Assembly: GCA_947503005.1 (NCBI GenBank)
Contig: CANNCA010000007.1
Coordinates: 62,001-126,000 of the forward strand
DNA length: 64,000 nt
Source: an uncultured Flavobacteriaceae bacterium
Lineage (GTDB): Bacteria > Bacteroidota > Bacteroidia > Flavobacteriales > Flavobacteriaceae
Reading direction: 5' to 3'
Shown in pieces: positions 1 to 64,000 of this stretch. The notes below the pieces were generated by a model. It was given only the letters and a program-made list of their open reading frames with translations. It ran no database searches and was not told the origin of the DNA. Position numbers and translations under genes: made by a program. How positions within the stretch are numbered: position 1 is the first letter of the stretch; each line of letters starts with the position of its first letter.

Positions 1-2120
1 ATCTGCATTGGATGCCAACCTTGCTTTCCGATTCACAAATGGTTTTACCAACAGACACGGTAATGCATCAATCACAGGAGGTTTGCGCTGTCATTGCAAC
101 GGACAGATATGTTGCCGTTGATGGTGCAGAAGCTGTTGATGTGCAATATGAACCGATGCAAGCCATTGTAAATCCGTTCAAGGCCCTTGATGAAAATGCA
201 CCCTTGTTAAGGCCTGATAAAGAAGGCCAAAAAGACAACCATATTTATCACTGGGAGCGTGGAGATAAGGCGAAAACAGATGCTGCCATTGCGGCGGCAG
301 ATGTGGTTGTAAAAGAGCGTATTCATTTACCAAGAATTCATGTGGCATCTATAGAAACCTGTGGTGTTGTGGCGTCATATGATAAGGATACCGAAAAGAT
401 GTTGATTTATTTGACATCCCAAGCACCTCATGCGATTCGTACTATTCTAGCTTTGGTTGCAGGTCATGTTGGATTATCTGAAGAAAAGATTCGAATTATC
501 GCTCCGGATATTGGGGGTGGTTTTGGAGGAAAAGTACCTGTTTATCCTGGGTATGTTGTTGCAATTGCAGCTTCTTTCTTAATCGGAAAACCGGTTAAGT
601 GGATTGAAGACCGTTCAGAAAATTTAGTAAACGGATTTGCAAGAGATTATCATATGGACTGCGAATTAGCTGCAACAAAGGATGGTAAAATTCAGGCGTT
701 CAAAGTTTCGACCCTGGCCGACCATGGATATACCGATTCTTCAGCGAACCCTTCAAAATATCCTACGGGAATGTTCTCTATTTGCACGGGTTCATATGAT
801 TATGAACATGCTTTCGCAGAATTGGATGCGGTGTATACCAACAAAGCCCCAGGTGGAGTTGCCTACCGATGCTCTTTCCGTGTGACGGAAGCAGTTCATG
901 CCATTGAACGTATGGTAGATAAACTTGCTGCAGAGATAAAGATGGATCCGGCCGAAATTAGGTTTAAAAACTTCATCAAGAAAGAACAATTTCCGTATGC
1001 TTCTCCTTTAGGGTGGAGCTACGATAGTGGAGATTACAAGGCTACATTGGAAAAGGCCATGGAAATGGTCGGTTATGATGATTATAAAAAAGAACAGGCT
1101 GAAAAACGTGCCCAAGGCAAGTTGATGGGTATTGGAATCTGTACCTTCACGGAAGTAGTGGGGGCAGGACCATCCAAGGATTTTGATATTTTAGGAATAG
1201 CAATGTTCGATAGTGCTGAGATTCGAGTGCATCCTACAGGGAAAGCTTTAGCGCGGTTTGGAACAAAATCACAAGGACAAGGTCACGAAACGACGTATGC
1301 TCAGATTTTAGCAGAAGAATTGGGAATTCCCTATACGGATATTGAAATCGACGAGGGTGATACCGATACCGCTCCTTATGGATTAGGTACTTATGCAAGT
1401 CGTAGTACACCAACTGCTGGAGCTGCAGCAGCAATTGCAGCCCGAAAACTACGTGATAAAGGCAAGAAAATTGCAGCACACCTATTAGAAGTGAGTGAGG
1501 ACGACATCGAATGGGAAGTTGGTAAATACTTTGTAAAAGGAGCTCCTGAAAAATCTAAAACAATTCAAGATGTGGCCTTTGCGGCATACACAAACTTTCC
1601 ACAAGGAATGGAACCGGGATTTGAAGCAACACATTACTATGACCCACCAAATTTAACGTTCCCTAACGGTGCTTATATCTGCGTGGTTGAGGTTGACGAA
1701 GAAACGGGTGCCATCGATGTTAAACGTTTTGTTGCCATTGATGACTGTGGAAATATTATTAATCCGATGATCGTAGAAGGACAAGTGCACGGTGGATTGA
1801 CTCAGGGTATTGCACCCGCAATGTATGAGGGCATTGTATATGATGATGAAGGGAATGTGTTGAACGGAACTTTAATGGATTATCTTGTGCCAACCGCGGT
1901 AGAATCCCCTCATTGGGAAACAGGTCATACGATTACGCCATCACCACATCACCCTCTTGGAGCAAAAGGTGTTGCAGAATCGCCAACGGTTGGGGCTCCA
2001 CCGGCAATCGCGAATGCAATTATCGATGCGTTATATCCATTGGGAATAAAACATTTAGATATTCCGATTACGCCTGATAAGGTTTGGGATGCAATTCGAA
2101 AAGCAAAGGCGGAAGCATAG
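1..2120 (+). CDS. coxL: Aerobic carbon monoxide dehydrogenase large (molybdenum) subunit, form I; 5' end outside window
   Basis: Catalytic subunit of the Cu-Mo CO dehydrogenase, which oxidises CO with water to CO2 and passes electrons through CoxS (Fe-S) and CoxM (FAD) to the respiratory chain. The frame is open from base 3, so roughly the first 100 residues of the usual 800 are missing; the first in-window ATG (base 12) is probably internal. Molybdopterin-domain motifs are visible: IGGGFGGK (near base 510) and the loop AYRCSFR at 861-881. In that loop the Cys codon (870-872) corresponds to the Cys that binds the Cu-S bridge in Oligotropha CoxL. Form II relatives have AYRGAGR instead. A GAKGVAESP stretch near the C-terminus holds the expected catalytic Glu, with Ala where Gly is usual. 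The segments around TKSQGQGHETTYAQ and TPSPHHP also match bona fide CoxL from memory. First gene of a visible L-G-D-E-F order; coxM and coxS are expected upstream. Confidence 0.93.
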   Translation, partial: LHWMPTLLSDSQMVLPTDTVMHQSQEVCAVIATDRYVAVDGAEAVDVQYEPMQAIVNPFKALDENAPLLRPDKEGQKDNHIYHWERGDKAKTDAAIAAADVVVKERIHLPRIHVASIETCGVVASYDKDTEKMLIYLTSQAPHAIRTILALVAGHVGLSEEKIRIIAPDIGGGFGGKVPVYPGYVVAIAASFLIGKPVKWIEDRSENLVNGFARDYHMDCELAATKDGKIQAFKVSTLADHGYTDSSANPSKYPTGMFSICTGSYDYEHAFAELDAVYTNKAPGGVAYRCSFRVTEAVHAIERMVDKLAAEIKMDPAEIRFKNFIKKEQFPYASPLGWSYDSGDYKATLEKAMEMVGYDDYKKEQAEKRAQGKLMGIGICTFTEVVGAGPSKDFDILGIAMFDSAEIRVHPTGKALARFGTKSQGQGHETTYAQILAEELGIPYTDIEIDEGDTDTAPYGLGTYASRSTPTAGAAAAIAARKLRDKGKKIAAHLLEVSEDDIEWEVGKYFVKGAPEKSKTIQDVAFAAYTNFPQGMEPGFEATHYYDPPNLTFPNGAYICVVEVDEETGAIDVKRFVAIDDCGNIINPMIVEGQVHGGLTQGIAPAMYEGIVYDDEGNVLNGTLMDYLVPTAVESPHWETGHTITPSPHHPLGAKGVAESPTVGAPPAIANAIIDALYPLGIKHLDIPITPDKVWDAIRKAKAEA

Positions 2121-2148
2121 GAAAGCGCAGCGGGCAAAAGTGTTATTC

Positions 2149-2168
2149 CACTTTTCTGTGGAAAAGTG
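2149..2168. other. Stem-loop downstream of coxL
   Basis: An 8-bp perfect inverted repeat, CACTTTTC (2149-2156) and GAAAAGTG (2161-2168), with a TGTG loop. It lies 30 bases after the coxL stop, in the 138-base gap before coxG. No U-run follows, so it is not a classical terminator. It could be an mRNA processing or stabilising hairpin, or part of an intergenic repeat. Confidence 0.5.
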
Positions 2169-2220
2169 AAGAGGTTGAAAGCCCAACCCCGAAAAGAAAG
2201 TACAGAACTAATATTAAATT

Positions 2221-2245
2221 GATTTCGGCCTTTGCCGGAATGACA
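2221..2245 (-). repeat. REP-like intergenic palindrome in the coxL-coxG gap
   Basis: Contains an imperfect palindrome (TTCGGC, CTTT, GCCGGAA core at about 2223-2240) ending in TGACA. Read on the minus strand it begins TGTCATTCCGGCAAAGG, resembling a GTCATTCC...GGAATC family of short dispersed repeats that I recall between genes in Bacteroidota. Copy number cannot be judged here. A second element sharing the GTCATT end lies at 3685. Confidence 0.45.
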
Positions 2246-2258
2246 AAACACGATTGCA

Positions 2259-2732
2259 ATGAAAACACAATTAGATAAATCATTCGAGGTGCCACAAAGC
2301 ACAGATTTGGTCTGGGAACATTTAATCGACCCAGAGAAAATAATGGACTGCGTTCCTGGGGTATCGGTAGACGAAAAAGTTGGTGATAATCACTATAAAG
2401 GAAAAGTGGGTATGAAATTCGGACCTATGGGTGTGAAATATGATGCTGATATCTTCTATAAAGAAATTGATAAAGAAAACAGAAAAATCATTCTTACTGG
2501 TGATGGCGTAGATTCTAAAGGCAACGGAAATGCTGAAATGATGATGACGATCAACCTTACAGATCGTGATGAAGGAGGAGTCAAATTAGACGCCATTATG
2601 GATGTTACTGTAAACGGAAAGATTGCTCAATTTGGTTCGCGATTGATTACCACGGTTTCGAATCAATTGTTCAAACAATTCGTTTCCAATTTCTCCAAAA
2701 AATTAGCTGCAGCAGAGGCGGCAACGGCATAG
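2259..2732 (+). CDS. coxG: CO dehydrogenase accessory protein CoxG (SRPBCC/START-like fold)
   Basis: A 157-residue protein of the CoxG family, which helps attach CO dehydrogenase to the membrane and is implicated in linking it to the quinone pool. The start resembles the family: a FEVPQSTDLVWEHLIDPEK segment followed by CVPG. A glycine-rich middle (GKVGMKFGPMGVKY) and a C-terminal amphipathic stretch ending in lysine/alanine-rich sequence follow. No signal peptide or membrane segment is visible, and there is no long proline-rich tail as in some CoxG proteins. The ATG at 2259 follows a repeat-bearing 138-base gap. Its position directly after coxL is a variation on the Oligotropha order, where coxG follows coxF. 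Confidence 0.87.
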   Translation: MKTQLDKSFEVPQSTDLVWEHLIDPEKIMDCVPGVSVDEKVGDNHYKGKVGMKFGPMGVKYDADIFYKEIDKENRKIILTGDGVDSKGNGNAEMMMTINLTDRDEGGVKLDAIMDVTVNGKIAQFGSRLITTVSNQLFKQFVSNFSKKLAAAEAATA

Positions 2733-2755
2733 ATAGTCCCGGATTCTATAATCAG

Positions 2756-2785
2756 AAGCTATGCTCCCCCGAGCATAGCTTTTTA
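2756..2785 (+). terminator. Rho-independent-type hairpin between coxG and coxD
   Basis: An 11-bp perfect stem, AAGCTATGCTC (2756-2766) and GAGCATAGCTT (2771-2781), closed by a CCCC loop and followed by TTTAAAA. It sits 24 bases after the coxG stop and ends 16 bases before the coxD start. It would end or weaken transcription between the L-G part and the maturation genes D-E-F. The T-run is short, so partial read-through is plausible. Confidence 0.75.
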
Positions 2786-2797
2786 AAATTTTAGCTA

Positions 2798-3670
2798 TTG
2801 AACAAAGAAATTGATACGCTGATAAAAGATTTTTATGAGCACGACTATATTTTGAGCGAAGAACTGGCGACTTCCATTTTTCTATTGAAGAATTTAGAAA
2901 AGCCATTATTATTGGAGGGAAATCCAGGAGTGGGTAAAACCATGCTTGCCAAGACTTTAGCGGAACATTTAGGTACGAATTTAATTCGTTTGCAATGTTA
3001 TGAAGGTCTTGATGTTAGTACCACCATCTACGAGTGGAATTACCAAAAACAACTGCTCCATATCAAACTTTTTGAACAAGAAGAAGATAAACTAGCGCTC
3101 CAAAATCAGATTTTTGGAATGGATTATGTGCTCCAGCGCCCCTTGTTACAATCGATAAGTTCAGATAAACCCGTGGTACTTTTGATTGATGAAATCGACC
3201 GTGCAGATGAAGAATTTGAAGCTTATTTATTGGAGCTTCTTTCCGATTTCCAAATCAGTATTCCAGAATTGGGAACGATAGCGGCAACCTCAAAACCGCT
3301 TGTTATTTTGACTTCAAACAGAACAAGGGAACTTAGTGATGCGCTAAGAAGGCGTTGCCTCTATCATTGGGTAGACTTTCCATCCAAGGCCAAAGAGATT
3401 GATATCATTGCCAAGAAGCTTCCGAATATCGATGAAGAATTGGCGACACAGGTAGTGACTTTTATTCATAATTTACGAAAGTCAAGCCTACATAAACCCC
3501 CTGGAATTGCCGAATCCCTGGACTGGGCGAAAACCTTATTGTTGATGAACCAAAAAAACATCACTGACGAAATCGTACAAAACACCATTGGTAGTGTCTT
3601 GAAACACAAAGATGACGTAGAGTTTGTTAAAAATAAAACGGTGCAGGAGTTTTTAATACCTGTCACTTAA
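2798..3670 (+). CDS. coxD: CoxD: MoxR-type AAA+ ATPase for CO dehydrogenase metal-centre assembly
   Basis: A 290-residue AAA+ ATPase. In Oligotropha, CoxD is needed to mature the active site by introducing sulfur and copper on the molybdenum cofactor. Walker A is GNPGVGKT at residues 41-48; Walker B is LLIDEID with Asp131/Glu132; a sensor/arginine-finger region follows around SNRTRELSDALRRRC. The only usable start is TTG at 2798: an in-frame TAG lies at 2792-2794, and the next ATG falls after Walker A. The reading frame starts just past the hairpin at 2756-2785, which suggests its translation or transcription is tuned separately from coxG. It pairs functionally with the VWA protein CoxE, as MoxR ATPases usually do. 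Confidence 0.9.
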   Translation: MNKEIDTLIKDFYEHDYILSEELATSIFLLKNLEKPLLLEGNPGVGKTMLAKTLAEHLGTNLIRLQCYEGLDVSTTIYEWNYQKQLLHIKLFEQEEDKLALQNQIFGMDYVLQRPLLQSISSDKPVVLLIDEIDRADEEFEAYLLELLSDFQISIPELGTIAATSKPLVILTSNRTRELSDALRRRCLYHWVDFPSKAKEIDIIAKKLPNIDEELATQVVTFIHNLRKSSLHKPPGIAESLDWAKTLLLMNQKNITDEIVQNTIGSVLKHKDDVEFVKNKTVQEFLIPVT

Positions 3671-3684
3671 TCCAAAACCGAACT

Positions 3685-3707
3685 GTCATTTCGAGCGGAG
3701 TCGAGAA
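3685..3707 (+). repeat. REP-like repeat in the coxD-coxE gap
   Basis: The motif starts GTCATTTCGAGCGGAGTCGA and contains a short inverted pair, TCGA and TCGA, around GCGGAG. This GTCATTTCGAGCGGAGTCGAG type is, from memory, a dispersed intergenic repeat in many Bacteroidota genomes. It lies in the 93-base gap between coxD and coxE. The number of genomic copies is not knowable from this window. Confidence 0.5.
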
Positions 3708-3763
3708 CCGGCTATAATGTTAAAGCTTCTAAAATCTAGTAATCCAAAATTCTAATAATCAAG

Positions 3764-4900
3764 GTGCAAGCCGTAGATAAAACATTCAAAGAACGCCTCA
3801 TCGACTTTACTATGTATTGTCGCGAACGTCAGTTTGTTTTGGGTCCGCAAGAGACGCGTGATGCATTTGCTATTGCCGAACGCGGTTATGCTTTGGATCG
3901 GAAATTGTTTCAATACAGTCTAAAGGCGATTTACTGCAAACGCAAAGAACATTTCGACCGATTTGATGAGATGTTCCAGCGTTTTTGGAGTCGTTATTAT
4001 GAGGAAAAATTAGAGCAGCGTCAAAAACAAATCAAGCAGCTTAAAAAGGAAAAGGATACAGCTACGATTATTTTTTTGGGAACAGAATTCAAAGTCCCCA
4101 AAAAAGAAGTTAAAGAACAGGAAGCTAAGCAAACTGTCGGCGCCAATGATAGCATCCGCTTGCGAATGACGGACTTTTCGAAAGTCAATGTTGCCGATAA
4201 GGAAAAATTGGAAGAACTTGCCGAAGAACTGTTCCACCAGATGAGTATTCGTTTTAAAAGGCGACTCGAAAATGCAAATAGGGGTAGTATCGATATTCGA
4301 AATACGATTCGCCATGGCGTTTCCAAAGGAGGAATGATGTTGGATCTCGCATATCGCAGGAAACGTAAAGAAAAACGCAAGGTGGTTTTTCTGTTGGATG
4401 TCAGTGGTTCAATGGATACCTACAGTTATTATTTGCTCAGGTATGTGATGGTGTTAAAGAAGTATTTTAAGAGCTTGGAGTTTTTTACCTTTAGTACGCA
4501 GTTGACCCATGTGACACCATTGTTGCGAGCGAACAATGAACAGCAGGTTTTAAATCAAATCGGTAAGAATGTACATTCGTGGTCGAGCGGGACAAAAATT
4601 GGGGAGTCGTTGACGGAATTTCTTTCAGCATACGGCCATAAATTTTTGAGTCAAAAACATATTGTGGTCATCTTGAGTGACGGACTCGAAACCGGTAATG
4701 TAAAAGTGCTTCAAGATGCCGTACGCACTATCCGGAGAAAATGTAAAACCTTGATATGGCTGAATCCGCTAAAAGGAATGGAAGGCTACCAACCCATTCA
4801 AAAAGGAATGGTCAATGTAATGCCACATCTAGACGCCTTCGAATCGGCCCATAACTTGGATAGCTTATTGAAATTGGAAAAATTATTGATGGATGTTTAA
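3764..4900 (+). CDS. coxE: CoxE: von Willebrand factor A domain protein for CO dehydrogenase maturation
   Basis: A 378-residue VWA-domain protein of the CoxE family. It works with the MoxR ATPase CoxD in assembling the Cu-Mo active site. The N-terminal half is helical and highly charged (Lys/Glu-rich at about 80-160). The C-terminal VWA domain begins near residue 205 with the metal-ion-dependent adhesion motif DVSGSMD at residues 212-218, later SSGTKIGESL and VVILSDGLETG. It is predicted to be cytoplasmic, with no signal peptide. The start is GTG at 3764, the only reasonable start ahead of the conserved N-terminus. Its last 8 bases overlap coxF, so the two are translationally coupled. Confidence 0.88.
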   Translation: MQAVDKTFKERLIDFTMYCRERQFVLGPQETRDAFAIAERGYALDRKLFQYSLKAIYCKRKEHFDRFDEMFQRFWSRYYEEKLEQRQKQIKQLKKEKDTATIIFLGTEFKVPKKEVKEQEAKQTVGANDSIRLRMTDFSKVNVADKEKLEELAEELFHQMSIRFKRRLENANRGSIDIRNTIRHGVSKGGMMLDLAYRRKRKEKRKVVFLLDVSGSMDTYSYYLLRYVMVLKKYFKSLEFFTFSTQLTHVTPLLRANNEQQVLNQIGKNVHSWSSGTKIGESLTEFLSAYGHKFLSQKHIVVILSDGLETGNVKVLQDAVRTIRRKCKTLIWLNPLKGMEGYQPIQKGMVNVMPHLDAFESAHNLDSLLKLEKLLMDV

Positions 4901-5903
4901 CGAACTCGCGATACAGATTGAAAAATACTTGGCCAAAGGTGAAGATTTTGCCATTGCTCAGGTCATCGACCGTATTGCCCCAAGTTCGGGAAAGGTAGGG
5001 GACAAGGCGCTAATATTGGCGACAGGTGAACTTATCGGCTGGGTCGGTGGAGGCTGTGTACGTGGTATTGTAATCAAAGAGGCCCTCGATGTCATCAAAA
5101 CGAAACGATTTCGAAGAGTACGCATTTCCCCGGAAGGCGGAACCCGTGAAACCGCAAATTATAAAGAATACGTTATGAGCTGTCAAAGCAAAGGTACTTT
5201 AGAAGTTCTGATAGAACCTGTTATCCCTCAACCAGAACTAATTGTTGTCGGTAAGTCGAACATTGCACGAAAATTGGTGCAGATGGCCTCGGCCGCCGAT
5301 TTTAAGGTTGCCGTTATGGCGAGCAATGCCGATGTGCAAATGTTTCCCACGGCTAACCATGTGTCCGAGACCGTTGATTTTTCATTTCTCAAAGGGGTAT
5401 CGAATACCTACATCATCGTAACTACCCAAGGCGAAGATGACGACCTCTCAGTGAAAAAGGCTTTGGAAACTTCCGTGAAATATGTTGGTTTTGTGGCTAG
5501 TAAAAAGAAGGCCGAGGATATCAAAACCTATTTGAAAAATGAGGGAATCTCAGAAGAACGCATTAACCAATTAAGAAGTCCAGTAGGGTTGGATATTAAT
5601 GCTAAGCTTGCCAGCGAAGTCGCTATCAGTATTTTGGCTGAGGTTATTGACCATTTTAGAAAAGGCAATGTATCGGAGAAAATGCCCGTGCACCAACCGG
5701 ATACGACATCGGAAAAAGTAGCTTCGATGCCAGCAGCGGCAACATTTGCCGAAGAATACTATATTAACCCCGTTTGTCAAGTTCCGGTCTCCAAAAAGAA
5801 TCCGAAGCATGTAGTCGAGTATCAAGGCGAGAAGGTATATTTCTGCTGTGATGGTTGTAAGGTTAGTTTTGATAAGGAGCCAAGTAAGTATATTACTACT
5901 TAG
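4893..5903 (+). CDS. coxF: CoxF-like XdhC/CoxI family maturation factor with a C-terminal YHS domain
   Basis: A 336-residue protein. Residues about 10-90 form the XdhC/CoxI N-terminal domain (IAPSSGKVGDKALI, then GWVGGGC). Residues 113-260 form the Rossmann-like XdhC domain. XdhC proteins bind molybdenum cofactor and help insert it in its mature form; CoxF is the version in CO dehydrogenase operons. Residues 292-335 are an added YHS domain: NPVC with Cys295, then YFCCDGC with Cys318, Cys319 and Cys322, closing with the usual F-x-x-x-P-x-x-Y pattern. YHS domains are found in copper and other metal-handling proteins. A role in supplying copper to the active site is therefore inferred, not shown. 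The gene overlaps coxE by 8 bases and ends 2 bases from the convergent DUF2306 gene. Confidence 0.85.
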   Translation: MFNELAIQIEKYLAKGEDFAIAQVIDRIAPSSGKVGDKALILATGELIGWVGGGCVRGIVIKEALDVIKTKRFRRVRISPEGGTRETANYKEYVMSCQSKGTLEVLIEPVIPQPELIVVGKSNIARKLVQMASAADFKVAVMASNADVQMFPTANHVSETVDFSFLKGVSNTYIIVTTQGEDDDLSVKKALETSVKYVGFVASKKKAEDIKTYLKNEGISEERINQLRSPVGLDINAKLASEVAISILAEVIDHFRKGNVSEKMPVHQPDTTSEKVASMPAAATFAEEYYINPVCQVPVSKKNPKHVVEYQGEKVYFCCDGCKVSFDKEPSKYITT

Positions 5904-5905
5904 TA

Positions 5906-6715
5906 TTAAAGACTGGGCAACCACATTCCCAGAGTTGCGGTTAAAGTGCCTACAGCAATACAACAGGTCAAAAGCAAGATAAAGATGGATAGTGCTAACT
6001 TTGGTCTTCTGGAGTCGAGTTCCTTTGTTTTAAAATATAACCCAGCGAAAAATACAGGTAAGATATAGCTGAATGAATACAGCATATTAAGGGCTGGGCC
6101 TTGAAAGCTTTCCAAATCAAGACCTACGGGACCTTGCCAAATAGTAAGCCAAAGCATTAAAAAGACCCTAAAAAACCAAACCCCGCTCATCGCCAAGAAC
6201 AAGCGTATTGCCCATTTGCGATGAACTTTTAATTTCCCTGCAACAGCGAATTTGATGGTATAGAAAGCACATATTAAAATTAATATGGCGTTGGTGCTAA
6301 TAAACAACGAACCTATTAGTCCCCCAACCATACTCCGCACCCAGGCCAAATACAAACCGGCAATACTAATTAAAAAAGCTCCGAAAATATAGACCCTACC
6401 ATTAATGCGATGGAATTTGGGAAAATTAGTCCTTACCCCTTTCATTAGTTGTAAGGGTCCACCAATAGTAATAATCGCAGCGAAAGCCATGTGTATGCCA
6501 AAGAAGATATTCCCCCAAATATCTTTTACTACATAACCATGGGGCGTTGAAGTATTCCAGCGTTCAAAGTCGCCTGCGAGTCCATTTACACCGTAAAGCC
6601 CGAGAATATACAGTGCAAAAATGAGTTGTCCGATTACCACTACAACAAACCAAATATTGATGGAAGTTTTAAGGAGTTTTGATGACTTTGATTTCTGAAT
6701 GGTGAGTAAGGACAT
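5906..6715 (-). CDS. DUF2306 family integral membrane protein
   Basis: A polytopic membrane protein of about 270 residues with seven or eight hydrophobic segments. Family features include a conserved HMAFAAIITIGGPLQL-type helix, an FHRINGRVYI loop and a KVHRKWAIRLF segment. These look like the DUF2306 family, whose members are uncharacterised; conserved His residues in the helices have led to suggestions of haem or metal binding, which this sequence cannot settle. The open frame extends to a TTG at 6739, but the ATG at 6715 (MSLLTIQ) is the more ordinary start. Transcribed convergently with coxF and separated from it by 2 bases, so the transcripts may overlap. Confidence 0.8.
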   Translation of the reverse strand: MSLLTIQKSKSSKLLKTSINIWFVVVVIGQLIFALYILGLYGVNGLAGDFERWNTSTPHGYVVKDIWGNIFFGIHMAFAAIITIGGPLQLMKGVRTNFPKFHRINGRVYIFGAFLISIAGLYLAWVRSMVGGLIGSLFISTNAILILICAFYTIKFAVAGKLKVHRKWAIRLFLAMSGVWFFRVFLMLWLTIWQGPVGLDLESFQGPALNMLYSFSYILPVFFAGLYFKTKELDSRRPKLALSIFILLLTCCIAVGTLTATLGMWLPSL

Positions 6716-6739
6716 AGGTTGGATTTTTGGTTTGTTCAA

Positions 6740-7118
6740 AATCGAGTCTGATTGTCTAACAGACGCAATTATACTTTGAAACGTTGCCTGAGAAGTTTAG
6801 AGCTGTTAATTATTGTTACCTACGAATATCTAGAATCTAAATTCTTTCGAATATTTTGAATGTTTTTTTGAACAAATTTTATACTACTCTTTCTAGATAG
6901 GGAAGGATCTCCGATCTATTGGTAGTATAATGTGGATAGAAGCTTGAATCATTTAGTATTTAGTTCTGCCTTATTTTTTAACAATGATGTTTTAATTTTC
7001 AATTAAGACGTTCTATTATTTTAATGGGGAAAAATCACTTCCATTAGTTAAAGGCTTAACTAAAATTAAAAGCTCACATACCAGTGAGCTTTTAATTAGT
7101 TTAAGAACGCTTCGTCTT
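6740..7118. other. Intergenic region without a recognisable gene
   Basis: About 380 bases, very AT-rich, between the DUF2306 gene (5' end) and the amidohydrolase gene (3' end), both on the minus strand. The right edge holds the terminator hairpin at 7064-7097. The remainder should contain the DUF2306 promoter, but no clear TAnnTTTG box was found on that strand. No reading frame with homology and no RNA structure were recognised. Confidence 0.6.
7064..7097 (-). terminator. Terminator of the amidohydrolase pair
   Basis: A 14-bp perfect inverted repeat, AATTAAAAGCTCAC (7064-7077) and GTGAGCTTTTAATT (7084-7097), with a 6-base loop. It lies 21 bases past the stop of the minus-strand gene ending at 7119. 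The 3' arm on the minus strand is itself U-rich. The symmetric stem could also act on the plus strand. Confidence 0.75.
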
Positions 7119-8408
7119 TTACTCTCCTTCGTATTTTTCGGAATATCGTTTCCAAAGTTCGGTCTGATGGGTTTCTAGCGAAATATTTCTACCATCGATA
7201 AAGGCGTGGCTCAGAATATTGGTCCGCATATCCAAAGCATCACCTTCCGAAATGAATAGGGTTGCACTTTTACCAACAGCTAAGGTACCATGGGTTTCAT
7301 CAATGCCTAAAATCTTTGCGGTGTTGCCCGTTAGCATTTGTAGCGCTTTTTCTTTGTCCATACCTTGTCCAACAACCTGCCCGGCATAAAAAGGTAGATT
7401 TCTAGTTTGAAAATTGGAGGCATCTCCATTTTGCAATGCGACCAGTAAACCCGCATCCATTAGAAGTTTCGGTAATTTATAAGGCAGGTCGTAATCGTCA
7501 TCAGCAAGACCGGGCAGATTATGGGTGTACTGTACTAAAACTGGCACGTTGTTTTCTTTTAAGAAATCAGTTACTTTGTAGGCATGGTATCCTCCGACCA
7601 GAACAACGGATTTCACTCCTGAATTCTTGGCCAGGGTAATACCATCAATGATTTCTTTTTCTCCATCCGCATACACATATAAGTGTTGCGAGCCATCAAA
7701 AACACCTTGCATGGCAGCAAAAGCAGGGTTCAATTCTTTAGAAATTCCCTTGCCGTAGGCGATTGCATTTTGCATGAATACTTCTACTTCATTGACTTGT
7801 TTTTGATAATCTTTGTTGGGCTGCATACCTCGCGGTTCACCCATCCACCAGCGCCCTCTTCTAAAGGTGGCCGGCCAGTTGAGGTGAATGCCATCATCGA
7901 CTTTTACCGCTGCATCTTCCCAGTTCCAAGCATCGAATTGTACGATGGAAGAGGTTCCTGATATGCGACCGCCTTTGGGAGTGATTTGGCCCATTAAAAT
8001 TCCATTTGGGCGCATGCTTTCTACAACTTTGGACTCGGCATCATAGGCAATCAAGCTTCTCACATGGGGAATGATTTCACCAATTTCATCACTATCATTA
8101 CTCGCTCGTACCGCATTGATTTCTTGAAGTCCTAATTGCTTGCTTGGCGCGATAAAACCAGGATACACATGCTTGCCCGAAGCATCAATGACGGTACCTT
8201 TGGTTGCCTCGCCTGTTCCAAGCGCAGTGATTTGACCTTCCTCAAAAACAATAGTGCAGTTTTCGACAACCGTTCCATCACCAATATGTGCGGTTGCCCC
8301 CGTAATGGTTATGGCATCAGTTTGTTTTGGGGCCGGAGTTTGTTGTGCCCAGCTTGTGAATCCGAAGATCAAGAGCACCGAGATAAATATTTTAGTTATT
8401 TTTTTCAT
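7119..8408 (-). CDS. Exported amidohydrolase-fold protein lacking the HxH metal motif
   Basis: A 429-residue protein with a signal peptide (MKKITKIFISVLLIFGFTSW, cleavage probably after the following Ala). The fold matches the imidazolonepropionase/prolidase-like amidohydrolases: an N-terminal beta sandwich (ITGATAHIGDGTVVENC), a barrel, and a C-terminal MLTGNTAKILGI...LAVGKSATLFI segment typical of the family. The position after the first strand, normally PG-x-ID-x-H-x-H, here reads YPGFIAPSKQLGL, so both metal-binding His are absent. It may be a catalytically inactive partner or have a different activity. It follows the 984-residue tandem amidohydrolase by 26 bases on the same strand, so co-transcription is likely. 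The substrate is unknown. Confidence 0.8.
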   Translation of the reverse strand: MKKITKIFISVLLIFGFTSWAQQTPAPKQTDAITITGATAHIGDGTVVENCTIVFEEGQITALGTGEATKGTVIDASGKHVYPGFIAPSKQLGLQEINAVRASNDSDEIGEIIPHVRSLIAYDAESKVVESMRPNGILMGQITPKGGRISGTSSIVQFDAWNWEDAAVKVDDGIHLNWPATFRRGRWWMGEPRGMQPNKDYQKQVNEVEVFMQNAIAYGKGISKELNPAFAAMQGVFDGSQHLYVYADGEKEIIDGITLAKNSGVKSVVLVGGYHAYKVTDFLKENNVPVLVQYTHNLPGLADDDYDLPYKLPKLLMDAGLLVALQNGDASNFQTRNLPFYAGQVVGQGMDKEKALQMLTGNTAKILGIDETHGTLAVGKSATLFISEGDALDMRTNILSHAFIDGRNISLETHQTELWKRYSEKYEGE

Positions 8409-8434
8409 GATTCTAAATTTTGTATTGACTTAAT

Positions 8435-11389
8435 CTATAATGATTCACAGGTCATTAATTCTTTTTTCGACATTTTTGGGGCTTGGGTCTTTCCACCGCC
8501 TGCTTTTTCCTTTAACATCATATTAATGAGTTTGGTGCGTTCAGTCTTCACTGACGCGCGCAATTTTTTATCCTGTTCCATGTCAAAATAGGTTGCGCCT
8601 TCGATAATTGTTTTTTCCGCTCGTGCGTAAACTGACAAAGGGTGGTCTGACCATAAGACTAAATCGGCATCTTTTCCTTCCTTGATACTGCCAACACGAT
8701 TATCGATATGCAATAATTTGGCCGGATTGATGGTCACCATTTTCCACGCTTCTAATTCCGTCATACCGCCGTACTTCACAGTTTTAGCCGCTTCTTGGTT
8801 CAATCGTCGTGCCATTTCGCCATCATCACTGTTTATTGCGACCGTAACCCCTTGTTTTTGCATAATGGCTGCGTTGTAGGGTATGGCATCTTTCACCTCG
8901 TATTTATAGGCCCACCAGTCGCTAAACGTTCCTGCTCCAACCCCATGTGCGGCCATTTTATCGGCAACCTTGTAGCCTTCCAGAATATGAGTAAAAGTAT
9001 TCACCCTGAAATTGAACTTTTCGGCGATCTTCATCATCATATTAATTTCGCTTTGTACATAAGAATGACAACTGATAAACCGTTCACCGTTCAGAATTTC
9101 CGCGATAACCTCTAGCTCTTCGTCATAGCGGTAGGGCTGACCGCTTTTTTTCTTGGTATCATATTCTTCCCCTCTTTGGAAGTAGTTGATAAAAACCTGC
9201 TCAACCCCCATACGTGTTTGTGGGAACCTTGAGAAACTCTGCCAATTGCTTTGCTTTACATTTTCGCCCAATGCGAACTTGATAAACTTGGGCGAATTAT
9301 CATAGATCATATTCTCGGGAGATTCACCCCACTTTAGTTTTAAAATTGCGGAACGCCCACCAATGGGATTGGCTGAGCCGTGTAATAACTGCGCTGAAGT
9401 AACACCTCCTGCTAGTTGGCGGTAAATGTTGATGTCTTCATTATCGACCACATCTTCCATTTTTACTTCGGCTGTGGAGTTATGACCTGCTTCATTGATG
9501 GTCAGCCCAGCAATATGTGTATGTTCATCAATTACGCCTGCTGTTAAATGTTTGCCCGTGGCATCAACAATAGTAGCACGACCTGGGGAGAGATCTTTTC
9601 CGATTTTGGAAATTTTACCGTCTTTGATCAATACGTCGGTATTTTCGAGAATCCCCGATTCTTCGCTCGTCCATACCGTGGCATTTTTAAAGAGCATAAT
9701 TTCTGGTTTAGGATGTTCCGAGAATCCAAAACCGACATTGGGGAACGTAGTTGCGACAATTTCTGGAGTATCCGATTCCTTCTTTTCTTCTTTTTTATCC
9801 TCGGAAAGGCCACCAGTCTTCGTTGCGGCGAAAGTAGTCTCGTCACCATTGGGTAGCACTAGTTTTCCGTTGATATTATCTGAAGTCTTGTTTATCAAAC
9901 CGGTCATCCTATAATTCTTTTCGCCTTTATCTTTAGAAAAGGATAGATTCAACCAATCATCTTTATAGCTGATTTTTGATTTCAGTTTGATGGTGTCTTG
10001 TTTGATTTCTACTTTCGCTTTTCCGGCTTCGCCTGAAATGGACATTTCATAGGTCATTCCCCCTGCAGTAAGATTATAATTACCTCGAATATCTTTTAGG
10101 TTTTTATCACTTATAACATTCGGGTTGCCCTGTACCCAATTTTCATAAAGCGTTGTGCCTTTATCAAAAATATCCCCGGAAGTAATCAAGAAATTTGCTT
10201 GACGTCCGACTTGCAAGGAGCCAATACTCGCTGACTTTCCTAAAATAGCCGCAGGAACGGTTGTCAGTGCTTCTAAAGCTTTGGTTTTTGTAAGTCCATA
10301 TGAAATTGCTTTCATCAATTTTTCTTTCAATTTCGAAGGTGACTTTAAATCATAGGCCGTGAACGAAAAGGTAACCCCATTATCAGCCATCACTCTAGGA
10401 TTGGAAGGTGCCTGATTCCAATGGCGCATGTCTGCTAAGTCGATCATGGTAGCCTCATAGGGGTTGGAAACATCGTAAGCATCTGGAAAATTCAATGGTA
10501 AAATGTATTTAGCTCCTGTGGTTTTGATGTCCGCAATTCGTTCGTATTCATCGCCACCTCCTAAAATCACGTATTGAATGCCATTAGCATCACCAATCTT
10601 ATCCGCGCGTAAAGCATTGCCCTTATCTTTTGCTTCAAAAATCTGAACAAGTCCTTTATTATCGTTCAAGGCTTCAATCGAACGGTCTTTCGTTTCTGAA
10701 TTCCCTGCTGCGTACCATTTTGCGTCTGAATACAATTGACGCAACAATGCCATGGCACCCATTAATGAGGTGGGATACGCCTGCTTTTTGATTACACTTT
10801 TAGAAAAGGAAAGGTATTGTGCTGATTTGTCGTCGAGAATGCGATTGGCGTCATTTCCTGAACCGTTCAAAGCGACTAAAACGCCCGTACCACGAACGAC
10901 ACCATCATGAATGTGCGAATTGACAACGCCGAAACCAGCATCACGCAGTTCTTTTGCCTTTTTATCATCGTACTTAAACTTTGCAATGGCATTGTTTTCA
11001 GGCATTACGTGGTCGTTCCAGTAAAACCCTTCGCGTTCGGCATCGTATTGTGATGCTCTACCACCTCCGGGTTTCCGTTTCGGTTGCTCAACCCCGAATT
11101 TGGAATATGGGTCTATAAACGAAGGATAAATTGATTTTCCGTCCAAGTCCACTACCACAACGTTCTTGGGTAACACTATTGATTTGCCAACCTGACTCAC
11201 TTTTCCGTTTTGAATCAGCAAAGTACCTCCATCAATAATTTGCGTTGGAGTTACATAGATTTTGGCATTTGTAAAAGCTGTGTAATTGTTGTTTTTTGAT
11301 TTTACACCACTGTTCTCAGGAAAGTAATCTTGTGCAAACAAGGTGCTGCTACACCATAGTATGGCGAGTACTATAAGTCTCATTTTCAT
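8435..11389 (-). CDS. Exported tandem amidohydrolase (degenerate N-terminal copy plus intact C-terminal copy)
   Basis: A 984-residue protein with a signal peptide (MKMRLIVLAILWCSSTLFA, then QDYF). It contains two amidohydrolase modules. The first, about residues 35-430, has YPSFIDPYSKFGV where HxH is expected, so its metal site is missing. A linker of beta-rich, charged sequence follows (about 440-560, including a Lys/Glu run). The second module, about 570-960, has IDEHTHI near residue 622, further His in FISCHSYV and FTHILEG, and a terminal Asp in AINSDDGE, so its metal site looks complete. It ends with a lysine-rich tail. It is probably a periplasmic or surface hydrolase of cyclic amides or peptides; the substrate is not predictable. 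First gene of a two-gene unit with the 429-residue paralogue. Confidence 0.85.
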   Translation of the reverse strand: MKMRLIVLAILWCSSTLFAQDYFPENSGVKSKNNNYTAFTNAKIYVTPTQIIDGGTLLIQNGKVSQVGKSIVLPKNVVVVDLDGKSIYPSFIDPYSKFGVEQPKRKPGGGRASQYDAEREGFYWNDHVMPENNAIAKFKYDDKKAKELRDAGFGVVNSHIHDGVVRGTGVLVALNGSGNDANRILDDKSAQYLSFSKSVIKKQAYPTSLMGAMALLRQLYSDAKWYAAGNSETKDRSIEALNDNKGLVQIFEAKDKGNALRADKIGDANGIQYVILGGGDEYERIADIKTTGAKYILPLNFPDAYDVSNPYEATMIDLADMRHWNQAPSNPRVMADNGVTFSFTAYDLKSPSKLKEKLMKAISYGLTKTKALEALTTVPAAILGKSASIGSLQVGRQANFLITSGDIFDKGTTLYENWVQGNPNVISDKNLKDIRGNYNLTAGGMTYEMSISGEAGKAKVEIKQDTIKLKSKISYKDDWLNLSFSKDKGEKNYRMTGLINKTSDNINGKLVLPNGDETTFAATKTGGLSEDKKEEKKESDTPEIVATTFPNVGFGFSEHPKPEIMLFKNATVWTSEESGILENTDVLIKDGKISKIGKDLSPGRATIVDATGKHLTAGVIDEHTHIAGLTINEAGHNSTAEVKMEDVVDNEDINIYRQLAGGVTSAQLLHGSANPIGGRSAILKLKWGESPENMIYDNSPKFIKFALGENVKQSNWQSFSRFPQTRMGVEQVFINYFQRGEEYDTKKKSGQPYRYDEELEVIAEILNGERFISCHSYVQSEINMMMKIAEKFNFRVNTFTHILEGYKVADKMAAHGVGAGTFSDWWAYKYEVKDAIPYNAAIMQKQGVTVAINSDDGEMARRLNQEAAKTVKYGGMTELEAWKMVTINPAKLLHIDNRVGSIKEGKDADLVLWSDHPLSVYARAEKTIIEGATYFDMEQDKKLRASVKTERTKLINMMLKEKAGGGKTQAPKMSKKELMTCESL

Positions 11390-11569
11390 ATTTAGAAAGT
11401 TGATTAATTAGTCTTCCTAAATGTAAGGGAAGTATCTGGAAATTGCTAGAATGGAAAGGTTTTTTTAAGGTCGAAAAAAGTGGGTAATTAGTTTATTTGA
11501 TGAAGGCTCAATGTAATTTTAGTGACGCATTTTCAACTTAAGAAATAATCAAATCAGCCCAACTCATCA

Positions 11570-12658
11570 TTATAGAGGATACCGCTCATGATACCCCACC
11601 ATCAAATTCACCACCTTGCCATAGCTTTGTATACCATCTTTTTGGTTGTTAGCTTTTAAATAAGTGCTGAGGACCGATTTGAAAACAGGTTCAAAAGGAT
11701 TTTCATAAGCTTCTTGGAAATCTTGAAGCTCTTTGTAGTTTTTAATGACTCCCGAATTCAATTGTTCGTAGATTTCTTTTGCCACATTTTCATCCGTTCG
11801 GTGAATGGCGTTCAGACAGTAATTCAGTGCGTAGGCATATCCGGAATATTGAAAGTATACATCTTCATTCTTAATGGTAACCAAGTAGCCAATGAAATTG
11901 GTTTCATTTTCCGCTGAATAGCCAACTTGATGCCCGATTTCATGTCCGCTCACCACTGGAAAACGGAATAAAGGCGTTTTTCGATTCACCTGGGCCTCGT
12001 TTGTAAACGGATTCAAATAACCCCCAATACCCATATAGCTTGAAACAATACTATACATTGATTTTTTTATACTGGGTCGTTCGTACTCTAAATAGGGCAA
12101 TTGTTCTCCCAAAATTTTATAGGCACCAACGGTTTTTTCCAAAATCTCTTTCCTTGAATAAGGTACTTGTACCATTGCCGTACTATCATTCGTAATCTTT
12201 AGCTGAAGGGCATTGGTTTTTGTTACAAGATTTTGGGCAAAGGCTTTTAGTTCTTCAAATGTCGCAGCATTTTCTACACCTAGTTTTGTAGAAAGGGGTT
12301 CGCGATAATAGTTGAGTGCCCAAAGCGTATGGAAAGTAAAATAGAATACCGCCACTAACATGACATTGTCCCTTAAAAAAGCGAGTCGGTTTTGTTTGAT
12401 TTTTTTCCAGTTTCGAATAATATAACGAATGGAAAGGACGATTAAGGCAGTATAAACGATTTCTCCGACGGAGAAAGGAATCCATCCAAAAAGTGTTCTG
12501 AAAAATTTACTAATAATGGGATAGAGACCATTGCTGTAATAGCGTTCGATCCAATCAGGATGATTGGCGAGCCAATTGACCAAAATGATTTGGGGAATGA
12601 GGCTTAGGGCAATACCATTGCGAAGCTTATTTTTTAGGGTAGAATTATAGACACGCAT
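11570..12658 (-). CDS. DUF3810 membrane-anchored metalloprotease-like protein
   Basis: About 362 residues from the ATG at 12658. The N-terminal part has two or three hydrophobic segments (IALSLIPQIILVNW; FSVGEIVYTALIVLSIRYII; NVMLVAVFYFTFHTLWAL). The soluble C-terminal part has an HExxH motif, SGHEIGHQVGY, followed by ENETNFIGYL, which can supply a third ligand; this resembles zinc peptidases. Both belong to the DUF3810 family, common in flavobacteria and uncharacterised. An upstream in-frame TTG at 12676 is less likely because a TAnnTTTG promoter box (12664-12671) lies between the two candidate starts. Divergent from pepD. Confidence 0.8.
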   Translation of the reverse strand: MRVYNSTLKNKLRNGIALSLIPQIILVNWLANHPDWIERYYSNGLYPIISKFFRTLFGWIPFSVGEIVYTALIVLSIRYIIRNWKKIKQNRLAFLRDNVMLVAVFYFTFHTLWALNYYREPLSTKLGVENAATFEELKAFAQNLVTKTNALQLKITNDSTAMVQVPYSRKEILEKTVGAYKILGEQLPYLEYERPSIKKSMYSIVSSYMGIGGYLNPFTNEAQVNRKTPLFRFPVVSGHEIGHQVGYSAENETNFIGYLVTIKNEDVYFQYSGYAYALNYCLNAIHRTDENVAKEIYEQLNSGVIKNYKELQDFQEAYENPFEPVFKSVLSTYLKANNQKDGIQSYGKVVNLMVGYHERYPL

Positions 12659-12663
12659 GGGGG

Positions 12664-12671
12664 CAAAAATA
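12664..12671 (-). promoter_or_regulatory. TAnnTTTG promoter box for the DUF3810 gene
   Basis: TATTTTTG on the minus strand, matching the flavobacterial -7 consensus TAnnTTTG. It lies 5 bases upstream of the ATG at 12658, which implies a very short leader. No clear TTG (-33) partner at the usual spacing was found, so the call rests on one box. Confidence 0.45.
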
Positions 12672-12732
12672 ACCAAATAACTACCACACTAATTTTTGAG
12701 GCCGTATTTTTAGCAAAAATTAAAGACCAAAT

Positions 12733-14190
12733 ATGAGCAATGAAGTAAGGGCCTTAGAACCCAAGAGTGTTTGGAATAAATTTGCCGATTTGAATGCCGT
12801 ACCACGACCTTCTAAAAAGGAGGAACGCGTTATTCAGTTTATGCTAGATTTTGGAAAATCTTGGAATCTAGAAACTTTTTCCGATGCCGTTGGTAATGTA
12901 ATTATAAGAAAGCCGGGCACGGCGGGCATGGAAGATAGAAAAATGATTACGCTGCAATCGCATTTGGATATGGTGCATCAAAAAAACAGCGAAACAATTT
13001 TTGATTTCGAATCCGAAGGTATCGTGATGTATGTTGATGGAGATTGGGTCAAAGCTAAAGGTACTACCCTTGGGGCCGATAACGGAATGGGCGTAGCGGC
13101 GATAATGGCGCTCTTAGAGAGTACCGATATTCCGCACCCACCATTAGAGGCTTTGTTCACGATTGATGAGGAGACCGGCATGACAGGCGCTATGGGACTT
13201 GAAGGAGGCGTTTTAAAAGGTGAGATTCTGTTGAACTTGGATACTGAGGAAGATGATGAAATCGATATTGGATGTGCTGGTGGAATTGATGTGACCGCCA
13301 TAGGAGAATATAATCTAGATACCGTAAATCCAGATTATCAAGGGTATAATATAACGGTTAAAGGATTGAAAGGTGGGCATAGTGGTATGGATATCCATAA
13401 AGGCTTGGGCAATGCAAATAAAATAATGAACCGCCTCATGTATCATGTAGCCACTGAATTTCAATTTCGCATTGCGGAAATAAATGGCGGAAGTTTACGG
13501 AATGCCATTCCACGAGAAAGCGTGGCCAATATTGTAATTCACAATACCCAAACCGATGCTTTCGAAGCTATGTTCGCTTCATCGGTAACTACTATTAAAA
13601 CGGAATTAAAAGTAACCGAACCTGATTTGAACATCTCTTTAATCATTTCCAAATTACCAAATAAGGTAATGGGATTTGATACTCAAGCGAAACTGCTAAA
13701 AGCAATTTATGCGGCCTATAATGGTGTGTATGCGATGAGTGCCTCAATTCCCGATTTGGTGGAAACTTCAAATAACGTTGCTAGGGTAGTGGTCAAGGAT
13801 GGAAAAATAAAAATCGGTTGCCTAACTCGATCTTCGGTAAATTCTGCGAAGATAGATTTGGCCCACGCACTCAGGTCGGCTTTTGAGCTTGCTGGTTATA
13901 GTGTCACTTTCGATGGGGATTACCCTGGTTGGAACCCGAATCCGAATTCTGAAATTCTGAAAGTCTTGGAAAATAAATATGTGGAACTTTTCAATGAAAA
14001 ACCAAGGGTAGTAGCCTGCCATGCAGGATTGGAATGTGGTATTTTGGGACAGAATTATCCAGATATGGAAATGATTAGTTTTGGTCCCACAATTTTAGGT
14101 GCACACTCCCCAGACGAGCGTGTTCAGATTACTTCCGTTCAGAAGTTTTGGAAGTTTTTAAAAGCGATTTTGGCAGATAGCCCCAAATAA
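12733..14190 (+). CDS. pepD: Cytosolic beta-Ala-His / aminoacyl-histidine dipeptidase (M20 family)
   Basis: A 485-residue M20/M28-clan dipeptidase, the length expected of PepD (cytosol non-specific dipeptidase). It hydrolyses Xaa-His and other dipeptides in the cytoplasm using two zinc ions. Visible metal and active-site segments: LQSHLDMVHQ (His and Asp), LGADNGMG (bridging Asp), FTIDEETGMTGA (the catalytic Glu and a metal Glu), and CHAGLECG near the C-terminus with the lid domain in between (GLKGGHSGMDIHKG). There is no signal peptide. The start ATG at 12733 is the first in frame. Monocistronic between a divergent gene and a convergent one. Confidence 0.93.
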   Translation: MSNEVRALEPKSVWNKFADLNAVPRPSKKEERVIQFMLDFGKSWNLETFSDAVGNVIIRKPGTAGMEDRKMITLQSHLDMVHQKNSETIFDFESEGIVMYVDGDWVKAKGTTLGADNGMGVAAIMALLESTDIPHPPLEALFTIDEETGMTGAMGLEGGVLKGEILLNLDTEEDDEIDIGCAGGIDVTAIGEYNLDTVNPDYQGYNITVKGLKGGHSGMDIHKGLGNANKIMNRLMYHVATEFQFRIAEINGGSLRNAIPRESVANIVIHNTQTDAFEAMFASSVTTIKTELKVTEPDLNISLIISKLPNKVMGFDTQAKLLKAIYAAYNGVYAMSASIPDLVETSNNVARVVVKDGKIKIGCLTRSSVNSAKIDLAHALRSAFELAGYSVTFDGDYPGWNPNPNSEILKVLENKYVELFNEKPRVVACHAGLECGILGQNYPDMEMISFGPTILGAHSPDERVQITSVQKFWKFLKAILADSPK

Positions 14191-14203
14191 GAAAGCAAAA
14201 AAA

Positions 14204-14226
14204 GGAGCGGTGAATGACACCGCTCC
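14204..14226 (-). terminator. Terminator downstream of the DUF805 gene
   Basis: A 9-bp GC-rich stem, GGAGCGGTG (14204-14212) and CACCGCTCC (14218-14226), with a 5-base loop. On the minus strand it is followed by a run of seven T, which makes it a good intrinsic terminator for the DUF805 gene. On the plus strand only CCCTAAAAAA follows, so it would serve pepD poorly. Confidence 0.85.
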
Positions 14227-14248
14227 CCCTAAAAAAGCGTATTTGAGA

Positions 14249-14605
14249 TTATACTTTTTGCAATTTCACATCTTGGGTTTCTTTGGGATTTTGACCGTAT
14301 TGGTTTTCTCCCGGCTCGCTGTCGGTAACGGCAAGAATAAATGAGTAAAGAGGAATCAGAAGATACCATCCGCTTTTTCCAACGTCATGCATTCTTCTTA
14401 CGCCTACCGCCAAACTAGGGATCAAAACCGCAAAAGTATAGATGACCGCTAAAAACAATAATGCGGGAACGTCAGCCACAAGGGCCACTATTTGCAACCC
14501 ATAGGCGAATATCATATTAAATAGAAAAAACATCCAATATTCTTTTCTTCTTGCTCTTCCGCTAAAGTCGGCGTACTGACTAATTACTTTTAAGTACCAA
14601 TTCAT
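14249..14605 (-). CDS. DUF805 family small membrane protein
   Basis: A 118-residue inner-membrane protein with the DUF805 layout. It has an N-terminal WYLKVISQYADFSGRARRKE motif, three or four hydrophobic helices, and an RRMHDVGKSGWYLLIPL segment that is the family hallmark. The soluble tail has a GENQYG-type sequence. Its function is not known; some family members are linked to inhibitor or stress phenotypes but this sequence does not say which. Followed by a strong terminator, and probably monocistronic. Confidence 0.88.
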   Translation of the reverse strand: MNWYLKVISQYADFSGRARRKEYWMFFLFNMIFAYGLQIVALVADVPALLFLAVIYTFAVLIPSLAVGVRRMHDVGKSGWYLLIPLYSFILAVTDSEPGENQYGQNPKETQDVKLQKV

Positions 14606-14757
14606 AAGTGGGGTTTTACGATTACGAATTCAATTAACGGGGTAATTCAAAACCTATTATTTTTTTTAGATGAACTGCATGAGAAATCTCAAAAAATCGT
14701 TGAAAGGTATCATACCATAAATAGTAATTTGAGATTATAGAGGTATGTGGGCCAGTT

Positions 14758-15828
14758 TTAATTACCGTATTCAGGGTTTTTAGCCCTGATTTCGGCACGT
14801 ACCAGTTGACCTGATGGTGTAAGCATATCCAAGGGCCAACGACCACTTCCACTTGCCCCCGGCTTGACCGCTGCAGAACTTTCTTCTTTATCGGCGATGG
14901 ACCAGTTGCACCAAGAGATTTTATGTTCATCAAGAAAATCCCACCAAATTCTGGCTTCGGCGACGTCAATAAAACCATCCCCTGAATACTCAGTTACTCC
15001 GTATTCTGTAACAAACAGGGGAATACCGGCATCTAGAGCTGTTTTTGCAATATCACGTAGTTCTTGTTTGTGTGAAGCTGCGTAATAGTGTAAGGTATAC
15101 ATGGTATTGGCATCGGAAAGTCGATTGCCGATTACTTCATCTACGCGCTGAGACCACGAACGGGTACCCGCTATTATTACGTTATCTGGGTCATATTTTC
15201 TGATTTCCGCGATGACCGTTTCGTGATATGGTTTAAGTATTTCGTTCCAAGAAACTGTATCTACAGGTTCATTATAGGTTTCATAGATAATATTGGGTGT
15301 ATCACCATATTTTACGGCAACTTCTGCAAAAAATAGAAGTGCCTCGTCTAAATGATCTTGTGCATAGTGACTGTGCCAGTCTACGATGACGTAAAGTCCT
15401 TCGGCAATCGCGGCATCGATAACAGTGAAAATTTTGGCCTTCTCCCTAAACTTGTTTTCTAAATATCCGCCAGGGTCTTCCACCCCCATCGAAGCTCGTA
15501 TGATATTCACTTGAAAATTTTCTTTTAACCAAGCTACCACTTCGGGAGTATAAAATTGTGGCCACCAATTGCTCCAGGAAAGGGACATACCTCGAAGTTG
15601 GATGGGACTTCCATCTTTATCGACCAAATTTGTTCCAGATACGCTAAGCGGACCAAAAGTGGCGACAACACTAAGAGATTCAACGTCAATATTTTCCTCT
15701 TCCTTTGGATCTTGCGACTCAACATCGTTCTCCATAGTTATTACCGGGTCGGTATTCGAATCCGAATTTGAACAGGCCATTAACATGATGACTAAGATGT
15801 AAAAAATCTTGAGGGGCATTTTTTTCAT
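14758..15828 (-). CDS. GH5 family glycoside hydrolase (endoglucanase-like lipoprotein)
   Basis: A 356-residue lipoprotein. The signal ends in a lipobox with Cys19 (LMAC), followed by SNSDSNTD, an acidic stretch like the Bacteroidota lipoprotein surface-export signal. Residues about 60-345 are a (beta/alpha)8 GH5 domain: an LRGMSLSWSNWW entry strand, VIVDWHSH, YETYNEPV with the acid/base Glu187, LHYYAASH, and FVTEYGV with the nucleophile Glu275, then WCNWSIADK. This resembles subfamily GH5_2 endo-beta-1,4-glucanases. The substrate is inferred as a beta-glucan. It stands alone with no SusC/SusD pair nearby, so it is not part of an obvious polysaccharide locus. Confidence 0.9.
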   Translation of the reverse strand: MKKMPLKIFYILVIMLMACSNSDSNTDPVITMENDVESQDPKEEENIDVESLSVVATFGPLSVSGTNLVDKDGSPIQLRGMSLSWSNWWPQFYTPEVVAWLKENFQVNIIRASMGVEDPGGYLENKFREKAKIFTVIDAAIAEGLYVIVDWHSHYAQDHLDEALLFFAEVAVKYGDTPNIIYETYNEPVDTVSWNEILKPYHETVIAEIRKYDPDNVIIAGTRSWSQRVDEVIGNRLSDANTMYTLHYYAASHKQELRDIAKTALDAGIPLFVTEYGVTEYSGDGFIDVAEARIWWDFLDEHKISWCNWSIADKEESSAAVKPGASGSGRWPLDMLTPSGQLVRAEIRAKNPEYGN

Positions 15829-15894
15829 TAAGGTAGGTTTATACTATTAACCCGTTCTACTAGAAGGTTCGTATATCGGATTCAATTTAACGAA

Positions 15895-15916
15895 AAAACC
15901 CGCCAGAGCGGGTTTT
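15895..15916 (-). terminator. Terminator of the isomerase/gldI/nrnA operon
   Basis: A 9-bp stem, AAAACCCGC (15895-15903) and GCGGGTTTT (15908-15916), with a CAGA loop. On the minus strand the stem ends in a T-run of six. It lies 29 bases past the stop of the gene ending at 15945, which is the last gene of that minus-strand group. Confidence 0.85.
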
Positions 15917-15944
15917 ATTAGAATTTTGTTTTAAAACCTTTTAT

Positions 15945-17087
15945 TTATTGGGCGATACCTGTGATTTCCAAATCGAAAACTAAATCAGCATTTGGCGGAA
16001 TAACATTACGGCTTCCTTGTTCACCATACCCCAAATGCGGAGGAATAAAAACTCGGATTTTATCCCCAACTTTCATTGTCATTAATGCTTCTTTAAAGCC
16101 CGCAATTAGAGGCGCTTCTGTACTGTATGCCATGGGTATGGCTTGATATCCACCCCTTTGGTCGTTGTTCCAATCGTACCTATTGTATTTTTCAGCGATC
16201 TCTTTGTAATTGCTATCGAATAAGGAACCATTCTCTAAATATCCTGCATACATCACCAATACTTTTTGTCCGATTTTAGGTTTTTCTCCAGAGCCTTCTT
16301 TCAGACTTAAAATTTTAAGTCCTGATGGTAATTTTTCAGCTTTTTGTTTTTCGGCAGGTACTACCGCGGCAAAATCAGCTGCTGCTTTTTGAGCTGCGGC
16401 CGCTTTCTCCGCCTTTTCCTTTTCAAGTGCTGCCAGACGTTCACCTTCCTTTGAAAAGTAATCCGTCATCACAGCCACCGCATCGAATTGTTTAGCGTCC
16501 TTACCATTGCGTATTATTTCGACGGTGTTCATTTTAACCTCTTCAACAGGTTTGTTACCAGCTGCTACAGGAACATTGGCAATTGAATCTAAAACGGGCA
16601 TACCCATTACAACTTCCCCAAATACAGAATGTCTGTTATTTAACCAAGGTGTTTCTTTGTGGGTAATAAAAAATTGGCTTCCGTTGGTAGTAGGGCCAGA
16701 ATTTGCCATAGATAGTATTCCTTTTCTATCATGGACCAGAGAATCATTGAACTCGTCCATGAATTTATAACCAGGATTCCCCATGCCTGTTCCCATTGGG
16801 TCACCACCTTGAATCATAAAATCTTTCATAACTCTATGAAAGGTAAGGCCGTCATAAAACTTTTTGCCTTTGTACTCGTCATTTACAAAAGTGTTCGTGC
16901 CTTCAGCCAATGATATAAAATTTGCTACCGTAACGGGAGTTTTATCATATTCCAGTTTTACAACAATATCTCCCTTGCTTGTTTGAATATCGGCAAAAAC
17001 TCCATCGCCTAATTCAGGGTATTTACTTGATTTGCAACTCGTCAAAGCGAAGCTTATGGTAAATAATAATAGATATGCTTTTCTCAT
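15945..17087 (-). CDS. Periplasmic peptidyl-prolyl isomerase: cyclophilin fused to FKBP
   Basis: A 380-residue lipoprotein (lipobox LTSC, Cys18) with two different prolyl isomerase domains. Residues about 30-195 are cyclophilin-type (FHRVMKDFMIQGGDPMGTG, then SMANSGPTTNGSQFFIT). An Ala/Lys/Glu-rich helical linker covers about 205-245. Residues about 255-380 are FKBP-type (VLVMYAGYLENGSLFDSN, then IPPHLGYGEQGSRNVIPPNADLVFDLEI). It should catalyse prolyl isomerisation during folding of exported proteins. It lies 17 bases downstream of gldI on the same strand, so it shares its transcript and may also assist gliding or T9SS proteins. Confidence 0.92.
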   Translation of the reverse strand: MRKAYLLLFTISFALTSCKSSKYPELGDGVFADIQTSKGDIVVKLEYDKTPVTVANFISLAEGTNTFVNDEYKGKKFYDGLTFHRVMKDFMIQGGDPMGTGMGNPGYKFMDEFNDSLVHDRKGILSMANSGPTTNGSQFFITHKETPWLNNRHSVFGEVVMGMPVLDSIANVPVAAGNKPVEEVKMNTVEIIRNGKDAKQFDAVAVMTDYFSKEGERLAALEKEKAEKAAAAQKAAADFAAVVPAEKQKAEKLPSGLKILSLKEGSGEKPKIGQKVLVMYAGYLENGSLFDSNYKEIAEKYNRYDWNNDQRGGYQAIPMAYSTEAPLIAGFKEALMTMKVGDKIRVFIPPHLGYGEQGSRNVIPPNADLVFDLEITGIAQ

Positions 17088-17104
17088 TTCTTATGTTTTT
17101 AATT

Positions 17105-17650
17105 TTAAATACTGTCGTGTTGTTTTTCTATTTTTAAAATGGTCAATGTTGATTTTAAGGGCATATTGGTGCCTATTTTATTATTGTCCCCGTGATAACC
17201 ATAAGCCAACGACGATGGAAACAAAAACGTAGCGGTTTCGTTTTCCTTTAACAGTGGAACGCTATTTCGAAGCCCAGGAAATAGATTCAATTTGCTAACC
17301 GGGAACTTCTTGATTCCAATATCTTTCATTTTATAAATTGTATCATTAGTCATGCTCACGATGTTGTAGGTCAGGGTGACCATGTCATTTGGTTCCGGCT
17401 TAGTGGTAGATAATTCGTCTTTAACATTATAGTAATACCATGAACCGGTTGAGCTTTGCAGATAAGTATGTACCGAGTCTTTGGCAATAATTTCCTGAAT
17501 CAATTTTTCCTCTTTCGCCAAGAGCGCCCGCGTACGTTCAATTGAAGCTTTGTACGAGCTCCCTGAATTTACTTTTACCGGTTTACGCGGTTCAGGGCCT
17601 TGACAACTAAAAAGACCTACCAATAGGATTAGTGCGATTAAATATCTCAT
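17105..17650 (-). CDS. gldI: Gliding motility-associated FKBP-type isomerase GldI
   Basis: A 181-residue lipoprotein (lipobox LFSC, Cys16) with a C-terminal FKBP-like domain (MVTLTYNIVSM, LFPGLRNSVPLLKENETATFLFPSSLAYGY). Length, lipobox, the RKPVKVNSGSS-type N-terminal region and the neighbourhood match GldI, which is required for gliding in Flavobacterium johnsoniae, probably by folding periplasmic parts of the gliding/T9SS machinery. Its ATG overlaps the nrnA stop (ATGA, 4 bases), which indicates coupling. Confidence 0.85.
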   Translation of the reverse strand: MRYLIALILLVGLFSCQGPEPRKPVKVNSGSSYKASIERTRALLAKEEKLIQEIIAKDSVHTYLQSSTGSWYYYNVKDELSTTKPEPNDMVTLTYNIVSMTNDTIYKMKDIGIKKFPVSKLNLFPGLRNSVPLLKENETATFLFPSSLAYGYHGDNNKIGTNMPLKSTLTILKIEKQHDSI

Positions 17651-18663
17651 GCGTTCAATTTTTCTTTGTACTGCACCAAAAGAGAAACAAAATAGGCTGT
17701 GGTTTCTTTCATTGTAGTGTCGCTTCGCCCTCCGGCCGCATTATTGTGGCCACCGCCGTTAAAGTGATTTCTAGCAAATTCGTTAACCGAGAAATCACCT
17801 TCTGAACGGAAGGAGATCTTTATAATCCCTTCTTCTTTGTTTTCAATGAAAATAACGGCAAACCGGATACCTTCCAAGGTAAGTCCATAGTTGACAAAAC
17901 CCTCGGTATCGCCCTTTTGGTAGTCGAAACTATCCAATTCTTCTTGGGTCAGGGTTATATATGTTGTTCTATATTCGGGTAAAATTACCATGTTCTTCAA
18001 GGCGCAGCCCAATAGGTGCAAACGACTAGGCGAATTGGTGTCAAAAACTCTGTTATGGATGTTAGTGTTCTCCGCACCTTTATCAATAAGATCTGCTACC
18101 ACCCGATGTGTTCTGCTAGTTGTTGACGAGAATTTGAAGGATCCCGTATCTGTAACAATTCCAGTATACAAGCAATTGGCAATATTGCTGTCTATTTTTT
18201 CTACATCACCCAAAGTTTCGATGAAATTATAAACCATTTCACAGGTCGAACTCATATTGCTGTCGGAGTACATGATTTCGGCATAGTCAGATGGAGCTTG
18301 ATGGTGATCGATCATTACGAAGGTTGCAACTTTTTCTTCTAAAACACTTTTCATTTGACCAATGCGCCCTAAATGATTAAAGTCGAGGGTAAATATCACC
18401 GATGCATTGCGTATAGCTTCTTGAGCTTGTGAATTCTCCTTCTCAAAATTGAGAATATGCTCATGACCCGGCATCCATTTCAAAAACTTCGGAAAATCAT
18501 TTGGTGAGATTACGACAACTTCCTGTCCTAAATTTTTAAGATAGTGCCACAAACCCAAAGTGGATCCTATTGCATCACCATCAGGGTTTTTGTGAGGTAC
18601 GATAACAATTTTCTGAGGAACGGAAAGGAGTTCCTTTACGGCTTTAATGCTCGCTGAATTCAT
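17647..18663 (-). CDS. nrnA: DHH/DHHA1 phosphoesterase, NrnA-like (nanoRNase / pAp phosphatase)
   Basis: A 338-residue two-domain DHH-family enzyme. The DHH domain carries HKNPDGDAIGS (metal ligands), FTLDFNHLGRIG, the signature IDHHQAP and GIVTDTGSFKFS. The C-terminal DHHA1 domain carries GGGHNNAAGGRS, the substrate-binding GGGH loop. NrnA degrades very short RNAs and dephosphorylates 3'-phosphoadenosine 5'-phosphate in the cytoplasm. It is the first gene of a unit with gldI and the double isomerase. A TATCTTTG promoter box lies 5 bases upstream of the start. Confidence 0.88.
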   Translation of the reverse strand: MNSASIKAVKELLSVPQKIVIVPHKNPDGDAIGSTLGLWHYLKNLGQEVVVISPNDFPKFLKWMPGHEHILNFEKENSQAQEAIRNASVIFTLDFNHLGRIGQMKSVLEEKVATFVMIDHHQAPSDYAEIMYSDSNMSSTCEMVYNFIETLGDVEKIDSNIANCLYTGIVTDTGSFKFSSTTSRTHRVVADLIDKGAENTNIHNRVFDTNSPSRLHLLGCALKNMVILPEYRTTYITLTQEELDSFDYQKGDTEGFVNYGLTLEGIRFAVIFIENKEEGIIKISFRSEGDFSVNEFARNHFNGGGHNNAAGGRSDTTMKETTAYFVSLLVQYKEKLNA

Positions 18664-18668
18664 GCGCG

Positions 18669-18676
18669 CAAAGATA
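18669..18676 (-). promoter_or_regulatory. TAnnTTTG promoter box of the nrnA-gldI operon
   Basis: TATCTTTG on the minus strand, an exact match to TAnnTTTG, 5 bases upstream of the nrnA ATG. It implies a very short or absent leader. No TTG at the canonical -33 distance was seen. Back to back with the box at 18712-18719. Confidence 0.5.
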
Positions 18677-18711
18677 CAATAATATCACACAGACGTAAAT
18701 GCTAAAAAGGC

Positions 18712-18719
18712 TATTTTTG
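18712..18719 (+). promoter_or_regulatory. TAnnTTTG promoter box of the PhoD-like gene
   Basis: TATTTTTG on the plus strand, 23 bases before the ATG at 18743. It matches the flavobacterial -7 element. A -33 TTG at standard spacing is not evident. Confidence 0.45.
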
Positions 18720-18742
18720 CTTAACGCTTAGTACTTTCAATT

Positions 18743-19768
18743 ATGAGGTTAATGCCTATATTTTTAGCATTTTTTGTTTTATTAGGATGTAAGAACACTA
18801 AACTTCGGGTCCAAAATTCTACTCAAAAGCCCGATTTCACTATTGCTTTCGGTTCTTGTAACAAAAGTGATTTGGATAATTTACTTTGGGACGATATTGA
18901 AAACGCCCAACCCGACATTTGGATTTGGGGAGGAGACAATGTGTATGCCGACACGGATAACATGCAGAAACTCCGTACTGAATATCATAGGCAAAACGAG
19001 ATTAAGGGGTACAAAAAGTTGAAGAAAAGTGTACCGATTATCGGTACTTGGGATGACCATGATTATGGACTAAATGATGGCGGCACTGAATTCAAGGCGA
19101 AGAAAGAAAGTCAACAGGAATTCCTCGATTTTATGGGGGTAACCAAAGATAACCCTAGGAGACTTCGCGAAGGGGTTTATACCACTCACGATTATAAGCT
19201 GCCTTTCGGAAAAATTAAAGTGATTGTTCTAGATACCCGATATTTTCGTACAGCACTTACCCTAGACAAGGAAACCGAAAAGCGAACAAAACCTAATACC
19301 TATGGAGAAGGTACCGTTTTAGGTGAAACCCAATGGAAATGGTTGGCAACTACTTTGCAGACCTCAGAGGCCGATTTCAATGTTATTGTAAGCAGTATTC
19401 AGTTTTTATCCAATGAACATGGATTTGAATGTTGGGGCAATTTCCCTCATGAAGTCGATAAGCTTAAAAACCTTATTTCGGTTTCAAAAGCTAAGGGAGT
19501 GTTGGTGTTGTCCGGAGATCGTCATATTTCTGAATTTTCAAAAGCCAGCATAGACGGAATTGATTATCCTTTAATCGATTTCACCAGTAGCGGACTCACT
19601 CACGCCTATTCAAAGTTTAGTGGAGAACCTAATCCTTTTCGGATTGGTGCTGTGATAAGTACAGAAAGTTTTGGCTTGGTACAATTTAATTTCCTTACCA
19701 AAAAAGTCGATTTTTCCATTCTAGGCGATGACGGAGTGGTTTTGTCAAAACTGGAACAGAAGTACTAA
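18743..19768 (+). CDS. PhoD-like metallophosphatase lipoprotein
   Basis: A 341-residue lipoprotein (lipobox LLGC, Cys16) of the PhoD / alkaline phosphatase D type. The metallophosphoesterase blocks are in order: FGSCNKSD, WIWGGDNVYAD (metal Asp and Asn-type block), TWDDHDYG (the DDHDYG signature), VLDTRYFRT, and VLSGDRHISEF (the GDRH block). PhoD enzymes release phosphate from phosphate mono- or diesters at the cell surface with Fe/Ca centres. No Tat twin-arginine signal is present; export is by the lipoprotein route. It stands alone, so regulation by phosphate cannot be inferred. Confidence 0.85.
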   Translation: MRLMPIFLAFFVLLGCKNTKLRVQNSTQKPDFTIAFGSCNKSDLDNLLWDDIENAQPDIWIWGGDNVYADTDNMQKLRTEYHRQNEIKGYKKLKKSVPIIGTWDDHDYGLNDGGTEFKAKKESQQEFLDFMGVTKDNPRRLREGVYTTHDYKLPFGKIKVIVLDTRYFRTALTLDKETEKRTKPNTYGEGTVLGETQWKWLATTLQTSEADFNVIVSSIQFLSNEHGFECWGNFPHEVDKLKNLISVSKAKGVLVLSGDRHISEFSKASIDGIDYPLIDFTSSGLTHAYSKFSGEPNPFRIGAVISTESFGLVQFNFLTKKVDFSILGDDGVVLSKLEQKY

Positions 19769-19782
19769 CAACATGCTAATCA

Positions 19783-19812
19783 TTGTGGGTTTTCAAATAA
19801 AGCCTATTTTTG
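19783..19812 (+). promoter_or_regulatory. Flavobacterial promoter of ndk (TTG-N19-TAnnTTTG)
   Basis: TTG at 19783-19785, a spacer of 19 bases, then TATTTTTG at 19805-19812. Both boxes and spacing agree with the TTG/TAnnTTTG promoter known from flavobacteria. The -7 box ends 15 bases before the ndk ATG at 19828 and supports that start over the TTG at 19810. Confidence 0.7.
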
Positions 19813-19827
19813 CACAAATTTTTAAAG

Positions 19828-20247
19828 ATGACGACAAATAGAACTTTTACGATGATTAAGCCCGATGCGGTTGAAAACGGGCATATCGGTGGAATTTTAG
19901 ACAAAATCACATCGGCCGGCTTTAAGATCGTAGCAATGAAATATACGCAACTAAGCCGCAGAGATGCACAGGAGTTTTACGCAATTCACAAAGAGCGTCC
20001 CTTCTTTGGTGAGTTGGTACAATTTATGACCAGAGGCCCCATTGTTTCGGCAATTTTGGAAAAAGATAACGCGGTTGATGATTTTCGGGCGCTCATCGGC
20101 GCTACCAATCCTGCAGAAGCTGCTGAAGGCACTATTCGAAAAATGTACGCTACTGATATCGCGGAAAATGCCGTTCATGGATCAGATAGTGACGCCAATG
20201 CAGCTATTGAAGGCGCTTTTCACTTTTCAGGAAGAGAAATTTACTAA
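19828..20247 (+). CDS. ndk: Nucleoside diphosphate kinase
   Basis: A 139-residue cytoplasmic enzyme that equilibrates nucleoside tri- and diphosphates through a phospho-His intermediate. It has the N-terminal [16 protein letters not shown], the nucleotide site around [14 protein letters not shown], and the active-site motif NAVHGSDS with catalytic His117. The frame extends to a TTG at 19810, but the ATG at 19828 gives the standard N-terminus and fits the promoter at 19783-19812. Monocistronic, closed by a strong hairpin terminator. Confidence 0.97.
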
Positions 20248-20265
20248 CTCAATATATTTTCAATT

Positions 20266-20302
20266 AAAAACCCAATGGATACCTTCCATTGGGTTTTTTT
20301 TG
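20266..20302. terminator. Bidirectional terminator between ndk and the DUF721 gene
   Basis: Stem CCCAATGGA (20271-20279) and TCCATTGGG (20285-20293), a 5-base loop, an A-run before and a run of eight T after. It terminates ndk on the plus strand and, through the A-run read in reverse, the convergent recF-group transcript. Confidence 0.88.
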
Positions 20303-20322
20303 TTCGGATCTTCTACGAAATT

Positions 20323-20619
20323 CTATCGCAGCACCAACTTCTTTACTAACTCCTTCCCTAATTCCTCATTGAGCATTGCAATGATTTTTGATTTGCCATG
20401 ACTAAGTTCTTCCCGTAATACAGACGAGGATAGTGACACGAAAAGAGTTTCGTTTCGTAATTCCACCGCTGTAGTATAATTGGCGACTCCGTTACCCATA
20501 AGAGTAGCCCATGCCTCTTTGGCATTGACCTTGTCCATTCCCTTTTCAAGTTTATTGGTCTTTATGAACTCGTTGAGGGCTTCTCCCATGTTCAGACTTT
20601 CATTTTTTCGCTTTGCCAT
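20323..20619 (-). CDS. DUF721 (DciA-like) protein
   Basis: A 98-residue basic cytoplasmic protein with the DUF721 pattern: a helical N-terminus (NMGEALNEFIKTNKLEKGMD), AWATLMGNGVANYT, then a KH-like part with LFVSLSSSVLREEL and LNEELGKELVKKLVLR. The family includes DciA, a helicase loader or operator in bacteria without DnaC. The tight link to recF fits a DNA replication or repair role, but the activity in Bacteroidota is inferred. The start codon overlaps the upstream stop by one base (TAATG). Confidence 0.8.
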   Translation of the reverse strand: MAKRKNESLNMGEALNEFIKTNKLEKGMDKVNAKEAWATLMGNGVANYTTAVELRNETLFVSLSSSVLREELSHGKSKIIAMLNEELGKELVKKLVLR

Positions 20620-21038
20620 TATTCGGTCGCGTTTATGGGTTGAAACCTTTTGTAGGTATAGGTAATTGTATCGCTGTTAACGACTGAAAAATGGTTGTCC
20701 GAGATTTCAAGAATACGTTCGCGCCACTCATTTTCCGCATTTTTGTATTGGAATTCAAACTCATTATCTTTCTGTAAAAGGGTAAAAAGTTCAGCATCGT
20801 TAGAAGTTTCGTAAGTACCGTTGAATTTGGGCTGCACTTTTTTACGGAAACCTTTCAAACCTTCCATCTCAAAATAGTCTATTGTTGTACTGACTTTGAA
20901 TTCTTTGGTCTGGCCGTTGGGAAAGGTTACCTTTTCGATTTCCCAATAGCCGTTGAGGTATTTCAAGTCTTCTTCGGATATGCTATTTACGCATCCCAAG
21001 AGAAAGAAAATAGATAAAACTACTATTAAAAACTTCAT
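20619..21038 (-). CDS. Lipocalin-like small lipoprotein
   Basis: 139 residues from the ATG at 21038. The lipobox FLLGC puts the acylated Cys at residue 16. The mature part has LNGYWEIEKVTFPNGQ, a typical lipocalin-like (DUF-type) first strand, and beta-rich sequence ending in TITYTYKRF. Function unknown. The open frame continues upstream into recF (to 21104), but that extension would place 22 polar residues before the signal peptide and is rejected. It lies one base after the recF stop and one base into the DUF721 start, in a recF-lipoprotein-DUF721 unit. Confidence 0.78.
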   Translation of the reverse strand: MKFLIVVLSIFFLLGCVNSISEEDLKYLNGYWEIEKVTFPNGQTKEFKVSTTIDYFEMEGLKGFRKKVQPKFNGTYETSNDAELFTLLQKDNEFEFQYKNAENEWRERILEISDNHFSVVNSDTITYTYKRFQPINATE

Positions 21039-21039
21039 T

Positions 21040-22119
21040 TTACAATTTAAAGATTTTATAGGTTTGGTGGATGGTTTTAACGACATTTTCGGTCCGCTCC
21101 GCATGGGTATCGCTGATGAAAATCTGTCCGAATTCCTGCCTATCCACGAGGCCTACAATATGGGCGACCCTATTTTCGTCAAGTTTGTCGAAAATGTCAT
21201 CTAACAAAAGGATGGGAGTTGTATCGGCCTGTACTTTCATAAAATGGAATTGGGCAAACTTCAATGCGATTAAGAATGATTTCTGCTGACCTTGACTACC
21301 GAATTTTTTAATAGGATGCCCAGCGATGGAGAAACTTAAATCATCTTTATGAATACCTACACTTGAGTACTGTAATGCTCTATCCTTATCTAAGCTTTTT
21401 TCTAAAAGAGTAAGCAAGTCGTCATCGAACAACTTACTTTCATAAGTCAAGGCAACTTCTTCGGTATTCCCAGAAATAACGGCATATTGTTTTTTAAAAA
21501 TAGGAATGAACGCTTCCATAAACTGGGCGCGTTTTTCAAAAATGGGCGTTCCGAATTCCGCCAGTTGTTCGTTGTATATGGATAAGGTAGTCGCGTCAAA
21601 GGTTTGGTTAACAGCGAAATACTTTAATAGGGAATTGCGCTGCGTTAGTACCTTGTTGTATTTGATCAGGCTTTGTAGGTATTTTTTGTCGGATTGTGAA
21701 ATAACACCATCCATAAATTTTCGTCGCGTTTCGCTTCCTTCGATAATCAAATCTCGATCTGCCGGTGAAATTATCACCAAAGGCAACAAACCTATATGGT
21801 CGGATAGGCGATCATAAGCCTTGCCATTTCTTTTGATAATTTTCTTAGCTCCTTTTTTAAAACTACATACTATTTTTTCTTCCCGGGTCGCCTTTTCAAA
21901 AGTGCCATCAATAACGAAAAAGTCTTGTTCATGTCTAATATTCTGAGTGGTCACGGGATTAAAATAACTCTTGCCCAATGAAAGATGGTATATAGCATCT
22001 AAAACATTGGTTTTGCCAATACCGTTGGCCCCAACAAAACAGTTGATTTTACTATCGAATTCAAAATCTTGAGATTCAAAATTCTTGTAGTTGATAAGGG
22101 ACAGGTTCTTTAAAAGCAT
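21040..22119 (-). CDS. recF: DNA replication and repair protein RecF
   Basis: A 359-residue SMC-like ATPase of recombinational repair. It acts with RecO and RecR to load RecA at single-strand gaps. The N-terminal [20 protein letters not shown] is the family opening. Walker A is GANGIGKT, the signature-type segment FGSQGQQKS, and Walker [13 protein letters not shown], followed by the D-loop and IFISDTHAE. The length is normal. First gene of a three-gene minus-strand unit. Confidence 0.95.
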
Positions 22120-22214
22120 TCCGAAAACTACGGGATTTTAATTTTTATGATAGAAGACTCGCAAAATATCGAAAAATAACGAATAAATACCCCTCTCGAT
22201 TTCAATAAAAACTT

Positions 22215-22222
22215 TATTTTTG
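22215..22222 (+). promoter_or_regulatory. TAnnTTTG promoter box of the TPR protein-ribH pair
   Basis: TATTTTTG on the plus strand, 20 bases upstream of the ATG at 22243. It agrees with the flavobacterial -7 element. No good -33 TTG was found. Confidence 0.5.
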
Positions 22223-22242
22223 CGCGACCAATAAAAATAGTG

Positions 22243-23010
22243 ATGGCTACATATAAAAAGAGAGGTTTCAAACCAAAAAACAAGGTAGAAGAACAACTTT
22301 TAGACGAGCAGGGGAGTACAACTGCCGAGGTGTTTAGCACTTTGGACGAGAGTGCCTCCAAAAGTGAAGAGTGGGTATCTAAGAACCAAAATTATATTTT
22401 GGGCGTTATTGGCGTGATTGCGGTAGGAGTTTTAGGCTACTTGGCCTATATGCAGTTTGTGCAGAACCCGAAAGAGATTAGTGCAGCAAATGAAATGTAC
22501 TACCCTCAGCAATATTTCGATGAGGCATTGACGAATCAAACAGCAAAAGATTCACTTTTCAATCTTGCACTGAACGGTGCCGAGGGCAAATATGGATTTC
22601 TTGATATTATCGAGGAATATAGTGGTACAAAAGCCGCTAATTTGGCCAATTATTCGGCAGGTATGGCTTACCTCAATATGAATAAGTATCAAGAGGCCAT
22701 TGGTTATCTAGAGAATTTTTCTTCAGAAGATGCTGTTCTTGGCGCATTGGGCAAAGGAGGATTAGGCGATGCTTTTATGCAATTGGGTCAACCTGAAGAT
22801 GCATTGGGATACTATGAAAAAGCAATGGCACATAGTGATAACGATTACACTACACCTAAGTTCTTATATAAAGCAGGGGTTACGGCAATGGAGTTGAATC
22901 AAAATGAGAAAGCACTTCAATATTTTGAGCGTATCAAAAATGATTTCTCTTCTTCGGATGAGGCACGAACTATAGATGCTTTCATTGGTATGGCGAAAAG
23001 TGGAAAGTAA
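22243..23010 (+). CDS. Membrane-anchored tetratricopeptide-repeat protein (YfgM-like)
   Basis: 255 residues. A charged cytoplasmic N-terminus (about 1-50) is followed by one transmembrane helix (YILGVIGVIAVGVLGYLAYM, about 52-72). A periplasmic TPR-type domain then has repeats visible as SAGMAYLNMNKYQEAIGYLE, GDAFMQLGQPEDALGYYEKA and AGVTAMELNQNEKALQYFE. The topology resembles YfgM/PF09976-like proteins, which assist exported proteins near the Sec translocon; that role is inferred. ATG at 22243 is preferred to the adjacent GTG at 22240. The stop overlaps the ribH start by one base. Confidence 0.83.
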   Translation: MATYKKRGFKPKNKVEEQLLDEQGSTTAEVFSTLDESASKSEEWVSKNQNYILGVIGVIAVGVLGYLAYMQFVQNPKEISAANEMYYPQQYFDEALTNQTAKDSLFNLALNGAEGKYGFLDIIEEYSGTKAANLANYSAGMAYLNMNKYQEAIGYLENFSSEDAVLGALGKGGLGDAFMQLGQPEDALGYYEKAMAHSDNDYTTPKFLYKAGVTAMELNQNEKALQYFERIKNDFSSSDEARTIDAFIGMAKSGK

Positions 23011-23492
23011 TGGCTACGTCAAATAAAAATTTATCGACTTACGATAAAGCAACAATCCCAAATCCGAAAGACCTTCGATTTGGGATTGTTGTTTCTGAAT
23101 GGAATTCGGAAATCACGGAAGGACTTTATTCCGGGGCTGAAGATGCTCTAATCGATTGTGGAGCATCCAAAGAAAACATTATACGCTGGAATGTGCCGGG
23201 AAGTTTTGAGTTGCCCTTCGGATGTAAAAAAATAATAGCCTCGAAAAATTTAGATGCGGTAATTGCCATTGGTAGTGTAATTCAAGGGGAGACCAAACAT
23301 TTCGACTTCGTTTGCAGTGCTACCGCACAAGGAATAATGAGTTTAAATCTTCAAACGGACGTACCTGTGATATTCTGCGTGCTTACGGATGATACCATGG
23401 AGCAGGCTCAAGATCGAAGCGGCGGTAAACATGGCAATAAAGGTGTTGAGGCTGCCATTGCAGCTATAAAAATGGCTTCGATAGGTATTTAG
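23010..23492 (+). CDS. ribH: 6,7-dimethyl-8-ribityllumazine synthase
   Basis: A 160-residue lumazine synthase, the penultimate enzyme of riboflavin synthesis, joining 5-amino-6-ribitylaminouracil with dihydroxybutanone phosphate. Family blocks: GIVVSEWNSEITEGL (substrate-binding Trp/Asn), VPGSFELPF, AIGSVIQGETKHFDFVC with the catalytic His, and GVLTDDT-like CVLTDDTMEQAQDRSGGKHGNKG. The ATG overlaps the stop of the TPR gene (TAATG), so the two are coupled. Confidence 0.96.
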   Translation: MATSNKNLSTYDKATIPNPKDLRFGIVVSEWNSEITEGLYSGAEDALIDCGASKENIIRWNVPGSFELPFGCKKIIASKNLDAVIAIGSVIQGETKHFDFVCSATAQGIMSLNLQTDVPVIFCVLTDDTMEQAQDRSGGKHGNKGVEAAIAAIKMASIGI

Positions 23493-23576
23493 TGATATTT
23501 AGGGCTTTACTCGATAATCGAGATTTAAAATGGTCCGAGGCTTGCCTAGAAATCAATGTTAATTTTCTTTCTAATG

Positions 23577-23597
23577 CCTCGTGGGCTTGCCCCGAGG
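23577..23597. repeat. Palindromic intergenic element after ribH
   Basis: A hairpin with CCTCG (23577-23581) pairing to CGAGG (23593-23597), and an inner GGGC/GCCC pair around a TT loop. A related CCGAGGCTTGCC is found at 23535-23546. It looks like a small dispersed palindrome in the 295-base gap between ribH and the next gene. No gene was seen in this gap. Confidence 0.45.
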
Positions 23598-23754
23598 TTA
23601 TTTACCAATTTCATTAACAATCGATTACTTCTTATTAAGAATTAACGGTAGGCAGGTTTTTTGCTTTGTAAGATGTATTTCAAGCTTTGCACTTCAATTC
23701 AAATCTGTTAACAAAAATTGGCATTTGAACAACGGCATGTTTTTTGATTTTAAG

Positions 23755-23762
23755 TAACTTTG
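23755..23762 (+). promoter_or_regulatory. TAnnTTTG promoter box ahead of the mutL operon
   Basis: TAACTTTG on the plus strand, 25 bases upstream of the TTG start at 23788. It fits the -7 consensus and would drive the small membrane protein, mutL, the two rhomboids and the EEP gene. A TTG at 23725-23727 is too far (27 bases) for a standard -33 element. Confidence 0.45.
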
Positions 23763-23787
23763 ATAACATTGCAAAAATATCCATGAT

Positions 23788-24078
23788 TTGAGATTAAAAG
23801 GTTTCAAGCTTAAGAAAAACAATACATTCGTCTATGTGCCCAGATACTCGAAAGACGAAGACAAGGACAACAGTTTTACGGTTGATTCCAAGTTTTCGAA
23901 GTATCGCGAATCCGCCAAGGGGTATGGGCTTAGGGGCCGATGGGGTGATGCCAGAGCAGCTAGTAGAAATCGTAGCAATCGCGAAATTAACACCCGACTG
24001 ATTATTATTATTGCCATTCTTATTTTCGTAGTACTTTGGATATTCGATTTTGACCTTTCTATATTCTTAGGCAAGTAA
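23788..24078 (+). CDS. Small basic single-pass membrane protein
   Basis: A 96-residue protein with a very basic, Ser/Arg/Asn-rich N-terminal domain (KYRESAKGYGLRGRWGDARA) and a C-terminal hydrophobic helix (LIIIIAILIFVVLWIF). Homologues next to ribH and mutL in flavobacteria are, from memory, often labelled riboflavin synthase subunit beta. That label is probably a carry-over from the neighbouring ribH, since nothing here resembles lumazine or riboflavin synthase. TTG at 23788 is the start used; an ATG at 23783 is out of frame and stops at once. The stop overlaps the mutL start (TAATG). Confidence 0.7.
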   Translation: MRLKGFKLKKNNTFVYVPRYSKDEDKDNSFTVDSKFSKYRESAKGYGLRGRWGDARAASRNRSNREINTRLIIIIAILIFVVLWIFDFDLSIFLGK

Positions 24079-25943
24079 TGGCGGATATTATTCAACTCCT
24101 TCCGGACCATGTTGCCAACCAGATAGCAGCTGGTGAAGTAGTGCAACGGCCCGCTTCGGTCGTCAAAGAATTACTTGAAAATGCCATTGATGCAGGTGCA
24201 AATACCATAAAGCTTATTGTAAAAGATGGTGGCAAAGCCCTCATCCAAATTGTAGACGATGGCAGCGGGATGAGTGTAACGGACGCACGCCTAAGTTTTG
24301 AACGTCACGCTACTTCAAAAATTAAAAAGGCAGAAGACCTTTTTAACCTTGATACCAAAGGCTTTCGTGGTGAGGCTTTAGCATCGATTGCAGCTATTGC
24401 CCATGTTGATATGCAAACCAAACCCGAAGGTGCCGAACTGGGCACGCACCTTAAGATTGAGGGCAGTAAAATCATTTTTCAAGAAGTAGCAGCCGTGCCA
24501 AAAGGTACGTCGATTGCCGTGAAGAATCTTTTTTTTAATATTCCGGCAAGACGCAATTTTTTAAAATCAAATCAAGTAGAACTACGCCACATCACTGATG
24601 AATTTCATCGTGTTGCCTTGGCACATCCTTCGATAGCATTTCATTTTTATAATAACGGCAGTGAATTGTTCAATTTGCCGGTTGCAAACTACCGTCAGCG
24701 AATCGTGCATGTTTTCGGAACCAAAACCAATCAGAAATTGGTGCCGGTTGTTGAAGATACACAGGTCGTAAAAATTTCCGGTTTCATCAACAAACCCGAA
24801 TTTGCTAAAAAGAGCAGGGGAGAGCAGTTTTTCTTTGTGAACCATCGTTTTATTAAGAGTCCTTATTTACACCATGCAGTGGTAGCCGCTTTTGAGGGAC
24901 TTATTCGCCCTGATTCCTATCCTGGCTATTTTTTGTATTTGGAGGTAGACCCAGGTTCCATTGATATTAATATACACCCTACTAAGACAGAGGTAAAGTT
25001 CGATGATGAACATACGCTGTATGCCATTTTACGTTCAACAATCAAGCATGGTCTAGGTCAATTCAATGTAATTCCCGCACTTGATTTCGAACAAGATCAG
25101 AATTTGGAAACGCCATATGCTTATAAAAATCGAGATGCCTCGCAGCCGCAAGTGACCGTTGATGCTGGATTTAATCCATTTCAGGAGGTTTTACAAAAAA
25201 AAGGAGCTACCGGAGGCGGTTTTGCTAGTAGAGTTTCTTCAGGCAATTCAAAAAGTTGGGATAGTCTATATGTAGGTCTGGATTCTGAACTCGAATCAAA
25301 AAATGAGTACCGAAGTTTAAAATTTGAATCCGAAACGATTACCGGATCTATTTTTGAAGGAAAGCATGCACCTGAGGAAACAATGGCTACTACGTTTCAG
25401 TTGCGAAGAAAATATATAGTTACAACAATTAAATCCGGAATGGTAGTTATTGATCAAAGTAGGGCCCACCAACGGGTTCTTTATGAGAAATTTTTGAAGA
25501 ATATCACCATAAAGGAAGCTGTAAGTCAGCAGTTGCTTTTTCCCTTGGTGCTTACTTTTTCAAAGAGCGATATGCAAATTTTAAATGAAATTAAGGACAG
25601 CTTGTCCACGATAGGTTTTGTTTTTGGTAAGCTAGAGGAGGAACAAATAGAAGTAACCGGAGTACCCCTTTTGGTTATGGAGAGTGAGGTTGGTATTGTT
25701 TTGGATCAATTGATATCCGATTACCAAATGGAGATTTCCGAAGATAGTTTTTCTCAAACCGATATTTTAGCTAAGACCCTGGCAAAAACACTTTCCGTAA
25801 AAACAGGCGAGGTTTTGGAATCAACTTCTCAAATTGCCTTAGTGAACGACCTATTTGCATGTAAAGAAACAAGGGTAAGCCCATTTAATAAACCAGTTTA
25901 TATCACCATTACAGAAAACGATATCGATAAAAAATTTATATAA
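24078..25943 (+). CDS. mutL: DNA mismatch repair protein MutL
   Basis: A 621-residue GHKL ATPase. It links MutS mismatch recognition to strand incision. N-terminal motifs: NQIAAGEVVQRPASVVKELLENAIDAG, DDGSGM, RHATSK, and TKGFRGEALASIAA; then FFNIPARRNFLKS and the SIDINIHPTKTEVKF segment. A variable linker (about 330-430) precedes the C-terminal dimerisation domain. A DQSRAHQRVLYEKFL segment stands where endonuclease-type MutL has DQHAxxER, with His changed to Ser. The endonuclease metal motif is therefore altered, and endonuclease activity is uncertain. First large gene of a plus-strand run with the rhomboids. Confidence 0.94.
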   Translation: MADIIQLLPDHVANQIAAGEVVQRPASVVKELLENAIDAGANTIKLIVKDGGKALIQIVDDGSGMSVTDARLSFERHATSKIKKAEDLFNLDTKGFRGEALASIAAIAHVDMQTKPEGAELGTHLKIEGSKIIFQEVAAVPKGTSIAVKNLFFNIPARRNFLKSNQVELRHITDEFHRVALAHPSIAFHFYNNGSELFNLPVANYRQRIVHVFGTKTNQKLVPVVEDTQVVKISGFINKPEFAKKSRGEQFFFVNHRFIKSPYLHHAVVAAFEGLIRPDSYPGYFLYLEVDPGSIDINIHPTKTEVKFDDEHTLYAILRSTIKHGLGQFNVIPALDFEQDQNLETPYAYKNRDASQPQVTVDAGFNPFQEVLQKKGATGGGFASRVSSGNSKSWDSLYVGLDSELESKNEYRSLKFESETITGSIFEGKHAPEETMATTFQLRRKYIVTTIKSGMVVIDQSRAHQRVLYEKFLKNITIKEAVSQQLLFPLVLTFSKSDMQILNEIKDSLSTIGFVFGKLEEEQIEVTGVPLLVMESEVGIVLDQLISDYQMEISEDSFSQTDILAKTLAKTLSVKTGEVLESTSQIALVNDLFACKETRVSPFNKPVYITITENDIDKKFI

Positions 25944-26699
25944 ATGAACAGACTGACCGAAGCTGTTAAGCACTTATTGATCATCAATGTCCTCTTTTTT
26001 ATTGCCACTCAAGTTTATGGTGATCAAATGTTTGCATGGTTTGCGTTGTGGTTTCCTGAGAATCCTAATTTTCAAATATGGCAAGTAGTCTCACATATGT
26101 TCATGCATGGTGGGTTCGCACATATCGGTTTTAATATGTTCGCCTTGTGGATGTTCGGTGGGCCGGTAGAACAATATTTGGGAAAGAACAAATTTCTATT
26201 TTTATATTTTTCTGCTGGGCTAGGCGCCGTACTTTTTCAATTGGGAGGATATTACTTCAATTATTCTCCGATTCATAATGAATTGTTGAATATGGGGTTA
26301 ACTAGCGATCAGATAATTCAAATGATGACCGATAATAAAACCATTGAAGGTCTAACCGATTTGCAATTTGAAAAATTACAGCAAGCGTTTCCTGTTTATC
26401 GAGACACTTATTTTTCTTCGATGGTTGGGGCTTCGGGTTGTATTATGGGGGTTTTAGCTGCTTTTGGATTGATGAACCCAAATGCCGAATTAATGTTAAT
26501 TTTCTTACCGATACCCATAAAAGCCAAGTATTTTATTCCGGGAATCATCTTACTTGATGTTATTTCCGCTGTAACGGGTCAATCTTTCTTTAGCCCAAGT
26601 AATACGGCTTATTTGGCGCATGTTGGAGGAGCGATTTTCGGATTTTTCGTGATGTGGTACTGGAAAAATAATTCATTCAATAAAAATCGTTGGAACTAG
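25944..26699 (+). CDS. Rhomboid family intramembrane serine protease (first copy)
   Basis: A 251-residue polytopic protein with about six hydrophobic helices. Rhomboid features: HMFMHGGFAHIGFNMFALW (helix 2 with conserved His/Asn), GASGCIMG with nucleophile Ser164, and LAHVGGAIFGF with catalytic His226. A hydrophilic insert (about 105-155) between helices is longer than in GlpG. It cleaves membrane proteins in the lipid bilayer; substrates are unknown. It begins at the base after the mutL stop and is followed 3 bases later by a second rhomboid. Confidence 0.9.
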   Translation: MNRLTEAVKHLLIINVLFFIATQVYGDQMFAWFALWFPENPNFQIWQVVSHMFMHGGFAHIGFNMFALWMFGGPVEQYLGKNKFLFLYFSAGLGAVLFQLGGYYFNYSPIHNELLNMGLTSDQIIQMMTDNKTIEGLTDLQFEKLQQAFPVYRDTYFSSMVGASGCIMGVLAAFGLMNPNAELMLIFLPIPIKAKYFIPGIILLDVISAVTGQSFFSPSNTAYLAHVGGAIFGFFVMWYWKNNSFNKNRWN

Positions 26700-26702
26700 A
26701 TT

Positions 26703-27560
26703 ATGTCAGGAGGATTAAAATATCAATATGCACGATTGAGTGTTTCCGAGAAATTGATAGCGATAAATATCGTTGTCTTCATTGCCATTGGTTTGTTAGG
26801 AAATATAGCCTTTCCAGCGTTGGAAGGATGGTTCGTACTACCCGCTGATTTCATTGATTTTCTTAGCCAACCATGGTCAATCATAACCTATTCTTTCTTG
26901 CATGGAGGTATTCTGCATCTACTTTGGAATATGTACGTTCTTTACATCGCGGGTCGTATCCTCTTAAACCTCTTTGATGGAAGGCGTTTTCTAAATGTTT
27001 ACTTTTTGGGTGTCATTCTGGGAGGAATGTTCTATATGCTTACTGACTCCTTATTTTCAAGTGACGGTGGTGTTTTATTAGGTGCTTCGGCAGGAGTTAT
27101 GGCAGTCTTAATATTCGTTTGCACTTATATACCCAATCAGGAGGTACGTATTATTTTCTTTAATGTAAAACTCTGGCATGTTGGCGTTTTCGTCGTACTC
27201 ATAGATTTACTGCAAATCAGCTCCGGTGGAGATAATATTGGTGGGCGTATTGCCCACTTGGGCGGTGCCTTTTTAGGTTATATATATGCAAGGCAACTTT
27301 TGCAAGGCCGTGATATAGGAGCTGGCTTTGCGAAATTCTTGGACGGCCTCGCCAACGCATTTAAAACAAAGGAAAAAAAAGCACCACTCAAAACGGTCTA
27401 CAAAAAACAAAAACCTGGGTCCAAATCATCGGCGGAATATAGTAAAGATACCCACCAACGTAAAATAGATAGCATACTTGACAAAATCAGTAAATCTGGG
27501 TATGAGAGTTTGTCAAAGGCTGAGAAAGATTTTTTATTCAAAGCAGGTAAGGAAGACTAA
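26703..27560 (+). CDS. Rhomboid family intramembrane serine protease (second copy) with C-terminal extension
   Basis: 285 residues. The rhomboid core has SFLHGGILHLLWNMYVL, GASAGVMA with nucleophile Ser129, and RIAHLGGAFLGY with catalytic His185. A basic cytoplasmic tail of about 85 residues (Lys-rich at 225-245) ends in IDSILDKISKSGYESLSKAEKDFLF, a short C-terminal motif often seen in flavobacterial rhomboids. It differs enough from the first copy to suggest an old duplication with different substrates. Confidence 0.9.
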   Translation: MSGGLKYQYARLSVSEKLIAINIVVFIAIGLLGNIAFPALEGWFVLPADFIDFLSQPWSIITYSFLHGGILHLLWNMYVLYIAGRILLNLFDGRRFLNVYFLGVILGGMFYMLTDSLFSSDGGVLLGASAGVMAVLIFVCTYIPNQEVRIIFFNVKLWHVGVFVVLIDLLQISSGGDNIGGRIAHLGGAFLGYIYARQLLQGRDIGAGFAKFLDGLANAFKTKEKKAPLKTVYKKQKPGSKSSAEYSKDTHQRKIDSILDKISKSGYESLSKAEKDFLFKAGKED

Positions 27561-27563
27561 GCT

Positions 27564-28601
27564 GTGAAACGATTCTCAAGATTCAACAAATTTATTACTG
27601 CTTTGAATTTTTTGGTTATAGCACTTCTTATAGTATGCTATTTTGTGCCTCACATTCACGGTGAGAATTTTGCTTTCCTTTCTTTTTTAAGTCTTGGTTT
27701 GCCAGTTTTAGTGTTAGCCAATATCCTTTTTGTTCTGTATTGGGCTTTAAAACGTAAGAAATTGTTCTACGTGTCCCTTCTTGCAGTGCTCCTTAGTTAT
27801 TTTATTCTAGATCCTTTTTATTTAATCGGAGTTGGCGAACAGGTTCCCTTTGGTGACCTCAAAGTGATGAGTTATAATGTGAGGTCTTTTAATAAATATG
27901 AAGAACTGCCGAGTAAAACAGTTTTGAGCGATATTAAGGACTTTGTAAAAAAAGAGAATCCTGATATTATTTGTCTTCAAGAACCTTATTATGGTCCTGA
28001 ATTTAATTCAAGCGATGAATTCACAGACTATCCGTATCGTTTTTTAAAACATATTCATTTAGAAGGGATCGGGCTATTAGCCATATTTTCGAAATACCCG
28101 ATTTTGAAAACGGGAATGCTTAATCTACCTAGAACGAATAGTAATGCTGTCTTTGCAGACGTTCAATATAGAAAAGACACCATACGAATCTACAATGTTC
28201 ATTTGGAATCTTTGGGAATAACACCCGGGCAAGGCGTTTTAACCAAAGAACCCACGGACAAGCTTTTTATACAAGTTAGCCATGCCTTTCACAAGCAATA
28301 CGAGCAGGCCGAAGTTATCGAAAAACATTTAGAATCATCTCCATATAAAACCATTTTATGTGGTGATTTCAACAACGGGCAATATTCAAACGTGTATCGA
28401 AGTATAAAAGGAAATCTTCAGGATACTTTTTTAGAAGCAGGAACGGGCTATGGGCGTACCTACATCTTTCATGGGATTCCCTTTCGAATTGATTTTATTT
28501 TTGCTAGCGAGGCATTGGAAGTAACCTCCCATATCAATTATGACGTAAGGTATTCCGATCACTTTCCGATAATGGCATCATTTAAATTGCGTAGTGATTA
28601 A
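27564..28601 (+). CDS. Membrane-anchored endonuclease/exonuclease/phosphatase (EEP) family protein
   Basis: 345 residues. The N-terminal region has three hydrophobic helices (about 10-90). The rest is an EEP fold: MSYNVRSFNKYE, NPDIICLQEPYYG with metal Glu, YNVHLESLG, LCGDFNNGQ and YSDHFPIMASF with the catalytic Asp-His pair. These enzymes cut phosphodiesters (nucleic acids, sphingomyelin, inositol phosphates); the substrate is open. The start is GTG at 27564, 3 bases after the rhomboid stop, so it ends the mutL run. Its last 24 bases overlap the convergent DUF6122 gene. Confidence 0.85.
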   Translation: MKRFSRFNKFITALNFLVIALLIVCYFVPHIHGENFAFLSFLSLGLPVLVLANILFVLYWALKRKKLFYVSLLAVLLSYFILDPFYLIGVGEQVPFGDLKVMSYNVRSFNKYEELPSKTVLSDIKDFVKKENPDIICLQEPYYGPEFNSSDEFTDYPYRFLKHIHLEGIGLLAIFSKYPILKTGMLNLPRTNSNAVFADVQYRKDTIRIYNVHLESLGITPGQGVLTKEPTDKLFIQVSHAFHKQYEQAEVIEKHLESSPYKTILCGDFNNGQYSNVYRSIKGNLQDTFLEAGTGYGRTYIFHGIPFRIDFIFASEALEVTSHINYDVRYSDHFPIMASFKLRSD

Positions 28602-28901
28602 ATAACAGTCCACTGCATCTGCCATAATATGTAAGAGCAGTGCAATACCGAATATTCTTGATTTCCTGAAAAATAATAAAGCCCCGTAAACACCGAGCGC
28701 CCAATAGGAGTGTAATGGATGAAAATCAATACTACATCGGTTTGGGTCAAAAATTGGATTTGCCAAAAAGTGATCTAAATCAATAACGATAGCAGCAAGT
28801 AAAATCAATATTACACGTTTTTGATATGTTTTAAAAAATAGAAGCCCGATGGCAATGGGCGCTAGAAAATGGATTCCGTAATGTATCAGTAATCTAAGCA
28901 T
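28578..28901 (-). CDS. DUF6122 family small membrane protein
   Basis: A 107-residue hydrophobic protein with about four helices. It has HYGIHFLAPIAIGLLFF, DLDHFLANPIFDPNRCSIDFHPLHSYW and HIMADAVDCYL: a His/Asp-rich set reminiscent of membrane metal-dependent hydrolases of the YdjM/DUF457 type. The exact function is unknown. The 3' end overlaps the EEP gene by 24 bases (convergent) and the 5' end overlaps the WbqC-like gene by 8 bases. Confidence 0.78.
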   Translation of the reverse strand: MLRLLIHYGIHFLAPIAIGLLFFKTYQKRVILILLAAIVIDLDHFLANPIFDPNRCSIDFHPLHSYWALGVYGALLFFRKSRIFGIALLLHIMADAVDCYLITTQFK

Positions 28902-29526
28902 CTAGTTGGTCTAGGCTAATGTTTTTGAGATAGGTCATGGCATTGGTACCCTCATTAAACAGTAAATCAAGAATGCTACAATTTTTTATGAAGCCATGGC
29001 GGTCGCCGAAAACCTGATTGTATTCCGGGAAATCAAGGGCAGCCTCTTTTTTCGCATTAATTAAAAAACGAGCGTCGATTATATCAGTTGGATTAGACCT
29101 ATATTTTTCGGTTTTAAAAAAAGGCATATCAATTTGCATACAATCGCAAAGTACGGCTATGGTTTTTAGATTGTAGTCCAATAAAAAATCGTAGGCTTCC
29201 CCATATAGTGGAGCTATATCATCTTCATAGTACTCAAAAAAAGGAGAGGTTCTATAAGCAGTTTGAAGCGTTCGCCAATGCTGGCGTTGCCAATTGTAAT
29301 CGTTTTCGATTTTAACTTCCTTATATTTTTGCCGCCCTTGGTTTTTACCGACATGCTTTATGGGGATGTTCAACATCAATTTGCCTCTATCGGTGCAGAT
29401 ATGGGCCCGATTGCGAAAGGTTTGTTTCTGAAAATTATCCTCGACTTCCCAATGTACTTCACTTTGCGCTATGGTCGCGAAAGTCAAGATATTGGGTATA
29501 TATGCCGGATGAAGGAGGGTTTTCAA
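28894..29526 (-). CDS. WbqC-like family protein
   Basis: A 210-residue cytoplasmic protein of the WbqC-like family, first seen in O-antigen clusters and of unproven activity. Family segments: LHPAYIPNILTFATIAQSEV, FQKQTFRNRAHI, LNIPIKHVG, YKEVKIENDYNWQRQHWRTL and AYRTSPFFEYYEDDI. The start is TTG at 29526. It lies after lepB on the same strand, in a lepB-WbqC-DUF6122 order that I recall as recurrent in flavobacteria. Confidence 0.83.
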   Translation of the reverse strand: MKTLLHPAYIPNILTFATIAQSEVHWEVEDNFQKQTFRNRAHICTDRGKLMLNIPIKHVGKNQGRQKYKEVKIENDYNWQRQHWRTLQTAYRTSPFFEYYEDDIAPLYGEAYDFLLDYNLKTIAVLCDCMQIDMPFFKTEKYRSNPTDIIDARFLINAKKEAALDFPEYNQVFGDRHGFIKNCSILDLLFNEGTNAMTYLKNISLDQLDA

Positions 29527-29627
29527 TGTGTTGATTCGTTGATGTGGTTATTTGGTTATGTGTTGATTCGTTTTTTGATAATGGATGAAAGTATTAGATC
29601 AACAAATTCACGAACCCACGAATCAAC
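29526..29627. repeat. Direct 15-bp repeats with an inverted partner between WbqC and lepB
   Basis: ATGTGTTGATTCGTT is found at 29526-29540 and again at 29558-29572 (period 32). CACGAATCAAC at 29617-29627 is nearly its reverse complement, so a long-loop stem can form. The 96-base gap holds no gene and no classical terminator. Such GTTGATT-rich strings are, from memory, frequent between genes in Bacteroidota. Confidence 0.6.
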
Positions 29628-31341
29628 CCTTATTTGCTCTTCGTTTCTTCCAGAAATAGTCAAAAGCAAAATATCCTGCAAGAACGATTAAGAACCATTT
29701 GAAATAGGATACGGGTTCACCTGTTCCGTTTACGGTGGTGAAAATTCTTTCCCATCGTGGTTTCCATTTCCAGATTTTGTTGACCCTGCCTGCGGCATCG
29801 GTGAAGTTGTCGAAACTCATCCAGATAAAAATGGGGGTGCCTACAATATGATTTTCAGGCACATAGCCCCAAGCCCGACTATCCTCGGAATGATCCCGAT
29901 TATCACCCATCATCCAGTAGTAATCTTGTTTAAAAGTATATGAATCTACTACTTGGCCGTTAATACTGATTTCGTTCCCTAAAACACTAAGTGTATTGCC
30001 CTCGTATTCACGTATGATTTTTTTGTAAAGCGGTAATACTTTTAAGTCCAATTCAACAGTTTTACCTTTTTCAGGAATATAAATCGGCCCCATATTGCTA
30101 TAATTCCAAGGGTAATCCTTATGCTGAGGGAACAATCTTGTATCCCTTTTTCCGTTAGGTTCAATCCTGCGAACCAAAGAATCAATACCGAGGTTCTTCT
30201 CCAGCTTTTCCTTCATTTCTTGGGTCAATGTCACAAGGCGTTGCCTTTCCGTTACCTCTTGAAGCGCAAGACGATGTTGACGTACGAATTCTGGAGGTAT
30301 TCCATTCATATCGGCAAGAATCTGGAAGGCTTGACCTTGTTGAAATGCCCGAAACCCATTATTCGCCAACGCAATTTGTTGATTTCGATTGAGCGACTGT
30401 GCAATATATATTCTGTTGAAGTCAGCGACTCCAGATTCCAAGAGCATTTTGGAAGAAACGCCCTTGTTGGAATAAGCTATATAATCAAATTGTGGTTTAG
30501 CGCGGTCTGGTAGCTCCAATTGCTTTCCATTCGCAAAAACATAACCATCCTTGACTTCAATACTATCCCCTGGAATCCCTACACAACGTTTTACATAATT
30601 CGATTTTTTGTCAATTGGCTTTCTGACTCCTTTTTCAGCAACAAAGAACTGACGAACCGTATCGGCCGGCCAACTAAAAACTACAATTTCTTTGCGTTTA
30701 ATATCCTTGAATCCCGGTAATCTGAAATAGGGAATTTGGGGTTTGTTCAGATAAGAGGGTGTTCCGATTATTGGTAGCGTATCGTGTACCATGGGTGCGG
30801 CAATTGCGGTCATGGGCGTCCGCGCTCCATAATGAAACTTGCTGACGAACAATAAATCACCCACACGAAGTGTTCGCTCCAACGAACCGGTTGGAATGAC
30901 GTAGGGTTGAATAAAATAGGTATGCACCAAAGTAGCCGCTACTACGGCAAAGACAATAGAACTTACCCATTCGCCTAGAGCCGTTTGAGGACGTAAATCT
31001 CGGTTTTCAACATAGCTCACATCCAATCCGTAGTTGACGTAATAGATATAAAATCCTAAGGTTAAAACAACTGCCCAACTTTCCCACAGGGTATTTCTTC
31101 CAAAACTTCGGATAGTCTCTACCCATATTACCGGGAACATCAATAGATTAATGATAGGAATGAACAATAAGATGACCCACCATTTCGGTCGGTTAATAAT
31201 TTGCATCAAAACGATGGCATTGTAAATAGGTATTGCTGCTTCCCAGGCTTTTCTACCTGCTTTGACATACAATTTCCAAGTCCCTAAAAAATGAATGACC
31301 TGTACTACTAGTATGAATATAATCCATTGTGTTGTGCTCAT
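29623..31341 (-). CDS. lepB: Signal peptidase I with extended N-terminal membrane domain
   Basis: A 572-residue leader peptidase, about twice the usual length. Residues 1-100 hold three or four hydrophobic helices not found in E. coli LepB. The S26 domain then begins: VIPTGSLERTL with nucleophile Ser153, FHYGARTPM, the YVKRCVGIPGDS block with general base Lys251, and YWMMGDNRDHSEDSR. A long insert (about 285-420) separates these. It removes signal peptides from exported proteins at the inner membrane. The extended form is, from memory, characteristic of flavobacteria. It lies downstream of dapB on the same strand with a 100-base gap. Confidence 0.92.
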   Translation of the reverse strand: MSTTQWIIFILVVQVIHFLGTWKLYVKAGRKAWEAAIPIYNAIVLMQIINRPKWWVILLFIPIINLLMFPVIWVETIRSFGRNTLWESWAVVLTLGFYIYYVNYGLDVSYVENRDLRPQTALGEWVSSIVFAVVAATLVHTYFIQPYVIPTGSLERTLRVGDLLFVSKFHYGARTPMTAIAAPMVHDTLPIIGTPSYLNKPQIPYFRLPGFKDIKRKEIVVFSWPADTVRQFFVAEKGVRKPIDKKSNYVKRCVGIPGDSIEVKDGYVFANGKQLELPDRAKPQFDYIAYSNKGVSSKMLLESGVADFNRIYIAQSLNRNQQIALANNGFRAFQQGQAFQILADMNGIPPEFVRQHRLALQEVTERQRLVTLTQEMKEKLEKNLGIDSLVRRIEPNGKRDTRLFPQHKDYPWNYSNMGPIYIPEKGKTVELDLKVLPLYKKIIREYEGNTLSVLGNEISINGQVVDSYTFKQDYYWMMGDNRDHSEDSRAWGYVPENHIVGTPIFIWMSFDNFTDAAGRVNKIWKWKPRWERIFTTVNGTGEPVSYFKWFLIVLAGYFAFDYFWKKRRANKG

Positions 31342-31441
31342 GGTTTTTTAATTCAATTTCTCTTATTAGTTCGGTTCCTGATCGACTGTTACATTTTTTA
31401 ACAAAATAATATAACTCTTAGGAGCTACATGAACTATTTTT

Positions 31442-32140
31442 TTAAAATCCTAATACATCTTTCATTGTGAACACACCAGCTTTACCATGAATCCATTCTG
31501 CGGCCACAACTGCTCCCAGAGCAAAGCCTTCACGATTATGAGCGGTGTGTTTTAATTCAATACTATCTATAGTACTATCATAGTTTATGGTATGTGTACC
31601 TGGTACCTGATCAATTCTTTTCGACACTATCGGAATTTCACTTTCAGAAGCTTCATCGAGTTTCCAATTCGTGTAATTCGTATGTTTTAAAATTCCCTCA
31701 GCCAATGTAATAGCAGTGCCACTGGGTGCATCCAATTTTTGGGTATGATGTATTTCTTCTATAGAAACCCGATATTGCTTCAGGTTCTTCATCATTTCCG
31801 CCAGATGGTTATTCAATTCGAAAAAAACATTTACCCCAAGACTAAAGTTCGAGGCATAGATAAAAGCGCCATTTTTCTCTTTGCAAAGGTCAACGGCGGC
31901 AGCATACTTATCTAACCATCCTGTAGTTCCGGAAATAATAGGCACATTATTATTGAGACAACTTACAATATTATCAAAAGCGGCATTGGGCATGCTAAAA
32001 TCAATAGCAACATCCATATTGGAAAAATCAATATCCTTAGTATCGATGTCGACTTTGGCGACAATCGTATGGCCTCTTTCTAAAGCAGTCTGCTCTATCA
32101 TTTTACCCATTCTACCATATCCAAATAATGCTATCTTCAT
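31442..32140 (-). CDS. dapB: 4-hydroxy-tetrahydrodipicolinate reductase
   Basis: A 232-residue reductase of the diaminopimelate/lysine pathway, supplying peptidoglycan crosslinks. The N-terminal Rossmann motif is LFGYGRMGKM, followed by DVAIDFSMPNAA, GTTGW, ASNFSLGVNVFFELN, and the catalytic EEIHHTQKLDAPSGTA with the HH-x-x-K-x-D-x-P-S-G-T core. It is shorter than E. coli DapB, as usual in Bacteroidota. It follows the DUF5683 gene by 2 bases. Confidence 0.95.
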   Translation of the reverse strand: MKIALFGYGRMGKMIEQTALERGHTIVAKVDIDTKDIDFSNMDVAIDFSMPNAAFDNIVSCLNNNVPIISGTTGWLDKYAAAVDLCKEKNGAFIYASNFSLGVNVFFELNNHLAEMMKNLKQYRVSIEEIHHTQKLDAPSGTAITLAEGILKHTNYTNWKLDEASESEIPIVSKRIDQVPGTHTINYDSTIDSIELKHTAHNREGFALGAVVAAEWIHGKAGVFTMKDVLGF

Positions 32141-32142
32141 GT

Positions 32143-32775
32143 TTAAAAGGTAATTGTCAGGGCCATCCCATAATTGGGATCGGAATTGATGGGATTGGTT
32201 TCTAAATAGGGCTGAAGGTTCAGGTCCCAGCTTAAATCATCGCTAATGTTGAATTGTTTAAGATGCGCATCTACATTGGCGTCTATTATGTTCAACGCAT
32301 AAATGATAATGGTCACTAATAAGGCCAAATCACGCTCATTTTGTTTTGCGTTTTGGAGCCGTTCAAGTCTGTCATCCCCAGGAAGCGGGATTACATCAAT
32401 AAACTGATCATCCACGAAACCCGCCCTTCTTCTTTTGAAAGCAGTCCTGAACTCATTATATTGGTTATCATAGAAGGTATAGGCATAAATGCCTGCCCCA
32501 AGAGCTCCCCACACGATAGGTACCTTCCAGTATTTTTTGTTATACACTTGGCCCAGTCCGGGCAAAACAGCGGAGTAAAAAGCAGCTTTGCTTGGTGCTA
32601 AAGGATTAATATACCTTTCTTTTTTAAGGATAGAATCTTGCACTATAATACCATCTTTCTGTAACGCAGTTTGAACAGAATCGATTTCACTTTCTCCGGG
32701 ATTTTCTTCCTGTGCGGATAGCATTACCGAGAACAGCCCAAAAACAAAAGCTACATAAAGCGATTTACTTACCAA
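32143..32775 (-). CDS. DUF5683 domain exported protein
   Basis: 210 residues with a signal peptide (SLYVAFVFGLFSVMLSAQ). After a variable acidic region comes NPLAPSKAAFYSAVLPGLGQVYNKKYWKVPIVWG, the DUF5683 hallmark, with two hydrophobic segments and a conserved RRRAGFVDD motif. Function unknown; presumably anchored in the envelope. The start is TTG at 32775, overlapping the parB end by 11 bases; no ATG lies before the signal peptide. Located in the parA-parB-DUF5683-dapB-lepB order. Confidence 0.83.
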   Translation of the reverse strand: MVSKSLYVAFVFGLFSVMLSAQEENPGESEIDSVQTALQKDGIIVQDSILKKERYINPLAPSKAAFYSAVLPGLGQVYNKKYWKVPIVWGALGAGIYAYTFYDNQYNEFRTAFKRRRAGFVDDQFIDVIPLPGDDRLERLQNAKQNERDLALLVTIIIYALNIIDANVDAHLKQFNISDDLSWDLNLQPYLETNPINSDPNYGMALTITF

Positions 32776-33664
32776 GGATGCGATTTTTTATTCGAAGTAA
32801 TTCTTCTTCCGATGCGAATGGAATGGTAATCTTGCCTTTTCCTTTTTCAGTCGAACTGACCATAACTTTGGAATTCAAATGGTCGGAAAGTTCTTTTTTC
32901 GACAGGACTACAAAATCAGGGTTTTTGGCTTTACTTGTGCTTCCGGAACCCGTACTTGTGTCGTGAAAGGCCTTCACAATTCGTTCTGTATCTCGAACGG
33001 ATAAGTTTTGCCCTACGATTTTCTCATAAATTGCAATTTGGTCTTCTTTATTGTCGACATTGACCAGTGCCCTACCATGACCCATGCTTACAAAGCCATC
33101 ACGAATTCCAGTCTGAATAATCGGATTTAATTTTAATAAACGAAGATAATTGGCAATCGTAGAACGTTTCTTGCCGACCCTATCGCTTAATTTTTCTTGG
33201 GTCAATTGAATCTCATCGATCAATCTTTGATACGATAATGCAATTTCAATTGGGTCAAGATCTTGGCGCTGAATGTTTTCGACCAATGCCATTTCGAGAG
33301 ATTCTTGATCATTTGCGATTCGGATATAAGCTGGAATTGTCGCTAGACCGGCCAATTTTGATGCCCTGTATCTACGCTCACCGGAAACCAGCTGGTACTT
33401 GTTAAAATCAAGTTTACGAACGGTAATTGGTTGAATGATGCCCAATTCCCTAATGGAGGTGGCTAATTCTTGTAGTGCCTCATCATTAAAGTTCGACCTG
33501 GGTTGAAACGGGTTCTCTTCGATAACATCCAACTCCAACTCAACAATATTCCCAACAACCTTATCGGCATTCTTATCCGAAGCCGATTGAATATCGTTTT
33601 CCGGGTCTTTTAAAAGTGCAGATAACCCACGCCCTAGGGCTTGTTTTCTTGTTGCCTTCGCCAT
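32765..33664 (-). CDS. parB: Chromosome-partitioning protein ParB
   Basis: A 299-residue ParB/Spo0J protein. The N-terminal basic tail has ALGRGLSALL, as in chromosomal ParB. The CTPase/NTD motif block is NPFQPR, followed by GIIQPITVRK and VSGERRYRASKLAG. The ENIQRQDLDPIEIA and the helix-turn-helix (LTQEKLSDRVGKKRSTIANYLRLL) bind parS. The C-terminus has a dimerisation domain. It spreads from parS and organises the origin region with ParA. No parS site was recognised in this window. Directly follows parA. Confidence 0.95.
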   Translation of the reverse strand: MAKATRKQALGRGLSALLKDPENDIQSASDKNADKVVGNIVELELDVIEENPFQPRSNFNDEALQELATSIRELGIIQPITVRKLDFNKYQLVSGERRYRASKLAGLATIPAYIRIANDQESLEMALVENIQRQDLDPIEIALSYQRLIDEIQLTQEKLSDRVGKKRSTIANYLRLLKLNPIIQTGIRDGFVSMGHGRALVNVDNKEDQIAIYEKIVGQNLSVRDTERIVKAFHDTSTGSGSTSKAKNPDFVVLSKKELSDHLNSKVMVSSTEKGKGKITIPFASEEELLRIKNRILGK

Positions 33665-34438
33665 TTATACAGTCTGCTTATTTTTTTTGACCAGTTCATG
33701 GGCCATATTCAGATAATTTGCCGCACCCTTGCTACTGGCATCGTACTTAATAATACTTTCACCATAACTGGGAGCTTCACTCAAACGCACATTGCGTTGA
33801 ATAATGGTATCGAAAACCATATCGGTGAAGTGTTTTCTGACTTCCTCGACTACTTGATTTGAAAGTCGAAGTCGCGAATCGTACATCGTGAGCAGCATTC
33901 CCTCGATATCTAAATCGGGATTATGTATTTTCTGAACGCTTTTTATGGTGTTCAATAATTTACCAAGTCCTTCTAAAGCAAAGTACTCACATTGAATCGG
34001 TATAATAACCGAGTCCGCTGCGGTCAAGGCATTCAAGGTCAATAAGCCAAGAGAAGGAGCGCAATCGATTAGAATATAATCGTATTTATTTCTAAGCTCC
34101 GAAATGGCTTTTTTCATCATGTATTCCCGCTCATCTTTGTCCACCAATTCGATTTCAATAGCAACGAGATCGATATGCGAGGGAATCAAATCAACATTGG
34201 GGCTTGTGGTCTCAACAATGGTTTCTTTTGCGGTTTTTGTATGTTCCAAAAGTTGATACGTTCCTAGTTCAACGCCGTCTACATCAATACCTAAACCAGA
34301 GGTGGCATTTGCCTGGGGATCCGCATCGATCAAAAGTACCTTTTTCTCAAGTACACCAAGAGAAGCGGCCAAGTTCACCGTAGTGGTAGTTTTACCTACT
34401 CCGCCTTTTTGATTTGCAATAGCAATAATCTTGCCCAT
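33665..34438 (-). CDS. parA: Chromosome-partitioning ATPase ParA
   Basis: A 257-residue Walker-type ATPase. The deviant Walker A is KGGVGKTTT (IIAIANQKGGVGKTTTTVNL), followed by LLIDADPQANATSGLG and YILIDCAPSLGLLTLNAL. It drives chromosome segregation by ATP-dependent, non-specific DNA binding, with ParB stimulating hydrolysis. Length and motifs fit the chromosomal Soj type, with no N-terminal DNA-binding domain as in plasmid ParA. First gene of the minus-strand run to DUF6122. Confidence 0.96.
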   Translation of the reverse strand: MGKIIAIANQKGGVGKTTTTVNLAASLGVLEKKVLLIDADPQANATSGLGIDVDGVELGTYQLLEHTKTAKETIVETTSPNVDLIPSHIDLVAIEIELVDKDEREYMMKKAISELRNKYDYILIDCAPSLGLLTLNALTAADSVIIPIQCEYFALEGLGKLLNTIKSVQKIHNPDLDIEGMLLTMYDSRLRLSNQVVEEVRKHFTDMVFDTIIQRNVRLSEAPSYGESIIKYDASSKGAANYLNMAHELVKKNKQTV

Positions 34439-34708
34439 TCATCTATCAAGTTAGGGGGTAAAAATACAATTATTTACAATGCTACAGAACGAATTTTGTT
34501 AACACAAAGTGAATAAGTAGGAAGGCTTGCGTTAAATTGAGTTAAAGTTCTGGGAGTTGGTGAATTGGGATTGAACTGTTAGAGGGTTTGAGTCAATTTT
34601 TGATTTCAAGTTAGGCCTAGTTAAAAGTTCAAATCTGCCAAGGCTGACTTTGCTTAAAGTTCAAGGAAACCAGAACTTTTATTTCTGCCAACTGCCCCTG
34701 AAAACTGC
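34439..34708. other. Intergenic region between parA and the FtsB-like gene
   Basis: About 270 bases with no supported gene. It should hold the parA promoter; a near-match TATTTTTA box lies on the minus strand at 34459-34466 (last base differs from TAnnTTTG). No hairpin terminator for the FtsB-like gene and no parS-like palindrome were recognised. Confidence 0.45.
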
Positions 34709-35050
34709 CTACTCTTTTTCCTTCAATTTTAAACTATCTTCATATTCAATCAGATAGATTTCTTCGTTCTTTTTTTTGAGGTAATATTGCTCTCTGGCGA
34801 ATTTCTCCAGCTCCTTTGGATCGGACAGTTTTTCAATAATTTTTTTGTCCTTGGATATCTCTTCCTGCAAAAATTCTTTTTGTTTTTCGAGTTTGTCGAT
34901 TTCCTTTTTAAGTTCTAAATGGATGAGCAAAGAGTTGGTGTCGAAAAAAAGCATCCATACAACAAATGCGGTCAGTACTAAAACATAAATACTACTGAAC
35001 AGAGTAGCAACGCGAAACCATTTGCTTTTTTTGAATTTCTTCCAACCCAT
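34709..35050 (-). CDS. Septum formation initiator (FtsB/DivIC family)
   Basis: A 113-residue bitopic protein with a basic cytoplasmic N-terminus (MGWKKFKKSKW), one transmembrane helix (SSIYVLVLTAFVVWMLFF), and a periplasmic coiled coil (LELKKEIDKLEKQKEFLQEE). It then has LSDPKELEKFAREQYYLKKKNEEIY, the conserved tail motif of FtsB/DivIC proteins. It probably joins the divisome subcomplex with FtsL and FtsQ. Its ATG overlaps the udk stop by one base. Confidence 0.85.
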   Translation of the reverse strand: MGWKKFKKSKWFRVATLFSSIYVLVLTAFVVWMLFFDTNSLLIHLELKKEIDKLEKQKEFLQEEISKDKKIIEKLSDPKELEKFAREQYYLKKKNEEIYLIEYEDSLKLKEKE

Positions 35051-35664
35051 TACTTTTGACCTAGTTTTTCGTTCACAATACTACGCACAATATCAACAGC
35101 AACCGTATTATATCTGTTGTTAGGGATAATAATATCAGCATATTCCTTTGTAGGTTCAATGAACTGATCGTGCATAGGCTTTAAAATGGTCTGGTACTTT
35201 TCAATGGTTTCATCTAAATTCCAACCACGTTCGTTGACATCTCTTTTAAGCCTTCTTATAAGGCGTTCGTCAGAATCGGCATGAACGAAAATCTTAATAT
35301 CGCACATTTCACGAATTTCTGGATTGGTCAAAATGAGAATACCCTCTACGATCAATACTTTAGTTGGGCGGGTGGTAATCGTCTCATCGGTCCGATTGCA
35401 TTCTAAAAAGGAGTAGACAGGTTGCTGAATTGATTTCCCCTCTTTCAGCAATTTCAAATGCTCCGCGAGAAGCTTGAAATCTATGGAATTCGGGTGGTCG
35501 AAATTCGTTTCACGCCTTGAAGGAAGAGTCAAATGGGAAAGGTCATGGTAATAGGAATCTTGAGAGATTACGCCCACCTCTTCATCAGGCAATTCATTGA
35601 TAATCTGATTGACTACCGTTGTTTTACCGCAGCCTGTGCCCCCCGCAATTCCAATAACAAGCAT
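35050..35664 (-). CDS. udk: Uridine kinase
   Basis: A 204-residue P-loop kinase that phosphorylates uridine and cytidine in pyrimidine salvage. Walker A is GGTGCGKTT; then SQDSYYHDLS, NFDHPNSIDF (uridine-binding DHP block), VLIVEGILIL and the RRLKRDVNERGW lid with arginines, then QFIEPTKEYADIIIP. The length is normal. It overlaps the downstream FtsB-like gene by one base. Confidence 0.94.
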   Translation of the reverse strand: MLVIGIAGGTGCGKTTVVNQIINELPDEEVGVISQDSYYHDLSHLTLPSRRETNFDHPNSIDFKLLAEHLKLLKEGKSIQQPVYSFLECNRTDETITTRPTKVLIVEGILILTNPEIREMCDIKIFVHADSDERLIRRLKRDVNERGWNLDETIEKYQTILKPMHDQFIEPTKEYADIIIPNNRYNTVAVDIVRSIVNEKLGQK

Positions 35665-35683
35665 TTTCCGATTTTGTTTAGTA

Positions 35684-35691
35684 CAAAAATA
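35684..35691 (-). promoter_or_regulatory. TAnnTTTG promoter box of udk
   Basis: TATTTTTG on the minus strand, 19 bases upstream of the udk ATG, in the 41-base gap after acs. It matches the -7 consensus; no -33 TTG is evident. It suggests udk and the FtsB-like gene have their own transcript. Confidence 0.45.
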
Positions 35692-35705
35692 GAAAACAAT
35701 TATGG

Positions 35706-37613
35706 TTACAGCGCATTATCCATGATATCCTTCACCACTTCAGGATTGAGTAAAGTGCTGGTATCCCCTAAATTGGAAGTGTCTTTCGAAGCAATTTTTC
35801 TAAGAATTCGCCGCATGATTTTGCCACTTCTAGTTTTTGGTAATCCTGAAACGAATTGAATCTTATCCAATTTGGCGATAGGACCTATCTGCTCGGTTAT
35901 TTGTTGGTTGATTTCTTTTTTGAGGTTTTCCCGATCGCGAGTTTCACCAACTTCTTTTAGAATAACATAACCATAAAGGGCATTTCCTTTTACATCATGC
36001 GGAAAACCTACGATGGCACTTTCTGCTACGGCTGGATGTTCGTTGATGGAATCTTCAATAGGAGCGGTTCCTAAATTATGGCCGGAAACGATGATTACGT
36101 CATCTACACGGCCTGTTATTCGATAATATCCGACGGCATCTCTCAGTGCACCATCACCCGTAAAGTACATGTTTTTATAGGCAGAGAAATAGGTGTCACG
36201 ATAGCGTTCGTGATTTCCCCATATGGTCCGAGCTATCGATGGCCATGGAAATTTGATGCACAAACGACCATCCACTTGATTACCCTTGATTTCTTTGCCC
36301 TCCTCATCCATCAATGCGGGTTGTATACCAATGAAAGGCAGGGTAGCATAGGTCGGGGTAGTGGGTGTTACATAGGGAATTGGAGTTATCATGATACCCC
36401 CTGTTTCCGTTTGCCACCAAGTATCGATAATGGGACTGTGTCTTTTACCTACATTGTTATTGTACCAATGCCAGGCCTCCTCGTTAATAGGTTCTCCGAC
36501 AGAACCGATGACCTTTAGGCTTGAAAGATCATGTTTTTCTACGAATTCCAAATTTTCCTTTGCCAATGCCCTAATGGCTGTTGGGGCGGTGTAAAACTGG
36601 TTTACTTTGTGTTTTTCAACAATTTCCCAAAAACGCCCGAAATCAGGATAGGAGGGAACGCCCTCGAACATCACGGTTGTTGCACCATTGGCCAGCGGAC
36701 CATAGACAATATAGGAATGCCCTGTGATCCAACCGATATCGGCGGTACACCAATACACATCTTCCTCTCGGTATTGGAAAGCATTTTTGAAGGTATAAGC
36801 TGTATATACCATATAGCCTGCGGTGGTATGAACCATTCCTTTCGGTTTTCCTGTTGAGCCGGAAGTATAAAGAATGAACAACGGATCTTCGGCATCCATA
36901 ATTTCGGCTACTAAATCTGCATAGGCATCATCAAGTAGCGGCTGCAACCATTTATCACGACCTTCCTTCATTTCAATCTTGCTATTGGTTCTTTTGACAA
37001 CGAAAACAGTTTCAACACCTGGACATTCATCTAGTGCTTTGTCAACAATTCCTTTTAAGTCAATTGTCTTTGCTCCCCGATATGAACCGTCTGAAGTAAT
37101 CACCATTTTACAGTCTGAATCGTTGATGCGAGTAGCAAGTGCATTTGCCGAAAAACCTGCAAAGACGACGGAATGGATGGCTCCAATTCTGGCGCAAGCT
37201 AATAGTGAAACGGCCAATTCAGGAATCATAGGCAGATATATACAAACACGATCGCCTTTTTTGATACCATGTTCCAGCAACACATTGGCTAAACGGCAAA
37301 CCCTTTCATGCAATTTACGATAGGTAATATGCTCAGCTTCTTCTTTAGGGTTATTGGGTTCGAATAAAATGGCCGTTTTATCGCCCCTTGTAGGTAAATG
37401 TCGGTCTAGACAATTTTCGGTGATATTCAGTTTTGCACCCTCGAACCATTTTACCTCGGGTTTAGTGAAATCCCAACTAAGTACATTATTCCACTTTTTG
37501 CGCCATACGAAATGTTCTTCTGCTATTTCCTCCCAAAAAGCTTCTGGATTTCTTACTGATTTCCGATAAACCTGATAATATTCTTCTAAATGTTTGATGT
37601 GGTAATTGCTCAT
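35706..37613 (-). CDS. acs: Acetyl-CoA synthetase
   Basis: A 635-residue ANL-superfamily ligase that makes acetyl-CoA from acetate, ATP and CoA through acetyl-AMP. Motifs: YTSGSTGKPKGMVHTTAGYM (phosphate-binding loop), WWQTETGG, YFTGDGALRD, GRVDDVI (hinge) and the catalytic-lysine tail PKTRSGKIMRR, whose Lys is the usual acetylation target. The length is typical. It lies 34 bases after the acetate-type symporter gene on the same strand, so uptake and activation of acetate are probably co-expressed. Confidence 0.96.
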   Translation of the reverse strand: MSNYHIKHLEEYYQVYRKSVRNPEAFWEEIAEEHFVWRKKWNNVLSWDFTKPEVKWFEGAKLNITENCLDRHLPTRGDKTAILFEPNNPKEEAEHITYRKLHERVCRLANVLLEHGIKKGDRVCIYLPMIPELAVSLLACARIGAIHSVVFAGFSANALATRINDSDCKMVITSDGSYRGAKTIDLKGIVDKALDECPGVETVFVVKRTNSKIEMKEGRDKWLQPLLDDAYADLVAEIMDAEDPLFILYTSGSTGKPKGMVHTTAGYMVYTAYTFKNAFQYREEDVYWCTADIGWITGHSYIVYGPLANGATTVMFEGVPSYPDFGRFWEIVEKHKVNQFYTAPTAIRALAKENLEFVEKHDLSSLKVIGSVGEPINEEAWHWYNNNVGKRHSPIIDTWWQTETGGIMITPIPYVTPTTPTYATLPFIGIQPALMDEEGKEIKGNQVDGRLCIKFPWPSIARTIWGNHERYRDTYFSAYKNMYFTGDGALRDAVGYYRITGRVDDVIIVSGHNLGTAPIEDSINEHPAVAESAIVGFPHDVKGNALYGYVILKEVGETRDRENLKKEINQQITEQIGPIAKLDKIQFVSGLPKTRSGKIMRRILRKIASKDTSNLGDTSTLLNPEVVKDIMDNAL

Positions 37614-37647
37614 GCCCTACTTCTTTCCTTTAAAAATAATTAAAATT

Positions 37648-39360
37648 TTAATGACCTGTTGCCTCTCCGGCACCGCTGGGAATACGGATATCCTCTACAA
37701 TTTCTTGAACGTTTTTAGGAGGGTCCGGCGTGAATTGCATGATAATAATTGATACAACAAAATTCACGATCATCGCTACACTGCCAAAACCTTCTGGAGA
37801 AATACCGAACCACCAATCTTTTTGTAATTCTGTCACAGCGGCTTTTCCACCATCGAAAATTCCGAATTTGAATTTTAGCATATAAAAAAGCATTAGTGAA
37901 ATACCGATGACCATTCCAGCAATGGCGCCTTCTTTGTTCATTTTTTTGTAGAATATTCCCAAAACAATGGCCGGAAAGAAGGAAGCTGCTGCGAGTCCGA
38001 ATGCCAATGCGACCACTGCTGCTACGAAACCAGGTGGATTTATTCCAAAATACCCGGCAATAACAACTGCAACGACCGCGGACAAACGCGCTGTCAATAA
38101 CTCCCCTTTTTCGGTAATACCAGGATTAAAAACTTTTTTAATCAAATCATGCGATACGGACGAAGAGATGACCAATAACAAACCTGCTGCGGTAGAAAGT
38201 GCAGCCGCTAGGGCCCCAGCTGCTACCAAGGCAATGACCCAGGCCGGTAAATTCGCAATTTCAGGATTGGCCAAAACCATAATATCGCGGTCGACTGTTA
38301 ATTCGTTTTTGTTAGGGTCTGCGACATATTGAATTTTCCCGTCTCCATTTTTATCATCAAAAGCTATTAATTTTGTTTTTTCCCAAGTCTTGAACCAATC
38401 CGGCATACTAGAATATTCCTTATTGCTCACTGTATTTATCATGTTGGTGCGCGCAAAAACTGAAACAGCGGGAGCGGTGGTGTATAAAATGGCTATTAAA
38501 AGCAAGGCCCATCCAGCTGATTTACGAGCATCTTTAACACGTTTAACCGTAAAAAAGCGAACTATAACATGGGGTAGGCCAGCTGTACCGACCATCAAGG
38601 CCAAAGTTATCATGAATACATCGGTCATTGATTTTGAACCATTCGTGTATTCGTTGAACCCGAGTTCTGTAGATAATCCATCCAACTTATCCAAAAGGTA
38701 CATGCCGGAACCGTCATTCAAAGTGGAACCCATACCTAGCTGCGGAATTGGATTTCCTGTCATTTGAATGGAGATAAAAATTGCAGGTACCATAAAGGCA
38801 AAAATCAAAACACAGTACTGGGCAACTTGCGTATAAGTTATTCCTTTCATACCTCCCAAGACGGCATAAAACAATACGATAATCATCCCGATGATAACTC
38901 CCGTGTTAATATCAACTTCCAAGAAACGCGAGAACACCAAACCAACACCACGCATTTGTCCTGCAACATAAGTGAAGGAAACTAAGAGGGCACAAATTAC
39001 AGCCGCAATCCGAGCCGTATTCGAATAGTATCGGTCTCCAATAAAATCAGGAACCGTAAACTTTCCGAATTTCCTTAGATAGGGAGCCAGTAATAAGGCT
39101 AAGAGCACATAGCCACCTGTCCAGCCCATTAAATATACCGATCCATCATACCCTGCAAAGGCAATAATACCCGCCATGGAAATAAAGGATGCTGCGGACA
39201 TCCAATCCGCCGCCGTGGCCATACCGTTCGCCAGGGGAGAAACGCCTCCACCGGCCACATAAAACTCTTTGGTAGAGCCAGCTCTAGACCATATGGCAAT
39301 ACCGATGTATAGAGCAAAGGTGATTCCGACTAAAATATAGGTCCAAGTTTGAACTGTCAT
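37648..39360 (-). CDS. Sodium:solute symporter, acetate/monocarboxylate permease type (ActP-like)
   Basis: A 570-residue SLC5-family transporter with about 13 hydrophobic helices. Family segments: STKEFYVAGGGVSPLANGMATAADWMSAASFI, YLRKFGKFTVPDFIGDRY, QMRGVGLVFSRF, GGMKGITYTQVAQY and GTAGLPHVIVRFFTV. A soluble insert of about 60 residues (310-375) follows helix 8. It imports acetate or similar short-chain acids with sodium or protons. It is preceded by the 86-residue DUF4212 gene and followed by acs, an arrangement that supports acetate as substrate. Confidence 0.9.
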   Translation of the reverse strand: MTVQTWTYILVGITFALYIGIAIWSRAGSTKEFYVAGGGVSPLANGMATAADWMSAASFISMAGIIAFAGYDGSVYLMGWTGGYVLLALLLAPYLRKFGKFTVPDFIGDRYYSNTARIAAVICALLVSFTYVAGQMRGVGLVFSRFLEVDINTGVIIGMIIVLFYAVLGGMKGITYTQVAQYCVLIFAFMVPAIFISIQMTGNPIPQLGMGSTLNDGSGMYLLDKLDGLSTELGFNEYTNGSKSMTDVFMITLALMVGTAGLPHVIVRFFTVKRVKDARKSAGWALLLIAILYTTAPAVSVFARTNMINTVSNKEYSSMPDWFKTWEKTKLIAFDDKNGDGKIQYVADPNKNELTVDRDIMVLANPEIANLPAWVIALVAAGALAAALSTAAGLLLVISSSVSHDLIKKVFNPGITEKGELLTARLSAVVAVVIAGYFGINPPGFVAAVVALAFGLAAASFFPAIVLGIFYKKMNKEGAIAGMVIGISLMLFYMLKFKFGIFDGGKAAVTELQKDWWFGISPEGFGSVAMIVNFVVSIIIMQFTPDPPKNVQEIVEDIRIPSGAGEATGH

Positions 39361-39370
39361 ACGTGATGTT

Positions 39371-39395
39371 GGTTGATGTTTATCGGTTGATGTTT
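39371..39395. repeat. Short direct repeat between the DUF4212 gene and the symporter gene
   Basis: GGTTGATGTTT is found at 39371-39381 and 39385-39395 (period 14), in the 56-base gap between the two subunit genes. It resembles the GTTGATT strings at 29526-29572. No function can be assigned. Confidence 0.4.
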
Positions 39396-39416
39396 TTTGT
39401 CTTTAAAGCTCTTATC

Positions 39417-39677
39417 TTATTCATTATATCCATACTTCTTATCCAGTTTGTTCATTAATCTTACATAGACGAATATCAGAATCACAAAGACATAAATAGA
39501 ACCTTGCTGAGCGAACCAAAAGCCGAGTTTAAAACCTCCGATTTGAATGGCGTCCAAAGCATCTTTAAAGAGAATTCCCGCGCCATAGGAAACCACGAAC
39601 CAAATGGCTAGAAGTATAAATAAATATCTCACATTTTCTTTCCAGTATGCCGTTGCTTTTTGCTGTTTGCCACTCAT
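39417..39677 (-). CDS. DUF4212 small subunit of the sodium:solute symporter
   Basis: An 86-residue protein with two transmembrane helices (YLFILLAIWFVVSYGAGILF and IYVFVILIFVYVRLM) and the family motif WKENVRYLFILLAIWF-GGFKLGFWFAQQGSIYVF. DUF4212 proteins are encoded beside actP-like symporters and are regarded as their accessory subunit. It ends with a basic, polar tail (DKKYGYNE). First gene in the order DUF4212-symporter-acs. Confidence 0.9.
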   Translation of the reverse strand: MSGKQQKATAYWKENVRYLFILLAIWFVVSYGAGILFKDALDAIQIGGFKLGFWFAQQGSIYVFVILIFVYVRLMNKLDKKYGYNE

Positions 39678-39726
39678 GTTTTAAGTTTTTGGAATAGTTT
39701 TCTAAGATAGCGATTTCGGTTCAGCT

Positions 39727-40803
39727 TTATGATGGTAGAAAAAGGACACCACTTGAAGAATCTCTTTTTGCTCCAGTGACCGATTTTAAAACGTTGATTT
39801 CGTGTTCCATACGCAATGCACCCATTAAAGCGAAAACAATGGCTTCTTTAAATTCAATAAGTTCTTTTTTTGGAACAACAACCTCGGTCCGTTCCCCCAA
39901 TTTTTCTTGTAGAACTTCGACCAGAAAATGATTTAAGGCCCCTCCGCCTGTAATAAATAGTGAGGATGAACTTTTAGAGCTATTAAGTTTCACTTGTTGG
40001 GCCACTTTTTCACAAATATGATGGATGGCGGTATGCAACAGATTTTCGGTCGTATCATTGGTATTGTCAACAATTGGAACCACTTCTTCAACGAACCACT
40101 CATATCCAATGGATTTTGGATGCGGCAACAGATAGTATTTTAATCCATTTAGTCTATCCAACATATTTAGATTGATTCTTCCGGAACGTGCCAATTCCCC
40201 TCCCTTATCATATGCTAAATCGATTCTTCTTGTGATGTAATTCAGAATCATATTCGCTAGGCCAATGTCATAAGCAATTCGCTTTCCTTTTTGTTCCAAT
40301 GAAATGTTACTGATTCCTCCTAGGTTCAAACAAAAATCATACTCCCCAAAAAACAAGTGATCGCCAATAGGTACCAACGGGGCACCTTGTCCACCTAGTG
40401 CAACATCATTGGTTCTAAAGTCGCAGACAACTTTGTAACCACTTTCATTAGCCAAATGCTGACCCGAACCAATTTGAAATGTAAGTCCATTTTCCGGTTG
40501 GTGATGTGTGGTATGACCATGACTGGCTATAAAGTCAACGTCAAGTTTTTTTTCAGAAATAAACTGTTTTGCTTGTTTACCCAACCATGTTCCGTAAGTA
40601 TTGTGAAATTGCAACAACGCATCTGCCTTTAAATAAATGGAATCTTTTAGTTCCGATTGCATCTCATCGGTATAGGAAATGCTTTTGGTATCCTGTATTT
40701 CGAAAGACCATTTATCTTTGTCTTTGGAAATATGGCAACAACAAAGATCAAGACCGTCTAAAGATGTACCTGACATCAAGCCTATGATTTTAAATGTCTT
40801 CAT
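39727..40803 (-). CDS. anmK: Anhydro-N-acetylmuramic acid kinase
   Basis: A 358-residue sugar kinase that converts 1,6-anhydro-MurNAc from wall turnover to MurNAc-6-phosphate. Motifs: GLMSGTSLDGLD (phosphate-binding), IASHGHTTHH, FRTNDVALGGQGAPLVP, NLGGISNISL and TGGGALN. It is cytoplasmic. The gene lies 5 bases after the GH3 gene, and the product feeds MurQ, encoded at the other end of the island. Last gene of the minus-strand recycling unit. Confidence 0.94.
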   Translation of the reverse strand: MKTFKIIGLMSGTSLDGLDLCCCHISKDKDKWSFEIQDTKSISYTDEMQSELKDSIYLKADALLQFHNTYGTWLGKQAKQFISEKKLDVDFIASHGHTTHHQPENGLTFQIGSGQHLANESGYKVVCDFRTNDVALGGQGAPLVPIGDHLFFGEYDFCLNLGGISNISLEQKGKRIAYDIGLANMILNYITRRIDLAYDKGGELARSGRINLNMLDRLNGLKYYLLPHPKSIGYEWFVEEVVPIVDNTNDTTENLLHTAIHHICEKVAQQVKLNSSKSSSSLFITGGGALNHFLVEVLQEKLGERTEVVVPKKELIEFKEAIVFALMGALRMEHEINVLKSVTGAKRDSSSGVLFLPS

Positions 40804-40808
40804 CAGCT

Positions 40809-42371
40809 TTAATTTATGGTTATGGGCAATTTACCCTTCGCCTCGATTTTACCCAAAAAATGCTTGGTTGCCACGTCTTGAAATTCAACAAATGACTGAT
40901 ATGCAATAATAACAGCAAGTGCGTCGTCAATATTCAAATGATTCAAAACATACGGATTACCAAAAAGATATAAAACCACGTTTTTCGTTTGTATCAGTTC
41001 ATTTATAAAATCGATTTCCTCCTGTAATAATCCGAAATTGTTTGTTGGCTTAACTTGTGGAGGTGTCAATAAAATAAGAATTTCTTTTTCTGCCGCTACC
41101 TCAGATTTCATTTCTTTGAGACTTTCTAAAAGGAGGTTCTTGTGGTCTGATTCAAGCGATGAACGTTTAATGGTTAGCGTACAAAAGTTCGTATTTCTGA
41201 AAGTTGTTATTTCAGTTTCGTTTCCTTTCAGCAATGTCAAACTGTTTTCTGCCAGTATTCGATTGAGTTCTTGGGGGTTTATTAATTCGATTGAACCCTT
41301 TAGTTTAGTAGTTATAGCCTTTTTTTTAAGTTTCCAAATACGTTCAAAACTTTCTTGTATCTGTTGTTCGGAGGCATTTTTAAGAATCTTCTCAATTCCT
41401 TCGGAAATATGTTCAGCAAAACACAGAATATCATTTCCAGCGTCGAAAGCTAGCCACTCTAGTTCACCTTTTGTAGGGTAATTTTTAGATACTGCATGCA
41501 TATTCAATGCATCGGAGATAACTACTCCATCAAAACCCATTTCCTTTCGAAGAAGACCTTTGATGATTTTCTTGGAAATACTTGAAGATATTGTTTCCCC
41601 ATTTGCTAAAGACGGAACGGATAAATGCCCGACCATAACGGAATCGACACCTTCATCAATTAATTTTTGAAAGGGATAGAGTTCATTTTGAATTAATTCT
41701 CTCTTGGACTTTTCAATCAGCGGTAGTCCCAAATGGGAATCCGTTTCCGTATCTCCATGTCCTGGGAAATGCTTTATGCTGGTTAAAATACCCTCACTTT
41801 GAGTACCTTTTACAAACGCAAGCGCTTTGTTTGCGACTTGTATTTTATTTTCACCAAAAGAACGATACCCGATTACAGGATTGTTCGGATTGTTATTAAT
41901 GTCAACACAAGGTGCAAGGTTCCAATGGATTCCTGCCGATTTACAGTCTTTTGCGATATTTTTTCCTACTTCAAAAATTAAATTATCATTATGTTGAATT
42001 GCGCCTAAAGTAATGGCATATGGATATTGCGGCGTATTTTCAATACGCATTGCCAAACCCCATTCTGCGTCGATTGCTATTAGTAATGGATATTTCGAAC
42101 CGCTTTGATAGCGTCTAATCAGCTTTTGAAGCGTTTGAAAACTATCGGCATTGAAAATGACCTTCTTCCTACCTTCATAATTGGTAGCTGCACTGGCTCG
42201 GCTGTGAAAAAAACATAACCCTCCAATGGCATATTGTTGGATCAAGTCTTCCAGTCGTTGAATCTCTTCTTCCGAATCGTTAACAAAGGCCGCGGGCATG
42301 AATAATTGCCCAACTTTTTCAGCTACCCTTAGCGTTTTACTAGCATTATTATATTTCAATAGTTTATTCAT
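40809..42371 (-). CDS. GH3 beta-N-acetylglucosaminidase (NagZ-like), cytoplasmic, with C-terminal domain
   Basis: 520 residues from the ATG at 42371. The GH3 barrel carries KHFPGHGDTETDSHLGLP, with the His and Asp of the NagZ-type catalytic dyad, and the nucleophile Asp in VISDALNMHAV. It releases GlcNAc from anhydro-muropeptides or from glycan fragments. No signal peptide, so cytoplasmic action after import is expected, unlike the exported GH3 of many Bacteroidota. A C-terminal GH3-like alpha/beta domain (about 370-520) is present, as in two-domain enzymes. The frame extends to 42410 inside the upstream permease gene; the ATG one base after its stop is preferred. Confidence 0.87.
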   Translation of the reverse strand: MNKLLKYNNASKTLRVAEKVGQLFMPAAFVNDSEEEIQRLEDLIQQYAIGGLCFFHSRASAATNYEGRKKVIFNADSFQTLQKLIRRYQSGSKYPLLIAIDAEWGLAMRIENTPQYPYAITLGAIQHNDNLIFEVGKNIAKDCKSAGIHWNLAPCVDINNNPNNPVIGYRSFGENKIQVANKALAFVKGTQSEGILTSIKHFPGHGDTETDSHLGLPLIEKSKRELIQNELYPFQKLIDEGVDSVMVGHLSVPSLANGETISSSISKKIIKGLLRKEMGFDGVVISDALNMHAVSKNYPTKGELEWLAFDAGNDILCFAEHISEGIEKILKNASEQQIQESFERIWKLKKKAITTKLKGSIELINPQELNRILAENSLTLLKGNETEITTFRNTNFCTLTIKRSSLESDHKNLLLESLKEMKSEVAAEKEILILLTPPQVKPTNNFGLLQEEIDFINELIQTKNVVLYLFGNPYVLNHLNIDDALAVIIAYQSFVEFQDVATKHFLGKIEAKGKLPITIN

Positions 42372-42372
42372 G

Positions 42373-43635
42373 TTAAGCTTTTGCTTTGCCAAAATCAGGG
42401 GGGTAATCAATATATTTCAATAGGATAAAAGCGGGAAGTGCGGCAATTACCACCCAAATAAAGAAACCGTCATAACCTAACCATTCTTGCATAAAACCAC
42501 TTATCAGACCAGGAAGCATCATGCCTAGGGCCATGAACCCAGTGGCAAGGGCATAATGCGAAGTTTTAGATGCGCCTTCTGCAATATAGATCAAGTAGAC
42601 CATAAAGCCTGCAATGCCAAATCCGTAACCGAATTGCTCAACGATTACCGTTCCGGTAACTGCATATACGTTGGTTGTTTCCGTGATGGCTAATAAAGCA
42701 TAAAGTGCATTGGGAGCGTTGAGCGAAATAAGCATTGGTAGCATCCATTTTTTGAGACCTTGTTTAGAAATTAATATTCCACCTAGTATTCCTCCTATCG
42801 TCAAAAATATGACCCCGATAGTTCCATAAATAGTACCTACTTCAGAGGTGGTATAACCTAACCCTCCAACAGAAGTTGGATCGAGTAAGAAGGGCGAAGC
42901 CATTTTCACCAACTGCGATTCTCCAAGTCTAAAAAATAGGATAAAAGCTAAGGCCATACCCATACCTGGTTTGCTGAAAAAGGAGACAAATACTTCTATA
43001 AACCCTTTGGGTTTTTCTAGTGTTATTGCCTCTGAGCTTTCAAATTTAGGAGCAACAAAGAAGTTCGAAATAGTCAGCAGCAGCATAAGCAATGCGGCAC
43101 AGATCATGGTATACGACCAAGCTTTGGTATTATCACCATAATGGTTTTCTAAAAATCCGGCCAAGACCACCAGCAAGCCCTGTCCCGTTACATTGGCCAA
43201 TTTATAAAATACACTTCGCATACCAACAAAAAACGATTGCTTCTCCTCTGTGAGACCTATCATGTAATAACCATCTGTTGCAATATCATTGGTTGCAGAG
43301 GCAAAAGCGACCATCCAAAAACAGGCAAGACTAGTAATAAAAAAAATGTTCGTCGGGAGGGTTAGACCTATTGCCAATAGTGCAATCGATGCAAGCAGTT
43401 GCATCCCTAGAAACCAATTGCGTTTGGTGCTTTTTAAATCCACAAAGGGACTCCATAATGGTTTAATTACCCAAGGTATATATAAGAAACTAGTATACAG
43501 GCCAATATCAGCGTTGCTGACACCTAGCTTCTTGTACATAATAACCGATACAGTAACCACTAGGGCATAGGGCAGGCCTTGTGCAAAATAGAGCGTTGGC
43601 ACCCACGCCCAAGCCCATTTATTTTTTTGAATCAT
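42373..43635 (-). CDS. AmpG-like MFS permease for muropeptides
   Basis: A 420-residue MFS transporter with 12 predicted helices. The start, WVPTLYFAQGLPYALV, and SATNDIATDGYYMIGLTEE-type loop match AmpG. AmpG imports GlcNAc-1,6-anhydroMurNAc peptides into the cytoplasm for recycling. Its neighbours (GH3 NagZ, AnmK, MurQ and a GHL10 lipoprotein) strongly support this substrate. It overlaps the upstream GHL10 gene by 17 bases and precedes the GH3 gene by one base, so it is in the same operon. Confidence 0.85.
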   Translation of the reverse strand: MIQKNKWAWAWVPTLYFAQGLPYALVVTVSVIMYKKLGVSNADIGLYTSFLYIPWVIKPLWSPFVDLKSTKRNWFLGMQLLASIALLAIGLTLPTNIFFITSLACFWMVAFASATNDIATDGYYMIGLTEEKQSFFVGMRSVFYKLANVTGQGLLVVLAGFLENHYGDNTKAWSYTMICAALLMLLLTISNFFVAPKFESSEAITLEKPKGFIEVFVSFFSKPGMGMALAFILFFRLGESQLVKMASPFLLDPTSVGGLGYTTSEVGTIYGTIGVIFLTIGGILGGILISKQGLKKWMLPMLISLNAPNALYALLAITETTNVYAVTGTVIVEQFGYGFGIAGFMVYLIYIAEGASKTSHYALATGFMALGMMLPGLISGFMQEWLGYDGFFIWVVIAALPAFILLKYIDYPPDFGKAKA

Positions 43636-45151
43636 ATCGGTTGGTTTGTTTTAAATGTATGATTTTCGGTTCACTTTGATTTCCATTTTTATCAACAAAA
43701 AGCAGAGCGATTTGTTTTTTTCGCTTAATTAATTCCGTTGGCAGTACTAATTGGTTGTTGATATTAATAAAAGCTCTTGTCAAAAATTTTTTGGGAGGAT
43801 AGATTTTATCGTTGATTTTTCCGGATTTATACACCAAAGCATAGTGGGTGTTCTCCAAGTTATCGAATCTTAACAAGGTGTAATCTTTGGTTTTTTCTAT
43901 GGAATGTAATCGAGTCCAATGATTTTTAGAAACCGATGATTCGTAAGTGTTAGGAGGTAAGGCGGGTCTCTTGTAAAGTCGCCTCTTCAGATATTTAACT
44001 ACGTCTTGATTATTGGTCATTAAACTTTTTGCACTAAAAAATGCATTACCACTTATGTCACTTTTAGTTCTAGCATAGCTGATTTGATTCGGGAGCTCTT
44101 TTTTGTTTTCCCAAGCTGAATCACTGTTATTTCTAATTTTATAAGGACCATTGCCAATGTAGAGATTGGTATTCGTGGTATTGTTCGACCACCAATCCAC
44201 AATTTTACGATGTGAAGCTACCGGTAAATCCATGCTCCAGTATACTTGTGGAATCAGATAATCAAGCCATCCTTTTTCCATCCAGAGTAGGGGGTCGGCG
44301 TATAGGTTTTCATAAGTGGTTTGTCCAGCTTTGGTATCCGAACCTTTGGGGTCTGTAGATTTGTTCTTCCAAACTCCAAACGGACTTACTCCAAATTGTA
44401 CCCAAGGTTTTCTTTTTTTTATGACATCATAGCTCTTTCTTATCAACGAATCGATATTACTTCGCCTCCAATCTCCCAGCGATTGATTGGGTAATCCGCA
44501 GTTATAATAGGTAATTGTATCTTGAAATACTTCGTCCTTGATCGTATAGGGATAAAAATAGTCATCATAATGAATGGCATCGATATCGTAGTTCGCCACA
44601 ATCTCGTCTATGACGGAAACCAAATGTTGTTGTACTTCAGGTAATCCCGGGTCGTAGTAGTATTTCTTTCCGTATTTCAACATCCATTCTGGATGAGTAT
44701 TGAAATCATGGTCTGGGCTTAGTATTTCCGTTTTTAAATCAAATGTTGCGCGATAGGGGTTGAGCCAGGCATGAAATTCCATTCCATGGGCATGTGTCTC
44801 ATGAATCATCCATCGTAAAAGATCTTCTTCCGTATTGGGGCTTTTGCCTTCTTGACCTGTTAAAAATCGAGACCAAGGTGCAAAGTCAGACTCGTAAAAT
44901 GCGTCCCCTGCTGTTCTGACCTGAACAATTGCCGCATTAAAATTTAGGTCTTGATAAAAATTTAAGATTTTAACATAATCAGCTTTTTTCTTCTCTATGG
45001 CATCATTACCATTTTTAGGCCAATCAATATTAACGACCGTAGCTACCCAAAAACCGCGAAATTCAGTTTCCGGCTGAGGTATAGTTTTAAAAACCGTACA
45101 TGCGTTAAAAAATATAAGAAGAAGGAGGAGAATGCAACTGTTTTTGAGCAT
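43619..45151 (-). CDS. GHL10/DUF187 family glycoside hydrolase lipoprotein (DigH-like)
   Basis: A 510-residue lipoprotein (lipobox FNAC, Cys18). The family-10-like barrel follows: EFRGFWVATVVNIDWP, FNAAIVQVRTAGDAFYESDFAPWSRFLTG, GMEFHAWLNPYRAT, DAIHYDDYFYPY and FGVSPFGVWKN. DigH (YddW) of E. coli, a GHL10 enzyme, cleaves denuded peptidoglycan glycan strands, and the neighbours here are all wall-recycling genes. A role in making transportable wall fragments is therefore likely. The C-terminus (about 420-510) looks like an Ig-type beta domain. It overlaps the AmpG-like gene by 17 bases; a terminator-like hairpin lies upstream. Confidence 0.85.
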   Translation of the reverse strand: MLKNSCILLLLLIFFNACTVFKTIPQPETEFRGFWVATVVNIDWPKNGNDAIEKKKADYVKILNFYQDLNFNAAIVQVRTAGDAFYESDFAPWSRFLTGQEGKSPNTEEDLLRWMIHETHAHGMEFHAWLNPYRATFDLKTEILSPDHDFNTHPEWMLKYGKKYYYDPGLPEVQQHLVSVIDEIVANYDIDAIHYDDYFYPYTIKDEVFQDTITYYNCGLPNQSLGDWRRSNIDSLIRKSYDVIKKRKPWVQFGVSPFGVWKNKSTDPKGSDTKAGQTTYENLYADPLLWMEKGWLDYLIPQVYWSMDLPVASHRKIVDWWSNNTTNTNLYIGNGPYKIRNNSDSAWENKKELPNQISYARTKSDISGNAFFSAKSLMTNNQDVVKYLKRRLYKRPALPPNTYESSVSKNHWTRLHSIEKTKDYTLLRFDNLENTHYALVYKSGKINDKIYPPKKFLTRAFININNQLVLPTELIKRKKQIALLFVDKNGNQSEPKIIHLKQTNRYDSKK

Positions 45152-45166
45152 CTTGATAGTGAAAAA

Positions 45167-45190
45167 GGCTTATTTGATTAAAAATAAGCC
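45167..45190 (-). terminator. Terminator-like hairpin between nagB-PIG-L and the GHL10 gene
   Basis: A 9-bp stem, GGCTTATTT (45167-45175) and AAATAAGCC (45182-45190), with a 6-base loop. On the minus strand it is followed by five T. It lies 20 bases past the NagB-PIG-L stop, so that gene may be transcribed mostly alone, with partial read-through into the GHL10-AmpG-GH3-AnmK genes. Confidence 0.75.
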
Positions 45191-45210
45191 CTTGTGGATA
45201 ACAATTAAAA

Positions 45211-47160
45211 TTAATCAAACCTGTGTCGAACAAACGCCTCCATAGCCGCGTAGTCCGAAAGTCCTAATGCGCGGTATCTTGCGGCAGTATTTTTATTGCG
45301 TTCTTCGGCCCGCATCCAAAATTCTCTTGAATCCTCACCTTGAAACATCACACCGTCTTTTTGAGATTGATGCGCAAAAATGGCGTTACGCTTTTTGAGT
45401 ACCTGACTTGGGCTCATTGGTACGGCCATTTCAATTTCGTTGACATCCCATTCGTGCCAAGCTCCACGATACAACCACAACCAGCAATCATTCATGAAGG
45501 GTTCTGTTTTCAAACGTTTAATTGCTTCAAATACAGCATCCAAACATACTTTGTGAGTACCGTGCGGATCGGCAAGGTCACCAGCGGCATAAATTTGATG
45601 CGGTTGTATCTCTTTGATGATTTTCATTACGATTTGGATATCATCCTCCGATAAATTATTCTTTTTGATGGTTCCCGTTTCATAGAATGGAAGATCTAAG
45701 AAATGTACGTTCTCATCTTGTAGCCCGAGGTAACGGGTTGCGGCATATGATTCACCTCTTCTGATGTTGCCTTTCAGTTTCCGTACTTCAAGGGAATCGA
45801 AGCTACTTTCCTTTTTTTCTTTTATGGCATCGATGATTTTTTGAGCTTCTTTTGAAGGACTGATTCGTTTCGAAATTTCTGCGTAACGAAGGGCATCGGT
45901 GTCTGAAACTGCTATATTGCCCGAAGTCTGATAGGCTACATGAACTTCGTGGCCCTGTTCAACTAATCGGTCAAAGGTCCCGCCCATGGAAATAACATCG
46001 TCGTCGGGGTGGGGACTGAAAATAATTACACGTTTTTTGGCGGGTTTGGCCCTTTCTGGCCTATAAGTGTCATCCGCATTAGGTTTGCCGCCTGGCCAAC
46101 CCGTAATGGTATGTTGTAGGCGATTGAACATTTTGATGTTCAAGTCATAGGAATCTTGCGCTCTCAACAACCCTGACATGCCATTGTCATTATAATCCTT
46201 ATCAGTAAGACTCAAAATTGATTTATTGGTTTCCCCGCATAACCAGACCATTGCCTTAGCTGTTAGACTTTCGTTCCATTCCAATGATTCATCAACCAGC
46301 CATGGTGTCTTATTTCTGGTCAATTCGATTCCTGCACCTGTATCTAGAACAAACGTACAGTTTTTGTGATGCTGTAAATAGGTAGCAGGTACGTGAGACG
46401 AAATCTCACCTTCGACTGTTTTCTTAATGATGTCCGCTTTGTTTTGCCCCCATCCAAGCAAAACGATTCTCTTGGCACTCATTACGGATGCAATACCCAT
46501 GGTGATTGCTTTTCTTGGTACATTATCAATTCCTAGAAAGGCTGGAGCAGCATCGATACGAGTAATATGATCAAGAGTAATCACACGCGTACCTGAATTG
46601 TAATGTGAGCCGGGTTCATTGAAACCAACATGCCCTGTACGACCAATTCCTAAGAGTTGAAAATCCAATCCACCGAATTGTTTAATTGCTTTTTCATAGG
46701 CGAGACAATAATCAATAGCGAACTCGCTCGCAATTGTTCCATCAGGAATGTGGATGTTTTCCCTCGGGATGTCAATATGATTGAATAAATGCTCATGCAT
46801 GAAATACCAATAACTCTGATGGTTGTCGCTGTCCATTGGCAAATATTCGTCAAGGTTAAAAGTCACCACATTCGAGAAACTTAATCCCTCTTCTTGGTGC
46901 ATCCGAACCAATTCCTCGTAGACGCGAATAGGAGAGGAGCCCGTTGCCAACCCCAGAACACAGTTTTTATTCGAAGCTTGTTTTTTTCTAATCAATGCCG
47001 CGATTTCTTGAGCTACTTTTATAGAGGCTTCATTGGAATCTTCAAAAATCACATTATGGATTTTTTCAAATCGCGTTTCTTCAAACTGACCTACGGGTTT
47101 GAAGCTGATACTTTTTACTGTTCTTTCTTCTTTAGATTTCATGGTCAAAGTTGCTATCAT
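45211..47160 (-). CDS. Glucosamine-6-phosphate deaminase (NagB) fused to a PIG-L-type deacetylase
   Basis: A 649-residue fusion. Residues about 30-300 are NagB-like, which converts glucosamine-6-phosphate to fructose-6-phosphate and ammonia: LATGSSPIRVYEEL, FNLDEYLPMD with Asp104, and GIGRTGHVGFNEPG with His177 and Glu182. Where E. coli NagB has Asp141 (NDGH), this protein has Thr175. Residues about 375-600 are PIG-L/LmbE-like: SPHPDDDVISMGG with His384-Asp386-Asp387 (the usual Glu is Asp388), and DPHGTH at 531-536. PIG-L enzymes remove N-acetyl groups from GlcNAc-containing compounds. A GlcNAc-6-phosphate to fructose-6-phosphate bifunctional enzyme is inferred, since no nagA is in the window. 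ATG at 47160 is used; 47142 is possible. Confidence 0.9.
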   Translation of the reverse strand: MIATLTMKSKEERTVKSISFKPVGQFEETRFEKIHNVIFEDSNEASIKVAQEIAALIRKKQASNKNCVLGLATGSSPIRVYEELVRMHQEEGLSFSNVVTFNLDEYLPMDSDNHQSYWYFMHEHLFNHIDIPRENIHIPDGTIASEFAIDYCLAYEKAIKQFGGLDFQLLGIGRTGHVGFNEPGSHYNSGTRVITLDHITRIDAAPAFLGIDNVPRKAITMGIASVMSAKRIVLLGWGQNKADIIKKTVEGEISSHVPATYLQHHKNCTFVLDTGAGIELTRNKTPWLVDESLEWNESLTAKAMVWLCGETNKSILSLTDKDYNDNGMSGLLRAQDSYDLNIKMFNRLQHTITGWPGGKPNADDTYRPERAKPAKKRVIIFSPHPDDDVISMGGTFDRLVEQGHEVHVAYQTSGNIAVSDTDALRYAEISKRISPSKEAQKIIDAIKEKKESSFDSLEVRKLKGNIRRGESYAATRYLGLQDENVHFLDLPFYETGTIKKNNLSEDDIQIVMKIIKEIQPHQIYAAGDLADPHGTHKVCLDAVFEAIKRLKTEPFMNDCWLWLYRGAWHEWDVNEIEMAVPMSPSQVLKKRNAIFAHQSQKDGVMFQGEDSREFWMRAEERNKNTAARYRALGLSDYAAMEAFVRHRFD

Positions 47161-47188
47161 ATGTGTTTAAGATGGAATTAAAACACGG

Positions 47189-47196
47189 CAAATGTA
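47189..47196 (-). promoter_or_regulatory. TAnnTTTG promoter box of nagB-PIG-L
   Basis: TACATTTG on the minus strand, an exact match to TAnnTTTG, 28 bases upstream of the ATG at 47160. It overlaps the CACGGCA variant of the putative operator core by two bases. No TTG at canonical -33 spacing was found. Confidence 0.5.
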
Positions 47197-47306
47197 TGCA
47201 ATAAAATTAATAAATGCTGTTTTTTGCAATAAAATATGCCGTTTTGTGCATTTTTAAATAATTAAATCGTTTAAAGTAGAAAAAAACGGCAAATCAAAAT
47301 ATTGAT

Positions 47307-47314
47307 TATATTTG
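47307..47314 (+). promoter_or_regulatory. TAnnTTTG promoter box of the DeoR regulator and murQ
   Basis: TATATTTG on the plus strand, matching TAnnTTTG, 19 bases before the ATG at 47334. AAAACGGCA (47283-47291), a putative operator core, lies about 16 bases upstream, in the position where RNA polymerase binds. An AAGGAAGA stretch at 47323-47330 before the ATG could serve as a weak ribosome-binding site. Confidence 0.55.
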
Positions 47315-47333
47315 TATCCTCTAAGGAAGATTT

Positions 47334-48083
47334 ATGTTAAAAGAAGAACGACAGCAGACGATTCTAAATGAAGTGGAGTTGCATAATCGAGTGTTATTAA
47401 CCGATATTGCAGAGACCCTTGACGTTTCTATTGACACGATTCGACGTGACGTTAAGGAACTCGATGCCGAGCATAAGTTGCGTAAAGTTCATGGTGGTGC
47501 AATCTCTTTGGGGTTTACCACAAATAGTACTCGGAATACCAATATTTACGCCCTTGACGAAAAAATAAAGATTGCCGAAAAAGCAAGCACCCTTTTAAAG
47601 GATGGAAGTGTAATTTTCATTGACGGAGGAACAACTTGTTTAGAGCTTGCGAGGATGATTCCAGAAAATCTCGAAATCACTTGTTTTACGTTGAGCCTTC
47701 CAGTAGCTATGCAGCTTACTTCAAAATCTAAAGTAACGGTGATTTTTATCGGAGGTCAGATTTCGAAAGATGCTCAAATATCCATTGGTGCCAATGCTAT
47801 TCATAATTTATCTGAAATTAAGGTGGATTATAGTTTCATCGGTACAGGTTATGTTGATTCTACGTATGGATTGACGGAATTCGATTGGGATATTGTACAG
47901 TTGAAAAAAGCAGTAATAAAAGCGGCCAAGAAAACGGTACTTCTATGTATATCTGAGAAATTGAATTCACAGCATCGTTATAAAACTTGTGATATCAATG
48001 CGATTAACACGATGATTACCGAGCTACCTCCTGAAAACCAACTTCTGAATTCCTTTAAGAACCACGACATTCGAATTTTATAA
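47334..48083 (+). CDS. DeoR-family transcriptional regulator of amino sugar / wall recycling
   Basis: A 249-residue DeoR/GlpR-type regulator. The N-terminal helix-turn-helix has LLTDIAETLDVSIDTIRRDVKEL and the typical KVHGGAI that follows. The DeoRC sensor domain (about 75-235) has FIDGGTTCLELARMIPENL, a ribose/phosphosugar-isomerase-like fold that binds phosphorylated sugars. It is divergent from nagB-PIG-L and 4 bases upstream of murQ, so it probably senses GlcNAc-6-phosphate, glucosamine-6-phosphate or MurNAc-6-phosphate and represses both directions. The effector is inferred. Confidence 0.88.
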   Translation: MLKEERQQTILNEVELHNRVLLTDIAETLDVSIDTIRRDVKELDAEHKLRKVHGGAISLGFTTNSTRNTNIYALDEKIKIAEKASTLLKDGSVIFIDGGTTCLELARMIPENLEITCFTLSLPVAMQLTSKSKVTVIFIGGQISKDAQISIGANAIHNLSEIKVDYSFIGTGYVDSTYGLTEFDWDIVQLKKAVIKAAKKTVLLCISEKLNSQHRYKTCDINAINTMITELPPENQLLNSFKNHDIRIL

Positions 48084-48087
48084 ACCT

Positions 48088-48897
48088 ATGAACTATATCA
48101 AAATCACTGAAACTCCTTCCAATCACGATAATTTAGAGCAGTTGGATACTGCCTCAATTCTTCAAAAAATGAATGAGGAAGACAAAAAAGTGGCAGATGC
48201 TGTGGCACTTTGTATTCCTCAAATCACAAAACTGGTGAATGCACTGACCGAGCGATTTGAAAAAGGTGGACGATTATTTTACATTGGCGCAGGAACCAGT
48301 GGTCGTTTGGGAATTTTGGATGCTTCAGAAATTCCTCCGACTTATGGAATGCCTCATGAACGGGTGGTAGGATTGATTGCAGGTGGCGATACGGCCATTC
48401 GTAAATCGGTTGAACACGCAGAGGATGATAGGGCGCAGGCTTGGGCAGATTTAATGGCCCATGAAATTAATGATTTGGATGTTGTTGTGGGTATTGCCGC
48501 TTCCGGAACTACCCCTTATGTTTTAGGAGGCATAGCAGATGCCAAGAAAAATGGCTTACTTACTGGTGGGATTACAAATAACCCTGGTTCCCCATTGGCA
48601 AAAGCCGTGGATATTCCTATAGAAATCAATGTTGGCCCTGAGTTCGTTACCGGAAGTACACGAATGAAAAGCGGCACCTCTCAAAAACTGGCCTTGAATA
48701 TGATTTCGACCGCTTTGATGATAAGAATTGGTCGGGTAAAGGGTAACAAAATGGTGAACATGCAATTGAGCAACAATAAATTAGTAGATCGAGGTGTTCG
48801 GTACGTTGTGGAAGGTTTGGGAATTGACTATGCTGAAGCTGAGGAACTACTAAAAAAACACGGTTCAGTTAAAAAGGCGATAGAAGCGGGAAATTAG
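48088..48897 (+). CDS. murQ: N-acetylmuramic acid 6-phosphate etherase
   Basis: A 269-residue SIS-domain lyase that removes D-lactate from MurNAc-6-phosphate to give GlcNAc-6-phosphate. Motifs: RLFYIGAGTSGRLGILDASEIPPTYG with the catalytic Glu, LIAGGDTAIRKSVEHAEDD, GIAASGTTPYV, and VTGSTRMKSGTSQKLALNMIS. It is a little shorter than E. coli MurQ. It is co-transcribed with the DeoR gene (4-base gap). AnmK supplies its substrate from anhydroMurNAc, and the NagB-PIG-L protein can use its product. The 3' end overlaps the convergent cytochrome gene by 4 bases. Confidence 0.95.
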   Translation: MNYIKITETPSNHDNLEQLDTASILQKMNEEDKKVADAVALCIPQITKLVNALTERFEKGGRLFYIGAGTSGRLGILDASEIPPTYGMPHERVVGLIAGGDTAIRKSVEHAEDDRAQAWADLMAHEINDLDVVVGIAASGTTPYVLGGIADAKKNGLLTGGITNNPGSPLAKAVDIPIEINVGPEFVTGSTRMKSGTSQKLALNMISTALMIRIGRVKGNKMVNMQLSNNKLVDRGVRYVVEGLGIDYAEAEELLKKHGSVKKAIEAGN

Positions 48898-49298
48898 TCT
48901 TTCTCGATACCAGCCACCTCTTTCGGTGTCACTATTTCGCTTGAAGAATTTCCCCATGAATTGAGAATGAAATTCATTACATCGGCGATTTCTTCATCTT
49001 CTAAACCCATGGGTGCCATTACGCCATTGTATGTCACACCGTTGACAATAAGTTCCCCACTTTGCCCAAACTTAATACCACGAATACTATCTTCTAGGTT
49101 TTCCATTAAGTAATCTGATTTGGCTAACGGGGGAAATGTGTTGGCAACTCCTTCTCCTTGTTCCATATGACAGGTTACACAAAAATCATAATAGATTTCG
49201 CTACCACGCTTCATGCTTTCTTCCAAATTGGAATCTTGACCAAATAAAGGGATCGCGCCAATGAGCGCAAAGAGTATTTCTAGGGATACAGTTTTCAT
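48894..49298 (-). CDS. Exported mono-haem cytochrome c
   Basis: A 134-residue protein with a hydrophobic signal (LEILFALIGAIPLFG) and one haem-binding CVTCH (Cys40, Cys43, His44). A methionine in GVMAPMGLED is a likely sixth ligand. Length and motif order are like class I cytochromes of the C555/alcohol-dehydrogenase partner kind. It follows the PQQ-type sugar dehydrogenase gene by 8 bases on the same strand and is probably its electron acceptor. Confidence 0.88.
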   Translation of the reverse strand: MKTVSLEILFALIGAIPLFGQDSNLEESMKRGSEIYYDFCVTCHMEQGEGVANTFPPLAKSDYLMENLEDSIRGIKFGQSGELIVNGVTYNGVMAPMGLEDEEIADVMNFILNSWGNSSSEIVTPKEVAGIEKD

Positions 49299-49306
49299 TG
49301 ATTTCT

Positions 49307-50428
49307 CTATCCTTTAGGTACCAATTTGTAAATACCTTTACCTTCCACAGCGACGTAGATTAAGCCATCGGGCCCTTCTTTAACATCTCTAACACGACCG
49401 ATATCCGCCATCAATTTTTGTCGGTCTACCACCTCCGAACCGTTCATTACCAGACGCTCTAAATATTGAAACTTCAAAGAGCCGACCAAAAGACTTCCTT
49501 TCCAATCCCCGTATTCATCCGAGGTGATAAAGGCCATACCACTTGGTGCAATGGAGGGTAACCAGTAGTGAATGGGTTGCTCCATACCGGCCATTTCTCT
49601 TTTGTCAGTTATTGGAGTGCCGCTGTAATTGATTCCATATGTCACTACGGGCCAACCGTAATTTTTTCCCGCTTTTACGATATTGATTTCATCACCACCT
49701 CTAGGTCCATGTTCATTGTCCCAAATTTCGCCGGTTTTAGGATGTTTTACCAACCCTTGTGGATTTCTGTGACCATAACTGTATATGCCTTCTTTTGCAT
49801 TTGTGGTACCAACGAAGGGATTGTCTTCCGGAATTCTACCATCATCATAAAAGCGATAAATCTTTCCGCCATCACGCGTGATATCTTGCGGATTTTCGTC
49901 TCGGGCTCCCCGCTCCCCAATGGATAAATAGAGGAAACCATCATTGTCAAATTCGATTCGGGAACCAAAATGCTGACCCTTTGTCGTATTAGGTCCGGCT
50001 TTATACAATAACTCTTTGTTTGTCAGAGCATTATCAGACAACTTAGCGCGCATTAATGCTGTGTGCCCGCCCTTTTCCTCACCCTCGGAAGAAGCGTACG
50101 AAATGTAGATCCAGCCATTGTTTTCGTAATCTGGGTGCAGTTTTATGTCCATAAGCCCACCTTGGCCTCGCTCATAGACTTCCGGAACATTCGAAATCTT
50201 GGTCTTTTTTCCATCCTTGAAATGGATAATTTCACCAGATTTTTCAGTCACCAAAAGACTACTATCGGGTAGTACTTCCAAACCCCATGGAATCTGCATT
50301 TCATCGATCAATAACTCTGCTGAAAATGGGACTTCTTCAGGCGTATTCACCTTATTTTCAGCGTCTTGTGCGCAAGACATATTGAACCACATAACGAATA
50401 AGCCTACAACTACCACACTATTTTTCAT
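49307..50428 (-). CDS. PQQ-dependent soluble aldose/glucose sugar dehydrogenase (Asd/YliI type)
   Basis: A 373-residue exported beta-propeller quinoprotein; a lipobox-like MSC (Cys19) or a normal signal cleavage site follows MKNSVVVVGLFVMWFNMSC. Family motifs: IPWGLEVLPDSSLLVTEKSG, ERGQGGLMDIKLHPDY, GQHFGSRIEFDNDGFLYLSIGERG and YGHRNPQGL with the PQQ-site residues, then EHGPRGGDEINI. It oxidises aldose sugars in the periplasm and passes electrons to the neighbouring cytochrome c. PQQ synthesis genes are not in the window, so the cofactor source is unknown. Confidence 0.87.
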   Translation of the reverse strand: MKNSVVVVGLFVMWFNMSCAQDAENKVNTPEEVPFSAELLIDEMQIPWGLEVLPDSSLLVTEKSGEIIHFKDGKKTKISNVPEVYERGQGGLMDIKLHPDYENNGWIYISYASSEGEEKGGHTALMRAKLSDNALTNKELLYKAGPNTTKGQHFGSRIEFDNDGFLYLSIGERGARDENPQDITRDGGKIYRFYDDGRIPEDNPFVGTTNAKEGIYSYGHRNPQGLVKHPKTGEIWDNEHGPRGGDEINIVKAGKNYGWPVVTYGINYSGTPITDKREMAGMEQPIHYWLPSIAPSGMAFITSDEYGDWKGSLLVGSLKFQYLERLVMNGSEVVDRQKLMADIGRVRDVKEGPDGLIYVAVEGKGIYKLVPKG

Positions 50429-50567
50429 ATTCGGTCGTTAGATAATAATACTAAGGTAAACCCTTGAGGGTTAAATATAAAGAGATTTTATAAGTTTAAA
50501 TAATTACACTAAAGAATATTCTGATTCCCCAAATCATAAGTATTCTTGCCCAAACTCGACTTAACCT

Positions 50568-53500
50568 ATGCTCCCTAGAAAAAAAAGGCATCTTTTGTAT
50601 GCGCTATTCCTACTGACCCTTTCAGTAGTTTGCACGACTGCCCTTGCCAATAACAAAGTCTTTACGCTTATAGTCGACGTTGCTTCGGCAATCGAGGAAA
50701 AACTGCCCGTTTCGGATAACGAAGCTGAAGAGGGGTCTTCTAACTCAATAGCAAATTCAACAGCAAGATCACGAACTAGTATAAGTAATACCTCGTTCAT
50801 GCCACCAAGTATTATCAATGGCGGTGATGCCGAGGTGGGTTGTGGCGTTGACGGTTCGTCTGTTGTGCAAGTCTTCTTATGCGGGGATTATGATACAAAG
50901 CCCCTAACCTTGCAAGGAAATCCCTCTGGAGCAGTATGGGAACGCTATATACCTAATGGAGGTTGTACCTTGGATTTTGATGATAACTGTCCTTCTTTTC
51001 TGGTTTCCGGTAGTGGTTGTAACAATACTGGAGCAAGTTGGACGCAAGTAGCAACAGGTGGCGCATATACTATTCTCCCCGCTGATGTGCCTGTGGCCTC
51101 AGGTACTGAATACCGAGTTCGATCCGGTGGGGTAACTTACTACATCAAGGCGACTAAAAGTGCTTTTGCATATTCTTCAGAGGTAAAAAACGTTGTTTGT
51201 GGAACTTTAGGAAGTATACGTATTACTTCACTATCTCCAGCGTATGAGTTAAGAATTGCTGCGGGTGGCGGGGGTTTTGGACCATGGCAAGATTCTAAAG
51301 AGTTTACTGATTTGACGGTAGGTGCTTATACAGTAGAGGTACGACTTAAAAATACACCTGGAGCTTGTGAGTACCCATATCCTCCTTTTAATATCGTAGA
51401 AAGAGATTTGGAGATCGATGTGACAGTAAATGATGCTACTTGCCCTGGCCAAAATGGGGACATTAATGTAGTGGTAAATGGCGCAGAAGTACCAGGGCCT
51501 TATTCATATACCTTAATTGATGCAGCCACTAATACAGAGATTATTACGCATTTGAGTTTACCAGATCCTTTTGATTCATTTCCAGACCAAAGTCCGGGAA
51601 CTTATATTGTTAAAGTTGAGACTCCTGAATGTCAAGATGATTTCTTCAGTGGCACTTTTGCACCTACGCAAGACGAAGACATCAATGGAAACCCAATAGT
51701 TATAGGACAAGGTCTACAGCCAATTGTCGCCGATGCCAACCTTAACGGACAAAGTTTCGGTTGCGCAAATATCACGAGTATTGATATCGATATTACAACT
51801 ATAGGAGGAACACCACCTTATACATATACGGTAACGAGTACAAGCAGCGGTAGCGGAACTTCTCCGGCACCCTATACGGATACCGAGACTTCAATTTACT
51901 CTGTAACGGCCTCGGATACCTATACCTTTACCTTTACCGATGCCAATGGTTGTAGCCCAGATAGTCCGTTATCCGTATATATAGACGATTTGCCTCCACC
52001 TATTATAAATCCTGAACCAGTTTTAGGAACCTGTACCAATGGAGGAGGAAAGATTGATTTTCAGGTCGTGAGTAATCCAGGTTATGATTTGGAGTTTCGG
52101 GTTTCTTCTGCTGATCCTTGGGTCAACTATAATTTGGTAAATGTTCCAGATAATACTTATAATGACATGTGGGTACGTTATTCGCAGGGTGCTTTTTCTT
52201 GTGAGATACAGATTTCGGATACAGTTGTTGTAACCTCGGATTCTAGTATTACTGGTTTTGCCTCGGTAACTGCTGATTTCACATGTTCAGCTGGTGGGGG
52301 TACCATTACTTTTAATCCTGGTATGACCGCAGGTGGAACCGGCACTGGCTATGAATATAGTATTGACAACGTAAACTATCAAGCAGGAACTGTCTTTTCC
52401 GGATTGGCACCTGGTTCATACACTCCTTTTATAAGAGACGATTCTGATTGTCGCCAACCTATTGGAGCGCCCTTGGTCATTAACGATCCAGCCGCTCCGA
52501 CAGATATAACCTTCGCTCAAGGCGGTATTGATTGTGCAGCCGGAACCAGTGAAGTAACGGTTACCGTAGTGGGTGGCGCAGCAGTTGCCACCTATGAAAT
52601 TATTGCTCCTGCCGGTGCTGTTACGGGCCCACAGCCAAGCAATATATTTCCTAATCTTTTATTGGATACCAGACATGATTTCATCATTACCGATGTCAAT
52701 GGATGTGACCACCCAGCAAGTTTTGTCACTGGGGGAATCAGCACCATTCAAGCAAGAATTAAGGCAGGTGGTGATACCAATGTTTGTGCAGGGGCTACCG
52801 ATGGTTTTGGAGCTTTTATTATTGATGGTTTTTTTCCAGATACACCAGGTACAGATTATAGTTATACCATTGTTGGGCCAAGTGTTAATGTAAGTGGAAA
52901 TAGTAGTGATCTTGAAATTCCGATATCAGGTCTTGGAGTAGGTACCTTTACCATTACCGTGACTGATAGTGATACTAATTGTACCGATACTGCTGATTTA
53001 GTTATTGCGGATGCTCCTACATTGTCGGTTACCGCTAACGTGACAGATATGTCTTGTACCAATGGTAACGTTGGAACTGTTCAAGCAACAAAAGTGGGAG
53101 GCTTTTCCGGTCAGGAACAATATAGATTGACCTACCCTGATTTAACGACCATTGTCGGTTGGAAGAATGGAAGGTTTTTTGGAGGACTAAATCAAACAGG
53201 TACCTATACTCTTGAGGTACGAGACTCTGAGGGCTGTATTGCTAGTACAACTTTTAATTTAGTCTCTTTAGGAGCTCCTACTATTTCTGAGGGAGCCATT
53301 AACCGTTGTTATACATCAAGTAGTTCTGCATCTATAGAAGTATTTTCAGCAGTCGGTACTGGTAATCTGAATGATCACCGCTTCCGTATCGTTGGTCAAG
53401 CTTTGCAACCATTGGGTACACCTGGCACACATACATTTACCAATTTGGTTCCCGGTACGTATACTATAGAGGTAGAAAATATTGTAACCAATTGTACGGC

Positions 53501-56500
53501 GACATTAGCTCCAATTACTATTGAACCTGAACTTCAGGTGCAACTTAATCTTAATAGCGAAATCGCTTGTGGTGGTGATGGCGCCATTGATATTGTAGTT
53601 ACAGGAGGCGATATTTCAGATTTGACTTCCACGTCCTATACCTTAAGAAAGGATGGTATTGATGTTCCTGGGCATATCGGAGTGCAGTTGCCTTCAAACC
53701 CTTTTACATACACAGTTCCATTTGGGGAGCATGGCGATTATACTATTGAGCTTACGGATAACAATACCTGTACTGATATATCGGATCCATTGACAATGAT
53801 TGAACCGACCAATATCACTGCAACTGCAAACCCAACTGGCCCTAGCTGTGGAGATCCAAATAGTGGTTTTGTAGAGCTCGTTCCTACTGTAAATCCCGGA
53901 ATAGCACCATTTCAATATGTATTTGGACCAGTCGGGTCTCTCACGGATGTGGTAACAGCACCGAATTATCCAGATGGCAATGCTGGTGATGGTGTTTTAT
54001 ACACTTTTTCGTCACAAAATATTTACAGTGGTTTGGCCGCTGGTACCTATGAGTATATCGTCATTGATGATAGAGGTTGTCCGACCTCTTTACAAACGGT
54101 CGTGGTTGTTGCGAATGCAGACCCTGCTCCTGTGGTCAATGCAACGCCTATAGATGCAACTTGTAGTCCAGGTGCTCCAGCTAGTGGAGGAATTACCATA
54201 AACAGTATTACTCCCGGTAGTCCAAATTACAACATTGTTGTTGAGGATAATTTTGGAAATCAATTTTTCGTACAGAATAATGTTTCTCCGGGTGATTTAC
54301 CCTTGGTCATTACAGACCCTAGTTTCATTCCGGGTAATTACCAAGTTATTGTTGTCGATGCAAGAGGTTGTAATGATATTCAACCTGTGAGCATTGCCAG
54401 CGCTACCTTAGATATCATTCCAGATCCGATTATTCCCCCAGTTGTTTGTACGCCAGGTGGTGAGACGCTCTGTGTTGAGGTTGTTGGTGGTACGCTTCCT
54501 GAGAATTACGAAATTCGAATGGTTACCGACCCGGTATCTCCTTGGTTACCTTTGAATAGTCCACCAGATCGTCATTGTTTTGCAAATCTTTTACTAGGTG
54601 TTTCTTATACCATTGAGGTAAGGGATGTAAATACAGGTTGTACGTATCAAGAAGTAATTACATTGCCCGATGGACCTAATATTGCGGTTACTCTAGACGT
54701 AGATGGAGCCACATGTAGAAATGGAGATGTAGGGGTTAATTACACCATAGATGGTTCCAATGCCGGTACACCACCCTATAACGTTACTATAACTAATTTG
54801 GATACTGGTGTAATTGTTCATAACGCGGTAGGGACTTTTGACCTAACCCTTGCAACGGATCTTACCGTGCCTTCGGGTCGTTATGGTGTTGCAATTGAAG
54901 ATTCAGGCGACTGTTCTGCCGGTGCTGAAGGAGAGGCCATTTTGAATGCACCTAGAGTTGATATTGTATCTAATCAAAATGCAAATTGTAACGCACCGGG
55001 CTTACTTACGGTGCGAGGTAGTGGAGGTACACCTTACCCGGCAAGCGGCGTTGGCTCTTTACCTGACGGATCTCCTTACGAGTATGCTTATGTTCAGGCT
55101 GGATTTCCTGTAGATGAGGATGGCACATTAACGCCTGCTGACCCAACAGATGATTTTACAACTGCAACGACAGTTTCTTTAACAGGCTCCTTGGCCCCAG
55201 GAACCTCATATGATATTTATGTTAGAGACTTCAATGCTTGTGCCTATAGAATATCAACTGCAGTAATACAAGAAGATCCGCCTTTACCGGCTCCGACAAT
55301 TACGGTAAACAATCAGTGCGATGTTACTACGCCTGTTGGTGGTTTTGAAATTACCGTAGAAATGCCCGGAAATATAGATACTCCAACCTTTACATTAGAT
55401 GGGGTGAGTCTTACACCCGCTTATACGCCGGGAGTACCTACCCAAGCCATATTTTATGTAAATAGTATCGGAAACTACCCGGTAAACATAACAGATATCA
55501 ATGGTTGTTTTGTGGATGATTCTGCAGAGATATATCAGGTTTTATCTGCGTCGGCTGATTTTACGTCTACCCCACCTACATGTACCAATCCGGATGGTGA
55601 GATTGTTATTACGGTCAATGGAGGTAGTGGAGACTATGATTTCGACCTTACGGGTATTGACTATAATACGAACCCAATTGCTCCCGTAAATCAAACGAAT
55701 AATGGCACATTTACTGGTATCGCTCCTGGTACCTACGAGGTTATCGTTACCGATAATCAGGTAACCGGTGCACTAGGTGCTCCCTGTACCTATACTGTGA
55801 GCGGTATTGTCAGTACCACACCGACGACGCCTAATATTATCGATACAGGTGAAACAGACATCACTTGTAATAATGCAAATGACGGTAGCATTACCTTGAT
55901 TTTAGACCCTCTCACAATTGTTGATGGTATCAGTGAATATCGTTTATATGATAGTGGTAATACTCTTGTTGCTTCAGACCCTACAATCGGAACCTTTACA
56001 AACTTAGGTCCGGACACTTATAGAGTTGAGGTTGAGTCTGTCAGAGGTTGTATTGATACCGAAACAGTGACTATTGCAAACCCTGATCCCTTTAGAATAT
56101 TGGATCCCTCACCAGTGACATTCCAATGTTCTCCAGGCTCAAATCAAGTAAGTTCAGCGACTTTTACAGTTCAAGTGGATCCAGCGGCTCAAGGAACAAC
56201 CGGAGACTACCGTTTCCGACTTGACCCCGCAGACAGTTACGTTTCAAACCCTACTTTTGAGGTGTTTGATGATGGTACGATACAAAATATAGTAATTGAA
56301 GCCATTGATGCGCGAGGTTGTCCAGCATCTGTTCCTATAACCATTAATCCTCCTTCAGATGTTAGCGGTGTAATTAACCAAGTTGCACCGATGAGTTGTA
56401 TTCAAGGTGAAATGATTGACGTAGTTGTTTCGATGACCACACCGGCGGATTATGTGGTAAGATTCAATGCCAATTCCGTAGCGACTTTAGCTGACAGTCC

Positions 56501-59500
56501 TAATATTCCAGCAGGAACGACAAATTATGCAATCACGCTTCCTCAAGAAGAAGGAGATTACTATCTGGAAATTGTATCTGGGGGCTGTGTATATCCTATT
56601 CCAGTATATACCGTATTGCCTCCTGTAGATCCGGTAATTACTATTGCCGAGATTACTCCTGAGACATGTTTTAATGCAAGAAATGGTATCATTTCCATTG
56701 AAATTGCCAATTATACAGGGAATGATTATACCTATTGGGTATACGATGCTGCCGATCCAGGTTTCTTAAGTGATGATTTTACGGCTTCGACTCCTTTGAC
56801 AGGAGCTTCTGGACCATTAGATGGACTGACGATAGATATTGGCACCGATGGAAACCCAGCAACTATCAATGATGTTCCAAGCGGAAATATTAGGGTAGTC
56901 GTACGCGAAGATGATGCTCCTAATTGTTTGGGATATAGTAATGTGATAACAGTACGTTCTCCGAACCCAGCTGGGCCATTGGAAGTATTCAATCTGGGCC
57001 AAGACCAAACCGTTGGTTGTTCTGATGATTTGGGTATCATTAGTTACGATGCTCAATATGGATGGGATACCGATCCGTTTACCTTCACCATTGCAAGGGA
57101 AGATCAACCTTCCGGTGCACCACGAACTGGTAACTGGATTGATTTGGTAAGCAATAGCCCACAACGGTCGCTTAGTGGTTTAGCTGCAGGATGGTATCGC
57201 GTTACAGTTACCGATATATACAATTGTACTGGGGTTCAAGAAATTGAATTATTACCTGAGCCACCGGTTGAAGTTGCATTGAATATCGAAAGGCAATTGG
57301 AATGCCCGAACGGAACTGATGCAATTATAGTAGCGGTTGACCCTAATGATATGGTCACTGAAGGCGCAATTGGTGGTGTTCCCGGAGAACAGTTTTTGTA
57401 TCAATTAATTAAGTTGGATTCCAATCATCCGGATCCTTTGAATCAAGATCCAGCTAACCCAGCAAATCGTGAATTCGAATATGGACAACAAACGTCTCCT
57501 AGATTTGAAGGAAGTGGTGGAATCGGTGTGATTCCTGCTGGTTTCTACTCGGTATTGGTAGAAGGGCCTTATGGTTGCGGAGCATATTCTCCTGTTATAG
57601 AAGTCATTCCTCCTTTACCTATTAATCCACAGTTAAGACTGGTATCGGCGCCTGCTTGTGGAGACCCTGGTATTTTAGAGTTAAAAGTGTTCAACTTTGA
57701 ACCAGGAGTCACTTATCAGTATAGAGTTCTAGGCTCTTCCGATCCATGGGTAGACATGGTTGATCAAGCTGGTACGGCAGTTGAGAACATCAATGGTGTA
57801 GTTGGTCAGATTTATGAATTTGAAGTGCAAAAAGTTGGCGCTTTTGGTAGTTGTTTGGCACGTTTTAGTAACCAGATAGAGGTCAAAGACCCCTCTGTAT
57901 TGACTATTGATCCCGCGTCACCTCAGTCTCCACCTTCGTGCAGTTCTATAGAGGATGGGCGAATAGAGATAAAAGCATCTGGTGGAACAGGAATTTATCA
58001 ATACTCTTTATATATCGACACTGTAGTACCTGCCAATATATATAGAGCACCTCAAACAAGTCCAAATTTCGAAAATTTACCACCCAATTTACCCGGTGAA
58101 TCCTATGTGGCCTTGGTCACAAGCGGTAGTACTTGCTTAGAAACCTTTACGTTTCATCTTGATCCCGCTATAGCCGTCTCAATTACCCCAAGTGCACAAA
58201 ATGTACTTTGTTATGGTGATGAGACCGGAAGTATAACAATGACCGTAGATGCTTCTTACCCTGGCCTAGTAGAATTCGCGATCGAACCTAATTTTGCTGA
58301 TTTGGATTCGGACCCAACTAATCCTTTGGTATATACGTTTACCGACTTACCGGTTAAAGCCGATGGTTCGCCTTATCGTGTACTTGCCCAAGATGCGGAT
58401 GGTTGTCCTTACTTCTTTGATATTCCTTTGACACAACCGGATCAATTACAAATCACTGATTTGCAGACCACACCTGAGCTATGTATCGGGGCCAATGACG
58501 GCACTGTAATATTTGATATTCAAGGCGGAACAGCATTCAATGATCCCATGGTAAGCCCCACACCATATTTTGAATATAAGATTGAGATGATCAGTCCTAT
58601 AGACGAAATAGGCACAGGAACGTTTATGCCTTATGACGGTCAAGTCATCCAAAACTTAATTGGTGGTGCAACCTATGAGTTGTTTGTTCAAGATGCCAAC
58701 GGTTGCCCTACAAGTGACGTATTCACAATTGATATCGGAGTGGATCTATCCGCCGAGCCATTGGTTCAATATGGTTGTGAGGGAATATTTCCGAATAGTA
58801 CAGCCACTGTGGTATTGGACGATCCAAGTTTGTTACCTGATCTTTTGTTTTATCTAGAGGATATGAATACTACAGATCCTCCGCTGACGGCACAAGAGAT
58901 GATTGATTTGGCGGATACGCAATATACTTGGGGCGATTTACCTGCTAGTAATTATCAGGTTCATATTTTCCATCAAAATGGTTGTTCAATTATTGTGGAC
59001 TTGGGTGAGATATTGGCTTATGAACCATTGACCCTTTCAACTCCAGAGAAAACTGCCCCTAATGAGATAACCATTGCGGCTTCTGGCGGATATGGCGATT
59101 ATGAGTATTTCTTCCAAGGGGAATCTCAAGGAGCGGATAATGTGTATGTGTCTAACCAAGATATGAACGTTGAAATCGAAGTACGTGATAGTATGGGTTG
59201 TGTTGTAACGGCAAGTATCCCTTTCGATTTCACCGGTATGCTTGAGATACCCAATTTCTTTACGCCGGATGGGGATAACAATAACGATGTTTGGTTCCCA
59301 AGAAACCGTGAGTTCTTCCCCAATATAGAAGTAAAGATTTACGATCGATATGGTAGGGTAGTGGCTATTTTGAACCAAATTGAATCTTGGGATGGTACCT
59401 ATGAAGGTAATGAGTTGCCTTCAGGAGACTATTGGTATGTTGTAAATCAGAATGATGACCGAAAAACAAGATACGTAGGTCACTTCACACTCTATCGATA

Positions 59501-59501
59501 A
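50568..59501 (+). CDS. Giant SprB-like modular secreted protein with T9SS type B C-terminal sorting domain
   Basis: 2977 residues. A signal peptide (about 1-28, hydrophobic core LLYALFLLTLSVVCTTALA) is followed by a Ser/Asn-rich region. From about residue 285 on there are roughly 26 modules of 80-120 residues, each opening with a Cys-containing strand (for example ATCPGQNGDINVVVNG, DMSCTNGNVGTVQATKVGG, PPTCTNPDGEIVITVNGGSG, NVLCYGDETGSITMTVD) and closing with a D-x-x-GC strand, as in SprB repeats. The last 90 residues (IPNFFTPDGDNNNDVWF, VKIYDRYGRVV, WDGTYEGNELPSGDYWYVV) are a gliding-motility-associated type B T9SS domain. It is probably a surface adhesin. No PorP/SprF-type partner lies next to it. 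Confidence 0.9.
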   Translation: MLPRKKRHLLYALFLLTLSVVCTTALANNKVFTLIVDVASAIEEKLPVSDNEAEEGSSNSIANSTARSRTSISNTSFMPPSIINGGDAEVGCGVDGSSVVQVFLCGDYDTKPLTLQGNPSGAVWERYIPNGGCTLDFDDNCPSFLVSGSGCNNTGASWTQVATGGAYTILPADVPVASGTEYRVRSGGVTYYIKATKSAFAYSSEVKNVVCGTLGSIRITSLSPAYELRIAAGGGGFGPWQDSKEFTDLTVGAYTVEVRLKNTPGACEYPYPPFNIVERDLEIDVTVNDATCPGQNGDINVVVNGAEVPGPYSYTLIDAATNTEIITHLSLPDPFDSFPDQSPGTYIVKVETPECQDDFFSGTFAPTQDEDINGNPIVIGQGLQPIVADANLNGQSFGCANITSIDIDITTIGGTPPYTYTVTSTSSGSGTSPAPYTDTETSIYSVTASDTYTFTFTDANGCSPDSPLSVYIDDLPPPIINPEPVLGTCTNGGGKIDFQVVSNPGYDLEFRVSSADPWVNYNLVNVPDNTYNDMWVRYSQGAFSCEIQISDTVVVTSDSSITGFASVTADFTCSAGGGTITFNPGMTAGGTGTGYEYSIDNVNYQAGTVFSGLAPGSYTPFIRDDSDCRQPIGAPLVINDPAAPTDITFAQGGIDCAAGTSEVTVTVVGGAAVATYEIIAPAGAVTGPQPSNIFPNLLLDTRHDFIITDVNGCDHPASFVTGGISTIQARIKAGGDTNVCAGATDGFGAFIIDGFFPDTPGTDYSYTIVGPSVNVSGNSSDLEIPISGLGVGTFTITVTDSDTNCTDTADLVIADAPTLSVTANVTDMSCTNGNVGTVQATKVGGFSGQEQYRLTYPDLTTIVGWKNGRFFGGLNQTGTYTLEVRDSEGCIASTTFNLVSLGAPTISEGAINRCYTSSSSASIEVFSAVGTGNLNDHRFRIVGQALQPLGTPGTHTFTNLVPGTYTIEVENIVTNCTATLAPITIEPELQVQLNLNSEIACGGDGAIDIVVTGGDISDLTSTSYTLRKDGIDVPGHIGVQLPSNPFTYTVPFGEHGDYTIELTDNNTCTDISDPLTMIEPTNITATANPTGPSCGDPNSGFVELVPTVNPGIAPFQYVFGPVGSLTDVVTAPNYPDGNAGDGVLYTFSSQNIYSGLAAGTYEYIVIDDRGCPTSLQTVVVVANADPAPVVNATPIDATCSPGAPASGGITINSITPGSPNYNIVVEDNFGNQFFVQNNVSPGDLPLVITDPSFIPGNYQVIVVDARGCNDIQPVSIASATLDIIPDPIIPPVVCTPGGETLCVEVVGGTLPENYEIRMVTDPVSPWLPLNSPPDRHCFANLLLGVSYTIEVRDVNTGCTYQEVITLPDGPNIAVTLDVDGATCRNGDVGVNYTIDGSNAGTPPYNVTITNLDTGVIVHNAVGTFDLTLATDLTVPSGRYGVAIEDSGDCSAGAEGEAILNAPRVDIVSNQNANCNAPGLLTVRGSGGTPYPASGVGSLPDGSPYEYAYVQAGFPVDEDGTLTPADPTDDFTTATTVSLTGSLAPGTSYDIYVRDFNACAYRISTAVIQEDPPLPAPTITVNNQCDVTTPVGGFEITVEMPGNIDTPTFTLDGVSLTPAYTPGVPTQAIFYVNSIGNYPVNITDINGCFVDDSAEIYQVLSASADFTSTPPTCTNPDGEIVITVNGGSGDYDFDLTGIDYNTNPIAPVNQTNNGTFTGIAPGTYEVIVTDNQVTGALGAPCTYTVSGIVSTTPTTPNIIDTGETDITCNNANDGSITLILDPLTIVDGISEYRLYDSGNTLVASDPTIGTFTNLGPDTYRVEVESVRGCIDTETVTIANPDPFRILDPSPVTFQCSPGSNQVSSATFTVQVDPAAQGTTGDYRFRLDPADSYVSNPTFEVFDDGTIQNIVIEAIDARGCPASVPITINPPSDVSGVINQVAPMSCIQGEMIDVVVSMTTPADYVVRFNANSVATLADSPNIPAGTTNYAITLPQEEGDYYLEIVSGGCVYPIPVYTVLPPVDPVITIAEITPETCFNARNGIISIEIANYTGNDYTYWVYDAADPGFLSDDFTASTPLTGASGPLDGLTIDIGTDGNPATINDVPSGNIRVVVREDDAPNCLGYSNVITVRSPNPAGPLEVFNLGQDQTVGCSDDLGIISYDAQYGWDTDPFTFTIAREDQPSGAPRTGNWIDLVSNSPQRSLSGLAAGWYRVTVTDIYNCTGVQEIELLPEPPVEVALNIERQLECPNGTDAIIVAVDPNDMVTEGAIGGVPGEQFLYQLIKLDSNHPDPLNQDPANPANREFEYGQQTSPRFEGSGGIGVIPAGFYSVLVEGPYGCGAYSPVIEVIPPLPINPQLRLVSAPACGDPGILELKVFNFEPGVTYQYRVLGSSDPWVDMVDQAGTAVENINGVVGQIYEFEVQKVGAFGSCLARFSNQIEVKDPSVLTIDPASPQSPPSCSSIEDGRIEIKASGGTGIYQYSLYIDTVVPANIYRAPQTSPNFENLPPNLPGESYVALVTSGSTCLETFTFHLDPAIAVSITPSAQNVLCYGDETGSITMTVDASYPGLVEFAIEPNFADLDSDPTNPLVYTFTDLPVKADGSPYRVLAQDADGCPYFFDIPLTQPDQLQITDLQTTPELCIGANDGTVIFDIQGGTAFNDPMVSPTPYFEYKIEMISPIDEIGTGTFMPYDGQVIQNLIGGATYELFVQDANGCPTSDVFTIDIGVDLSAEPLVQYGCEGIFPNSTATVVLDDPSLLPDLLFYLEDMNTTDPPLTAQEMIDLADTQYTWGDLPASNYQVHIFHQNGCSIIVDLGEILAYEPLTLSTPEKTAPNEITIAASGGYGDYEYFFQGESQGADNVYVSNQDMNVEIEVRDSMGCVVTASIPFDFTGMLEIPNFFTPDGDNNNDVWFPRNREFFPNIEVKIYDRYGRVVAILNQIESWDGTYEGNELPSGDYWYVVNQNDDRKTRYVGHFTLYR

Positions 59502-59523
59502 AACTTTAATTTTAAGAATAATG

Positions 59524-59549
59524 AAGGCGTCCGAAAGGACGCCTTTTTT
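59524..59549 (+). terminator. Terminator of the giant adhesin gene
   Basis: A 9-bp stem, AAGGCGTCC (59524-59532) and GGACGCCTT (59537-59545), with a GAAA tetraloop, followed by TTTTG. It lies 22 bases past the stop codon and is a clear intrinsic terminator. Confidence 0.92.
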
Positions 59550-59585
59550 GTATCTTCATTTTTTTAGTGTAGAACCTTTTGCCAA

Positions 59586-60305
59586 ATGAAGTACTCATTT
59601 ATTCTCCTTTGCTGTTTTTTTCTTTTTCAAAGTTGTGCCGCGCAACCCCGGACAAATCTTGTGGATGCAACCTTGGAAACGGTCACGAAAGAAAAGTTGG
59701 ATTATTATTTATATTATCCTCAGGACTATGAGATTAGTCCTCAAAAAAAGTTTCCTATCTTACTTTTTTTACACGGGGGCGGAGAATCTGGAGATACCTT
59801 GGGAGCATTGAAAAAAAATGGCCCTCCAAAACTTATAGTTGAGGGAAAACAATTTCCATTCTTGATACTAGCGCCTCAAAATCCGCATCAAAAAAAGTGG
59901 TGGAACACTAGGGCCGTGAATCAACTTTTGGATAGTGTGGTGGCCAATAATCGAGTGGATAAAAACCGCATCTATTTAACAGGGCTTAGTCGTGGAGGAG
60001 GAGCCGCTTGGGAAATGGCAGTTCAATACCCTGAAAAATTTGCAGCGTTGGCCGTAGTTTGTGGAATGACACCATTACCTTATGCCGCTTGGATAGATAA
60101 GAATATGCCAATTTGGGTTTTTCATGGGGAGCAAGATGAATCCATTCCAATTTCTGAATCAGAAACGATGGTGGAGCGGTTAAAAACAATGGGATACGAT
60201 GTTCAATTTACAAGATACCCAGGTGTTGGTCATGACTCTTGGGTAAAGGCATATGCCAATGAGGAATTGTACGAGTGGCTCGAACAACAGAAGCGGAAGA
60301 ATTGA
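59586..60305 (+). CDS. Exported alpha/beta-hydrolase (esterase, CE1/PHB-depolymerase-like)
   Basis: A 239-residue lipoprotein or exported protein (FQSCAAQ after the hydrophobic core, Cys17). The alpha/beta-hydrolase triad is visible: LFLHGGGESGD (oxyanion region), GLSRGGGAAW with the nucleophile Ser, HGEQDESIP with Asp, and GVGHDSW with His. Its similarity to short carbohydrate esterases suggests deacetylation or deferuloylation of polysaccharides; the substrate is inferred. Followed after about 110 bases by a sulfatase. Confidence 0.83.
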   Translation: MKYSFILLCCFFLFQSCAAQPRTNLVDATLETVTKEKLDYYLYYPQDYEISPQKKFPILLFLHGGGESGDTLGALKKNGPPKLIVEGKQFPFLILAPQNPHQKKWWNTRAVNQLLDSVVANNRVDKNRIYLTGLSRGGGAAWEMAVQYPEKFAALAVVCGMTPLPYAAWIDKNMPIWVFHGEQDESIPISESETMVERLKTMGYDVQFTRYPGVGHDSWVKAYANEELYEWLEQQKRKN

Positions 60306-60418
60306 AATTATTTCGATTACAATTGATTTTTTTTCACGGCGTTTTTGTTGAAAAACCAGCAAGTCTTTATGAAGTTTTTTAGTATTTTCATTTCAATCAT
60401 AAAAGATAAACCAGATAC

Positions 60419-61903
60419 ATGCGAACTTTAAAAATTCTTGTGCTTTTCTTGTGTTGTTTTTCTTTCACCACAAATTCTAAAGCCAACACGGAACCAGAAC
60501 CCAAAAAGAAAAAACCCAGAAACGTGATTTTTATCTTGACGGATGATCATCGTTACGATTATATGGGTTTCACGGGTAAAGTGCCTTGGCTGGAAACTCC
60601 CAATATGGATAAGCTCGCTGTGGAAGGAGCTTATTTGCCAAATGCATTCGTAACTACTTCTTTGTGTTCGCCGAGTAGAGCGTCCATTTTAACTGGGCAG
60701 TTTTCGCATTCGCATACCATAGTTGACAATCAAGCTCCTGATCCTGGAAACTTGAGGTATTTTCCAGAATATCTTGAAAAAGCCGGATATCAGACAGGTT
60801 TTTTCGGAAAATGGCATATGGGGGATCATGGCGATGAACCCCAACCTGGTTTTACGCATTGGGAAAGTTTTCCCGGGCAGGGGGTGTATTATAATCCCAC
60901 CCTCAACATTAATGGTAAAAGAACTGCCTATAAGGATTCCACCTATATCACTGATTTATTGACCGAACATGCTGTGGATTGGCTTGATAAGCGAGACAGG
61001 AAGAAGCCATTTTTTATGTACCTGTCGCACAAAGCGGTACACGCGGGGTTCAAACCAGCAAGACGCCACAAGGGACGATACAAGGGTAAAAGAATTGCAC
61101 TGCCGGCAACATATGATCAAACCAAAACAGGCAAATATCGAGATTTGAAATGGCCGCAATGGGTCGCGGATCAACGCATTAGTTGGCATGGAGTCGATTA
61201 TATGTACCATGACAATGAAGGAATCTATGATATGGTTGTTGATTATTGTGAAACGCTCTTGGGCGTAGACGAGAGCATCGGTTCGGTAATGGATTATTTG
61301 AAGAAAGAAGGATTAGACGAGTCGACTATGGTCATCTATATGGGTGACAATGGTTTTAGTTGGGGCGAACATGGTCTTATTGATAAAAGGCATTTTTATG
61401 AGGAATCCGTCAAAGTACCATTACTGGTTCGTTGTCCAGAGTTGTTCGAAGGCGGAAAAACAATATCCCAAATGGTTCAGAACATCGACATAGGACCAAC
61501 TGTTCTGGCTGAGGCAGGAGTAAAGCAACCCGAGCATATGCCAGGAGTTTCTTTTGTGCCGATATTAACTGGTGATACCAATGCTAAAACTAGAAAAGAA
61601 ATCTTTTACGAATATTATTGGGAATACGATTTTCCAATGACACCAACAGTGTTTGGTATGCGAACGGAAAAATATAAGTACATGAAGTTCCAAGGCATTT
61701 GGGACCGAAATGAACTTTATGATTTGGAGAACGATCCTGACGAAATGTACAATTTAATAGCAGATCCAGATAAGCAGGATATTGCAAAAGAAATGTCAAC
61801 CGCTATTTATGATTGGCTTGAAGAGACCAATGGAATGAACATACCTCTAAAACGAACAGTAAAATATCGTTTTGGAGATTATAAGCATAATGATGAACAT
61901 TAA
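60419..61903 (+). CDS. Exported type I sulfatase
   Basis: A 494-residue sulfatase with a signal peptide (MRTLKILVLFLCCFSFTTNS, cleavage near KA). The active-site signature SLCSPSRASI has Cys83, to be converted to formylglycine; the metal ligands Asp42 and Asp43 are in ILTDDHRYD; a later metal pair lies in GDNGFSWGEHG, and a further substrate-site His in KRHFYEES. Sequence order fits the S1 class that removes sulfate from polysaccharides or glycans. It is 15 bases upstream of the sialate-esterase-like gene. The enzyme that makes formylglycine is not in the window. Confidence 0.92.
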   Translation: MRTLKILVLFLCCFSFTTNSKANTEPEPKKKKPRNVIFILTDDHRYDYMGFTGKVPWLETPNMDKLAVEGAYLPNAFVTTSLCSPSRASILTGQFSHSHTIVDNQAPDPGNLRYFPEYLEKAGYQTGFFGKWHMGDHGDEPQPGFTHWESFPGQGVYYNPTLNINGKRTAYKDSTYITDLLTEHAVDWLDKRDRKKPFFMYLSHKAVHAGFKPARRHKGRYKGKRIALPATYDQTKTGKYRDLKWPQWVADQRISWHGVDYMYHDNEGIYDMVVDYCETLLGVDESIGSVMDYLKKEGLDESTMVIYMGDNGFSWGEHGLIDKRHFYEESVKVPLLVRCPELFEGGKTISQMVQNIDIGPTVLAEAGVKQPEHMPGVSFVPILTGDTNAKTRKEIFYEYYWEYDFPMTPTVFGMRTEKYKYMKFQGIWDRNELYDLENDPDEMYNLIADPDKQDIAKEMSTAIYDWLEETNGMNIPLKRTVKYRFGDYKHNDEH

Positions 61904-61918
61904 TCAAGTTCTTGACAT

Positions 61919-63298
61919 ATGAAACTAAAGAAAATCGCTGTTCTACTATTACTTCTCTGCACCTGCACGGTACTTTCAGCGAAAGTAGTGTTGCCGAATA
62001 TTTTTAAGGATCATATGGTGCTCCAGCGAAATAGTGAGGTTACAATTTGGGGTTGGGGCGATTTAAACGAGGAGATTAGTGTCATTACCGGTTGGAATGA
62101 AAAAGAATACAAGGTAAAAACGGCATTGACAACCCAATGGCAATTAAAAATAGATACGCCTGAGGCCGGTGGCCCGTTCGAGATTATTATCAATGGAAAA
62201 TTGAATCAAATAGTACTAAAGGATATACTGATCGGTGAGGTATGGGTTTGTTCCGGGCAATCGAATATGGAATGGAGCGCGAACAGTGGTATTGACAACG
62301 CTGCGACAGAAATTGAGAAGGCCAATTATCCAAATATTCGATTTTTTAATGTTACCAAAAGAACATCTGAAACGGAACAGGATGATTTGGAAGGTTCCTG
62401 GTCAGTATGCGCACCTGAAACTATGAAAGATTTTAGTGCAGTTGGCTATTTTTTTGCTAGACGACTTCAAGGTGAGATGGGCATACCTGTCGGGCTTATA
62501 GATAACTCTTGGGGCGCTACAAGTGCAGAAGTTTGGACCCCAAAAGCGGTTTTTGAAAAAAACAGCTATTTGAAACAACAGGCCAAGAAAATAGAGGAGA
62601 ATATTTGGGCACCGGTACAGCCCTCAATTTTGTACAATGCGATGGTGCATCCCATTGTAAACTTTAAAATTGCAGGTGTTTTATGGTACCAAGGTGAGTC
62701 CAACGCTGCGAATCCGGAGAGCTATTTGGAACTTTTTACCGCTATGATTACATCTTGGCGCGAAGAATGGGGCTATGAATTTCCGTTTTATTATGTGCAA
62801 ATAGCTCCTTATAACTACGGCACAGTAGGAAAAGGAGTAAAAGTTAGAGATGCCCAACGCAGGGCATTGAAGGTCACGAATACCGGTATGGTGGTGGTTA
62901 GTGATATTTGCACTACAGACGATATTCATCCTACAAACAAACAAGATGTTGGCCTTCGTTTGGCGAACCTCGCTCTTAAAGACCAGTATAGGGTTTTGGA
63001 TAATATCGTAAATGGCCCACTTTTTAAAGAGTTCAAAATATCAGATAAGAAGATGAAAGTGATTTTTGAAAATTCCGATGGATTATACTTTAAGGATAAA
63101 AAACTTGAAAATTTTGAGTTAGCTGGGGATGATGGTCAATTCCATCCTGCAAAGGCGCACATCATAAATGATATGGTGATAGTATCATCTAAAAAGGTAA
63201 ATGACCCAAAAAAGGTCCGGTATGCATGGGGTAATACTACTTTGGCGAATCTTTTCAATAGTGCTGGGCTACCGGCGTCGAGCTTTATCAGCGATTGA
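61919..63298 (+). CDS. Sialate O-acetylesterase family protein (SASA/SGNH-type)
   Basis: 459 residues with a signal peptide (LLLLLCTCTVLSAKVVLP). The SGNH-like blocks are VWVCSGQSNMEW with the nucleophile Ser, LWYQGESNAAN, and DIHPTNKQDVGLRLA with Asp-x-x-His. N- and C-terminal beta domains flank the core. It probably removes O-acetyl groups from sugars (sialic acid or plant/algal polysaccharides). It follows the sulfatase by 15 bases, forming a two-enzyme unit. The 3' end overlaps the convergent gene by 11 bases. Confidence 0.88.
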   Translation: MKLKKIAVLLLLLCTCTVLSAKVVLPNIFKDHMVLQRNSEVTIWGWGDLNEEISVITGWNEKEYKVKTALTTQWQLKIDTPEAGGPFEIIINGKLNQIVLKDILIGEVWVCSGQSNMEWSANSGIDNAATEIEKANYPNIRFFNVTKRTSETEQDDLEGSWSVCAPETMKDFSAVGYFFARRLQGEMGIPVGLIDNSWGATSAEVWTPKAVFEKNSYLKQQAKKIEENIWAPVQPSILYNAMVHPIVNFKIAGVLWYQGESNAANPESYLELFTAMITSWREEWGYEFPFYYVQIAPYNYGTVGKGVKVRDAQRRALKVTNTGMVVVSDICTTDDIHPTNKQDVGLRLANLALKDQYRVLDNIVNGPLFKEFKISDKKMKVIFENSDGLYFKDKKLENFELAGDDGQFHPAKAHIINDMVIVSSKKVNDPKKVRYAWGNTTLANLFNSAGLPASSFISD

Positions 63299-64000
63299 TC
63301 TTTCTAGTCTCTTTACCAGTATTGTCAAAGAATCGAATGTGTTTCATATTCTTTGAAATATGGAGGGTTCTACTCGACTGCGATTGAAACGTATCACCCC
63401 AGTAAAATTCTTTTGAAGAACGGGTACCGTCAATATATTCAATAGTGACTTTGACTTCTTTCGGATGTACTTTGATGAGAGCTTCAAAAATTCGTGTTTT
63501 AGGTTCGAAAACCCTTAGCGAGTCATTGTTTTGAGATGCTATCACCAGTGATTTTTCATTGGCGATGTTAATCGAAACTAGACTTTTACCATCTCCGGGA
63601 ACAAAGAAATTACTATTATCTATGGGAATAGATTCAAAATTCCCTTTACCATTGTTCTTTAAAGCCAAACCAATTAAAGCATCTGCCGGGCCTTGTTGAA
63701 CTTCCATACCAAAATCATTTCCGACAAGAAGTAAATCAATGTTTGAGTCACCGTCAATATCTTTCGGCAAGATTCCATAAACCGGACCGATTTGAGCTTC
63801 TATCGGTAAGGCGTGTAATTTGAACTGGCCTTCACCCAAATTTTCTATCCAAGAAGACTCCATGTAATTGAGTGACAAAACGGTGGCGTCATTCAGAAGA
63901 CCATCCGCAAACATCTCTGGTAATGTTGATTCTCCAAATGCACCAAAAGAATTAAATTTTTTACGAATACCAACATATTGTTTGGTCACATCTTGCCAAG
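63288..64000 (-). CDS. FG-GAP/VCBS-repeat protein of the CRTAC1 type, C-terminal part; 5' end outside window
   Basis: At least 236 residues of a larger protein. The frame stays open through base 64000, so the GTG at 63989 is not a real start. A calcium-binding-type FG-GAP loop is visible: PKDIDGDSNIDLLLVGNDFG, a D-x-D-G-D-x-x-x-D pattern of beta-propeller repeats. The C-terminal section (EVKVTIEYIDGTRSSKEFYWGDTFQSQ) resembles the ASPIC/UnbV region of CRTAC1 proteins. Such proteins are exported and often found beside SusC/SusD pairs in Bacteroidota. Function unknown. Confidence 0.75.
   Translation of the reverse strand, partial: WQDVTKQYVGIRKKFNSFGAFGESTLPEMFADGLLNDATVLSLNYMESSWIENLGEGQFKLHALPIEAQIGPVYGILPKDIDGDSNIDLLLVGNDFGMEVQQGPADALIGLALKNNGKGNFESIPIDNSNFFVPGDGKSLVSINIANEKSLVIASQNNDSLRVFEPKTRIFEALIKVHPKEVKVTIEYIDGTRSSKEFYWGDTFQSQSSRTLHISKNMKHIRFFDNTGKETRKINR

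Follow-up and report, generated by a model that had tools for sequence, protein, structure and literature searches.

A NagB-PIG-L fusion as a predicted bifunctional GlcNAc-6-phosphate deacetylase and glucosamine-6-phosphate deaminase

A single gene in the peptidoglycan-recycling locus of an uncultured Flavobacteriaceae bacterium encodes a NagB-like domain fused to a PIG-L/LmbE domain, and the protein is predicted, with reasonable confidence, to be a bifunctional N-acetylglucosamine-6-phosphate (GlcNAc-6-P) deacetylase and glucosamine-6-phosphate (GlcN-6-P) deaminase. The gene occupies positions 45211-47160 (minus strand) of the window, that is, the whole stretch of 64,000 nucleotides that was analysed; it starts with ATG and codes for 649 amino acids. 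In this bacterium the PIG-L domain probably performs the missing NagA step, and it may do the same in many related bacteria. Muropeptides would enter through AmpG, NagZ and AnmK would yield GlcNAc and N-acetylmuramic acid 6-phosphate (MurNAc-6-P), MurQ would turn MurNAc-6-P into GlcNAc-6-P, and a fusion of this short form would take GlcNAc-6-P to fructose-6-P in one polypeptide. GlcNAc-6-P would thereby be the substrate of a catalytically active PIG-L half, possibly with passage of substrate between the two halves of the chain.

The fusion protein and its locus

Both domains are recovered by profile searches. Glucosamine_iso (PF01182) covers residues 41-268 (81.9 bits) and PIG-L (PF02585) residues 380-547 (71.7 bits), each above its curated Pfam cut-off, and the architecture as a whole is already annotated in NCBIfam as family NF002557 (PRK02122), the same two-domain protein, which matches the fusion over its full length (1056.3 bits against a cut-off of 384, profile positions 5-651 of 653). 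The fusion also matches the NagB family TIGR00502 (256 bits, above the cut-off of 236.9), and the NagA family TIGR00221 is absent from the families that match it at E <= 0.001. On the minus strand, families, Pfam and fold place the NagB-like half at residues ~38-283 (46312-47049); it is joined through a linker region (residues ~284-375, 46036-46311), which contains TGWPGGKPNADD, to the PIG-L/LmbE half at residues ~376-649 (45214-46035), delimited by Pfam, residues and fold. The original prediction had described a NagB-PIG-L fusion carrying HPDDD, DPHGTH and Thr175, and all of these are present: HPDDD spans residues 384-388, DPHGTH residues 531-536, and Thr175 sits within GIGRTGHVGFNEPGS.

In the predicted structure (mean pLDDT 86.7, pTM 0.80), built on an alignment of 57 of the best 80 of 591 fusion loci from named genomes, each half is modelled with a known fold. 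The modelled NagB half superimposes on Bacillus subtilis NagB (2bkv) with an rmsd of 1.1 A over 242 residues and 42% identity. That monomeric GlcN-6-P deaminase (2bkv/2bkx) shares the active-site segments NLDEY and GH.GFNEPG with the fusion, but it has Asn at fusion Thr175 and Arg at fusion Pro206, and its 242-residue chain carries no PIG-L domain. The modelled PIG-L half aligns with BshB (6p2t; Z 21.9, rmsd 2.6, 209 residues), with the diacetylchitobiose deacetylase Dac (3wl4; Z 21.2, rmsd 2.7, 219 residues) and with MshB (Z 17.7). At E <= 1e-6 the PIG-L profile picks out a pair of PDB sequences, both of them diacetylchitobiose deacetylases, over 45 positions.

The fusion is the first gene of a minus-strand operon. 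It is followed by genes for a GHL10 glycosyl hydrolase-like protein (43619-45151; PF02638), an AmpG-like muropeptide transporter (42373-43635; MFS_1, with a best TIGR00901 score of 182.7 bits, below the cut-off of 350), a NagZ-like GH3 beta-N-acetylhexosaminidase (40809-42410; PF00933, with NF003740 at 148 bits, below the cut-off of 207) and the anhydro-N-acetylmuramic acid kinase AnmK (39727-40803; NF007144, 512 bits against a cut-off of 436). Transcribed divergently, on the plus strand, are a DeoR/GlpR-family regulator (47334-48083; PF00455 and PF08220, no equivalog over its cut-off), which lies between the fusion and murQ, and MurQ (48088-48897; NF003915, 374.5 bits against a cut-off of 168), the MurNAc-6-P etherase that makes GlcNAc-6-P. 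Nearly the same order, murQ-deoR / fusion-(GHL10)-ampG-GH3-anmK, is found in genomes G133, G129 and G181; no GHL10 is labelled at the G181 locus, and at the G133 locus two opposite-strand ORFs precede anmK. GHL10 is labelled near 9 of the 98 fusion loci considered below and could be a glycosidase that attacks fragments of peptidoglycan. Elsewhere in the window, a 2977-aa ORF (50568-59501) carries SprB repeats and, at its C-terminus, a CHU_C type IX secretion signal domain; it is likely a giant surface or gliding adhesin.

The 173-bp divergent intergenic region (47161-47333) holds TGCYGTTTTKTGC repeats, two exact on the plus strand (47215-47227 and 47237-47249) and one with a single mismatch on the minus strand (47279-47291), which may form a putative DeoR operator for both divergent transcripts; the DeoR protein would in that case control the fusion operon. 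At up to one mismatch the window contains five matches against 0.41 expected, three of them in the divergent region, and two of the four exact matches genome-wide fall there as well; since the pattern was taken from this very region, such counts describe its rarity only. Repeats of this kind can also be seen, by eye, in an alignment of three related genomes. The other two exact sites (L275, L276) are flanked by ORFs that, also by eye, are not amino-sugar-like.

Absence of nagA from the locus was part of the original prediction, and the absence extends to the whole genome (4,576,141 bases, 99.96% complete). In a whole-genome profile search no TIGR00221 match exceeds the cut-off of 225.65, the best of 12 partial matches reaching 31.1 bits over 43 profile positions. 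NagA catalyses the reaction proposed here for the fusion, and belongs to the amidohydrolase superfamily, with a fold unrelated to that of the PIG-L fusion. The genome encodes just two PF01182 proteins, and the fusion is its only recognisable GlcN-6-P deaminase, because the second is a 6-phosphogluconolactonase (TIGR01198, 208 bits), whose gene adjoins zwf (glucose-6-phosphate dehydrogenase; TIGR00871, 554 bits), and no NagB-II (NF046059) match exceeds the cut-off of 430; the best of these, at 143.6 bits, is a 616-aa frame that we take to be GlmS.

Conservation of the two active sites

Residues were counted in 98 full-length fusions, one of them (L089) without its N-terminus, from 78 of the 198 genomes of the phylum sample; the set excludes fragments in G098 and a piece with NagB alone that opens G029:C1. 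So many full-length copies in so many genomes argue that the fusion did not arise by chance. In the NagB half, D104 is kept in 97 copies, and H177, E182 and K241 in all 98. D104, H177 and E182 are the equivalents of the catalytic NagB residues Asp72, His143 and Glu148 (E. coli numbering). Phosphate is bound in E. coli NagB by Arg172 and Lys208. Lys241 is invariant in the fusions, but the position of Arg172 is Pro206 in this protein; of the 98 copies, 58 have Ser there and only 13 have Arg or Lys, which counts against the two-step reading. In the PIG-L half, H384, D387 and D388 are invariant, D386 is kept in 95 copies, and H533 and H536 in 96 each. The complete catalytic set of both halves is intact in 93 of the 98 fusions. 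Each linker residue from G354 to K359 is kept in 78 copies, the remaining 20 being gapped there.

H384, D386, D387 and H536 constitute the HXD1D2 + H motif of PIG-L/LmbE deacetylases, and H384, D387 and H536 would be the metal ligands. The catalytic motif of the superfamily has been given as HXDD + H (PMC4101496). The original prediction had also taken Thr175 and Asp388 as possible marks of an altered specificity, and these two arguments fail, leaving the core idea of a fusion that does the NagA step plausible. Position 175 is Thr in 59, Ser in 21 and Asn in 18 of the 98 fusions, so that the residue varies family-wide, and B. subtilis NagB itself has Asn. Asp388 is found in 98 of 98 copies and lies outside that catalytic motif (PMC4101496); both aligned diacetylchitobiose deacetylases have Cys there.

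Departures from the conserved set are few. Three copies carry D386A (L104 in G107, L106 in G170 and L108 in G118), each a second copy beside an intact one; all three have lost the catalytic base of the PIG-L half and two have also lost the third metal ligand. The G145 fusion carries H533N. In G166, which lacks nagA but encodes a second, separate nagB, the fusion carries D104A with the PIG-L residues intact, and a damaged NagB half next to a preserved PIG-L half fits with the idea that the latter has a job of its own.

It is quite unlikely that the PIG-L half is merely structural or regulatory and the protein a deaminase only, as its database name says. The name of NF002557 is 'glucosamine-6-phosphate deaminase-like protein', which covers the deaminase half only, and no function was found stated for the PIG-L half in that family. 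Of 118 records of plasmid relatives eight were listed, and the seven of these that are annotated are all named glucosamine-6-phosphate deaminase. A literature search of partial coverage, in which earlier reports may have been passed over, returned no paper pairing PIG-L with glucosamine-6-phosphate deaminase and none joining NagB, LmbE and Bacteroid. Diacetylchitobiose deacetylase, BshB and MshB share with the fusion the fold and the H-x-D-D plus distant H, but the fusion differs from PIG-L/LmbE deacetylases in having HGTH for HxDH, in being joined to NagB and in a substrate that is probably phosphorylated. By eye, the MshB HxDH residue Asp146 corresponds to Thr535 and MshB Tyr142 to Asp531, in both cases in 98 of 98 fusions; the Ala mutant of MshB Asp146 keeps no more than 1% activity (PMC4101496). 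These substitutions favour a deaminase-only protein, as does the retention of a nagA-like gene in some fusion genomes, one of them with nagA adjoining the fusion. Against it, the metal ligands and base of the PIG-L half are kept in at least 93 of the 98 copies at identities down to 42%, the copy with the damaged NagB half included, and four aligned proteins of a longer form, about 23% identical, keep the HxDD...H set.

Distribution of the fusion, MurQ and nagA in the phylum

The phylum sample was one fixed draw of 198 genomes, and its counts and Fisher tests ignore kinship. The nagA set comprises matches at E <= 1e-30 (32 genomes, six of them below the curated cut-off), with up to nine candidates scored per genome; stand-alone nagB was defined as an open frame of less than 400 aa scoring above 200 bits (29 genomes), and the searches for short fusions and stand-alone nagB listed the higher-scoring matches. 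The short fusion, with NF002557 over its cut-off, occurs in 78 of the 198 genomes, MurQ in 141, AnmK in 136 and nagA in 32. Every fusion genome has MurQ (78/78), against 63 of the 120 non-fusion genomes (Fisher 4.7e-16, kinship ignored), so the link between fusion and MurQ is strong. A strict exchange of the fusion with nagA is not seen. Of the fusion genomes, 58 of 78 have no nagA at E <= 1e-30, and 20 of 78 (15 over the curated cut-off) carry a nagA-like gene, more often than the other genomes (12 of 120), so that the fusion cannot simply have taken the place of nagA genome by genome. The proposed replacement of NagA holds in part: the bacterium studied here has no recognisable nagA and the pattern recurs in the phylum, but some genomes hold both nagA and the fusion. 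The nagA matches at L145, L167 and L053 are over the cut-off and the one at L169 is below it. In G067 a nagA over the cut-off adjoins the fusion; its other neighbours are genes for a GlcNAc 2-epimerase and a sialate-esterase-like protein, and this setting speaks for a NagA distinct from the fusion in that genome.

Among named genomes in the best 80 of 591 places, fusions are found in Flavobacterium, Dyadobacter, Runella, Pedobacter, Sphingobacterium, Hymenobacter, Prolixibacter, Balneolaceae and an Ignavibacteria MAG. Four genomes (G173, G024, G020 and G169) carry three or four fusion copies each at different loci, among them loci with GH20 and SusC/D, with GH92 and SSS, and of NagP type.

MurQ without nagA and without a short or long fusion is found in 39 of the 141 MurQ genomes (e.g. 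G028, G052, G056, G087 and G153), so a recognisable deacetylase is often missing where MurQ is present, and another route probably exists somewhere. These genomes are a reason to consider that another enzyme, such as an amidohydrolase or a different PIG-L protein, deacetylates GlcNAc-6-P and that the fusion is accessory, a reading compatible with a deaminase-only protein and, of the alternatives considered, the least probable for the bacterium studied here. No separate relative of the PIG-L half was found at E <= 1e-10 in 42 genomes, namely these 39 and G147, G004 and G092. The genome studied here does encode three further PIG-L proteins, besides its 12 partial nagA-profile matches, and all of them lie outside the peptidoglycan-recycling operon; the nagA-profile matches, moreover, are partial and score about 31 bits or less.

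Neighbour labels at the other fusion loci were assigned through cluster representatives or by BLAST at 1e-10. The Amidase_3 label may be over-called, since its query includes a sorting domain. Within six genes of the fusion, a labelled peptidoglycan-recycling gene is present at 30 of 98 loci and a GlcNAc gene (GH20, NagP-type, NagX-type, ROK or nagA) at 31; one or the other is found at only 51 loci, which counts against the two-step reading, and neither at 47. The gene nagA is a neighbour at one locus of 98, that of G067. The labelled neighbours of other copies include GH20 with SusC/D, NagP/gluP-type MFS transporters, NagX-type proteins, ROK kinases and AmpG, and they are consistent with GlcNAc use.

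Some of these neighbours could also suit a PIG-L half that acts on another N-acetyl sugar (free GlcNAc, chitobiose, anhMurNAc or MurNAc-6-P) while the NagB half uses GlcN-6-P from a different route, for instance a kinase on free GlcN. This we regard as improbable, though it is the most credible of the alternatives. Some copies adjoin GH20 or sugar transporters; among solved structures the closest in sequence are diacetylchitobiose deacetylases, joined by BshB and MshB when fold is compared, and the substrates listed for these three enzymes are not 6-phosphates (PMC4101496). On the other side, GlcNAc-6-P is the common product of the MurQ/AnmK, chitin-type, NagP-type and ROK kinase contexts, and MurQ accompanies the fusion in all 78 genomes; a cell with MurQ and no NagA would, moreover, still have GlcNAc-6-P to deacetylate.

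The chitin locus of Flavobacterium johnsoniae contains Fjoh_4557, which has been named nagB and described as a deaminase only (PMC5127042). Its expression in E. coli failed and its deletion left growth on chitin unaffected, a result that counts against the two-step reading; the authors suggest redundancy (PMC5127042). Three more nagB-like genes occur in the organism, and a NagA, Fjoh_3974, is predicted (PMC5127042). SusC/D and GH20 flank a 666-aa fusion in F. johnsoniae CI04 (L185), an arrangement that fits the published gene list of the UW101 chitin locus, so that by synteny Fjoh_4557 is very probably a NagB-PIG-L fusion, belonging to a chitin locus where the fusion studied here belongs to peptidoglycan recycling. 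A second CI04 fusion (L200, 3145-9890) follows LacI, a GHMP-type kinase and a nucleotidyltransferase-like gene, and is preceded by two NagP-like ORFs side by side, which may be a disrupted transporter gene or an artefact of assembly. In Echinicola vietnamensis, on our reading of the panel letters, NagX shows a glucosamine fitness effect without NagA, unlike in four other bacteria (PMC9007349). For Tannerella forsythia, conversion of MurNAc to GlcNAc-6-P via MurK/MurQ is described (PMC7670621).

A second architecture and its place in the phylum

Weak NF002557 matches led to NagB-PIG-L proteins of ~785 aa, four of which were aligned and are about 23% identical. In the NagB half of all four the catalytic Asp and His are kept and Glu is replaced by Val or Ile; the PIG-L half carries HHDDI and DPEGSGPDTH. 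Pfam recognises no domain in any of them at 1e-5. A profile built from these proteins detects the long form in 21 of the 198 genomes, with no overlap with the short fusion (Fisher 1.9e-5, kinship ignored). Stand-alone nagB without the short fusion occurs in 16 genomes, nine with nagA and seven without; the long form is present in four of the nine and in six of the seven, the exception being G147. A short fusion or a stand-alone nagB is present in 94 genomes, and 93 of these have nagA or one of the two fusion forms, 78 of them by definition. The long form seems to take the same place as the short fusion in other lineages. Three genomes (G018, G030 and G187) have it without MurQ. Its neighbours were read at 20 of 25 loci, taken with their flanks (L122-L125 and L254-L273 are among the long-form places), and include murQ at five and ampG at seven; at L270 there are Amidase_3, NlpC/P60 and an enolase-superfamily protein nearby, and at L254 GH94, two GH18 and a canonical nagB.

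On balance, though only by a little, the NagB-fused PIG-L domain is favoured as a predicted second, non-orthologous class of GlcNAc-6-P deacetylase, occurring in two architectures (~650 and ~785 aa), standing at the expected place of nagA in 64 of the 198 genomes and serving the conversion of GlcNAc-6-P to fructose-6-P. All 64 are without nagA; 58 have the short form and six the long form together with a stand-alone nagB. The proposal is weakest where 39 of 141 MurQ genomes offer no candidate, where 20 fusion genomes keep a nagA-like gene and where HxDH is altered. If it is true, peptidoglycan recycling and chitin/GlcNAc use would gain a missing step across a large share of the phylum, many proteins named just nagB would be under-annotated, and nagA gaps in metabolic models would need correction.
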